This document shows, in pieces, positions 1 through 40,703 of a DNA stretch of 40,703 nucleotides (position 1 is the stretch's first letter; the number at the start of each line of letters is the position of its first letter). Origin of the DNA: Candidatus Saganbacteria bacterium (GTDB taxonomy: Bacteria > Margulisbacteria > WOR-1 > XYC2-FULL-46-14); NCBI GenBank assembly GCA_013202975.1, contig JABMQY010000090.1, forward strand, positions 1 to 40,703, given 5' to 3'. The position numbers were made by a program, and so were the translations under genes. The notes under the pieces were generated by a model. That model saw nothing but the letters and a program-made list of their open reading frames with translations. It searched no databases and was not told where the DNA came from.

Positions 1-151
1 CGCCAATAATCGGATTGTCGTAGCCTTGCTGTTTTTTAAATACCTCTATAATTTTATCCTGTGATCTTAATACCGGCTCGCCCATAGCATAGCCCATATT
101 GGAAAAAGACAGAAAAAGCAGTAAAATCAAAAAGCTTATTAATAGTTTCAT
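1..151 (-). CDS. secreted/exported protein with signal peptide, partial (runs off the window start)
   Basis: Reverse-strand ATG at 151 gives MKLLISFLILLLFLSFSNMGYAMGEPVLRSQDKIIEVFKKQQGYDNPIIG..., a typical signal peptide. Confidence 0.6.
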   Translation of the reverse strand, partial: MKLLISFLILLLFLSFSNMGYAMGEPVLRSQDKIIEVFKKQQGYDNPIIG

Positions 152-200
152 GGCCTAACCCTCACCTTCTCATAGTCCTTGATTAATCAAAACTATTCAT

Positions 201-221
201 CCCTCTCCCAGAGGGAGAGGG
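201..221. repeat. palindromic repeat CCCTCTCCC-AGA-GGGAGAGGG
   Basis: Perfect 9-bp arms; near-identical copy at 595-615 on the other side of the DUF559 ORF. Confidence 0.8.
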
Positions 222-232
222 AAACATTATAA

Positions 233-574
233 TTACTTTATAGATTTCTTGATTTTCCTTAAAACAATACATTCGTCTTCTTTTATATCTCGATTATTAA
301 TCCTGATTATTGTAACCCCTTTAGATTCAATAATATAATCTCTAATTTCATCATAATCCTTCTGTTTTTCGTGTACTTTACCATCTAATTCGATCACTAA
401 CTTATACTCATGACAATAAAAATCTGCTATAAAACCTTCGATAACATGTTGTCTTCTAAATTTTAGCCCTAAACATTTACTACTTCTCAAAAGCTTCCAA
501 ACTATTTTTTCAACATCAGTTTGCTCTTTCCTCAATAATCTAGCAAATTCCTTTTTCTTGTAGTACATCCGCAT
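233..574 (-). CDS. DUF559 / Vsr-like endonuclease-fold protein
   Basis: LKFRRQHVIEGFIADFYCHEYKLVIELDGKVH...DYIIESKGVTIIRINNRDI matches DUF559 (PD-(D/E)XK-like) pattern. Confidence 0.85.
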   Translation of the reverse strand: MRMYYKKKEFARLLRKEQTDVEKIVWKLLRSSKCLGLKFRRQHVIEGFIADFYCHEYKLVIELDGKVHEKQKDYDEIRDYIIESKGVTIIRINNRDIKEDECIVLRKIKKSIK

Positions 575-576
575 AA

Positions 577-1287
577 CTAAGTCGCAACGAACTTCCCTCT
601 CCCACCGGGAGAGGGAGTGAGGGTGAGGGCTTTCCCCTCCCCCAAGTCTCCCAATCGAAACTCTGAAATCCTAACCCTTTTTAATTTTAGAACATTATAA
701 CCCAGACTATTCAACATCCTCCGAATCTGACGATTCTTTCCTTCACGCAGAATAAACTGATAGGTCTTCCCTCCTATCCTCTTTACTTCAACCGGCTTTG
801 TCTTTAATCCTAAGATAGTAATCCCTTCGGCATACTGTTTTATTGCATCATTTGAGATATGTCGATCAACAGTTACTTCATATTCTTTTTCATGCTGATA
901 AACAGGAGAAGATAAGCGGTTGGCAGCAACACCATCATTTGTAAAAAGAAGTAAACCTTCTGAATCTTTATCCAGACGTCCAACGGCATGGACTCTGTCG
1001 CGAATTGATTCGGGAAGCAGCTCCTTGGCCTCCTTCTCGTCTCCATTTGGTAAATTTGTTACATAACCGACTGGTTTGTTTAATAAAACATAAAGATATT
1101 CTTTTTGTTCGGCTTTGGCTTTTGGATCTAACTCAACTATATCTTTATTCTCAACCTTAGTTCCAAGCTCGGTTACAACCTTGCCATTAACCTTAATCCA
1201 GCCCTTTTTAATATATTCCTCTGCCTTGCGGCGGGAACAGATTCCACGCTCAGAACAATATTTTTGGAGGCGGATTTTTAGTGGCAT
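577..1287 (-). CDS. rluB: 23S rRNA pseudouridine synthase, RluB/RsuA family
   Basis: S4 domain MPLKIRLQKYCSERGICSRRKAEEYIKKGWIKVNG; catalytic GRLDKDSEGLLLFTNDG; likely start is the internal ATG at 1287, not 1353. Confidence 0.85.
   Translation of the reverse strand: MPLKIRLQKYCSERGICSRRKAEEYIKKGWIKVNGKVVTELGTKVENKDIVELDPKAKAEQKEYLYVLLNKPVGYVTNLPNGDEKEAKELLPESIRDRVHAVGRLDKDSEGLLLFTNDGVAANRLSSPVYQHEKEYEVTVDRHISNDAIKQYAEGITILGLKTKPVEVKRIGGKTYQFILREGKNRQIRRMLNSLGYNVLKLKRVRISEFRLGDLGEGKALTLTPSPGGRGKFVAT
595..615. repeat. palindromic repeat CCCTCTCCC-ACC-GGGAGAGGG, followed by AGTGAGGGTGAGGG
   Basis: Second copy of the 201-221 palindrome; lies inside the 3' end of the rluB-like ORF. Confidence 0.8.
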
Positions 1288-1316
1288 ATTATTATTATAG
1301 CTAATATAATAGATAT

Positions 1317-1703
1317 ATGAAAACAATATTAGCAATAGCTCTTGGCGGATCAATCGGGGCCCTATCTCGTTACGGCCTTTCCTGGTTTATATTTAAACAT
1401 ATAAAAACCTATTTTCCGATAAGCACCTTAGCTGTTAATTTAATCGGAGCATTTCTGATCGGACTATTATGGGGGCTTTTTGAACAAATTAAAATACCTA
1501 CCAATATCAGAATATTTATTTATATTGGAATATTAGGATCATTTACAACTTTCTCAACTTTTGCCTTAGATAATTATGCCATGCTTAAAGAAGGAAAAAT
1601 CCTGGCCGCAGCCTCAAACATATTAATTACAAATATTCTGGGGATTGGATTGGTCTTTTTTGGGATGTTTGTTTCAAGTTGGCTGGCAACACTCCGTACT
1701 TGA
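1317..1703 (+). CDS. crcB: fluoride exporter CrcB/Fluc
   Basis: GGSIGALSRYGLSW...GILGSFTTFSTFALDNYAMLKEG signature. Confidence 0.93.
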   Translation: MKTILAIALGGSIGALSRYGLSWFIFKHIKTYFPISTLAVNLIGAFLIGLLWGLFEQIKIPTNIRIFIYIGILGSFTTFSTFALDNYAMLKEGKILAAASNILITNILGIGLVFFGMFVSSWLATLRT

Positions 1704-1715
1704 TTGACATTCTAT

Positions 1716-2258
1716 TCACAATTCCATCCCCTTCGCCATAAGATACCCCCTCGCCCGCTCCGTTAACTCATAACGACTAACCAGCTTCCAAAAAGAAGCA
1801 CCATGGTTCGGCTCAATAATATGCGCCATTTCGTGAATTATTACATAATCCCGCACCCATTCGGGCATTTTTGCTAAATGATGCGATATGCGGATAGTCC
1901 TCTTTTGGTGGGTGCAATTTCCATAGATACTATTTTGATTGGCCGAATACTCAATAGACTCAACTTCAATCTCACCATCAAAATACTTGTGATTCAACCT
2001 TTGAGCAACTTCAAAAAGGTTAATTTTTGAATTTAATTCCTTCTTTTGTCTCTGCTTTTCAAATCGTGCTTTAAATTTTTCAATGGTCTCTTCAAGTTTT
2101 TTTTCCGGATAACTAACCGGAGCACTGACATGCATTACATCCTGAATAACGCGGGCGCTTATTGTTTTTTTGCGGTTTTTACTTCTTTTAATTAATACTT
2201 GCACTAGTCCACTTTCAGAAACCCGGATAAAAAATAAAATCCCCTGAACCTTGCGCAA
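1716..2258 (-). CDS. YgjP-like (SprT/M48-type) metal-dependent hydrolase; true start probably downstream of 2258
   Basis: Zinc motif HEMAHIIEPNHGASFWKLV; the annotated N-terminus lies within a terminator hairpin. Confidence 0.85.
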   Translation of the reverse strand: MRKVQGILFFIRVSESGLVQVLIKRSKNRKKTISARVIQDVMHVSAPVSYPEKKLEETIEKFKARFEKQRQKKELNSKINLFEVAQRLNHKYFDGEIEVESIEYSANQNSIYGNCTHQKRTIRISHHLAKMPEWVRDYVIIHEMAHIIEPNHGASFWKLVSRYELTERARGYLMAKGMEL

Positions 2259-2281
2259 AAACGCTCAGGTTCAGGGGATCG
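2238..2281 (-). terminator. rho-independent terminator of the porin gene
   Basis: Minus strand GATCCCCTGAACCTGAGCGTTTTTGCGCAAGGTTCAGGGGATTTTATTTTTT: long stem followed by T-rich tract. Confidence 0.8.
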
Positions 2282-2293
2282 GAACGTTACAAC

Positions 2294-3217
2294 CTAGATC
2301 TTTACTCTTAACTGAAGGATTAATGTATTATTAGCAACAGAAGTGGTCTCTTCTCCAATAATGTTGTAATTAAGCATCCAGCGAGTACCATTGTCAGCTA
2401 AATACTTATTTACCCCAAGGGTTAAAGTATTAACCGCATTATTGGCAGTAGCAGTATTTGGATCATAAATCTGATACTGGACTAAAGGCTCAAGGTCATC
2501 CATCATTTTTGAAAGCTGCAGATAGGTATTACTTAGGCGGCCGGCTCCGGTCCATGAGCCACCAGCAACATATTCTGCAATCAAATCAATATCAGAAACA
2601 GCAGTCAAAAAATAAATGCCAAGATCTTTTTGTTCAATCATTGTTGCTCCAACTCTGCCATAATAGCCTGATACGCCAACCTCACCTATAACAGTATCTT
2701 TTACAATTTTTAAAGAAATGTCTTTTGCTTTATTATTGTCTGCCCCGGAACGGTTTCCATTGGTTAAGCTGACAGCAACATTGCTGTCAAGGACTTCACT
2801 CATTACCGCAAAACCAAAATCTCTATCAGCAACAATCACATTATAATGGGAAGGATATACAATAGTCTTGTATTTAGCAGAATCATATGCAAATGGAACT
2901 AAAAATTGTCCAAAACGCATTGTTTTCTCAACATTAAACTCAGTGCATTTCAACTCAGCATAAACATCAGCAAATGCCACTGCCCCACCGGCAGCTAATC
3001 CTGCAAAATCCGGCTGAATAACAAGAGAAAGATCGTCAGTAACCTCTCCTGAAAGTTTAAGCCGTGCACGGGGAACAGTCATGCTGTCATTTACTCCTGC
3101 CGCCTCGCTGTTGGTAAAACGGAACCTAAAATCACCATCAAGATCAACCGCGTACGAAGCTGAAGAGACCAGTAACAAAGAAACCAAGACCAAACCAAGA
3201 ATCTTTTTCAAAAACAT
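2294..3217 (-). CDS. outer-membrane porin-like protein (phosphate-selective porin O/P-like)
   Basis: Signal peptide MFLKKILGLVLVSLLLVSSASYA then beta-rich DGDFRFRFTNSEAAG...MTVPRARLKLSGEVTDDLSLVIQPDF. Confidence 0.7.
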   Translation of the reverse strand: MFLKKILGLVLVSLLLVSSASYAVDLDGDFRFRFTNSEAAGVNDSMTVPRARLKLSGEVTDDLSLVIQPDFAGLAAGGAVAFADVYAELKCTEFNVEKTMRFGQFLVPFAYDSAKYKTIVYPSHYNVIVADRDFGFAVMSEVLDSNVAVSLTNGNRSGADNNKAKDISLKIVKDTVIGEVGVSGYYGRVGATMIEQKDLGIYFLTAVSDIDLIAEYVAGGSWTGAGRLSNTYLQLSKMMDDLEPLVQYQIYDPNTATANNAVNTLTLGVNKYLADNGTRWMLNYNIIGEETTSVANNTLILQLRVKI

Positions 3218-3290
3218 ACCTCCTTTTAAGATATTCAATTTGTTTATTCTATCATAATTATCCATTTGTGCAAGATTTATTTATCTAGTA

Positions 3291-4673
3291 TTAAATATAA
3301 TGGTCTCTCTCTCCTTTTTCTATCCTACAAAGCCTGTCAATAATCACCTTCTTAGCCTTACCATTATTTATTTTGGTAAGAGCTTTTTGAATCGCCCTCT
3401 CCCCAACCTCCCTGGTTTTGGGAGATGAATAATCCTCTAAATACTCCTTTAGCGTTAAAAGCGCATTAGGTGTGCAATATTGGTGAATAAATCCTGGAAT
3501 TGCAAATTCCATAAAATGCTCCCCGGTCCGGCCAAGCCGATAACAAGAGGTGCAAAAGGATGGAATATAGCCATCCTCCAAAAGCCCCCTCATAACCTCA
3601 TCAAGAGAGCGGGTATCCCCTAATTTAAACTGCTGTCGATCAGCTTCCTGATCCACACCAGAGTCAGTATATCCGCCAAGCTCGATCCGGGACCCGGCAT
3701 CAATCTGCGAACAACCAAGATCTATCACCTCTTTTCTTATCTTTGGATTTTCACGTGCCGTTAAGATCATTCCGGTATATGGAACAGCTAAACGCAAAAT
3801 CGCAACCAATTTCTTAAAATCATCATCCGAAACTAAATATTTTGAATCAATCTTAATACCCTGCGCCGGCTGCAGACGGGGAAAAGAGATAGTATGCGGT
3901 CCGACATTGTATTTCTTCTCCAGGTGAATAGCATGGGCAACTAATCCCATAACCTCAAATTTCCAATCATAAAGTCCAAACAAAGCCCCAATTCCGACAT
4001 CATCAATCCCGGCCTCCTGCGCTCGATCAAGCCCATTTAATCTCCATAAATAATCCGATTTCTTTCCACGAGGATGATATTTTTTATACGTTTCCTGATG
4101 ATAGGTCTCCTGAAAAATCTGGTAAGTCCCTATTCCTGATTCTTTTACTTTTTTAAATCCTTCTACTTCAAGTGGCGGGGCATTAATGTTAACCCGGCGA
4201 ATTTCCCCCCTATCCTTTTTAGTTGCATAGGTTAGCTTTACCGTTTTAGCAATAAAATTAGCATCATATTTTGGGTCTTCGCCATAAACCAGAATCAGAC
4301 GTTTATGCCCTTTTGATTCTAATGTTTCTACTTCTTTTTTCAACTCAGGATCGGACAAGGTTCTGCGCCTAGCTTCTTTGTTCGAAGCTCGAAACGCACA
4401 ATACTGACAATCATTAGTACAGTCATTTCCAATATAAAGCGGAGCGAAAAGGACAATTCTTTTACCATAGACCATCTCTTTAAGCTTTTTAGCCCCATTG
4501 AATATTTCTTGAATTAAATCGGGATCCTCTATGTTTAAAAGAGTGGCAACTTCAGAAAGCTCAAGCCGTTTTTTTGATAGCGACTTCTCAATAATCTTCT
4601 TGACCCTTGCCTCTTGCCCCTTGGCACTATTTAATAATTCTTGGATTTTCTTCTCATCAATAAAAGATTTCAT
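3291..4673 (-). CDS. hydG: [FeFe]-hydrogenase H-cluster maturase HydG-like radical SAM
   Basis: CTNDCQYC rSAM motif; C-terminal CTSC-X22-C (CX2CX22C) counted directly, as in HydG rather than ThiH. Confidence 0.88.
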   Translation of the reverse strand: MKSFIDEKKIQELLNSAKGQEARVKKIIEKSLSKKRLELSEVATLLNIEDPDLIQEIFNGAKKLKEMVYGKRIVLFAPLYIGNDCTNDCQYCAFRASNKEARRRTLSDPELKKEVETLESKGHKRLILVYGEDPKYDANFIAKTVKLTYATKKDRGEIRRVNINAPPLEVEGFKKVKESGIGTYQIFQETYHQETYKKYHPRGKKSDYLWRLNGLDRAQEAGIDDVGIGALFGLYDWKFEVMGLVAHAIHLEKKYNVGPHTISFPRLQPAQGIKIDSKYLVSDDDFKKLVAILRLAVPYTGMILTARENPKIRKEVIDLGCSQIDAGSRIELGGYTDSGVDQEADRQQFKLGDTRSLDEVMRGLLEDGYIPSFCTSCYRLGRTGEHFMEFAIPGFIHQYCTPNALLTLKEYLEDYSSPKTREVGERAIQKALTKINNGKAKKVIIDRLCRIEKGERDHYI

Positions 4674-5974
4674 AACGCAACCCCCAAATCAGTCGGTGCC
4701 CGACCGATACTTCGAAGTAAAGTTAGAGTAGTCTCTATCTGGGACTGAATATTCTCGCTGGAATGAGCCCGATTTGGATAAATTGTGTAGTTTTTAGAAA
4801 ATTTCTCAGGGGTAACATTAAGCATCACCGAATTTGCTCCGGCCATCAAGCCAAGCTCACGCGCTTTTGGATCAAGTGTTTCAAATCCGGTTGTAACTAA
4901 AATCTTGGCATTAACCGGATCAGCTAAACGGGCAACTGCCAAAACTTTCAAGATATCTTTTGTCAGCGGAGGAGGGGTATCTGCTAATGGCGTCATAGGA
5001 TGCGGCAAAAATGGCCCAAAAGTATACATCTCGGTCTTTAGTCTTCTGGTCAATAATATATCATTTAATAGATCTTCATTGGTCTGCCCGGGAAGTCCAA
5101 CCAGGCCGCCGGTGATAATTAAATATCCTAATTTATACGCTGCTTCCAGATGAGCTAAACGAGATTTAATATCGCGTCCCGGATGAAGTTTGGAATAAAC
5201 TTCTGGATTTGAAGATTCAAAACGCATTAAAAGACCTCGAGCCCCTGCTTTGTATAATTTCCCTATTCCGTCGAGCCCAACCTCCCCAAAACTTGCAAAG
5301 ATAAGACAGGGCCATCTCTTTTTAATAGTTGAAACGATCTCACATAAATCATCAACCAAATAATGGCTATCTTCTCCGCTTTGTAAAACCAAAGCCTGAA
5401 AGCCATATTTATTAATTGCTATATCTGCCGCCTGATATATTTCTTCCTTTGTCATTCGATATCGATTAATATCCTTATTGTGAGTTGAGATTCCGCAATA
5501 GGCACAACCCTGCGAGCAGTAATTTGAGAATTCAATTATGCCGTGCACACAGCAGGAGTTTTTTAAATGTTTCTGGCGTAGAAAATTAGCAAACTTATAT
5601 AAAAGCCCCAGCTCTTTTGGATCTTTTAAATTAAGCAGATAAAGAAGCTCTTGCTCTTTTAATTGAATCCCTTCGGCCGCTTTATCGAGAATTACAGTAA
5701 GTTTGCGATCAAGGCCGCTCTCTTCTAAATCCATTTTAGATAGACGAAGGTCAACTTCCTGCAGATCAAAAAAGGTCTCTTTCCAGGTAGCAAGAATTGA
5801 TTCGGCTTCCGGCTTTGGAATTAATTTTATAACATAGCCGCCCTGAGCATAGATATAATCCCCAACGCAGAGCTCATCTATCTCATTAATAGCCTGTTTT
5901 TGTTCGCCAAAATATTCAATCCTGGCAATCTTATCCTTTATCTCTATAACTTTTCCGGGTATTGCATAGCACAT
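4670..5974 (-). CDS. hydE: HypC/HupF-HydE fusion: HypC-like N-terminus plus HydE-like radical SAM
   Basis: N-terminal MCYAIPGKVIEI HypC signature; CSQGCAYCG CxxxCxxC; HydE-like PFLPHPMTPL...ANSVMLNVTP. Confidence 0.82.
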   Translation of the reverse strand: MCYAIPGKVIEIKDKIARIEYFGEQKQAINEIDELCVGDYIYAQGGYVIKLIPKPEAESILATWKETFFDLQEVDLRLSKMDLEESGLDRKLTVILDKAAEGIQLKEQELLYLLNLKDPKELGLLYKFANFLRQKHLKNSCCVHGIIEFSNYCSQGCAYCGISTHNKDINRYRMTKEEIYQAADIAINKYGFQALVLQSGEDSHYLVDDLCEIVSTIKKRWPCLIFASFGEVGLDGIGKLYKAGARGLLMRFESSNPEVYSKLHPGRDIKSRLAHLEAAYKLGYLIITGGLVGLPGQTNEDLLNDILLTRRLKTEMYTFGPFLPHPMTPLADTPPPLTKDILKVLAVARLADPVNAKILVTTGFETLDPKARELGLMAGANSVMLNVTPEKFSKNYTIYPNRAHSSENIQSQIETTLTLLRSIGRAPTDLGVAL

Positions 5975-5976
5975 TT

Positions 5977-6219
5977 TTATTCACAATCAAAAGAAACTAA
6001 TCTTAGCTCTCTGGTCTGACTCTTCTCAATCACTACCTCAGCTCCCTCAACAATTGTTCCATTAGCATGTTCGGAAAAATAGTGGCGCAGTATATCTTCA
6101 TTTATCTCGGTAAACTCTCCCATCTTAAGATAAACCTTGCTAACCTTAGATGCCCGGTTGTCCTTTGCGTTCTTCAAAATATCTCCCAATAAATCCTTTA
6201 ACAAGTGCTGCTCGTGCAT
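5977..6219 (-). CDS. hypA: HypA-like nickel-insertion protein, short form without the zinc-finger half
   Basis: Starts MHEQHLLKDLL; only 80 aa; ends RLVSFDCE with no CxxC pairs. Confidence 0.7.
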   Translation of the reverse strand: MHEQHLLKDLLGDILKNAKDNRASKVSKVYLKMGEFTEINEDILRHYFSEHANGTIVEGAEVVIEKSQTRELRLVSFDCE

Positions 6220-6683
6220 AGCTTTATTATCTCCTTTGCTGTATTTAGAACTTCTGGACTCAACCCCTCGCCTAATTGCAAATTCCCGGGTTGAATGCCG
6301 ATAAAGTAGACCGGCGATTTTGCATCATCCTCAATCATTTTAGCAATTATTGGCAGAGGAAAAGTATGGGTACTCATGGTTGTCTCTGGAATATTTTTTC
6401 TGTCAATTATTCGAGCCTCTCCAACCACTCCCCCAAAATCCGCCGCATCTATTATGATTGTCTTTGCTGGTTTTATCCTAACGGCCTCATCAATCGCATT
6501 TTCAGGTTTTTCTCCAACATTAAGGACTTTTATTTTTGGATTTTGGATTTTGGATTTTGAAATTCGCTCCGCGATTAGCGGAGCGACCCCGTCATCATGT
6601 CGCAGAGTATTCCCCACAGTGATTATCAGTGTGGACCCCTTATCCGTGGACTTCAGCGTATTAACGACCGACGAATTTAACAT
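6198..6683 (-). CDS. hydrogenase maturation protease (HycI/HyaD family)
   Basis: IITVGNTLRHDDGVAPLIAERI; IDAADFGG; STHTFPLPIIAKMI. Confidence 0.88.
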   Translation of the reverse strand: MLNSSVVNTLKSTDKGSTLIITVGNTLRHDDGVAPLIAERISKSKIQNPKIKVLNVGEKPENAIDEAVRIKPAKTIIIDAADFGGVVGEARIIDRKNIPETTMSTHTFPLPIIAKMIEDDAKSPVYFIGIQPGNLQLGEGLSPEVLNTAKEIIKLCTSSTC

Positions 6684-7989
6684 CTAAAAAGTGGGCAGAG
6701 CATGAAATACAAGGATCATAAGCTCGAACCAGCATCTCAAGCATCAAAGTTATCTCTTCATCGGTTTTATCAAGAATTTCAGGAACCAGCTTTTTCATAT
6801 CATGTTCAATACTGTTAACATTTTGGCTGGTTGGGATAATACAATTAGCTTTTTCAATAATACCCTTTTCATTAACATCATAATCATGGAAAAGAATCCC
6901 GCGCGGAACTTCAACCGCCCCTATTCCCCTGCCGGGCTTAACCTTAATCCTATTCTGTTCGTTTAATCCAACCAGAACTGCCTCTTCTTGATTGACACCA
7001 TTCTTTTTGAATTCTTCTAGTATTCTGATGCTATCTTCAAGAGAATGAACACACTCTATTAACTGAGCGACGGTATTTAAATAAGGATTAATTATTTTAG
7101 GTTTTACTCCAAGTTGAGCAGCCAGATCTTTTGCTTTGGGATGCAGCTTGTTCGCATTCAAATTAACCCTGGCCAAAGCCCCAACCATATAAGAATCACG
7201 ATTCCATTTGGCATGCTTCGCGCTTGAATGAGGAACGATAAATTCGTTAGTTGCCTGCCTATAATCTTTCTTATTCAAACGCTTACCGTCGGTTGATCCT
7301 ATATCACCAATCAACATTGGATACTCAGCGTCATCAGAGACTAATCCGACAAATTCCGTATCTCTTTCAAACTGAGGGAATTTTAACGTAGCCGCGAGTT
7401 CTACTGTAGCAGCCATATCCGCTCTCATATCATAAAGAATCTGAAGCATTGCGTCCAAATCTTTCTCTTTTGGAAGCTTAGTAAATCCTCCGACAATTGA
7501 AGATATCGGATGTACGTGCCGTCCAACTAAGATATCACAAACATCATTGGCAGCTTTCTTCATTCGAAGGGCACGTCTTACAACATTATTATGAGTGTCA
7601 ATTAAAGGAACAAAGCTCTTTACTCCAAGTAAATCAGGAGCAACCAGAAGATAAATATGCAGAATATGAGAATCCAAATTCTCCATATGCAATAAAAACT
7701 TTCTTAATTCGGTGGTCTGCTTTGATGGCTTAAAACCAATCGCATCTTCCGCGGCCTGAATTGAGGCTAAAGTGTGTCCACAAGAACAAATTCCGCAAAT
7801 TCTGCAAGTAATGTGCTGTGCTTCAAAAATTGATCGGCCTTTTATCATTCCTTCAAAGAATCTTGGTGATTCAACAATTTGTAGCTGGCAGGTTTCCAAT
7901 TTTCCTTCTTTCACATCAACCACGATGTTGCCGTGGCCTTCAACCCTGGTTAAATATTCGACATTTACACTAACGTTTCTTTTGCTCAC
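6661..7989 (-). CDS. [NiFe] hydrogenase large (alpha) subunit, group 3-like
   Basis: RVEGHGN; RICGICSCGHTLA; C-terminal DPCISCSAH. Confidence 0.95.
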   Translation of the reverse strand: MSKRNVSVNVEYLTRVEGHGNIVVDVKEGKLETCQLQIVESPRFFEGMIKGRSIFEAQHITCRICGICSCGHTLASIQAAEDAIGFKPSKQTTELRKFLLHMENLDSHILHIYLLVAPDLLGVKSFVPLIDTHNNVVRRALRMKKAANDVCDILVGRHVHPISSIVGGFTKLPKEKDLDAMLQILYDMRADMAATVELAATLKFPQFERDTEFVGLVSDDAEYPMLIGDIGSTDGKRLNKKDYRQATNEFIVPHSSAKHAKWNRDSYMVGALARVNLNANKLHPKAKDLAAQLGVKPKIINPYLNTVAQLIECVHSLEDSIRILEEFKKNGVNQEEAVLVGLNEQNRIKVKPGRGIGAVEVPRGILFHDYDVNEKGIIEKANCIIPTSQNVNSIEHDMKKLVPEILDKTDEEITLMLEMLVRAYDPCISCSAHFLDVKFVGR

Positions 7990-8731
7990 GTTTATCTATC
8001 TCCCTGCATTTGTTGTACATATTCATTTTATTAACAATTAGATCCATTGGGACCTTATACTTTTCAATAATATCTTTGGCGCCCTTTTCATTTGGATTAG
8101 AAACCATACCCCTGCAGCCATAACAAATATTGTTATTATTTATACACCAGGAATTACAACCAGCTTTTGTAATCGGCCCCATACAGGTTACACCCTTCTG
8201 ATACATACAGACATTTTCATTTAATTTACATTCTACACAAACGGCCCTGTCCGGAACTTCATAGGGAATTCCCTGCAAGGCACATTTTAGAACCGCCACA
8301 AATTCAGGAATATAAACCGGACAGCCATTTATAAAATAATCAACTTTTACAACTTGATGAACTGCCTTGGTCTCGACACTATCAAAATATTTAAAACGAT
8401 CCCCGTATACCTCTTTGCGAATATCCTCAAGTTTGAAGTTATTCTTCATCCCGTTGACTCCGCCGATACAGGCACAGGCGCCATAAGCAATTAAGACTCC
8501 AGCTCTCTCTCTGATCTTTTTTATTCTCTCAATAGCATGCTTATCAGTAATACTGCCTTCAATAATAGCAACATCAAGCTTTTCCGGTCCCTTTTCCGAC
8601 ATTACCTCACGAAATTCAACGACATCAATAGCGCCAAGAACATCAAGCAGCATCTCTCCAAGGTTAGCTACCTGCAGCTGACATCCCTCACAACATGCGA
8701 AATCAAAAAATCCAACTTTAGGTTTTGCCAT
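7970..8731 (-). CDS. [NiFe] hydrogenase small (delta) subunit
   Basis: FACCEGCQLQV; GACACIGGVNG; NGCPVYIPEF; Fe-S ligand cysteines. Confidence 0.93.
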   Translation of the reverse strand: MAKPKVGFFDFACCEGCQLQVANLGEMLLDVLGAIDVVEFREVMSEKGPEKLDVAIIEGSITDKHAIERIKKIRERAGVLIAYGACACIGGVNGMKNNFKLEDIRKEVYGDRFKYFDSVETKAVHQVVKVDYFINGCPVYIPEFVAVLKCALQGIPYEVPDRAVCVECKLNENVCMYQKGVTCMGPITKAGCNSWCINNNNICYGCRGMVSNPNEKGAKDIIEKYKVPMDLIVNKMNMYNKCREIDKREQKKR

Positions 8732-8733
8732 AA

Positions 8734-9570
8734 TTATAATGCCTCTGGGATATTTTTTATTCTATCGTAGGAAAACACCGGTCCATCCTGGCAGCAATAA
8801 ACTCCGTTGATCTGACAGTGTCCGCATTTTCCAAGTCCGCACTTCATATGTCTTTCCAGGGAAACTAAAACCTGTCTATCAGGAATCTTTTTCTTAACCA
8901 ATTCTTTAATAACAAACTTATACATGATCGGAGGACCGCAAACAACGCCAAAAGTTCGCTCCGGATCAAGATCAATTCCAGGAATTAATTTTGTAATTAA
9001 ACCGACATTCCCCTTCCAGTCCGGATCGGCATTATCAACAGTACAGTTAAAATTAACATCAAGCCGCTTGCCCCACTGCTCAAGCTCGTTTCCGAAAAGA
9101 AGGTCTTTCGGAGATTTACAACCCAAAAGAATTGAAACTTTACCAAAATCCCTGCGATTATCAATTACAAAGTTAATCAGAGAGCGCAAAGGAACAATAC
9201 CCAGTCCTCCAGCAATAAAAAGAAGATCATTTCCCTCAAGAATACGAACAGGAAAACCCTTTCCAAACGGTCCGCGGATACCAACCTCGGCTCCGGCCTC
9301 CAGTTTATGCAAAGCGGCTGTTAACTTACCAACATTTCTTACCACCAGCTCAAAAGAACCAAGCTTTGTTGGGGAGGAAGAGATAGAGATAGGAGCTTCT
9401 CCGATACCTAAAAGGGACACTTCTACAAATTGTCCCGGTTCATGATCAAGACTCTCGCCGCCGGGCAAAGCAATCTCAAAATACTTTTCCATAGATGTAA
9501 GCATTTTAGCCTTCAAAATTTTGGCTTTTTTGATATCGTATTCAGAATCTTTAACCTTTAAACTTTTCAT
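8734..9570 (-). CDS. hydrogenase/sulfhydrogenase gamma subunit (FAD/NAD(P)-binding, HyhG-like)
   Basis: EPGQFVEVSLLGIGEAPISISSSP; GGLGIVPLRSLI; C-terminal CGLGKCGHCQINGVYCCQDGPVF. Confidence 0.92.
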   Translation of the reverse strand: MKSLKVKDSEYDIKKAKILKAKMLTSMEKYFEIALPGGESLDHEPGQFVEVSLLGIGEAPISISSSPTKLGSFELVVRNVGKLTAALHKLEAGAEVGIRGPFGKGFPVRILEGNDLLFIAGGLGIVPLRSLINFVIDNRRDFGKVSILLGCKSPKDLLFGNELEQWGKRLDVNFNCTVDNADPDWKGNVGLITKLIPGIDLDPERTFGVVCGPPIMYKFVIKELVKKKIPDRQVLVSLERHMKCGLGKCGHCQINGVYCCQDGPVFSYDRIKNIPEAL

Positions 9571-10643
9571 CCTATCCTTACCTCTCCTGCATTAGGGTTT
9601 TTCATTCCATGTTCTTCAACCAAAACGGTTAAAGTCTCTTTCAAATTTATACCTGCCATACAGGTTCTGGAACATCTTCCGCATCCGGTGCAAAAGAATC
9701 TGGAAAATTTATCCATCGGATATTTAAATTTTCTAAAATAGCGGTGTCTTTGTCTTGCGCCCCGCTCTTCGCGAAAAGATTCCCCCCCTGCAACTTTAGC
9801 AAAGGTCTCATGCTGGCAAGAGTCCCACTTTCTAGATCGTCTGCCCGTCTTTAAATCTAAGTTGGGTTCATCCACTACATCGAAACAATAGCAGCTTGGG
9901 CAAACATTAGTGCAATTACCACAGGCAACACATTTTTTCTCCAGCTCTTCCCAAACCTTACTATTATATGACTTATCAAACAACCCAGGAATATTCTCGT
10001 GCTCGATCGGAACTTCATTCTTAGCGAATATTTCCCTTTTCTTTGTACGAAGAATATTAAGCATCTTGATATCCTGATCCGATGCTTTTTCAAAAACATT
10101 TGACTGCCCAATAATCTCTTCACCGGCCAGAGTATTTACATGGACAATAAACTTATCTCCTAAATCGGTAAAGAAGAGATCATATCCTCCATTTGGAGTG
10201 TGATTGTGAACTAAACGACAGGAAGCATACTCATCACAATAGTCATTACACTCAAAACCGACAATTGTAATTTCATTCTTTCTAATCAAATAATTCAGAT
10301 CTCTGGGACGATCGCTAAAAACCATATTTAAACATTGAATTCCGGCCAGATCGCAGGTCCTGACCCCAAAAATGGTCATTTTCTCATATTCAACAACTGG
10401 TTCCATGTTTTGTCCTGAAGATATATCAAATTTCGCAATTGTTTCATTTTGAGGCATGAAATATTTTTTAGGAGGAAGAATTGTCGGAATATAACCCGTT
10501 GCAATTTCGTCACCAGATTTCACTTCTTCAAAAGCATACTGATTATTTCCCTTCTCTATCGGGGCCACAACCTTCTGCTTTTTTGCCATTGTGCTGACAA
10601 AATCATTAAAAGACTTCTTTTTTAATACAAAATACTGTTCCAT
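9567..10643 (-). CDS. hydrogenase/sulfhydrogenase beta subunit (4Fe-4S, HyhB-like)
   Basis: CVACGNCTNVCPSCYCFDV and CTGCGRCSRTC motifs; ATG at 10643 has a GGTGGA ribosome-binding site; the track's start at 10661 is a TTG. Confidence 0.9.
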   Translation of the reverse strand: MEQYFVLKKKSFNDFVSTMAKKQKVVAPIEKGNNQYAFEEVKSGDEIATGYIPTILPPKKYFMPQNETIAKFDISSGQNMEPVVEYEKMTIFGVRTCDLAGIQCLNMVFSDRPRDLNYLIRKNEITIVGFECNDYCDEYASCRLVHNHTPNGGYDLFFTDLGDKFIVHVNTLAGEEIIGQSNVFEKASDQDIKMLNILRTKKREIFAKNEVPIEHENIPGLFDKSYNSKVWEELEKKCVACGNCTNVCPSCYCFDVVDEPNLDLKTGRRSRKWDSCQHETFAKVAGGESFREERGARQRHRYFRKFKYPMDKFSRFFCTGCGRCSRTCMAGINLKETLTVLVEEHGMKNPNAGEVRIG

Positions 10644-10662
10644 ATTTACAATATCCACCAAA

Positions 10663-10680
10663 TTGTGATTTTTTTCACAA
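10663..10680. promoter_or_regulatory. Rex operator TTGTGA-N6-TCACAA upstream of the hydrogenase operon
   Basis: TTGTGATTTTTTTCACAA exact to Rex consensus; rex encoded at 17807-18424. Confidence 0.85.
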
Positions 10681-10889
10681 TCTCGAACAAATAATCACAA
10701 GATGAATCTTAACACGACCAGGCCTTTCCTGTCAATCCCCCTGCCGCTATTTTTGATAGTATTAGTTTTATTCGATTGCACTTTTTACCATTAATACAGT
10801 AAAAATGTGGGGTGAAAAAATAATTAATCTATTTCGATTTTCTCGCCCAATTAAATCCTTACAAAGAACCCTGAAATCACAAAAAAAAA

Positions 10890-10912
10890 GATTGTGAAAA
10901 ATTTCACAATCT
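10890..10912. promoter_or_regulatory. second Rex operator-like palindrome (core 10892-10909), doubling as a terminator hairpin on the minus strand
   Basis: TTGTGAAAAATTTCACAA; minus strand reads GATTGTGAAATTTTTCACAATC followed by a T tract. Confidence 0.7.
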
Positions 10913-10947
10913 CTGTGCTTTTTAAGGGCGGCCCCATGCTTCTTGGT

Positions 10948-12726
10948 TTAAAGTTGAGCTATATCTTCAAACTTAATATCTGCCCCTAAAATACCGAGGA
11001 TTTTCCCCTTCTTATCCTTGATCGGGGCTGCCACGGTAATACATAGTTTCTTAGTTAGTTTAGAGGTGTAAAAATCGGAGACAAAGGCTGCCTTCTTTTT
11101 CATAGTTCCCTTAAACCACTGGCGGTCAGAATAATTTTCATCTACAGGGAGCTTTTCAAAAACTTGTATATCCTGGGGCTGGACAATATTATGAGTGATT
11201 TTTGTTCCGTTTTTTCCGACTACATAAGCAAATTGAATAAAGGAATGGGTATGAATAAATTCAGTTAGGGCAGCTTCTATCTTCTTTGTATCCATAGATT
11301 TAATTTTGCTGTCTTCAACCAAATCATGGATCAGATGCTTTGCTATCCGTCTGGTTTTATTGCGTAATTTTATAAAGTCAGATTCTATATATTCCGGCAA
11401 ATACTTTTTAGCCTGTATAATCATTTCATCAGTTGAGATAGCAGTGGTTCTTCTCTCTTTGTATTGTTCGCAAACCCACTCAACAATTTTCAGAACTGCC
11501 GGGTGATTTTTTGGCAATTGTTGATTTCCTTTTAGCTTTAAATATGTATTAAGCCAGTAGGCTGCTCCGGCTGCTCCGGATTTATCGGTAATTGCAACCC
11601 CCATTGGACGATCTAATAATTTTTCGGTATCAAATATATTGTAGATTTCCTGGTTTTTTATTATGCCGTCAGCGTGGATCCCGGCACGGGTTGTGTTGAA
11701 TTCAGATCCTACAAAAGGATAGTTCGGAGGAATATCGGCACCTATTTCATTTCTAAAGTAATCTCCGATTTCAGTAATAACCCTGGTGTCAATACCGTCG
11801 GTCGATCCTTTTAGAGCTATGTATTCCATTATTAATCCCTCAATCGGGGGATTTCCGGTTCGCTCGCCGTAACCTAGCAAAGATCCGTTTGCTGCACTAC
11901 AACCGTAGAGCCAGGCAGTTGAGGCATCAACCAAAACTTTATGAAAGTCGTTGTGTCCGTGCCATTCCAACTGTTCTGGCGGGACCCCGCCCTCTTTTAC
12001 CAGATTGTAAATTAACTTTGGTACTGAACGGGGGAGAGCTGCCTGCGGATATGAGACTCCATAGCCCATAGTGTCGCATGCCCTGATTTTGATCGGAATT
12101 TTTGCTTCTTTTGATAGTTCCATTAACTTTTGAACAAATGGAATGATGAAACCATAGAAATCAGCCCGGGTAATGTCTTCCAGGTGACAGCGCGGAATTA
12201 CGCCGATTTCCAAAGCTGATTTTACAACATCCAGGTAAGCTTCCATTGCCTGTTTGCGGTCTTTTTTAAGTTTTAGATATATATGGTAGTCTGATGCGGA
12301 GGTCAGGATTCCGGTCTCTTTTAACCCCAGCTCTTTTACCAATTGAAAGTCTTGTTTAACGGCGCGAATCCAGCCGGTAATCTGAGGAAATTCAAATCCC
12401 AGCTCCTGGCATTTTCTAACAGCGTCTTTATCCTTCTGGCTGTAGAGAAAAAATTCACACTGGCGAATTATTCCCTTGGGACCCCCAAGGCGGTGGATGA
12501 AAGTAAACAGATCCACAATTTGTTTTACAGTATAGGGGGGGCGGGCCTGCTGGCCGTCGCGAAACGTAGTACAGGTAATCCAGATATCGTCCGGCGGATT
12601 AAGAGGAACCTCCTTAAAATCAAAGGTAATTTTTGGTACTTCTGTATAAGGAAAAAATTCCCTCAACAAATTTGGGATTTCTTCCTTTTCCGGCTTCATC
12701 TTATTTGCATCTAACATCCATTTCAT
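10948..12726 (-). CDS. HMGL-like enzyme (isopropylmalate/homocitrate/Re-citrate synthase superfamily) with C-terminal Cache-like sensor domain
   Basis: TCTTFRDGQQARPPYTV; EWHGHNDFHKVLVDA; AGIHADG; C-terminus SFIQFAYVVGKNG...DRQWFKGTMKKKAAFVSDFYTSKLTKKLCITVAAPIKDKKGKILGILGADI is Cache-like. Confidence 0.82.
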   Translation of the reverse strand: MKWMLDANKMKPEKEEIPNLLREFFPYTEVPKITFDFKEVPLNPPDDIWITCTTFRDGQQARPPYTVKQIVDLFTFIHRLGGPKGIIRQCEFFLYSQKDKDAVRKCQELGFEFPQITGWIRAVKQDFQLVKELGLKETGILTSASDYHIYLKLKKDRKQAMEAYLDVVKSALEIGVIPRCHLEDITRADFYGFIIPFVQKLMELSKEAKIPIKIRACDTMGYGVSYPQAALPRSVPKLIYNLVKEGGVPPEQLEWHGHNDFHKVLVDASTAWLYGCSAANGSLLGYGERTGNPPIEGLIMEYIALKGSTDGIDTRVITEIGDYFRNEIGADIPPNYPFVGSEFNTTRAGIHADGIIKNQEIYNIFDTEKLLDRPMGVAITDKSGAAGAAYWLNTYLKLKGNQQLPKNHPAVLKIVEWVCEQYKERRTTAISTDEMIIQAKKYLPEYIESDFIKLRNKTRRIAKHLIHDLVEDSKIKSMDTKKIEAALTEFIHTHSFIQFAYVVGKNGTKITHNIVQPQDIQVFEKLPVDENYSDRQWFKGTMKKKAAFVSDFYTSKLTKKLCITVAAPIKDKKGKILGILGADIKFEDIAQL

Positions 12727-12810
12727 ATATTATCTCTACCTTTTCATTAACCTTTTTTCGATTATAATCATTATATCAATAATACCCAATATTTCAAAGA
12801 ATAAATATTG

Positions 12811-12840
12811 TTGACAATCATTAAACCTAATAGTTTAATG
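12811..12840 (+). promoter_or_regulatory. promoter TTGACA-N17-TTTAAT overlapped by palindrome CATTAAAC-N6-GTTTAATG
   Basis: Palindrome 12819-12840 sits between and over the -35 and -10 elements upstream of the 12926 gene. Confidence 0.6.
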
Positions 12841-12925
12841 AAAGGGGAATTGTGGCTGCTCAATCAAAAAAAGCAAAGATTGGGAAATAAGCTAAAATCA
12901 AATCATAAATAAGGCAGGATAAATC

Positions 12926-14020
12926 ATGAAAAAAGTATTCATTGCAGCAACCCGACAAAATGACGGAAAAACAATTGTATCTCTTGGTTTATTGGCCTCA
13001 TTTAAGGAAAGGTTTTTAGAGGTCGGTTATATTAAGCCGGTCGGCCAGCAATATCTGCAAATCAAGGAACATAAAATTGATAAAGACGCAGTCTTGATGC
13101 ATGACACATATAATCTCCCTGATAAATATGAAGACATGAGTCCGGTGGCGGTTCCACGGGGATTCACCAGCAACTATATTTTAAATGGAAATAAAAAAGA
13201 GCTGGAAGACAAAATATTAAAGGCCTATACCAATGTAAGCAAGAGTAAAGAAATTATGCTGATCGAAGGGACCGGACATGCCGGAGTCGGTTCGGTCTTT
13301 GACCTGGGCAATGCAGAAGTAGCAAAGCTCCTGAAAGCCAAAGTCATCCTGGTCACCTGCGGTGGTATTGGCAAACCGATTGATGAGATTATGCTCAACA
13401 AAGCAAGATTTGATTCTCTTGGAATAGAAATCCTTGGCGTAATTACCAATAAAGTCCTTCCTGAAAAATATGATCGGGTAAACGATATCGTCAGAAAAGG
13501 ATTTGCCAAGAAGGGACTTGAAGTATTTGGGGTAATTCCTTATCAGAAAACGCTGTCAAGTCCTACTATGGCACAATTGTTAGAAGACATGCATGGAAAA
13601 TTAATTAGCGGCAAAAAGGGCCTTAATAATGTAGTAAACGATATCATTATTGGAGCCATGCCTCCCCACGAAGCCCTGAATTATTTTTGCGCAGGAACAC
13701 TTTTGATTACTCCCGGCTCACGTGAAGATCTAATCCTGGCAGCTTTATCCGGTTATGTCGCCGGCGAAGGCAAGGATTATTCTATTGCCGGCATAGTGCT
13801 TTCGGGAAAAACTATCCCGCACAAAACCATTTTAAAACTGGTTAAGAAAACCGACATTCCAATTATTGCCGTTGAAGAAGATACTTTTACAGTTGCATCA
13901 TACATACATGATCTGATAGTAAAAATAAGAGCCACTGATATTGAAAAAATAAAAGCTACCGAAAAATTAGTTAAGGAATACGTGGACATTGATAGGATCA
14001 TTAGTCGTTTAAATACTTAA
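12926..14020 (+). CDS. BioD-like P-loop / DRTGG-domain protein (phosphotransacetylase N-terminal-like)
   Basis: FIAATRQNDGKTIVSLGLL; EGTGHAGVGSVFDLGNA; LGVIPYQKTLSSPTM; later GTLLITPGSREDLILAAL. Confidence 0.8.
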   Translation: MKKVFIAATRQNDGKTIVSLGLLASFKERFLEVGYIKPVGQQYLQIKEHKIDKDAVLMHDTYNLPDKYEDMSPVAVPRGFTSNYILNGNKKELEDKILKAYTNVSKSKEIMLIEGTGHAGVGSVFDLGNAEVAKLLKAKVILVTCGGIGKPIDEIMLNKARFDSLGIEILGVITNKVLPEKYDRVNDIVRKGFAKKGLEVFGVIPYQKTLSSPTMAQLLEDMHGKLISGKKGLNNVVNDIIIGAMPPHEALNYFCAGTLLITPGSREDLILAALSGYVAGEGKDYSIAGIVLSGKTIPHKTILKLVKKTDIPIIAVEEDTFTVASYIHDLIVKIRATDIEKIKATEKLVKEYVDIDRIISRLNT

Positions 14021-15073
14021 CGTAAACTCACCAAAATCCGGATGCTGCCACCCCTCCCACTGATCCCCCAAAACCCTGGCGTGTTGAAAGGCTTTGTCAA
14101 CTAAAATTGCAATTAATATCTTATCCGCAGAAGAATAGCCATTTTGAGTTTCAACACAACCGGCACCAACACAGCGGGAGGGTTCCTTCGGCTCATCAAA
14201 TATTCCTCTTGCTAAAAATCTTCGCGCAGATTCATCTGGAATTTCTACCCCTCTCTTTGAATCAATAACAGTAAAAGCGTTGGGACGCCACTTTTCAACA
14301 TCAGCCATTTCAAAGGTTGTTTGCAAAAGAAAAGAAATATCCCCTTGAAAAATCCTTACAACTGCCGAATTACCTTTTTGGGACAATCGATCTAGCGATA
14401 ACAAATCATGAAAAACCGGTTTTACAACAACCTTCTCGCTAACTTTTATTTTTCCTCCCTCTTCAAGGGATTCCTCTTTCTCAATATAAATATCGATCGA
14501 AATAATTTTCTTTTCATTTGGGAGCAGATGGATAATTCTGCGCCGATCACTTGGAGTCGAGAGAGGAATACAACAATCTTGATGCACCGAGCTCTCCAAA
14601 ATATAATCTTTTCCAATTTCAAGAATGTTGCTTTCAAAATACTCCTCAACAAAATATGAATAAAACCAATCGGCCGGAGCAAAACGAATATCATCTATAT
14701 CCCCATTGGGCAAGAATACAAATTTAAGTCTCACCCCATTTTGAAAAGGCAATTGAGGAAGGACTAATTGCTCCAAAGGGGTCAGCACCACCTTCATTTT
14801 TGCAATGTGCCTTAAGAATTTATTAACAATTTTTAAGCGGTCCAAATCCCAGTTCTTTGATTCTTTTTGAAGATGTTCACGATAATATCTCCCCAAAGGA
14901 TTCTTACCAAAGAGACATTCTCTTATTAATGTAGGAGTAAAGGACATGGTTAAGGAGACACTATCTGATGCAGCTGATCTGATACCCTTACTCTCCAAAA
15001 AAGCCCGCAGGGGATGGCTTCTATTCCCAATAGGATGATTCGGATTGCCATTATTGTTGTGGATTATCTTCAT
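14009..15073 (-). CDS. uncharacterised protein with C-terminal DQWEGW motif
   Basis: Long ORF; C-terminus KAFQHARVLGDQWEGWQHPDFGEF resembles that of the 17190-17765 protein. Confidence 0.65.
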   Translation of the reverse strand: MKIIHNNNGNPNHPIGNRSHPLRAFLESKGIRSAASDSVSLTMSFTPTLIRECLFGKNPLGRYYREHLQKESKNWDLDRLKIVNKFLRHIAKMKVVLTPLEQLVLPQLPFQNGVRLKFVFLPNGDIDDIRFAPADWFYSYFVEEYFESNILEIGKDYILESSVHQDCCIPLSTPSDRRRIIHLLPNEKKIISIDIYIEKEESLEEGGKIKVSEKVVVKPVFHDLLSLDRLSQKGNSAVVRIFQGDISFLLQTTFEMADVEKWRPNAFTVIDSKRGVEIPDESARRFLARGIFDEPKEPSRCVGAGCVETQNGYSSADKILIAILVDKAFQHARVLGDQWEGWQHPDFGEFTLSI

Positions 15074-17196
15074 GATTCCTTTACAATTCTATAGGCATGT
15101 AATTTTTTATCCTGGGTTTGAAAGAACAGGTTTTCTCCGGAAGAAAAAGGGGCACCAAATAGTGGAGCTTTAAGTGGAATATAACCAGAGGGCTCGCCAC
15201 TATCCGCATCAAGAATTGCTAAGCGTCGTTCCATAATACCTACCTCTACAAATAAATGACCTTGATGATAACAAAGATCGGCATACTCATCAAAGGGGGA
15301 TTGATCAACATCTCTCCTCCACAATTCTTCTCCCCTTGCATTAAAAGCCCTGACAAAAACATCTTGCTTTGGACTATTAAGAGTATAAGGACTAACACGG
15401 GCATTATCATATATCCTGCCATTTAAAATCAGACGGGATTCATATGCTAGGACCGAAGCGACAACTCCATTTGGTGAATAAACATAAATAGATTTCCTTG
15501 GCCATTTGTATTCTTCTGGACCACCACAATCAAGAAACAACAGGGAATTCCCCTGATAAAGATTAATATTTTCTACATTTCTGTCAATTTCTTCCACTAA
15601 CCGCACCTCATCTGACCAAGGGCCAATAGAATAACGAGCCCCCGTCTTTCCTTCTTTGGCAACTACAAATAATTCATCACCAACCAAAATAGGATGAGTT
15701 ACTAATACCCCTTTTTTATCAGCATTTTTAGAGAAAGCTCTCCTCCATTTTTTCCAACCTGGTGGATCCTTTATTTTAATCGAAGCCTTCATTTTACCAT
15801 CAGGACCTATTTTCACTACCTGATAGTTTCCTGAACAATAAAAAAATCCATTTACATAGGCCGGGGCTCCGGATCGCCCGGTATTTATCCCCCCTATTTT
15901 ACAGGTTGACCTAGAATTTCGATTTTCCAGATCAATTATATTGAAAACATTCCTAGAATCAATATAAGCAAAAAAACTCTCGGTTATAACCGGCGAAGTC
16001 CCAGCCCTCAGATATCCATCCAATGATTTTGTCCAACCGATCTCTCCCCCACCAGTATCAATGCAAAATAAGGTCCTTTGATCTGACATAGCATATAATG
16101 AGCCTCCTGCTATCTTCAAACAATTCTTCAAAGCAAACGACAATTCCTTTGACCACAAACGTTCTCCTTGCAATCCATCTAGCACAAGTTGAGAGGGTCT
16201 AGGCAAAACAATTGCAGTTGGCCTCTCTTCAATCAGAACGGGCGCAACCTCCTCTACCAATGATTTGGCCAATAAAAAACGGGGAGCCATTGCCCCGTCA
16301 TAGATCTTACAAATGCTTTTTTGAGATGCAGCCAGAAAGTTTAAGCCTGAATTATATAATTTATCTCCAAAAAAGCTATATAGTTCAATATCCTGATTTT
16401 GATCAAAACTGCGCAGCAGCTCTATTATATTTTCTAGAACTGCCCGGCAATTGTCATCAGTATTTACAAACTCCTCAATTACTCGATCTGCTATGGTTTC
16501 ATCTAAAGCATGAATCAACTCTGCAATCCATCGAAGGTCTATCTGATTTTTGCCTAAAACAGCAAAACGTTTAAAAAACAAACGGATCGCATCCGCTGTC
16601 CCCATATTTATCAATAACTTGGCAAGATTTTTTGGCTCAATTTGATAGGCTAAATTAACTAAAGAAATTGGATCTCGCATTGCATTAATGTCAGAAGGCG
16701 TTGCAAACAATAATTTTCTGGCATAAGCAAACTTTTCGCGATTTATAAATACAGTAATTACAACCGACAAATCCTCAACCGGCAAAGCATAATATGCCGA
16801 AACCTCAGCAGCAATGTTCAAGATTGATCCATTTGCAGCAGCTTTTGGCAAAAGTTCTGCAGAAGTAAAAATTCGAAGCTCTCCTCTTTCAGAAACCCCA
16901 ACATCCCAAGATAACTCAGATGCCAATGCTTCAACCTGCCCTCTATCATCGGTTTGATCAAGACCCAATTTTTGAGGAGTGACAAGATCGGTCTCAACCA
17001 ATTCGGCCCGGTTAATTCTGGCCAAAAGAAAACCACCCAAAGAATTTAACCATCTTGAATCTTGTATTGAATCGAGTGAGGCAGAGGCATTGGTTGATAG
17101 TAAACGCCGAAGAACTGGATGGGTCTTAAAATGATTTAAGCCCTCAGTTCCGCTTAAACGAACTCCATTTGCAATTCTTGAGGTTGAACCTACCAT
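15070..17196 (-). CDS. PQQ/quinoprotein-like beta-propeller protein
   Basis: Propeller-type repeats: LYAMSDQRTLFCIDTGGGEIGWTKSL..., VFVRAFNARGEELWRRDV..., LAILDADSGEPSGYIPL. Confidence 0.7.
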   Translation of the reverse strand: MVGSTSRIANGVRLSGTEGLNHFKTHPVLRRLLSTNASASLDSIQDSRWLNSLGGFLLARINRAELVETDLVTPQKLGLDQTDDRGQVEALASELSWDVGVSERGELRIFTSAELLPKAAANGSILNIAAEVSAYYALPVEDLSVVITVFINREKFAYARKLLFATPSDINAMRDPISLVNLAYQIEPKNLAKLLINMGTADAIRLFFKRFAVLGKNQIDLRWIAELIHALDETIADRVIEEFVNTDDNCRAVLENIIELLRSFDQNQDIELYSFFGDKLYNSGLNFLAASQKSICKIYDGAMAPRFLLAKSLVEEVAPVLIEERPTAIVLPRPSQLVLDGLQGERLWSKELSFALKNCLKIAGGSLYAMSDQRTLFCIDTGGGEIGWTKSLDGYLRAGTSPVITESFFAYIDSRNVFNIIDLENRNSRSTCKIGGINTGRSGAPAYVNGFFYCSGNYQVVKIGPDGKMKASIKIKDPPGWKKWRRAFSKNADKKGVLVTHPILVGDELFVVAKEGKTGARYSIGPWSDEVRLVEEIDRNVENINLYQGNSLLFLDCGGPEEYKWPRKSIYVYSPNGVVASVLAYESRLILNGRIYDNARVSPYTLNSPKQDVFVRAFNARGEELWRRDVDQSPFDEYADLCYHQGHLFVEVGIMERRLAILDADSGEPSGYIPLKAPLFGAPFSSGENLFFQTQDKKLHAYRIVKES

Positions 17197-17765
17197 GAAA
17201 AACCCTCATCCTCCCACCCTGTCCACTGATCAGCAACTGCCTGAGATTTTGCATACGCCTTAAAAATTAACATTGTAGCCAATACCTTTTGCGGCACATC
17301 TATGTTTGGAAATTGTCGAGCCAATCTTGCCAAAGGAAGATCAAGAACCATTGTCCCGTCTAATTTTACATCGCCAGTAGTTTTATCTAAAACAGCCAGA
17401 CGTGCAAAGAACATAGGAACTTCAAAAACAGACATCATCTCATTAGCTAATGGTCTAATACTATCATCAGATAAAAGGCGATTAATTCTATAAGAAATTT
17501 TAATATCAGATCCTCGTCCTTGAGAATCTGAGTGCATTACAATTACATCAGCAAACCTTATCTCATCATCACAACCTGGCACAAGATTGGCAATTCGGCG
17601 AAAGGTAGCAGCACTTCTTTCCAAGGGTTCCAGGGCATCTACCGTGCAGGTCGAATCAGAATATATTATTCTACTCTCACTACGACCCCTGGCCCGCTTA
17701 TCTTGTGCAAGGTATCGTCTTATCGGCATCGGCAACCGGCCACTAGTTAAGCTGTTACTTTTCAT
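17190..17765 (-). CDS. uncharacterised protein with C-terminal DQWTGW motif
   Basis: ORF overlapping the propeller gene; C-terminus FKAYAKSQAVADQWTGWEDEGF. Confidence 0.65.
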   Translation of the reverse strand: MKSNSLTSGRLPMPIRRYLAQDKRARGRSESRIIYSDSTCTVDALEPLERSAATFRRIANLVPGCDDEIRFADVIVMHSDSQGRGSDIKISYRINRLLSDDSIRPLANEMMSVFEVPMFFARLAVLDKTTGDVKLDGTMVLDLPLARLARQFPNIDVPQKVLATMLIFKAYAKSQAVADQWTGWEDEGFSW

Positions 17766-17806
17766 GAATTATTATCTTGAAAGAAAAAGAAAAATTTCAG
17801 GTGATT

Positions 17807-18424
17807 TTATCGGACAAAGAAAGAAAGGGTCTTTAATTCGACCGCAAGGTCTACATTGGAAATTTTAACCTTATTTGAAAGAGTGAGTTTAACCGGAGTA
17901 AAATTTAAAATAGCTTTGATTCCGGCTTTTTCTAAACGCCGGGCAACCTCCTGTGCGGCAGCGGCCGGAACGGTCAAAACCGCCAACTCAATTCCATCTT
18001 TTTTGATAATTTGATATAGTTTCCCTATATCATGGCAGCGAAAACCCTTAATCTTTCTGCCAATTTTCTGTTTTGAATTATCAAAAACAGCAGAAACCTT
18101 GAAACCCAGATCATCCAATCCTTTATATCCGGCCAAGGCTTCTCCCAGATTCCCCATCCCGACAATACATATTTTTCTTATCTTTTGAATACCCATGATC
18201 ATTCCAATTCGATCACGAAGCTCCAAAACGTCATAGCCCGCCCCCTGGGTTCCAAATTTGCCAAAATAGGAAAGGTCTTTTCTTACCTGGGAGGGCTTTG
18301 TTTCCAGAATGTCGGCCAGGCTTTTTGAGGAAATATCTCTGGTCCCCTGCTGGAGCAAAAAAGTAAGATAACGATGGTAAAGCAAGACCCGCTGGATTGT
18401 TTTTCTTGGAATATTTCTAGGCAT
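17807..18424 (-). CDS. rex: redox-sensing transcriptional repressor Rex
   Basis: YHRYLTFLLQQGTRDISSKSLADILETKPSQVRKDLSYFGKFGTQGAGYDV; CIVGMGNLGEAL. Confidence 0.95.
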   Translation of the reverse strand: MPRNIPRKTIQRVLLYHRYLTFLLQQGTRDISSKSLADILETKPSQVRKDLSYFGKFGTQGAGYDVLELRDRIGMIMGIQKIRKICIVGMGNLGEALAGYKGLDDLGFKVSAVFDNSKQKIGRKIKGFRCHDIGKLYQIIKKDGIELAVLTVPAAAAQEVARRLEKAGIKAILNFTPVKLTLSNKVKISNVDLAVELKTLSFFVR

Positions 18425-18740
18425 AAGCCTTTAATTTTTCTTCTAAAGCCGCAGCCGGAACCATCCCGACAATCCGATCAACCTCTTTGCCGTCCTTAAA
18501 GACGATTAAACAAGGAATTCCGCTTATCTGATACTGGGTTGGAGAGCTTTGGTTTTCATCAGTATTCATTTTTAGAAATTTTATTTTGTCACCCAATTTT
18601 TCAGCCGCTGCTTCAAAACTCGGAGCCATCATTTTGCATGGCCCGCACCAGGGAGCCCAAAAATCGACAACAACCGGGATCTGAGACTGCAAAACCTCTT
18701 TATTGAAATCCGCGTCAGTAACTTGATTTACTTTTCCCAT
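18417..18740 (-). CDS. trxA: thioredoxin
   Basis: VVDFWAPWCGPCKMMAPSFE; ISGIPCLIVFKDGKEVDRIVG. Confidence 0.96.
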   Translation of the reverse strand: MGKVNQVTDADFNKEVLQSQIPVVVDFWAPWCGPCKMMAPSFEAAAEKLGDKIKFLKMNTDENQSSPTQYQISGIPCLIVFKDGKEVDRIVGMVPAAALEEKLKAYA

Positions 18741-19699
18741 TATAAATAACTCCTTTCTTTTAAATAATTAGAATAATCTATTATAGCATCTTCGAGTCTT
18801 GTAATTGAGTAGGAATAACCAGCATTTCTTAATTTCGAAATATCAGCCTGAGTAAAATACTGATACTTATCCCGTAAAAGCCCGGGCATTTCAATATATT
18901 CGATATTTAAAGGAATATTTAATGCAGAAAATAGTGCCTTTGCCAGATCATTCCAGCTCCCAGCCTCCCCTGTCCCTACATTATATATACCAGCCTTATC
19001 GGGGTGCTCGATAAAGTAAAAGACCATCTTTATGGCATCCTTTACATAAATAAAATCCCGCTTCTGTCCCCCATCCGGATATTCATTTTTATAGGATTTA
19101 AAAAGTTTTATCTTCTTCTCACGAACTACATCATCAAAACGCTTACAGATTAAGCTGCGCATCTCCCCCTTGTGATACTCATTTGGGCCAAATACGTTAA
19201 AAAACTTAAAACCGACGAATTTATATTGTAATTGATTCTTTAATACCCATAGATCAAAGTTTTGTTTTGACCAGCCATAATAGTTTAGCGGCTTGAATCT
19301 TGGAGTATCTTTATCTTCATCAGAAAAACCGAGAGAACCGTCACCGTAAGTGGCTGCCGACGAAGCATATAAAAACTTAATATTATTTTTTAAACAAAAC
19401 TCGGCTAAGGTTTTGGTATACTCAAAATTATTCTTAATATAATACTGTTCGTCAGTTAAAATTGTTGAAGAACAGGCTCCGATATGAAGGATTAGATCAA
19501 CATCTCTAAACTTATCCAGAGATTTAATGAATTGTTCTTTACTGAGACAATCTTTAAACTTCTTTCCGGTCAGGTTTTTTTCTTTAAGCTTATCGCCTAA
19601 TTCGTCAACAACAACAATATCCTCCAAACCCTCTTGGTTAAGCTTCCAAAGAAGGCAGGATCCGATAAAACCCATGCCGCCGGTTAAGATTATTTTCAT
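18740..19699 (-). CDS. hldD: ADP-L-glycero-D-manno-heptose-6-epimerase family protein
   Basis: ILTGGMGFIGSCLLWKLN; HIGACSSTILTD; FKFFNVFGPNEYHKGEMRS. Confidence 0.88.
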   Translation of the reverse strand: MKIILTGGMGFIGSCLLWKLNQEGLEDIVVVDELGDKLKEKNLTGKKFKDCLSKEQFIKSLDKFRDVDLILHIGACSSTILTDEQYYIKNNFEYTKTLAEFCLKNNIKFLYASSAATYGDGSLGFSDEDKDTPRFKPLNYYGWSKQNFDLWVLKNQLQYKFVGFKFFNVFGPNEYHKGEMRSLICKRFDDVVREKKIKLFKSYKNEYPDGGQKRDFIYVKDAIKMVFYFIEHPDKAGIYNVGTGEAGSWNDLAKALFSALNIPLNIEYIEMPGLLRDKYQYFTQADISKLRNAGYSYSITRLEDAIIDYSNYLKERSYL

Positions 19700-19789
19700 G
19701 TTTAAATTATATCATTAATCCAAAATAATCAGACAGATTTAAGTCGAGTGGTTTACTGTTGATTTGTTTTACTATATAATTAGCTAAAA

Positions 19790-20983
19790 ATGAGAAAGAA
19801 AATAGTTGTTATCATTGGAGCAGGTCCTGCAGGGACTTCTGCGGCAATCCAACTAGCTCAGGCGGGATTTTCCCCTCTTATCGTTGATAAAGATAATTTC
19901 CCGCGTGATAAAGTATGTGGAGATGCTGTATCCGGGGAAGGGCTGCTGATTTCAGAAACTTTTGGTCTGCTCGAAGAGTTAGAGCAAGAAGGTTATAAAT
20001 GTGAGAAAAGAGAATTTTACACGGATCAGACAGAGCTTCAAATTATTAATAAAAAGGCGATAAATATTCCCAGAGAAAAATTTGACCTCATGCTGTTTAA
20101 GAAAGCTCTTTCACTAGGGGCAGAATTTATGTGTGCGGAATTTTCAGGGAAGGTCACCTACAAAGATGGTTATCATTCGGTTGAGTTATTAAACCCTGGA
20201 AAAGAGAAATTTTTGGTCGATTGTGAATACTTGATAATTGCAACTGGCTGCCAGAGTGATCTAGCCTTAAGAGAGCTTGGAAGAAAACATAAAATTGCCT
20301 GCCCCGACCAGGTGGCCTATAGGGGATATTACCGGGCAAAATGGCCGATTAAAGAAAGAAAATATTTCTTTCTCCGGGAGCTTACTCCGGGATATGCGTG
20401 GATATTTCCATTAGGGAAGGGTCTTTTTAATGTTGGTTGCGGAGGAAAAATATTAAAAGCCAGAAAATTGGAGTTAAAAGATTGTTTGTCACGATTTGTT
20501 TCTAAAACAAATGCTCTGTATAAGTGTACAGGCGTATGGGAAAAGGAGCCCAAAGGGGCCCCCCTTCGTTCAAACTTCTCTAATCTCATCAACTTTAAGG
20601 GATATCCAAATTTAATATTAATTGGGGAAGCAATGGGGGCTACCTATCCCTTTTCGGGCGGCGGGATAGGAAAATCAATGCTTTCAGCGGTATTGGCGGC
20701 AGAGTCTGTTATGGAAGTTGTCAACAAAAAAGGAAATCATTGTCTGTCGAAGGTTTATCAAAATAAAATCAATAAAAAAATGAAACCAAAATATTATACC
20801 TTTTTTAAATTTTGCGATTATTTGCTTACAAGTTCTTTTCTGCAAAAATTCGTCTATGAGAAAGTTTTTAATAGTAAGAAATATCCCGATTTAATCCCCA
20901 ACATACTTTGCGGAAAAATCAGGCCCGAACGGCTTTTTTCTATCCCCTTTGTGATTGGGTTAGGTCTGCAGAAAAAAAGATAG
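19790..20983 (+). CDS. geranylgeranyl reductase family flavoprotein
   Basis: VVIIGAGPAGTSAAIQLAQAGFSPLIVDKDNFPRDKVCGDAVS; GEAMGATYPFSGGGIGKSM. Confidence 0.88.
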   Translation: MRKKIVVIIGAGPAGTSAAIQLAQAGFSPLIVDKDNFPRDKVCGDAVSGEGLLISETFGLLEELEQEGYKCEKREFYTDQTELQIINKKAINIPREKFDLMLFKKALSLGAEFMCAEFSGKVTYKDGYHSVELLNPGKEKFLVDCEYLIIATGCQSDLALRELGRKHKIACPDQVAYRGYYRAKWPIKERKYFFLRELTPGYAWIFPLGKGLFNVGCGGKILKARKLELKDCLSRFVSKTNALYKCTGVWEKEPKGAPLRSNFSNLINFKGYPNLILIGEAMGATYPFSGGGIGKSMLSAVLAAESVMEVVNKKGNHCLSKVYQNKINKKMKPKYYTFFKFCDYLLTSSFLQKFVYEKVFNSKKYPDLIPNILCGKIRPERLFSIPFVIGLGLQKKR

Positions 20984-20989
20984 ACCGGA

Positions 20990-21877
20990 TCAACTACTCC
21001 GCCCCTTAATGAAAAATATAAGCTGTCTTAACCTTTCTGCTTTTGGCCCGAATACTTTTAAGCTTTCTATAGCTTTTTCGGCTTCTTTTTCTGCTAACTT
21101 GATGGCTTTTTTTAACCCACAAACTGATATGTATGTGCTTTTGTTTTTCTTCTTGTCTGACCCTGGCATCTTGCCCAGCTCTTTTTTAGTGCCGATTTCA
21201 TCTAAAATATCGTCAACTATTTGATAAATCAAACCAAAATGCAAAGCATATTTCTCTAAGCCCTTTATCTGTTTAGTGTTAAGCTTGAGAGCTTCTGCTC
21301 CAATTCGGACAGCAACTTGCATCAATTTACCCGTTTTTAAACTATGGATCTCTTTTAGTCTCTTAAGACTGATTTTTTTGTTTTCACTTTTCATATCTAA
21401 GACCTGGCCGAGTATTACACCCCTTGAGCCGATTGCTTCACATAAAAGTGCCATTATTTTTGCAGATCTTTCCGATTTTATTTGGTATTTTTGAAAATTA
21501 TTAGCCAATATTTCGAAGGCATACATTAGTAGCGCGTCTCCTGCCAAAATTGCTATATCCTCACCAAATTTTTTATGGCAGGCTAGCTTACCCCTTCTAT
21601 AATCATCATTATCCATTGCGGGAAGATCATCGTGGATTAAAGAACTGCAGTGAATTATTTCAATTGCCAGGGCAATTTCTAAAATGTTTTTATAAGAAGC
21701 CCCGGAAGCTTCTGCTGCTGCCAAGACCAGGATAGACCTAATTCTTTTTCCCCCATTTAATACCCCATATCTCATTGCTTTTGAGATTAGGCGGTTATCT
21801 TTAGGCAAAACCCCTAGCAGAGCCTTATCTATTATGTCTTTTTTTTCTAAAAAATATTTATTAAAACTGTTATCCAT
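20990..21877 (-). CDS. ispA: polyprenyl (farnesyl/geranylgeranyl) diphosphate synthase
   Basis: GGKRIRSILVLAAAEA; SLIHDDLPAMDNDDYRRG; GLIYQIVDDILD. Confidence 0.9.
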   Translation of the reverse strand: MDNSFNKYFLEKKDIIDKALLGVLPKDNRLISKAMRYGVLNGGKRIRSILVLAAAEASGASYKNILEIALAIEIIHCSSLIHDDLPAMDNDDYRRGKLACHKKFGEDIAILAGDALLMYAFEILANNFQKYQIKSERSAKIMALLCEAIGSRGVILGQVLDMKSENKKISLKRLKEIHSLKTGKLMQVAVRIGAEALKLNTKQIKGLEKYALHFGLIYQIVDDILDEIGTKKELGKMPGSDKKKNKSTYISVCGLKKAIKLAEKEAEKAIESLKVFGPKAERLRQLIFFIKGRSS

Positions 21878-21968
21878 TTTCTTATGCTTTGATGATAATA
21901 CTCAGCTTACAGGTTTTCCCCTTAAAAAACAAGGAGAGAGCCCCCATTATTTGGATTAGATCTTTTAT

Positions 21969-22033
21969 AATTGTTGAAGAACATGCTCCGATATGAAGGA
22001 CTAGATCAATATCTCTAAACTTATTTAAGAGAT
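21969..22033 (-). pseudogene. degenerate fragment of an hldD-like gene
   Basis: About 60 bp nearly identical to 19460-19523 inside hldD; minus strand reads FRDIDLVLHIGACSSTII. Confidence 0.65.
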
Positions 22034-22564
22034 AGCACTCATTATTTCGCCCTTAACTACCCACCTATCCCCTTCTTTTACCATAACTATCAGATACCCG
22101 ACTACAATCACCGGATGATCGATCGGATACCCGTAGCTATAATATCGAAAAACCGCCTGGGTCTTACTGTCATTAAAACCGGCTCTTGAAAACTGGGTTG
22201 TCGCCTCATTGCTGGTAACAACAACCTCAGGATTGATAGAAAACTTGTTTTCGAATTTTGCGCCTTCCTTGTTTTTTTGATTAAAGTCATCAATGGTTGA
22301 TTTATCAAGTTCAACTTTTGCCTGATATTCTACCCACCCCTTAGCATCACTATATTTAATACTGTCCGGCGCATAGGCTTTGTCGGACACAACAAACTTT
22401 TGAGGAGGGCTTTGAACGGACTGCCGAGAATTAATTTTATGCAGTAAAAAATCGGAATAGACCCGGTACTCTTCTTTAGTAATATCGTTATTCATACACA
22501 ATCCTCCATCAATAAATATTGCCAGAATCACTAAAACAATAAAAACTAATTTTATTCTAATCAT
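22025..22564 (-). CDS. uncharacterised exported protein
   Basis: N-terminal hydrophobic segment MIRIKLVFIVLVILAIFIDGGLC; likely start ATG at 22564. Confidence 0.55.
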   Translation of the reverse strand: MIRIKLVFIVLVILAIFIDGGLCMNNDITKEEYRVYSDFLLHKINSRQSVQSPPQKFVVSDKAYAPDSIKYSDAKGWVEYQAKVELDKSTIDDFNQKNKEGAKFENKFSINPEVVVTSNEATTQFSRAGFNDSKTQAVFRYYSYGYPIDHPVIVVGYLIVMVKEGDRWVVKGEIMSAIS

Positions 22565-23132
22565 TACCTGACAAAACACCCTTTTCACTCTCAAAAGTCA
22601 TTAATACTTTCTTTTCTGCATTTTTGAATTTCCCGGCGTTTTCTTTGCAGTATTTAGCAAAAAGCCCCATATAATTGTCTCCGCTGGCATTGCTATAGTC
22701 CAAACTAAGTTTTTTGGAAACTTCTTTCAACTCTTCTTCTGATTCCGCCTCAAGCTCAATAAAATATCCCATAAAAGGCAGTTTATCTATCAAAACATGG
22801 GCATTCTCTAATTTAAAAGTATGGCGAATCTTTTCTTTTTTAATCCCTTCCTGAAAACCCACCCCCTTAAAGATTTTAATCATAGTATCTGCATCAGATA
22901 TTTTAACTTCTGTCTCTTCACGAACCTTTGCTTTCCCTGAAGTTTTAATCGCTCTTTTATGGGTAATTAGCCCCTCTTGGCCGATTTTTCTAATCCTAAC
23001 CTGCTTGCCAATAAAATTAAGATAAACGTCTGTCTCTTTTTGTTCGCCTAAATCCTGGGCTCCAAGCTCTTTTAGTTTAGGAAGAATATCTGATTTATCA
23101 GCGATTTTATATTTTACTTCGTATTCTGGCAT
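22557..23132 (-). CDS. CYTH-domain protein (class IV adenylate cyclase-like)
   Basis: MPEYEVKYKI; QEKETDVYLNF-type region; RIRKIGQEGLITHKR; ELEAESEEEL. Confidence 0.85.
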   Translation of the reverse strand: MPEYEVKYKIADKSDILPKLKELGAQDLGEQKETDVYLNFIGKQVRIRKIGQEGLITHKRAIKTSGKAKVREETEVKISDADTMIKIFKGVGFQEGIKKEKIRHTFKLENAHVLIDKLPFMGYFIELEAESEEELKEVSKKLSLDYSNASGDNYMGLFAKYCKENAGKFKNAEKKVLMTFESEKGVLSGND

Positions 23133-23146
23133 GGTTATTAATTATA
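23123..23146. repeat. 24-bp direct repeat, copy 1 (covers CYTH start codon)
   Basis: attctggcatggttattaattata, identical to 29682-29705. Confidence 0.8.
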
Positions 23147-23184
23147 TATCAAAATCTCATTAAAATCTCAAGGCAAATCGCTCC

Positions 23185-23213
23185 TTGACAAATATCCATG
23201 CAAAGAATATACT
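23185..23213 (+). promoter_or_regulatory. sigma70-type promoter of the CxxG precursor: TTGACA-N17-TATACT
   Basis: TTGACA 23185-23190, TATACT 23208-23213; the ORF track start at 23185 is the -35 box itself. Confidence 0.7.
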
Positions 23214-23244
23214 AAAAATTAATCTTATTATGGGAGGGTTAGAA

Positions 23245-23472
23245 GTGAAAAATAAGAAAACTAAGAAATGGCAAACTCCGGAATTGACTGGAATAATCGG
23301 AACAAAGACAGGCTCGGATTGCTCTTATGGAAACGGTGCTAACCCCGGTGATTGTTATACGGGAAGGCTTCCTCAATCGACCACTTGTCACGTAGGGGAA
23401 GACGCAGGTACCTCTTGTTTTTATGGAAACGATGCTCTAAACAGCTGTTCTACTGGAAACAACGTCGTATAA
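23245..23472 (+). CDS. candidate RiPP precursor with five CxxG repeats
   Basis: GTG start after GGGAGGG; MKNKKTKKWQTPELTGIIGTKTGSDCSYGNGANPGDCYTGRLPQSTTCHVGEDAGTSCFYGNDALNSCSTGNNVV. Confidence 0.8.
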   Translation: MKNKKTKKWQTPELTGIIGTKTGSDCSYGNGANPGDCYTGRLPQSTTCHVGEDAGTSCFYGNDALNSCSTGNNVV

Positions 23473-23513
23473 AATCAAAATTATAAACACCAGGCAAAGG
23501 GCTCTCGTATGAG

Positions 23514-24395
23514 ATGAGAAAGAATGGGTTTTATCCTTATTACTACTTTGGTTTTAATCTCCATTCTGATTTTTCAATTGATGATTTAAAAAAGAATGGA
23601 AAGGAACCGCCAGATGTATGGATTTGTGCTAAAGAAAATCACTCCAAGAATGTTGACAAAACCTTATTAGATCTTATTCTGGAAAACCCTCAAAAGTTCT
23701 TCACAATTGAAGGCCTAAACAATGTATCCTTTGACTCAATAATACATAAGCTGGATAATTCCTGGAAAATACGTTTGTTAAATTATGCCTTATCTCACCT
23801 CTCATTAAAAAGAGGTATCATTTCTATCCACGGCTCAGCAATTAATTATAATAACAGAGGAATTATTTTTGCCGGTTCAAGCGGGAGCGGAAAATCAACC
23901 ATCGCTGCAGCTTTTTGCAAAATGGGACACAGTTATCTGTCCGATGATCGCACATATATTAACCGCCAAAATGGCAAAAACTATATTGCCACCGATAGAG
24001 GCAATCTAAAACTAAAAAAAGATGCCATTACCCATCTAAACATTAGCGCAAAAGAAACCGGGCAAGAAAAAGATAAATTTGAATTCGACTTTAAATCCTA
24101 CCGATCAAAAAAGACCAGGCTGGTTTTGTCCCGCATTTATTGTTTGCAACCGGACACAAACTGCAACAACATTTCTCTTTTTAGGATGCCAAGAATAGAC
24201 AGCTTAAAAACATTGATAAAAAATGATGGCACTGGATCTATTATACCTAGAAATGATTATAGTAACAAAATTTTCAATCTTTTTTACGACTTATCGATAC
24301 AAGTTCCCGTCATAAGCATAAAATATCCTAAAAGAAGTTCTTCAATCACAGAGCTGACTAAAAAAATTGAATTGGATTGCAGAAATTCTGTATAA
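23514..24395 (+). CDS. HPr kinase-like (HprK-fold) protein of a RiPP cluster
   Basis: Walker A FAGSSGSGKSTIAAAF; YLSDDRTYI. Confidence 0.8.
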   Translation: MRKNGFYPYYYFGFNLHSDFSIDDLKKNGKEPPDVWICAKENHSKNVDKTLLDLILENPQKFFTIEGLNNVSFDSIIHKLDNSWKIRLLNYALSHLSLKRGIISIHGSAINYNNRGIIFAGSSGSGKSTIAAAFCKMGHSYLSDDRTYINRQNGKNYIATDRGNLKLKKDAITHLNISAKETGQEKDKFEFDFKSYRSKKTRLVLSRIYCLQPDTNCNNISLFRMPRIDSLKTLIKNDGTGSIIPRNDYSNKIFNLFYDLSIQVPVISIKYPKRSSSITELTKKIELDCRNSV

Positions 24396-24402
24396 TATAA
24401 TA

Positions 24403-24852
24403 ATGTTTAAATCGGGCAATAATAAAGCAGTAAGATTTCTCAGGCTTTCTGTCAAAAAAAAATACCTGTGTCTTGAAGCATTGTTTTGGTTGTTTTTGTC
24501 TCGTTTCATTATTGTTATTTTCCCCCTAAAGTATTACAATAGGTTATTATTGGGTAAAGATATAACAAGTTTAAAGGATGTTTTTTTTAAGGTACAAGAT
24601 CCTGTAGTTGATGATATAGCCAGGGCAGTCAAAGTTTGCAATGAACACGTACCATGGCAAAATAGATGTTTGGCTGCTGCTGTTAGCGCAAAAATTATGC
24701 TGGCTTTGAGAGGACACAATTCAGTGTTATATGTAGGGATTAATAAAAAAAATGATACTTTCCTAGCCTCACACAGCTGGTTGAGATGCGGTGAAAAATT
24801 CGTCATTGGTGGAAAGGGAAAAGACTATGTTCTTGTCTCAAAATTTAGATAG
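24403..24852 (+). CDS. lasso-peptide B2-like transglutaminase-fold leader peptidase
   Basis: NRCLAAAVSAKIMLALRGHNSVLYVGINKKN...ASHSWLRCGEKFVIGG, Cys/His pattern of B2 proteins; ATG at 24403. Confidence 0.82.
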   Translation: MFKSGNNKAVRFLRLSVKKKYLCLEALFWLFLSRFIIVIFPLKYYNRLLLGKDITSLKDVFFKVQDPVVDDIARAVKVCNEHVPWQNRCLAAAVSAKIMLALRGHNSVLYVGINKKNDTFLASHSWLRCGEKFVIGGKGKDYVLVSKFR

Positions 24853-24870
24853 GAAAAAAGGAAAATTAAA

Positions 24871-25143
24871 ATGAAAAATGATACGATACCAAATATAAAC
24901 TCAAAAATTACCTTTAGAGAAGAATATGATGGTTGGGGGATAGTTTTTAGTCCGGATACTGGAGAGGTTTTTGGCCTTAATCCAGTAAGTGCCCTTATAT
25001 GGAAAAATATAAACGGTAAAGATACTATAGACAATATTCACAATAAGATCAAAAAGTTTTTTTTCGACTTACCGGAAGATGCTTTAAACCAAACAAAAAA
25101 ATACCTTGAGCAACTGTCAAAGAAAAAACTGATTACGCTCTAA
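24871..25143 (+). CDS. PqqD family RRE protein
   Basis: GWGIVFSPDTGEVFGLNPVSALIWKNINGKDTIDNIHNKI. Confidence 0.82.
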   Translation: MKNDTIPNINSKITFREEYDGWGIVFSPDTGEVFGLNPVSALIWKNINGKDTIDNIHNKIKKFFFDLPEDALNQTKKYLEQLSKKKLITL

Positions 25144-25147
25144 GACA

Positions 25148-26257
25148 ATGACTTTTTATGATACCCCTAAAAGTGTTGATCTGGCTATAACAGGTAGTTG
25201 CAATCAAAGATGCAAGTATTGCAGTCATTTTAATAGCCCGGGCGAAACAAAAAATGACCTCCCCACCGATCAATGGCTAAAATTCTTTGAAGAACTAAAA
25301 AACTGCCTGGTAATGAATGTATTTCTTCAGGGGGGTGAGCCTTTTTATCGAGAAGAGCTTGATAAAATCCTGCTGGGAATTATCAAAAACAAAATGCGCT
25401 TTGCCATTCTATCTAACGGGACATTAATAACAGACAAATGGGCAAGGTTCCTGAAAGATACCGAAAGATGCGATTATGTCCAGGTTTCCATTGATTCCTC
25501 TATTCCTTCACATCATGATGCCGCAAGAGGCCAAGGTTCATTTACCAAGGCAATAAACGGGATAAAGCTGCTGCAAAAATATAAAATTCAGGTTCTATGT
25601 AGAGTAACCATCTCAAAATATAATGTTTATGATCTGGAAGATTTAACAGAATTTTTACTCAAAGATATCGGACTAAAGCACTTTGGGGTAAGTTCTGCTT
25701 CATATCTTGGCCTTTGCATGAAAAACCAAGAAGAAATAGGTTTATCCGCCAAAGAGCGTTCAATCGCAATGGAAAGTTTACTAAAATTAAACAAAAAATA
25801 TAATAACAGAATAACAGCAACGGCGGGTCCGCTTGCAGAAGCTCAAATATGGCAAAAAATGATTGAAGCAAGAAAACAAGGACTGGACAACCTTTCAAGA
25901 GGAGGGTATTTAACTTCATGCAATGCTAACATTTCCAAAATAGCAGTTAAGGCAGATGGAACTTTGGTCCCCTGTATCCAAATGGGGCATATCGAACTAG
26001 GGAAAATTAATCAAGATTCACTTTATGATATTTGGCACAATAGCACAAAGTTAAATTCGTTCAGAAATAGAGATAAGATACCGCTCTCTAACATTAATTT
26101 CTGTCAAGATTGTGATTTTATTAACTATTGCCAGGGCGGCTGCCCGGCAACTGCACAGACTTATTGCCAAAGCGATTTTGTTCCGGATCCAGACATCTGC
26201 CTAAAAAGATTCCTTAAAGCTGGTGGAAAATTTCCTGATCAGAGTTTGTATGAATAG
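25148..26257 (+). CDS. radical SAM/SPASM peptide maturase
   Basis: CNQRCKYC; LQGGEPF; SPASM-type CQDCDFINYCQGGCPA. Confidence 0.9.
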   Translation: MTFYDTPKSVDLAITGSCNQRCKYCSHFNSPGETKNDLPTDQWLKFFEELKNCLVMNVFLQGGEPFYREELDKILLGIIKNKMRFAILSNGTLITDKWARFLKDTERCDYVQVSIDSSIPSHHDAARGQGSFTKAINGIKLLQKYKIQVLCRVTISKYNVYDLEDLTEFLLKDIGLKHFGVSSASYLGLCMKNQEEIGLSAKERSIAMESLLKLNKKYNNRITATAGPLAEAQIWQKMIEARKQGLDNLSRGGYLTSCNANISKIAVKADGTLVPCIQMGHIELGKINQDSLYDIWHNSTKLNSFRNRDKIPLSNINFCQDCDFINYCQGGCPATAQTYCQSDFVPDPDICLKRFLKAGGKFPDQSLYE

Positions 26258-27350
26258 TCCTTTTCTAAATGAATGGATAGCAGGATTTGGCCAATCCAAC
26301 TATTTGCCAATTAGCACTGCCTGCAACAGTGATTGCATCTTTTGCACCAACAAATATAATATTTTCCCTTGCAGAAAAGGTTTATTCCGTGACATAGAAG
26401 ACATCAAGCTCCAGCTAAGCTTAATGAAACAGCATCAATCCTCAATAAACCTATCTTCTATTTTGCCTGGTCGTCTACCAGAGGGAGAGGCTTTTCTTCA
26501 CCCTGATTTCTTTGAAATATTGGAAATAATAAGAAAAAAATACCCTTCAAACACGCTAAACATTTACACAAACGGTTCAACGCTAAGCAAGAATTTCCTA
26601 AAAAAATTGAGTAACTATAACCCAATTAAAATAGTAGTTTCGCTGCATACAACTAATGCTCAAAAATTGGCTTTTCTTTGCAACCGGCCTCTCTCTTTTG
26701 TGAAAAAAATAATAGAATCTATCCCTTGGATTAACAATTTCAAAATAGAACTAGCAGGTGCCCTCCTGCCTTTTCCCAAACTACTTGGCTGGGAAGATAT
26801 TGAAGAAACAATACAATATCTGTTATCTAACAATGCCAAAGAATTAATACTTCACCATCCTGGATATACCAAAAAAACGCCCAAAGAAATTATTAACATA
26901 ATAGATTGTGACCTTGATGAACTTACCGAATTTACCTGCAAATTAAGAAAGAAGTGCCAAGCAAAAGTCCATATCTATCCAGACATGAAAGCATCTATCG
27001 AAATTCCAATAAAATTCAAAAATGCTCTCTTGCTAACATCAGAAGCTGCCTACTCAAGGCTAAAAGAAAATGGATCAAATTCACATTATTTTTATGCGGT
27101 TAAAAACAATTCCTTTGGCGGAAATGTTACTGTTGGCGGGCTGCTCATGGTTAATGACTTTATCGAGGCAGGAAAAAAAGCCCTGAAGAAATTCCCAAAA
27201 ACAGAGATAATACTTTTGCCAAGCGCCCCTTTTGATGCGTTCAGACGGGATTTGTTATATACCCCAGCACAAAAAATAGTAGATAAATTAAAGAAAAATA
27301 CAGCTATAATAAATAATAAGGGGGAAATTATTTCATTATGCCAACATTAA
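26250..27350 (+). CDS. radical SAM protein with DUF512-like C-terminal region
   Basis: CNSDCIFC; C-terminus YAVKNNSFGGNVTVGGLLMVNDFIEAGKKAL...ILLPSAPFDAFRRDLL resembles DUF512. Confidence 0.72.
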   Translation: MNSPFLNEWIAGFGQSNYLPISTACNSDCIFCTNKYNIFPCRKGLFRDIEDIKLQLSLMKQHQSSINLSSILPGRLPEGEAFLHPDFFEILEIIRKKYPSNTLNIYTNGSTLSKNFLKKLSNYNPIKIVVSLHTTNAQKLAFLCNRPLSFVKKIIESIPWINNFKIELAGALLPFPKLLGWEDIEETIQYLLSNNAKELILHHPGYTKKTPKEIINIIDCDLDELTEFTCKLRKKCQAKVHIYPDMKASIEIPIKFKNALLLTSEAAYSRLKENGSNSHYFYAVKNNSFGGNVTVGGLLMVNDFIEAGKKALKKFPKTEIILLPSAPFDAFRRDLLYTPAQKIVDKLKKNTAIINNKGEIISLCQH

Positions 27351-28294
27351 TGTTAACCACAAAATGCCCTAATTCCTGTGATTGGTGTTTTGCCAAGTCA
27401 ATAATGCAGGATTATCAGAGCAAAAGTATTAGCGAAATAAAATGGGAAGATTTTTTGAGTGTAGTAGAATTTTTCAAACAATCAGGTAAAAAGAACATAA
27501 TCTTGTTAGGAGGGGAACCAACCCTGCACTCAAAATTTATGGACATTCTGACATATCTAAATAAAGAAAATTTTACTGTCTCGGTAGCAACCAACGGAAT
27601 AACAGATCGCTCATTAATTGACAAAGTTGCTGCCTCTAATTTTCAATCTCTTCGTTTTGGATTGAACAGCACAAGCTATTTCCACTATGATCAGGCAACA
27701 CAAAAAAAGGTTGATTATTTCTTATCTACAATAAGAATGCCCATCTTACTTTCTTATACAATATCCGAAAAAGATATAAACGACCCAAAACCCGAACCCA
27801 TACTGGATCGCGCATATCTAATAATGAGATATTCTTTGTCATCGCACATTCAATTTCAAATAGCTGTCCCTTCTTCTTCAAATAAATGTTTCATCCCATT
27901 CTCCCGTTATCGGGAAGTGTTCTCCCTGCTTAATAAATGGAACACTATCTTAAAAAGAAACAATATCACTTCGGGACTAGATTGCCATTCTTTCCCCAAA
28001 TGCGCCCTGCCTCCGGACGATAAACTCAAAAACCCACTTTATTTTAAATGCGCTAATTTCATGATAGATATCGGCCCGAATCTTGATGTCTGGCCCTGTT
28101 TTCCCCTCTCAGATCATAAGGTAAATTTAGCTGATTTTAAAAACCTTGCTCAAATACAAGAACATTTTAAAACAAAGCTATCTAACAGCTTAGTTTACGA
28201 TAAATCCTGCAGCAAATGCGGAGAAAAAAGAAACTGCGACGGAGGTTGTTTTGGCTTCTCAAAAACAAGAAATGAACTCGCAAAACAAAAATAA
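27338..28294 (+). CDS. radical SAM protein (SPASM-like C-terminus)
   Basis: CPNSCDWC; LLGGEPTLH; C-terminal CSKCGEKRNCDGGCFG. Confidence 0.85.
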   Translation: MPTLMLTTKCPNSCDWCFAKSIMQDYQSKSISEIKWEDFLSVVEFFKQSGKKNIILLGGEPTLHSKFMDILTYLNKENFTVSVATNGITDRSLIDKVAASNFQSLRFGLNSTSYFHYDQATQKKVDYFLSTIRMPILLSYTISEKDINDPKPEPILDRAYLIMRYSLSSHIQFQIAVPSSSNKCFIPFSRYREVFSLLNKWNTILKRNNITSGLDCHSFPKCALPPDDKLKNPLYFKCANFMIDIGPNLDVWPCFPLSDHKVNLADFKNLAQIQEHFKTKLSNSLVYDKSCSKCGEKRNCDGGCFGFSKTRNELAKQK

Positions 28295-29366
28295 ATTTCC
28301 ACTAAAAGGGATCTATTTCTATTTAACTGATGCCTGTAATCTAAAATGTCAGCACTGTTGGATTTCGCCTAAATATAATAAAGCCAAAAGCAACAAAGAA
28401 TTAAATTTTGATCTGTTTTGTAAAATAATAGAAGAGGCAAAGCCCCTTGGATTACGTTTTGTAAGACTGACCGGAGGAGAACCTCTATTACACTCACAAA
28501 TTGAAGAAATAATTAAACACGTGGCTAAAAACAACCTGGTACTAGACATTGAGTCCAATGGCACCTTAATCACTCCCAAATTCGCTAATCTGCTTGGCAG
28601 CATCAAAAAGAAAAACATCTCAATAAGTTTAGAAAGTACTGACCCCAAAAAACACTACTCTTTTAGAGGGGTATCAGGAAGTTTTAAGAAAACGATTACC
28701 GGAATCTTAAATCTAAAAAATGCCGGTGTGAGCCCAGAGATCATAACCTGCTTATCTAAAAACAATAAGAAACAAATCAAAAAACTAATTTATTTTGCGG
28801 AAAACTTAAAACTAAGGTCGTTAAGCTTCAAAATAATTAATCCTCTTGGAAGGGCCACAAAAATATTTTCACAAAACAATAACTTATCAATTGCAGAACT
28901 AATTCAATTGGGACAATGGGTTGAAGAACAACTGATTCCAAAATCAAAAATACCTGTTGCCTTTGGCTATCCCCCAGCTTTTAGCAAGATGAGTTCTTTG
29001 TGCAATCCACGAGAAATATCCTGCAATAGTTGCGGAATAAAAGGAATCATGGGGGTCCTATCAAGCGGAGAATACGCTCTCTGTGGAATCGGCCAATCAA
29101 TAAAAGAGTTGTGTTTTGGGAACGCAAAAACAAATACGCTTAGTAAGATTTGGCTCAATAGTAAGATAATAAACGAAATAAAAATAGGGCTTCCAAAAAA
29201 ACTTAAGGGAATTTGCGCAAAATGCGCAATGAAAGAGCTTTGCAAAGGGGCATGTCTTGCTCAAAATTATTATTTTAAAGAAGATTTGTGGGCCCCATTT
29301 TGGTTCTGCCAACAAGCCTATGACTTAGGCCTATTTCCAAAAAGCAGAATAATACCCGCCTCTTGA
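28272..29366 (+). CDS. radical SAM/SPASM peptide maturase
   Basis: CNLKCQHC; LTGGEPLL; C-terminal CAKCAMKELCKGACLAQNYY. Confidence 0.9.
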   Translation: MNSQNKNKFPLKGIYFYLTDACNLKCQHCWISPKYNKAKSNKELNFDLFCKIIEEAKPLGLRFVRLTGGEPLLHSQIEEIIKHVAKNNLVLDIESNGTLITPKFANLLGSIKKKNISISLESTDPKKHYSFRGVSGSFKKTITGILNLKNAGVSPEIITCLSKNNKKQIKKLIYFAENLKLRSLSFKIINPLGRATKIFSQNNNLSIAELIQLGQWVEEQLIPKSKIPVAFGYPPAFSKMSSLCNPREISCNSCGIKGIMGVLSSGEYALCGIGQSIKELCFGNAKTNTLSKIWLNSKIINEIKIGLPKKLKGICAKCAMKELCKGACLAQNYYFKEDLWAPFWFCQQAYDLGLFPKSRIIPAS

Positions 29367-29374
29367 ACTGGCAA

Positions 29375-29497
29375 TGAATCACTGGCCTTTGATCTCTCGT
29401 TCTCTGTCAGCAGCTTCTTACGCAAACGTATACTTTTGGGAGTCAACTCAACTAATTCATCATCCGAGATAAATCCCAGTGCCGATTCTGCAGATAG
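29375..29497 (-). pseudogene. typA: remnant of the C-terminus of TypA/BipA GTPase
   Basis: LSAESALGFISDDELVELTPKSIRLRKKLLTENERSKASDS matches the conserved TypA C-terminal tail; no upstream GTPase domains. Confidence 0.8.
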
Positions 29498-29681
29498 TCG
29501 AAAGAGGCGGAACAGTTTGACAAAATAAAAAAACACAAAATAAGCAGCACATTAATAAATAATGCCTGCAATTTGGCGCCACTCATGCCCGCTTATACCC
29601 TATTTGTAAGCCTTACCGGAAAATTCTGAAAAAAGATTGAGGGGATTATCTGAGAGAGGGAAAAGATTCTGTTTTACGCAC

Positions 29682-29705
29682 ATTCTGGCATGGTTATTAA
29701 TTATA
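29682..29705. repeat. 24-bp direct repeat, copy 2 (decayed CYTH start)
   Basis: Identical to 23123-23146; minus strand reads ATGCCAGAATGTGCGTAA. Confidence 0.8.
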
Positions 29706-29768
29706 CATCTTCTTGAGTCTCGACAATTTCGTGATTCCGCTTAGGTTGCTATAGCTACTGTTTATGCG

Positions 29769-29939
29769 TTAAGTCTCAGCTATAACACTGCAAGGAACAC
29801 AGCCGGGATCCAGTTCCCGACAAGTTGCATTATTAGAGGTTTCACCTGCTGGCTCAAACTTGCAGGTTACCAGAACAGACTCTTCGGATTTACCCCTTGT
29901 TAAAATATTCAACATCGGCTTTTTCCATTCTTTTTTCAT
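29769..29939 (-). CDS. candidate RiPP precursor, WxxPxL-leader family (56 aa, not in ORF track)
   Basis: MKKEWKKPMLNILTRGKSEESVLVTCKFEPAGETSNNATCRELDPGCVPCSVIAET; strong G-rich RBS; leader shared with three others. Confidence 0.85.
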   Translation of the reverse strand: MKKEWKKPMLNILTRGKSEESVLVTCKFEPAGETSNNATCRELDPGCVPCSVIAET

Positions 29940-29982
29940 ACCCCCCCCTTTATTTACTTTAAATAATAATGATACTGTTCAG

Positions 29983-30011
29983 ATTCTATTATAGTCTTTT
30001 CTATTTGTCAA
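29983..30011 (-). promoter_or_regulatory. sigma70-type promoter TTGACA-N17-TAGAAT for the 29769-29939 precursor
   Basis: -35 at 30011-30006, -10 at 29988-29983 on the minus strand. Confidence 0.6.
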
Positions 30012-30122
30012 CGGGCAAAGGAAAAGTAATTGTAATATAAAAAAAAGGAATATGGTTTAAAACTAACCTACTTGCGTCTATAAATTGAATAAGGTAAAAT
30101 AAAAACTTACCCTACTAAATTA

Positions 30123-32072
30123 ATGGAATACACCCAATCTAAAAAATACGAAAAAATACCACGCTTACCATTTGAGGCAAAGGTAGATTTAACCTATCGC
30201 TGTAACAACAACTGCCGGCACTGCTGGCTCAGAATCCCGGCTGATTCGGAAGAAAAAAAGAGAGAACTTTCTTTTGAAAAAATAAAAGATATTATTTGCC
30301 AAGCTAGAAAACTCGGTTGTCGCAGATGGTCTATCTCTGGCGGAGAACCGATGCTTAGGCCAGACTTTGAAGAAATTTTTGATTATATTACCAGCCATTC
30401 TATGTCCTATTCCCTTAACAGCAACGGAACATTAATTACCCCAATGATTGCAAAATTGATGAAGAAAAGAGGGACTAAGATGATCGCAGTTTATGGAGCA
30501 ACAGCAGAAGTGCACGATCATATCACTCGCAACCCTGGTTCATTTGACGCTCTCATGCGCGGATTTGCTTATTTAAAAGAAGCAGGAGCCGGATTTATAG
30601 TTCAACTTATTCCCATGAAGGATAACTACCACCAGTTTGATCAGATGGTCAAGTTGGCTAAATCTTTAAGTAAACATTATAGAGTAGGAGCGCCATGGCT
30701 TTATTTGTCTGCTTATAGGGACGCAAAAGCAAATGAAGAGATTAAACAGCAGAGGCTTTCCTCCAAAGAAGTGATCGGGCTAGATCAGCCAAGCATCCCT
30801 GCCGAAGATAAATTGGCTGCTGATCATGGATGCGGTTGTTTGGAAAAAGGCGACGATCGTCTTTTTTCTGCTTGTTTAAAGGCAAGAAGGGATTTTAGCG
30901 TGGATCCCTACGGTCAAATGACCTTTTGCGGTTTTATCAAAGACCCTGCCCTGCTTTATGATTTAAGAAAAGGAACAGTTGAAGATTGCTGGGAAAACTT
31001 TATCCCCTCTCTGGCAGATAAAATTAGGGGGGGGCAGGAATATTTGGAAAATTGCGGGTCCTGTGACTTAAAATCTGATTGCCGCTGGTGTCCTGTTTAT
31101 GGATATTTAGAATACGGCCGGTTTTCGGCAAAGGTAGAACATCTTTGTGAAGTAGCAAAAGAAAAAATGAAATACAAGGAAAATTGGATAAAAAACCATC
31201 GCACCTTTTACCAAATTGCCGGCATCACCATTCAAATAGACTCGGATATTCCAATTAAAGAAGAAACCATTCACTCCAAATTAAATCCTTTTAAAGTTGA
31301 TGGGCCTGGGAAGGACACAATTTATCTTAATCACCATTTTTCCTTGCCTGATTTGGCCGGAAAGGATTTAGGAAAGAGAATTTATTCTAAAACTCCGTGG
31401 TCGATCTACAAAAAAGATGATTCCTGGATATATCTAGGTATTTCAGCAACAAAAGGAGAAAAAAGACTACATCGAGTAGCAATTTTCAACAAAGATCATA
31501 CTCGCGCCAGTATCTATCATGCAGATGATAATATGATTAAGAAAGGAAACCTTACTTCTCTCACATTGTTTCCTACTGATCAAATCCTCGTTGGACGCAT
31601 TCTGGCTGACCGCGATGGTTGCTATATGCACTCTTGTGGTATTGTTCTTGATGGTAAGGGATATTTGTTTGTTGGTCATTCCGAAGCAGGAAAATCAACC
31701 ACCAGCTTAATGATGAAAAAGCAAGGCGGTAAAATTCTTTGTGATGATCGGATAATTATCCGTAAAAAGCCCGAAGGTTTTCGTATTTATGGTACATGGA
31801 GCCATGGGGATGTCCCTGACATTTCTCCTGATTCAGCCCCCCTGCACGCGATCCTCTTTTTGAAGCAAAGTGAGGAAAATGTATTAATTCCGATGTATGA
31901 TAAGTTGGAAGTGGTAAGGCGGCTCTTGGCCTGCCTGATTAAACCTTTTGCCTGTGCTGACTGGTGGGAAAAAGAACTGACTCTAATAGAGAAAATCGCG
32001 AAAGAAATCCCCTGCCACCGCATGTTGTTTGATAAGAGCGGAGAGATCGTAGAACAGATTAGGGTTATGTAG
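30123..32072 (+). CDS. radical SAM/SPASM-HPr kinase-like fusion protein, copy 1
   Basis: CNNNCRHC; SGGEPML; SPASM-type CGSCDLKSDCRWC; C-terminal P-loop LFVGHSEAGKSTT and LCDDRIIIR...GTWSHGD. Confidence 0.88.
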   Translation: MEYTQSKKYEKIPRLPFEAKVDLTYRCNNNCRHCWLRIPADSEEKKRELSFEKIKDIICQARKLGCRRWSISGGEPMLRPDFEEIFDYITSHSMSYSLNSNGTLITPMIAKLMKKRGTKMIAVYGATAEVHDHITRNPGSFDALMRGFAYLKEAGAGFIVQLIPMKDNYHQFDQMVKLAKSLSKHYRVGAPWLYLSAYRDAKANEEIKQQRLSSKEVIGLDQPSIPAEDKLAADHGCGCLEKGDDRLFSACLKARRDFSVDPYGQMTFCGFIKDPALLYDLRKGTVEDCWENFIPSLADKIRGGQEYLENCGSCDLKSDCRWCPVYGYLEYGRFSAKVEHLCEVAKEKMKYKENWIKNHRTFYQIAGITIQIDSDIPIKEETIHSKLNPFKVDGPGKDTIYLNHHFSLPDLAGKDLGKRIYSKTPWSIYKKDDSWIYLGISATKGEKRLHRVAIFNKDHTRASIYHADDNMIKKGNLTSLTLFPTDQILVGRILADRDGCYMHSCGIVLDGKGYLFVGHSEAGKSTTSLMMKKQGGKILCDDRIIIRKKPEGFRIYGTWSHGDVPDISPDSAPLHAILFLKQSEENVLIPMYDKLEVVRRLLACLIKPFACADWWEKELTLIEKIAKEIPCHRMLFDKSGEIVEQIRVM

Positions 32073-32108
32073 TATAATTTATTCAGATTAATTATACAGG
32101 AGCCTGTC

Positions 32109-32282
32109 ATTAGAAAGACATGGAAGAAGCCGAAATTAATTGTCTTATTTCGTTCAAACAAAGAAGAACAGGTGTTAGCAAATTGCAAAAATTTTGGAGA
32201 AGCCCCTGGGCCTAATTTGTCCTGGTGGGACTGTCAAGGAACAGGTTGTGGCACCGTCTGTGCGGATATTGGCGTTTCTTGA
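32109..32282 (+). CDS. candidate RiPP precursor, WxxPxL-leader family, apparent ATT start (57 aa, not in ORF track)
   Basis: AGGAG-N6-ATT; (M)RKTWKKPKLIVLFRSNKEEQVLANCKNFGEAPGPNLSWWDCQGTGCGTVCADIGVS; no ATG/GTG/TTG in frame back to the stop at 32070. Confidence 0.78.
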   Translation: MRKTWKKPKLIVLFRSNKEEQVLANCKNFGEAPGPNLSWWDCQGTGCGTVCADIGVS

Positions 32283-32288
32283 TATGTT

Positions 32289-32453
32289 ATGAAAAAAACA
32301 TGGAAACGACCGCAATTAAAAATATTGACGCGAAGTAAGCCTGAAGAGAGCGTCCTAAGTTACTGTAAAATGCAATTTGGACAAGATGGTGGTCCCGGTT
32401 GGGGTCTTGGGTGCAGATTTAGTCCTGACTGCGTTATTCTTTCTGTGTCTTAA
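32289..32453 (+). CDS. candidate RiPP precursor, WxxPxL-leader family (54 aa, not in ORF track)
   Basis: MKKTWKRPQLKILTRSKPEESVLSYCKMQFGQDGGPGWGLGCRFSPDCVILSVS. Confidence 0.85.
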   Translation: MKKTWKRPQLKILTRSKPEESVLSYCKMQFGQDGGPGWGLGCRFSPDCVILSVS

Positions 32454-32460
32454 TTACATT

Positions 32461-33633
32461 ATGAAAAAATACATTTCTAAGACGGACATCTCAGGCTATA
32501 ATCTCTTTAAAAAGTCTAAGCCTCTGATTTACAAACTAGACATCGAACTCACTGAACGCTGCAACAATAATTGTATCCACTGCAGTATAAATCTACCGGA
32601 AAACGATCTTTCTGCCAAACAAAAAGAACTATCTACTGATGAGTTGAAGAGAATCATTAAAGAAGCTGCTGATTTAGGGGCTATGACGATCCGTTTTACC
32701 GGCGGAGAACCTCTCTTGAGAGAAGATTTTAAAGAGCTATATCTTTTCACCCGTAAACTGGGAATCAAAGTAATGCTCTTTACCAACGCCCGATTGATTA
32801 CTCCCGAACTGGCTGAATTATTAGCAAAGTATCCACCAGGAGAAAAAATAGAAGTTACGGTTTACGGTATGCATAAGGAGTCCTATGAGGCAGTTACTTG
32901 CGCAAAAGGATCGTTTGAGGAATTTTGGCGTGGAGTCAATCTATTGCTTAATAAGAAGATTCCTTTTATTGTAAAGGCTGCTTTGCTCCCTCCAAATAAA
33001 CATGAAATGGAAGAATTTGAAGCCTGGGCAGCTACCATTCCCTGGATGGACAAAAACCCTTCTTACTCGATGTTTTTTGGCCTCCGATGTAGAAGGGATG
33101 ATGCGGTAAAAAACCGGCTGATACAAAAAAACCGTCTTTCTCCTGAGGACGGATTGAAAATATTAACCAGGGACAAAGATAAATACAATAAGGGCATGAA
33201 AGAGTTTTGCTCCAAGTTTACGCGGCCGCCGGGCACAAAGCTATTCGCCTGCGGTGCGGGGAAAGGGGGAGGATGCGTAGATGCATACGGTAAATTACAG
33301 CTCTGCCTTACGCTTAGACACCAGGATACAATACATGATATTAAAAACGGAACACTCAAGGATGCCATTCAAATTTTTTTCCCTAAAGTACAGGCAACAA
33401 AAGCGAAAAATCCTGACTATCTTAAACGCTGTGCAAAATGTTTTTTAAAAGGTCTTTGTGAGCAGTGTCCGGCCAAATCTTGGATAGAAAGCGGCGACCT
33501 GGACACACCGGTAGAATATCTTTGTGAGGTTACCCACGCACAGGCGGAATATTTAGGGTTGATTGAGAAGGGGGAGAAGGCGTGGGAGGTAGAGGATTGG
33601 GTGGAAAGAATTAATAATTTTACTGCTAACTGA
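32461..33633 (+). CDS. radical SAM/SPASM peptide maturase (track start 32377 is false)
   Basis: CNNNCIHC; FTGGEPLL; SPASM-type CAKCFLKGLCEQCPA; ATG at 32461 directly after precursor stop. Confidence 0.9.
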   Translation: MKKYISKTDISGYNLFKKSKPLIYKLDIELTERCNNNCIHCSINLPENDLSAKQKELSTDELKRIIKEAADLGAMTIRFTGGEPLLREDFKELYLFTRKLGIKVMLFTNARLITPELAELLAKYPPGEKIEVTVYGMHKESYEAVTCAKGSFEEFWRGVNLLLNKKIPFIVKAALLPPNKHEMEEFEAWAATIPWMDKNPSYSMFFGLRCRRDDAVKNRLIQKNRLSPEDGLKILTRDKDKYNKGMKEFCSKFTRPPGTKLFACGAGKGGGCVDAYGKLQLCLTLRHQDTIHDIKNGTLKDAIQIFFPKVQATKAKNPDYLKRCAKCFLKGLCEQCPAKSWIESGDLDTPVEYLCEVTHAQAEYLGLIEKGEKAWEVEDWVERINNFTAN

Positions 33634-33680
33634 GATTTTGGTATAATCATATATGATTAGATTATAAAGGAGTGCTTTTT

Positions 33681-33986
33681 ATGAATTTAGCTTTGGATTC
33701 TATTTGTATCCCTTCAGATAAAATAGTAGCAAGAGAAATCGAAGGCGAACTTATCATTGTCCCACTGGTTTCCGGCATTGGTGATATGGAAGACGAACTC
33801 TTTACTTTAAACGAAACCGGAAGGGAAATATGGAAAAGACTGGACGGAAAAAAAAACCTGAATAACATTACGGATGAATTAACAAATGAATTTAAAGCCC
33901 CAAGAGAAGAGATAGAAAAAGATGTTTTGGGATTGACCGAAGAATTAATTAAAAGGCAAATGATAGCTGTTGCTTCTGCCGCTTAA
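33681..33986 (+). CDS. PqqD family RRE protein
   Basis: AAAGGAG RBS; GDMEDELFTLNETGREIWKRLDGKKNLNNITDEL. Confidence 0.85.
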   Translation: MNLALDSICIPSDKIVAREIEGELIIVPLVSGIGDMEDELFTLNETGREIWKRLDGKKNLNNITDELTNEFKAPREEIEKDVLGLTEELIKRQMIAVASAA

Positions 33987-33991
33987 TTTCT

Positions 33992-34477
33992 GTGAGTATA
34001 GATCAAGAAAAAAAGAATATCTCTCTTTATAGTCCTCATTTAATCGAACTGATGCAGGCAGTTTTTGATAAAGGCCTACCCTTTCGCTTTCAAGCAAAAG
34101 GCGGGAGCATGTCTCCTTTTATTAAAGATAGTGATATTCTTACGCTGGCCCGCTTTTCCGGCGACTATTCAATTGGCGATGTAGCGGCTTTTGTCCGTCC
34201 TGAAGGAAAAAAACTGGTTGTACATAGAATAGTCGCAAAAAAAAACAACGCTTATTTAATAAAAGGCGACAATGGTTTTGGGCAAGACAGCCTTATCCCC
34301 AAAGAAAACATTTTAGGCCGGGTAATTAAAGTGGATAGAGGAACAAAAAATATATCATTTGGCCTTGGCCCAGAAAAACATCTGATTGCTTTCTTAAGCC
34401 GAACAAACCTCCTGCCTGTTTTGTTTTTTTTACCTAGAATGTCTTTATCTCTTTTAAGGAAAATTAGAAATTTCTAG
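33992..34477 (+). CDS. S24/S26 signal peptidase-like protein
   Basis: GGSMSPFIKDSDILTLAR; LVVHRIVAKKNNAYLIKGDNG; GTG start. Confidence 0.8.
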   Translation: MSIDQEKKNISLYSPHLIELMQAVFDKGLPFRFQAKGGSMSPFIKDSDILTLARFSGDYSIGDVAAFVRPEGKKLVVHRIVAKKNNAYLIKGDNGFGQDSLIPKENILGRVIKVDRGTKNISFGLGPEKHLIAFLSRTNLLPVLFFLPRMSLSLLRKIRNF

Positions 34478-34618
34478 GTTGTGCAGAAAAAGAACCAAAG
34501 ACTATTTTTGCAGGGTAGCCCATGCCGGGGCAAAAGCTATAAAACAATCCCTACTACCTACACATTAAGGCATAGTTTTCGATTATACATCTTTAAAGAA
34601 TTATAGTAAAATAAACCG

Positions 34619-36157
34619 ATGAACACTTTTTTAAAAGATGCATTTAAATATAATGATGATGGCCTAGATAAAATAATTCCCCCGTCGGAGACAATAAAAA
34701 AGGCAACCCTTGCCCTGGGTAATGCCAAAATGCCAATCTCATTCGAAATAGAAAAGATAGACTATATAAACAAGCCCAAAATACCATCTTTTGTTTGCAA
34801 AATCCAAAGAGCAACCGGGCAGGCATACGGATTGCAGCAGAAATACTCTTGGGGAAAAGGAGTCACCCAAACAGCAGCTCGGGCCAGCGCAATAATGGAA
34901 TTAATAGAAAGAGCAAGCTGTAGCAGTTTCTTGAAAAATGAGAACAATTTCAAAACCGGCAGTTATTCTTATATAAAGAAATGGGGGAACCCTTTTAAGG
35001 ATTCAATCCTGGCTTGTTCAGAAAAATTTAGGCGGGATCTTTTTCTCTGCAATCTGCTTAAAAAAGCATGTCTTAAATGGACTAACTCCTTTTCTCTTAC
35101 AAAAAACAAAAATATTCTCTTTCCTCTTGATTGGTTTGCTGCCTTTCAAGGAACTAACGGCTATGCCGCCGGAAATTCAATAGAAGAAGCAACCCTGCAG
35201 GGATTATGCGAAGCGGTGGAGCGCTATGCCATCTCCACTATAATGAAAAAGAAGTATAAAACCCCAGCAATCAATATTGATTCCATTAATAATCGTACTG
35301 CCAAAGAAATAATTACAAAGCTTAAGCGGGCTGGAATAAAATTATATATAAAGGATTTCTCACTTGACCTTGAAATCCCCACCATTGCGGTAATTATAAA
35401 CGATCCAAAATCAAAAGATCATAAATACTATTACACTGCAGGCACTTCTATAAATAGGAACCTGGCACTAGTGCGAGCCCTTAATGAGGTCGCACAGATT
35501 AGAAACCAAATAGTATATGGGGCAAAGAAGCTTGGAATAACGGTTGCTGCTGCTTGGTGTTTTCCGGATTTTAAGGACTTTGCAAAGAATAAATTTCTTA
35601 TTGAAAATAGCAAAAAAATAGATTTTTCTGACTTGCCAACTTATTCTAATAGAAACATTAAAAAAGAGATCGAAGTAGTTGTAAGCAAATTAAAGGATAA
35701 AGGCCTTGAGGTAATAGTTACAGACACAACACATCATATTCTAAAAATACCAACGGTGATTGTGACTATTCCAGGAACTTTTACTGTTTCTTCTAACTCC
35801 ATCAACCCGTATTTAGTTTTAATAGAACACAATGAAAAAATGCAAAACCACCAAAATAATATTAAAATTTTTAAAAGATACTTCCAAATGAATCCGGAAG
35901 AAAAAAAGAAAGGAAACTTACTGTATTCCTTTGGAAAACAGCATGAGAAAACTGGAAAGTATAAGCAGGCAATCAAAATATTTAATGAGACAACTTCTTT
36001 TTGCAATAAAGACAATCCAGGATGGATCAATATGCAGATGATATACTGTGCATTAATAAGGTGCTATTCAAATCTATCAAAACCAGAGGAAGTTTTGAAA
36101 ATTTACAGAAAACTAAAAAAACTGCAACAAAACACACCCCAACAAGTAGTAGAATAA
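34619..36157 (+). CDS. YcaO-domain protein with C-terminal TPR-like region
   Basis: TQTAARASAIMELIERAS; GTNGYAAGNSIEEATLQGLCEAVERYAIS; C-terminal GKQHEKTGKYKQAIKIFNE TPR-like. Confidence 0.88.
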   Translation: MNTFLKDAFKYNDDGLDKIIPPSETIKKATLALGNAKMPISFEIEKIDYINKPKIPSFVCKIQRATGQAYGLQQKYSWGKGVTQTAARASAIMELIERASCSSFLKNENNFKTGSYSYIKKWGNPFKDSILACSEKFRRDLFLCNLLKKACLKWTNSFSLTKNKNILFPLDWFAAFQGTNGYAAGNSIEEATLQGLCEAVERYAISTIMKKKYKTPAINIDSINNRTAKEIITKLKRAGIKLYIKDFSLDLEIPTIAVIINDPKSKDHKYYYTAGTSINRNLALVRALNEVAQIRNQIVYGAKKLGITVAAAWCFPDFKDFAKNKFLIENSKKIDFSDLPTYSNRNIKKEIEVVVSKLKDKGLEVIVTDTTHHILKIPTVIVTIPGTFTVSSNSINPYLVLIEHNEKMQNHQNNIKIFKRYFQMNPEEKKKGNLLYSFGKQHEKTGKYKQAIKIFNETTSFCNKDNPGWINMQMIYCALIRCYSNLSKPEEVLKIYRKLKKLQQNTPQQVVE

Positions 36158-36161
36158 AATT

Positions 36162-38147
36162 ATGAGCATGTACGAATATATAGATTACAACAAAGAAAAG
36201 AATCTTCCATCGATTCCCCAATATGGAAAAATTGACCTTACTTACCGTTGCAATAACAATTGCCGCCATTGCTGGTTAAGAATTGCGCCTGATGCCAAAG
36301 AAAAACAGAACGAACTTTCATTTAATGAAATTATAAGGGTTGTAACCGACGCCAGAAAAATGGGATGTCGCAATTGGGCAATCTCTGGAGGAGAGCCCTT
36401 ACTAAGACAAGACTTTGCCGAAATATTTGAACTTATTACTAGTAAATCAAAGTCTTATTCTCTTAACACAAATGGCACATTAATTACTTCCCAAATTGCC
36501 CGATTGATAAAAAATGAAAAAGGAAACGTAATTGTTTCTATCTATGGAGCAACAGCAGAAGTTCATGATAATATCACGCGCAATAAAGGCTCATTTGAAG
36601 CAGCAATGAGAGGACTTTCCTGTCTAAAAGAAAAAGCTGTTAACTTTGTGGTTCAGATTGTCCCCCTGAGAGACAACTATCACCAGCTTAAAGAGATGAT
36701 TGTTATTGCCAGATCCTTTAACCCTCATTATAAACTCAATACTTCATGGATGTATCTTTCTGCCAGCAGGGATGAGCAGATTAATCAGCAAATTTTGAAC
36801 CAGAGATTAGAAAAAAACGATTTAATCAAACATTTTAAATCCAATTTAACTTTTCACGAAGAAACATCCTGCAATTGTAATCAAGTAAAAAATGATGATC
36901 GGCTTTATGCTTCCTGTATTAAAGGATTAAGCGGCTTTCATATCGATCCCTACGGTTATATGGCTCTTTGCCCGTTTGTTAAAGATAATGCTCTTCGATA
37001 TGATCTTAGAAAGGGAACTTTTGAAGAATGTTGGGATAGCTTTATCCCTTCTTTAGCAGACAAGATCCGGGGCGGCCAGGAGTACCTGGACAATTGCGGT
37101 TCCTGCGATCTGCTTAGTGATTGCCGCTGGTGCCCGGCCTTTAGTTTTTTGGAACATGGCAGACACTCGGCAAAAGTTGATCATTTGTGTGATTTAGCAC
37201 GAGAAAAAAAGCTCTTTAATAAAAATTGGATAAAAAAACATCGCCGTTATTTTCGTGTTGCTGATATTACTATCCAAATAGAAATGGATATTCCTTTTTC
37301 GGAAGATTTTTTCAAACCTAAATTCAAGATTTTTGAGGTGGACGGACCAGGAGAAGATACGGTTAGTATCAGCCACCATTTTTCTTTGCCCGATCTTGAA
37401 GGATTCGATTTGGGACAAAAGATTTATCAAAAGCCTCCCTGGGCTATATATAAGAAAAACAGCTCCTGGATATATCTGTGTATTTCCCCAAATCCAGAAA
37501 ACAGTATTCAGGGAGTTGTTGTTTTTAACCGTGACCATTCAAAGGCCAGGATCTACCATGATAGCGCAAAAAAACCTCAGGTTTTAGAAGGAAACTGGCC
37601 CTCGATAACATTTTTACCTTCGGATCAAATTATTATTGCCCGTTTGCTGGCCGATCGGCAAGGATGTTATTTCCATTCAAGCGGATTAATCCTTAATGGC
37701 AAGGGATTTCTTTTTGCCGGCTATTCTGGAGCGGGCAAATCGACCATAAGCCTTATGCTACAAAACCATGCAGAAATTTTGTGTGATGACAGAATTATTG
37801 TCAAAAAGCAAAAAAAAGGATTTCATATCTTCGGCACCTGGAGCCACGGGGACGTGCCGGATATATCGGCAAAGTCGATCCCATTACACGCAATCATGTT
37901 TTTGGAACAAGCACAAGATAATCGATTGGTTCAAATCACCGACCGAAAAGAAATTAGAAAAAGATTGCTTGCCTTTTTAATAAAACCGCTGGTGACAAAA
38001 GATTGGTGGGAAAAGATGCTAACCCTGATTGAAAAAATTAGTTTTGAGGTACCCTGTTATATTATGAAATTTGATAAGAGCGGAGCAATTGTCAAAGAAT
38101 TAAAGTCTTTAGCAAAAGATACGAAGAAGGCGGGAGATCAGATATAA
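36162..38147 (+). CDS. radical SAM/SPASM-HPr kinase-like fusion protein, copy 2
   Basis: CNNNCRHC; SGGEPLL; CGSCDLLSDCRWC; FAGYSGAGKSTI; LCDDRIIVK; colinear with 30123-32072. Confidence 0.88.
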   Translation: MSMYEYIDYNKEKNLPSIPQYGKIDLTYRCNNNCRHCWLRIAPDAKEKQNELSFNEIIRVVTDARKMGCRNWAISGGEPLLRQDFAEIFELITSKSKSYSLNTNGTLITSQIARLIKNEKGNVIVSIYGATAEVHDNITRNKGSFEAAMRGLSCLKEKAVNFVVQIVPLRDNYHQLKEMIVIARSFNPHYKLNTSWMYLSASRDEQINQQILNQRLEKNDLIKHFKSNLTFHEETSCNCNQVKNDDRLYASCIKGLSGFHIDPYGYMALCPFVKDNALRYDLRKGTFEECWDSFIPSLADKIRGGQEYLDNCGSCDLLSDCRWCPAFSFLEHGRHSAKVDHLCDLAREKKLFNKNWIKKHRRYFRVADITIQIEMDIPFSEDFFKPKFKIFEVDGPGEDTVSISHHFSLPDLEGFDLGQKIYQKPPWAIYKKNSSWIYLCISPNPENSIQGVVVFNRDHSKARIYHDSAKKPQVLEGNWPSITFLPSDQIIIARLLADRQGCYFHSSGLILNGKGFLFAGYSGAGKSTISLMLQNHAEILCDDRIIVKKQKKGFHIFGTWSHGDVPDISAKSIPLHAIMFLEQAQDNRLVQITDRKEIRKRLLAFLIKPLVTKDWWEKMLTLIEKISFEVPCYIMKFDKSGAIVKELKSLAKDTKKAGDQI

Positions 38148-39310
38148 CAAGTTATTCCGAAAAACTTGAATACAGTAAGTTTTCTCTGCAGCAGAAGAAA
38201 AAAAATCTTTTTTTAACCAGGCTGGATATGCAGCTTACTGAGCGCTGCAATAATAATTGCATACACTGCTGTATTAACCAACCAGCAGATGATTTATTAC
38301 TAAAGGAAAAAGAGCTTTCTACAAAAGAAATAAAGAATATTCTACAAGAGGCCGCAACTTTAGGATATTTGACAGTTAGATTTACCGGCGGGGAACCATT
38401 GTTGCGGGATGATTTTTCGGAATTGTATGTTTTTGCCAGAAAGCTCGGGATTAAGGTAATGCTTTTTACCAATGCCACACTGATTACCCCTCAATTAATT
38501 GAACTATTTGCCCGGATCCCGCCACTTGAAAAAATTGAGGTTTCTGTATATGGAATGCACAAAAAGTCGTATGAAGCAGTTTCAAGGGTTTCTGGAAGTT
38601 ATGAGCCTGCCTGGCGCGGAATAAACTTACTACTTGAGAATAAGATTCCTTTTATAGTAAAGGGCTCACTTCTCCCACCCAACAAAAAAGAAATTGATGA
38701 ATTTAGAGCATGGGCAAAAAAAATTCCCTGGATGATTGAAGATCCGCTTTGCTCTATGTTTTTTGACCTTCGCTGCAGAAGGGATTCGAAAGAAAAGAAC
38801 CAGATGATTAAAAAGCTTAGGCCTTCTGCAAAGGAAGGATTAACAGAGCTAACATGCGAAAAAGAAGGATACAAAAAAAGGATGAAAGAATTTTGTTCAA
38901 AATTTATTGGTCCAAAAGGAGACACCCTCTTTGTCTGTGGCGTTGGTGTTGGCGGAGGTTCGGTCGACCCATATGGATATTATTTCCCCTGTTTGGTACT
39001 TATGTCTCCTGAAACGGGATACTATCTCAAAGAAGGCTCTCTTAAAGATGCCCTAGAATGTTTCTCTCCAAAAATACGAAAAATCAAGGCAACCAATCCA
39101 GCCTACTTATCCCGCTGCGCCCGCTGTTTTTTAAAAGGGCTATGCGATCAATGTCCTGCAAAATCTTATATGGAAAATGGAACACTAGATACTCCGGTAG
39201 AGTATCTTTGTGAAATTACTCACCTTCAAGCCAGCTATCTGGGGTTGATCAATAAGGGAGAAAAGACCTGGGAAGTTAAGGATTGGCAGGAGAGAATCAG
39301 CAAATTTTAA
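38144..39310 (+). CDS. radical SAM/SPASM peptide maturase; start uncertain (first ATG at 38228 truncates strand beta-1)
   Basis: CNNNCIHC; FTGGEPLL; CARCFLKGLCDQCPA; open frame upstream of 38228 reads DITSYSEKLEYSKFSLQQKKKNLFLTRLDMQLTERC, paralogous to the 32461 N-terminus. Confidence 0.75.
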   Translation: MTSYSEKLEYSKFSLQQKKKNLFLTRLDMQLTERCNNNCIHCCINQPADDLLLKEKELSTKEIKNILQEAATLGYLTVRFTGGEPLLRDDFSELYVFARKLGIKVMLFTNATLITPQLIELFARIPPLEKIEVSVYGMHKKSYEAVSRVSGSYEPAWRGINLLLENKIPFIVKGSLLPPNKKEIDEFRAWAKKIPWMIEDPLCSMFFDLRCRRDSKEKNQMIKKLRPSAKEGLTELTCEKEGYKKRMKEFCSKFIGPKGDTLFVCGVGVGGGSVDPYGYYFPCLVLMSPETGYYLKEGSLKDALECFSPKIRKIKATNPAYLSRCARCFLKGLCDQCPAKSYMENGTLDTPVEYLCEITHLQASYLGLINKGEKTWEVKDWQERISKF

Positions 39311-39498
39311 GTTGTTGAATAAGTTTCACACCAAACGTTACAACCAGTTGATGGAACGATACAAGTTGTGTCCCAAGAGTTGGAAGCCATAAGCGGCCCA
39401 CTGTTCCATTTACAGATAACCAAAACATTTTCACCAATCTCACTTCTTATCAAAACTACAAGTTTTGGTTTTTCCCATTTATCTTTTTTATTTTTCAT
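39307..39498 (-). CDS. candidate RiPP precursor, WxxPxL-leader family (63 aa)
   Basis: MKNKKDKWEKPKLVVLIRSEIGENVLVICKWNSGPLMASNSWDTTCIVPSTGCNVWCETYSTT; start ATG 39498, not 39534. Confidence 0.85.
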   Translation of the reverse strand: MKNKKDKWEKPKLVVLIRSEIGENVLVICKWNSGPLMASNSWDTTCIVPSTGCNVWCETYSTT

Positions 39499-39506
39499 TA
39501 CAATTA

Positions 39507-39551
39507 ATTTTACACCACCATCACTTGATGTCAAGTAGTATATGTTATAAA
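39507..39551. promoter_or_regulatory. divergent promoter region with palindrome ACTTGATGTCAAGT (39523-39536)
   Basis: Minus TTGACA-N16-TAAAAT toward precursor; plus TTGATG-N15-TATAAA toward PqqD; both overlap the palindrome. Confidence 0.5.
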
Positions 39552-39580
39552 ATTACTCAACTACCAGTTTGGAGGTGTTT

Positions 39581-39892
39581 ATGAAACAAAAGATAAGTCC
39601 TGATATTGTTTGCTCGATCTCAGAAGATGTAGTTGCCCGCAACATTGAGGGTGAGATGCTAATTGTCCCATTAACAAAAGGAATTGGGGATATGGAAGAT
39701 GCTCTCTATACTCTAAATAAAACCGGCATGGCTATCTGGGCATGCATTGATGGAAAAAAGAAAATTAAAGATATTGTTGCTGAACTATCAGAAAAGTTTG
39801 AAGCATCCTCATCTGAGCTCGAACAGGATGTCTTTGGATTTGCTGACGAATTACTCAAAAGAGGGATCCTGATTGAGTCCTCAAAACACTGA
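39581..39892 (+). CDS. PqqD family RRE protein
   Basis: GDMEDALYTLNKTGMAIWACIDGKKKIKDIVAELSEKF, paralog of 33681-33986. Confidence 0.85.
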   Translation: MKQKISPDIVCSISEDVVARNIEGEMLIVPLTKGIGDMEDALYTLNKTGMAIWACIDGKKKIKDIVAELSEKFEASSSELEQDVFGFADELLKRGILIESSKH

Positions 39893-39993
39893 CACCCCTT
39901 CATTTATTGAGAACATGGCTGAGCAAAAACATGCTCCTACCCTCTTTTCTGTTTATCCCAAGAATCATCGGTCTCAAATAAAGAGGATTAATA

Positions 39994-40703
39994 ATGGATA
40001 ACTCTTTTACATCATCAAAACCGCTGCCTGAATTTGATCTTTGGGAAAAGATGAAACAAAATAAAAAAAGAAAGGTTATCTCTTTTTCTCTCGAAATTAC
40101 CGCCCGCTGTAATAACGATTGCACCCACTGTTATATTAATCTTCCAGCGGGAGATAAAAAAGCTAAGAATAAAGAGCTCTCATTAAAACAAATATCCGAT
40201 ATAGCAGATCAAGCGGTGTCTCTGGGTGCGCTCTGGTGTTTACTCTCCGGCGGAGAACCGCTTTTGCGTGAGGACTTCATTGATATCTATTTGATTCTTA
40301 AAAAGAAAGGGCTCTTAGTGTCTGTCTTTACTAATGCCTGCTTAATAACTCAAAAACACACTGACTTATTTAAAAAGTATCCTCCAAGGGATGTTGAAGT
40401 AACGGTTTATGGCATTACCAAAGAAACCTACGAAAAAATCAGCCGCAAACCTGGGTCATTCGATGCTTTTACGCGTGGGCTAAGCATTCTTAGGGAAACC
40501 GGCGTCCGGATCCGTTTTAAAACCATGGCGCTCCGGTCTAATCATCATGAACATTCCAAAATCGCAGAATTTTGCAGAGAAAGAACCAAAGATTATTTCC
40601 GCTTTGATCCCCAGCTCCACCTGCGTTTTGATAGAGACCTCAAACGCAATGAGTTAATCAAATCAGAACGTCTGACTCCGGAAGAGGTTGTTGCGGTTGA
40701 AAA
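39994..40703 (+). CDS. radical SAM peptide maturase, partial (runs off window end)
   Basis: MDNSFTSSKPLPEFDLWEKMKQNKKRKVISFSLEITARCNNDCTHCYINLP; LSGGEPLLREDF. Confidence 0.85.
   Translation, partial: MDNSFTSSKPLPEFDLWEKMKQNKKRKVISFSLEITARCNNDCTHCYINLPAGDKKAKNKELSLKQISDIADQAVSLGALWCLLSGGEPLLREDFIDIYLILKKKGLLVSVFTNACLITQKHTDLFKKYPPRDVEVTVYGITKETYEKISRKPGSFDAFTRGLSILRETGVRIRFKTMALRSNHHEHSKIAEFCRERTKDYFRFDPQLHLRFDRDLKRNELIKSERLTPEEVVAVE

Follow-up and report, generated by a model that had tools for sequence, protein, structure and literature searches.

The window, that is, the whole stretch of 40,703 nucleotides analysed here, contains at 23245-23472 an open reading frame that starts at GTG 23245 and encodes a peptide of 75 residues, VKNKKTKKWQTPELTGIIGTKTGSDCSYGNGANPGDCYTGRLPQSTTCHVGEDAGTSCFYGNDALNSCSTGNNVV. 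All five of its cysteines sit in CxxG motifs, at spacings of 11, 11, 10 and 10 residues, and translation bears out in full the anatomy given in the original prediction. On its 3' side, seven genes follow on the + strand in a tight run with short gaps or overlaps (23514-29366). They encode an HprK-like protein, a B2-type peptidase, a PqqD-like protein and four radical SAM enzymes, the last also as predicted (Table 1). Translation from an alternative TTG codon at 23185 would lengthen the precursor by 20 residues, but this start overlaps the promoter-like site. Elsewhere in the window, no second frame of 30 to 200 residues with more than one CxxG was found.

Table 1. Features of the precursor gene and of the operon downstream of it, in window coordinates
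Feature	Position	Strand	Basis
Candidate sigma-70-like promoter, TTGACA-17-TATACT	23185..23213	+	11/12 consensus matches; consensus match only
Ribosome binding site, GGGAGGG	23232..23238	+	read directly; 6 bases upstream of GTG
Leader, residues 1-25; WQTPEL at residues 9-14	23245..23319	+	[Y/W]xxPx[L/I/V] common to other precursors
Core CSYG, CYTG, CHVG, CFYG, CSTG, and stop	23320..23472	+	CxxG count; +6 residues A, P, A, A, V
HprK-like protein, ScmC position	23514..24395	+	PF07475 at its cut-off; TIGR04249 23 bits
Transglutaminase-like leader peptidase, lasso B2 type	24403..24852	+	NF033537 62.9 bits (cut-off 33); PF13471
PqqD-like recognition protein, ScmD-like	24871..25143	+	TIGR04248 85.9 bits; PF05402
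ScmE radical SAM/SPASM enzyme	25148..26257	+	TIGR04250 502 bits (cut-off 400)
Extra radical SAM enzyme 1, weak DUF512-like end	26223..27350	+	PF04055; start may be ATG 26250
Extra radical SAM enzyme 2, short SPASM-like Cys motif	27338..28294	+	PF04055
ScmF radical SAM/SPASM enzyme	28251..29366	+	TIGR04251 432 bits (cut-off 400); start may be ATG 28272

NCBIfam models TIGR04248 to TIGR04252 describe, in this order, the SynChlorMet (SCM) proteins ScmD, ScmC, ScmE, ScmF and ScmA. Both ScmE and ScmF exceed their curated cut-offs within one operon. ScmD stays below its own (85.9 versus 100 bits), though TIGR04248 is the best model for that protein, and so does the protein in the ScmC position (23 versus 125 bits with TIGR04249), which is HprK-like by Pfam. 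The window precursor is matched by no family model of Pfam or NCBIfam, and it fails the ScmA model TIGR04252 even at E 10. None of the 13 matches of that model in the phylum attains its cut-off, and at E 0.1 it matches 7 of 20 scanned precursors. Judged by sequence, the operon represents a divergent form of the SCM cassette, in which two radical SAM enzymes are added and the peptidase is of B2 type. The original prediction of a precursor for adjacent radical SAM enzymes is thus supported, but it missed the membership in the SCM family, which the ScmE and ScmF scores disclose. SCM cassettes are already known as a kind from annotation, the ScmA model included, and the window locus is a divergent variant of them. 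We found no report of an SCM product or experiment in the open literature. The divergence is visible in the ScmF tree as well, where no terminal branch within the core SCM clade is longer than that of the window protein (1.81 versus a tree median of 0.32); the other ScmF of the same genome clusters with those of two further genomes, G058 and G050. A mis-binned contig is unlikely, the tetranucleotide profile correlating at 0.989 with the other contigs of the genome.

ScmE and ScmF each carry PF04055 and PF13186, so that a radical SAM/SPASM maturase is encoded with the precursor; this fits sactipeptides, yet it is common to many other radical SAM RiPP classes. Among relatives of solved structure, the sactisynthase SkfB is the best for ScmE, and the known PapB family model gives only a distant match (81/340 bits). 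An AlphaFold model of ScmE has a pLDDT of 66.6 and is poor in the SPASM region. For the two extra radical SAM enzymes, no family matched above its cut-off. The first has a single distant homologue among 76 genomes of the phylum, outside SCM cassettes, and the second has no orthologue in them. The single homologue (L216 7751-8905, genome G052, about 26-27% identity) lies next to glycosyltransferase-like and other radical SAM genes. The operon also has features of lasso type, namely the B2 peptidase, with NF033537 over its cut-off, and a PqqD-like RRE (PF05402); no solved relative of the B2-type protein was found.

Precursors were compared across SCM-type cassettes gathered via ScmE from relatives in the phylum, Desulfobacteraceae, other deltaproteobacterial records, Omnitrophota, Acidobacteria, Chloroflexi and Sabulitectum. 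Many of the fetched cassettes have at least one short open frame of the same build: a leader with [Y/W]xxPx[L/I/V/M/A], a first core cysteine usually 17-21 residues past the aromatic residue, and a core of 2 to 9 units C-x-x-G-x-x-[A/P], one per 10-11 residues. The periodicity of the cysteines, which the original prediction had made its point of vulnerability, is thus kept among homologues, and the number of units varies. Across 56 precursors and 336 core cysteines, glycine stands at +3 in 284 cases and at +4 in 39 more (96% together). The information over background is 1.45 bits at +3, the next best position being +6 with 0.78 bits (Ala 40%, Pro 14%). The window units, CSYGNGA, CYTGRLP, CHVGEDA, CFYGNDA and CSTGNNV, fit both preferences. 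The 17 substitutions that separate two tandem precursors on contig C33 of the same genome miss every repeat cysteine and +3 glycine, which could be chance.

Under a strict definition (at least three CxxG behind the leader motif), a precursor is present in 16 of 34 SCM loci versus 2 of 69 other radical SAM loci, and one of these two matches, at L061, is plainly a true precursor. It is a five-unit peptide (L061 13159-13437, from a deltaproteobacterial record) in the vicinity of a ScmE relative with just 28% identity, and it indicates that the precursor type extends past strict SCM cassettes. Several SCM loci lacking a strict precursor are contig ends, CxxxG variants or cases of unlinked genes. 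When 24 other SCM genomes were searched with a profile, 6 yielded no match.

In the phylum, precursors occur in all six genomes with ScmE over its cut-off versus 1 of the 70 others (Fisher, 3e-8). The single exception, G068, has a ScmE-like protein of 226 bits, and no precursor occurs in the remaining 69. This co-occurrence bears on the possibility that the window frame is open by chance alone, or that it codes for an unrelated cysteine-rich metal-binding peptide that merely adjoins the cassette, as the failure of every family model to match it might suggest. We rejected both versions: leader, period and unit are common to 55 other precursors that are almost confined to genomes with ScmE, and shuffling the residues of the window precursor gave five CxxG in only 5 of 200,000 shuffles. 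Such an origin is hardly credible, and the status of the frame as a precursor is close to certain. A tblastn search of the window precursor against phages found nothing. The claim that the peptide is a substrate of the adjacent radical SAM enzymes gains support from the cassette and from the comparison of homologues.

The leader had also been said to echo that of a neighbouring peptide family. The W/YxxPxL motif is indeed present, but it is general to RiPP leaders and marks no special link. That second family has WkkPxLxxLtRxkPEEsVL leaders and is found at 29769-29939 (- strand) and 32289-32453 (+ strand), in a region (29769-40703) that also encodes radical SAM proteins and PqqD-like, signal-peptidase-like and YcaO genes. 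In a genome of another phylum (G253, L144 986-5534), a WkkPxL-type peptide and radical SAM genes 54-55% identical to those of the window lie beside an SCM cassette.

Taking anatomy, cassette and family together, we put at roughly 70% the probability that the window frame is the ScmA-like precursor of a divergent SCM-type cassette, with a core modified at its cysteines. Precursor anatomy, cassette, family conservation and co-occurrence can be read from the sequences, and each catalytic step that follows is a proposal. The PqqD-like ScmD would bind the WxxPxL leader and present the core to ScmE and ScmF, which, aided by the two extra radical SAM enzymes, would modify it unit by unit. Most probably, each CxxG would close a small thioether ring between the cysteine sulphur and the glycine alpha-carbon (i to i+3), so that unnested rings of four residues would follow one another along the core. 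The lasso-B2-type peptidase would subsequently remove the leader, and the HprK-like protein may phosphorylate Ser or Thr. ScmE open frames of some 490-512 residues occur in L143, L144 and L145 (genomes G299, G253 and G202); in L144 the extra N-terminus reads as PqqD-like, so that ScmD and ScmE are apparently fused, and frames of this kind support joint action of the two proteins. Leader removal seems to differ among cassettes: a CxxG-repeat precursor in genome G232 (L233 1363-1725) has a YEPPTI leader followed by DLDQVSGG, a cleavage site of double-glycine type.

As to the chemistry at the core, the reaction of a SPASM enzyme is not fixed by sequence similarity. Cys-Gly alpha-carbon rings are the most likely product, at a little under even odds. 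A precedent exists in streptosactin, where a SPASM enzyme makes Cys31-Gly34 and Cys25-Ser28 sactionines (PMC8172795), the Cys31-Gly34 link being just such a four-residue ring within a CxxG. Glycine as acceptor offers an alpha-carbon only, which excludes a ranthipeptide link to it; if the near-invariant +3 glycine is the acceptor, the product is therefore sactipeptide-like and not ranthipeptide-like. The glycine may instead be a turn residue, the thioethers going by a ranthipeptide-like beta or gamma link to a non-glycine acceptor, for example a Ser, Thr or Asn at +4 or +5, or a side chain in the following unit. Ser, Thr and Asn are abundant at both positions. We hold this variant to be a minority prospect; no single acceptor-type residue is conserved there (0.3 bits at each of +4 and +5, versus 1.45 bits for the +3 glycine).

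Of similar, limited likelihood is a radical chemistry other than thioether formation, such as C-C bonds, epimerisation or oxidation, which would leave the cysteines as thiols, disulfides or metal ligands. SPASM enzymes catalyse many reactions, the repeat core of TvgA has been shown to be cyclopropanated (PMC9062424), and the presence of four radical SAM enzymes in the window makes more than one reaction likely. Against it, the one cysteine per unit is, with the glycine, the most constant feature, and hence is probably the site of chemistry. We give still less weight to a product that is mainly a phosphorylated peptide, with the HprK-like kinase as chief modifier, on the model of LPP and phosphorylated lasso peptides. 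Canonical SCM and LPP clusters do share an HprK-like protein, a SpI-like peptidase and an RRE (PMC13381572), but radical SAM enzymes, two to four in number, form the core of the cassette, and a regular Cys-Gly unit would not need a kinase. The precursor anatomy provides a concrete SCM substrate and a simple prediction: a loss of 2 Da per CxxG unit, with a bond to glycine.

The window peptide is one of many in its genome. A profile built from 16 precursors found 17 in G050 and 28 in the window's own genome, a count that includes the window peptide; a motif scan of fetched stretches of the latter genome gave 29 outside the window. By these sequence searches, the genome carries about 28-30 ScmA-like CxxG-repeat precursors. 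They are spread over some 19 contigs (L158-L162, L196-L209), mostly as lone genes whose neighbours appear, from a reading of their sequences, to be housekeeping genes (aminoacyl-tRNA synthetases, cysteine desulfurase, RadA); two stand in tandem on C33, and C35, C40 and C79 each have a pair. Unlinked precursors also occur in other phyla, but at 1-4 per genome checked. As far as could be checked in the open literature, so large a dispersed set is undescribed. Part of a canonical cassette lies on contig C10 of the window's genome, where the end of ScmE is accompanied by ScmF and the beginning of a ScmC-like gene, and further ScmC-like genes lie on C28 and C46. This second cassette may serve the orphan precursors in trans.

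The window leader differs as well. It carries Trp at the aromatic position of the YxxP motif; in the 29 other precursors of the genome, that residue is Tyr in 27 cases, Phe in one and Trp in one. The motif [Y/W]xxPx[L/V/I/F/A] is bound by discrete RREs, and in Bacillota it is the choice of Tyr or Trp that decides which RRE binds; there, LPP clusters pair a SpI-like peptidase with YxxP, and paeninodin clusters a B2 peptidase with WxxP (PMC13381572). A SpI-like peptidase accompanies a strong ScmC (253-272 bits) in the canonical cassette L033 and in the SCM gene group on contig C46 of the window's genome. The pairing of YxxP with SpI and of WxxP with B2 inside one genome, which resembles that of Bacillota, suggests that two related lines may be insulated. 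We propose, tentatively and with odds clearly against the full picture, that two insulated radical SAM RiPP lines share one repeat scaffold, a canonical YxxP/SpI cassette acting in trans on some 28-30 precursors and a specialised WxxP/B2 offshoot with its two extra radical SAM enzymes, both making unnested Cys-Gly alpha-carbon thioether rings. If this is true, it amounts to a class of sactipeptides with rings in tandem, whose substrate library spans the whole genome. The WxxP/YxxP split is a natural test, within one genome, of the leader discrimination shown in Bacillota.

With canonical SCM cassettes, the window locus shares a ScmE and a ScmF that pass their cut-offs, genes of PqqD-like and HprK-like type, a CxxG-repeat precursor and a YxxP-type leader. 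It differs by two additional radical SAM genes, located between those of ScmE and ScmF, by a B2-type rather than SpI-type peptidase, by its WxxP leader and, with respect to the models, by a precursor that escapes TIGR04252 and by scores under the cut-offs for ScmC and ScmD. LPP and paeninodin-like lasso peptides have in common with it the [Y/W]xxPx[L] leader, a discrete RRE, an HprK-like protein and a B2 or SpI-like peptidase (PMC13381572). Their macrolactam cyclase, in contrast, an asparagine-synthetase-like C protein, has no counterpart among the seven genes at 23514-29366, where radical SAM enzymes are found instead.

Streptosactin (GggA/GggB) resembles the predicted product in its CxxG unit, its unnested small rings and its SPASM maturase (PMC8172795), but it has two rings and one radical SAM enzyme with no PqqD-like protein named, and the window rings are predicted only. 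Freyrasin (PapA/PapB) and other ranthipeptides share repeated Cys units in one precursor and a radical SAM/SPASM maturase; the links of freyrasin are Cys-Asp, whereas SCM precursors have a period of 10-11 residues and conserve Gly rather than Asp. Finally, the prochlorosins (ProcA/ProcM) also combine many precursors with few enzymes, as is probably the case here, a single promiscuous ProcM being described in PMC10783134. They differ by lanthionine chemistry, Nif11-type leaders and unrelated sequence, and action in trans is, for the window's genome, presumed. Some 28-30 dispersed precursors in one genome would parallel the prochlorosin logic of few enzymes and many substrates, with radical chemistry.

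Follow-up and report, generated by a model that had tools for sequence, protein, structure and literature searches.

A Radical SAM/SPASM–HprK-Like Kinase Fusion From Candidatus Saganbacteria Suggests a New Family of Modified Peptides

Genes of the Cluster

The window analyzed here is an entire contig of 40,703 bp from a genome of Candidatus Saganbacteria. At positions 30123..32072 of the plus strand it encodes a protein of 649 amino acids (fusion 1), with an ATG start and a frame open throughout, in which a radical SAM/SPASM region (residues ~15–345) is connected by a linker helix (~339–359) to a predicted kinase domain of the HprK/PEPCK fold (~358–649). The second copy, fusion 2 (36162..38147, plus strand, 661 amino acids), is a paralog of fusion 1 with 56–57% identity and the same motifs. 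Further genes of the cluster, all on the plus strand, encode a separate radical SAM protein, rSAM2 (32449..33633), found in nearly every related cluster; its paralog (38228..39310), which adjoins fusion 2 and whose true start possibly lies upstream of the first ATG; two PqqD-like proteins (33672..33986, a probable RiPP recognition element, and 39569..39892); a Peptidase S24/archaeal-type signal peptidase I-like protein (33992..34477), which is the probable leader peptidase; a YcaO protein with C-terminal repeats (34619..36157), a predicted extra backbone-modifying enzyme found in few relatives; and rSAM3 (39982..40703), cut off at the contig end.

The core set in relatives consists of the kinase, rSAM2, PqqD, the peptidase, rSAM3, and the precursor, often accompanied by an ABC transporter and NTP_transf_5; the latter is absent from the window and present on other contigs of the host genome. 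In the surveyed loci, the kinase or the fusion protein is invariably found within RiPP clusters. No match to the lasso macrolactam synthetase (C) or the B2 protease was found among the genes at 29.4–40.7 kb, the only B2-like protein in the window belonging to a neighboring SCM cassette, and the fusion cluster yielded no lyase domain.

The closest family of the YcaO protein is that of McrA-glycine thioamidation (172 bits, under the cut-off); this hints at an additional modification, a thioamide or an azole.

Precursor Peptides

The cluster contains at least four precursor genes. Two of them are on the minus strand, at 29769..29939 (MKKEWKKPMLNILTRGKSEESVLVTCK, with the core ending in ...CVPCSVIAET) and about 39307..39498 (core end ...CNVWCETYSTT), and two on the plus strand, at 32109..32282 (...CGTVCADIGVS) and 32289..32453 (...CRFSPDCVILSVS). 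The 32109..32282 gene has no ATG, GTG, or TTG start, and its apparent start codon is ATT, located behind AGGAG. An earlier reading of this DNA made from the sequence only had named the two plus-strand genes; both are precursors, whereas their number was underestimated.

The leaders follow the consensus WxxPxLxxLxRxxxEExVLxxCK, and the cores vary strongly. Pfam has no family for the four precursors tested, and the NCBIfam search yielded only a sub-threshold match to paeninodin-type precursors, limited to the first 12 residues; judging by the precursors tested, the family is unnamed in both collections.

The last residue is Ser or Thr in 63 out of 65 precursors, compared to 21 out of 233 long ORFs (9%) from the same loci, and the two exceptions are degenerate paralogs from one genome. 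Other positions among the last 12 are Ser or Thr in at most 28% of these 65 precursors, while Cys is found at position −7 in 52 of them (80%), so that the usual end is C-x5-[S/T].

Among 74 genomes of Margulisbacteria, the leader was observed only in the three genomes with intact fusions. The clusters are fairly common in Omnitrophota, where 17 out of 384 sampled genomes carry precursors, and 15 of these 17 match the kinase-domain profile; the other two (G124 and G314) have precursors with no kinase match, and these genomes may be incomplete. Precursors with the same leader in the absence of any HprK, wanted as a control, were not found in the surveyed genomes, including these 384. Two Omnitrophota genomes, G144 and G440 (loci L096, L097, L104, L105, and L107), have, respectively, seven and 11 precursor genes scattered over several contigs and mostly located away from the kinase gene, which suggests one enzyme set serving many peptides.

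Structure and Conservation of the Fusion Protein

Residues 23–178 of fusion 1 match the Pfam family Radical_SAM (1.2e-21), with the motifs CNNNCRHC at 27–34 and GGEP at 73–76, and the CxxxCxxC cluster motif is retained in all 21 fusions with this region covered. The Pfam SPASM model gives no match on fusion 1; all 22 fusions compared have the SPASM-type cysteines C251, C269, C311, C314, C320, C323, and C342, and the spacing of the auxiliary-cluster cysteines is C-x12-G-x4-C ... C-x2-C-x5-C-x2-C ... C. The structure model of the whole protein has pLDDT 81.8. The solved structures nearest to its rSAM half include SuiB, PqqE, SkfB, and a sactipeptide thioether enzyme, with PEPCK and HprK/P ranked lower in the structure-match list of the whole protein than rSAM maturases.

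Profile matches of the kinase half are remote. It matches Pfam Hpr_kinase_C weakly (1e-4, 22 bits, the cut-off being 33.3) and, taken alone, yields under-cut-off NCBIfam matches to ScmC (2e-9), HprK_rel_B (7e-8), and HPr(Ser) kinase (1e-4); the best of them, ScmC, scores 37.2 bits against the cut-off of 125, and the model of bona fide HPr kinase/phosphorylase, 21 bits against 240. Modeled with AlphaFold2 (pLDDT 92.7), this half superposes along its whole length on solved PEPCK structures (Z 12.3, 235 residues aligned; VIA-align), and its residues 142–292, on HprK/P structures (Z 10.9, rmsd 2.9, 120 residues aligned; VIA-align); as a whole, it superposes on PEPCK no worse than on HprK/P. The fold is common to HprK and PEPCK, and, according to the model, the C-terminal half of fusion 1 has this P-loop kinase fold. 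The check by structure prediction and domain HMMs proposed in the sequence-only reading agrees with its main claim of a radical SAM-SPASM enzyme and an HprK-like half in one polypeptide: the 649-aa ORF, the Radical_SAM match, the SPASM-type cysteines, and the kinase-half model all conform to it.

In the sequence alignment, H503, K524, D541, and D542 correspond to the His, Walker Lys, and Asp-Asp of HprK/P from L. casei. H503, K524, D541, and R543 are invariant in 31 out of 31 kinase homologs (22 fused and nine lone, with the frame-broken fusion L029 placed among the lone ones), and position 542 is Asp in 29 homologs and Glu in two. Degeneration of the kinase across homologs, named in advance as an argument against the claim, is ruled out by this set of residues. 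With key residues nearly invariant, both the rSAM half and the kinase half look catalytic.

The fusion architecture, for which a survey had also been proposed, recurs in several uncultured groups of bacteria, being found in about 23 genomes from Margulisbacteria/WOR-1, Omnitrophota, KSB1, Acidobacteria, and others. Among about 85,000 species genomes scanned, fusions were found under the labels WOR-1, Saganbacteria, Omnitrophota, KSB1, Acidobacteria, and Bacillota; the search with the kinase half produced fusions in Margulisbacteria, and several more are from Omnitrophota genomes. Therefore, the fusion is no assembly artifact, which the second copy in the window also shows. A chance ORF is excluded by this copy, by the intact fusions of other genomes, and by the low dN, as close relatives have dN of 0.17–0.24 in both halves of the fusion, with dS saturated. 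The frame is broken in two of these approximately 23 genomes (L029 and L042/L026). In L042/L026, a Saganbacteria MAG, the fusion at 7146–9160 is split within the kinase half and may be a pseudogene or an assembly error.

Genomes With a Lone Kinase

Six genomes (L035, L037, L039, L043, L044, and L045) have a lone kinase and, in the available assembly, no ortholog of the radical SAM half (rSAM1): their best rSAM1 matches are paralogs with 29–37% identity, compared to 60–62% for true orthologs. Since the lone kinase of L043 is preceded by a decayed SPASM tail and that of L035 retains the linker, at least these two must have lost an rSAM half. All six retain precursors ending with Ser or Thr, along with other cluster genes, and thus the kinase is apparently independent of rSAM1.

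The precursors of the lone-kinase genomes have two core cysteines in eight out of eight cases. Three or more core cysteines in some precursor are found in 19 out of 20 fusion genomes and in none of the six genomes without rSAM1 (Fisher test, p = 3e-5 per genome; here L029, a fusion with a frame break, was counted as fused). The extra, third Cys is typically at position −10 or −11, yielding the end C-x2/3-C-x5-[S/T]; seven precursors from the fusion genomes, including the 32289 precursor, have fewer than three core cysteines. When corrected for the tree, with L029 again counted as fused, the test retains two well-supported independent fused/lone contrasts, which are concordant in nearly all pairings and too few for significance. 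These observations suggest that the rSAM half acts on the third core Cys near the C-terminus, probably as a thioether. Another product on the C-terminal tail, e.g., epimerization or a C–C cross-link, is a rather unlikely alternative, as the number of cysteines follows the presence of rSAM1, although the structures nearest to the rSAM half include, besides thioether enzymes, PqqE and SuiB, the latter forming a Lys–Trp C–C bond.

Comparison With Known Systems

In paeninodin, pseudomycoidin, and their relatives, HprK-like kinases phosphorylate the C-terminal Ser, the His-Lys-Asp-Asp motif being essential; the terminal Ser is extremely conserved in precursors from kinase-bearing lasso clusters, and PsmN, a nucleotidyltransferase-type neighbor, is required to add hexose to the phosphorylated Ser (PMC9266682). 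The His-Lys-Asp-Asp motif of these kinases is present in the kinase half, and PadeK, ThcoK, SyanK, and PsmK share with it the HprK fold class and substrates ending with Ser, which bears out the previously proposed link to lasso-peptide kinases. Common with the paeninodin-type systems are also the PqqD-type leader recognition, the [W/Y]xxPxL motif, and the NTP_transf_5 and ABC neighbors, here observed in relatives. Unlike the lasso kinases, the kinase considered here is fused to a radical SAM/SPASM enzyme, its cluster has no lasso macrolactam synthetase, the substrates are Cys-rich, and phosphorylation is predicted.

The LPP system (lppAKBSDN; Nat Commun 2026) is similar in having an HprK-like kinase, a discrete RRE, and an archaeal-type signal peptidase, as well as the NTP transferase and ABC transporter seen in fusion relatives. 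The window contains SpI, PqqD, and the kinase of the LPP gene set, while the NTP transferase and ABC transporter are absent from it and found in several relatives. In contrast to the fusion clusters, LPP has no radical SAM enzyme in its core set, its kinase gene is separate, and the leader motif YxxPxVLxHQxIxFETxxS (PMC13381572) was not found in the consensus WxxPxLxxLxRxxxEExVLxxCK. The LPP kinase phosphorylates core Ser3 rather than the C-terminal Ser and does not accept Thr (PMC13381572). Hence, the phosphosite here cannot be derived from homology alone.

The SCM cassette (ScmA–F) also combines an HprK-like protein (ScmC) with a PqqD-like protein (ScmD) and radical SAM enzymes (ScmE and ScmF). 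In this system, ScmC is a separate protein and the precursor is different; the kinase half of the fusion, although related to ScmC, scores far under its cut-off (37 vs. 125 bits), which rules out its identity as the ScmC of the adjacent SCM cassette. The latter, a SynChlorMet-like cassette, is located at 23185–29366 and encodes a Cys-rich putative peptide, an HprK-like protein in the ScmC position, a B2-like transglutaminase, a ScmD-like PqqD protein, ScmE (502 bits), ScmF (432 bits), and two further rSAM-like proteins. Thus, the window has two adjacent HprK-containing rSAM RiPP systems, and a like adjacency is observed in L038 and L040.

SuiB, PqqE, SkfB, and CteB resemble the rSAM half in the rSAM and SPASM fold and motifs and in the RiPP context; to our knowledge, none of them carries a C-terminal HprK-like kinase domain. 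The fusion cluster falls outside the definitions of the lasso and SCM systems and, by its leader motif, of LPP, and points to an undescribed modified-peptide family. By analogy, the fusion would combine the action of an HprK peptide kinase of the lasso type with that of a SPASM maturase, HprK-tailored, rSAM-modified RiPPs as such being a known kind. We know of no reported single protein combining a radical SAM RiPP maturase and a peptide kinase, and our literature search, which covered few subscription journals, found no paper combining rSAM maturase and HprK-like kinase domains, and none naming the SynChlorMet system.

Proposed Function of the Fusion

Taking the evidence together, we lean toward a bifunctional RiPP tailoring enzyme, in which the kinase would phosphorylate the terminal Ser or Thr and the rSAM half would act on the same C-terminal tail. 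The architecture, its conservation, the integrity of the motifs, the gene neighborhood, the terminal Ser/Thr rule, and the joint absence of the rSAM half and the third Cys are shown by sequence or by computation, whereas the phosphosite, the thioether chemistry, the order of steps, and the product are inferred. The terminal Ser or Thr is proposed as the kinase target because related lasso-peptide kinases target the C-terminal Ser. The earlier suggestion that both halves share a peptide substrate holds at the level of a shared precursor family.

The pathway may proceed as follows. The PqqD-like protein would bind the WxxPxL leader and present the precursor; the HprK-like half, using ATP, would phosphorylate the C-terminal Ser or Thr at its side chain, in the manner of PadeK, ThcoK, and PsmK in paeninodin-type lasso peptides; the radical SAM/SPASM half would most likely form a thioether via the extra Cys of the C-x2/3-C-x5-[S/T] end; rSAM2 and rSAM3 could introduce further cross-links; and the signal-peptidase-like protein would cut off the leader. 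In relatives that have them, NTP_transf_5 may decorate the phosphate, and the ABC transporter may export the product. The fusion would tether two enzymes with neighboring sites on one short tail. More tentatively, and with less confidence than in the enzyme itself, we suggest a class of RiPPs that are both phosphorylated and cross-linked by radical chemistry, a single polypeptide placing the two marks on one and the same C-terminal tail, perhaps a thioether at C-x2/3-C and a phosphate, possibly glycosylated later, on the terminal Ser or Thr.

It is improbable that two independent activities were fused for co-expression, with the kinase modifying a non-terminal Ser or Thr and the terminal one retained for some other enzyme, e.g., a protease or transporter. 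Such a phosphosite has a precedent in LppK, which modifies core Ser3 (PMC13381572), and the HprK-like gene of the SCM cassette adjoins a putative peptide ending with NNVV; still, Ser or Thr is conserved nowhere else near the C-terminus, and the terminal one persists among clusters differing in other enzymes.

Coupled chemistry, with the phosphoryl group leaving to yield a dehydro-residue or a cross-link formed by the radical half or by elimination, as suggested in the sequence-only reading, seems highly unlikely. The physical fusion and the kinase-plus-lyase logic of lanthipeptide synthetases speak for it. However, no lyase domain accompanies the fusion, the only near-universal Ser or Thr occupies the final position, in most cases six residues past the last Cys, and six genomes retain the kinase together with its presumed target, the Ser/Thr-ending precursors, without rSAM1; hence, neither a leaving-group mechanism nor an obligatory coupling of the two activities is favored. 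Least probable of all is a regulatory HPr or protein kinase or a nucleotide-sensing, non-catalytic domain, as, despite the remote similarity to HPr(Ser) kinase, a PTS-HPr gene has no match in the 91%-complete host genome, the His-Lys-Asp-Asp residues are retained, and the domain always occurs in RiPP clusters.

If the bifunctional model is right, the fusion brings together two chemistries known until now from different pathways and provides a natural test of peptide channeling between active sites by fusion. The predicted phosphosite is precise, and the lineages that have the kinase and lack the rSAM half are ready-made controls.

Two other loci were noted. In the host genome, three adjacent minus-strand ORFs (L166, contig G000:C46, 9170–11851) lie beside a polysaccharide-like locus; one of them matches NTP_transf_5, and the other two, judged by eye, are signal-peptidase-like and HprK-related kinase-like, the trio recalling exopolysaccharide-linked LPP clusters. 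In a WOR-1 relative (L025), three AAA_14/DUF4143 ATPase genes (2783–3910, 4901–6241, and 7911–9116) are located among RiPP genes.
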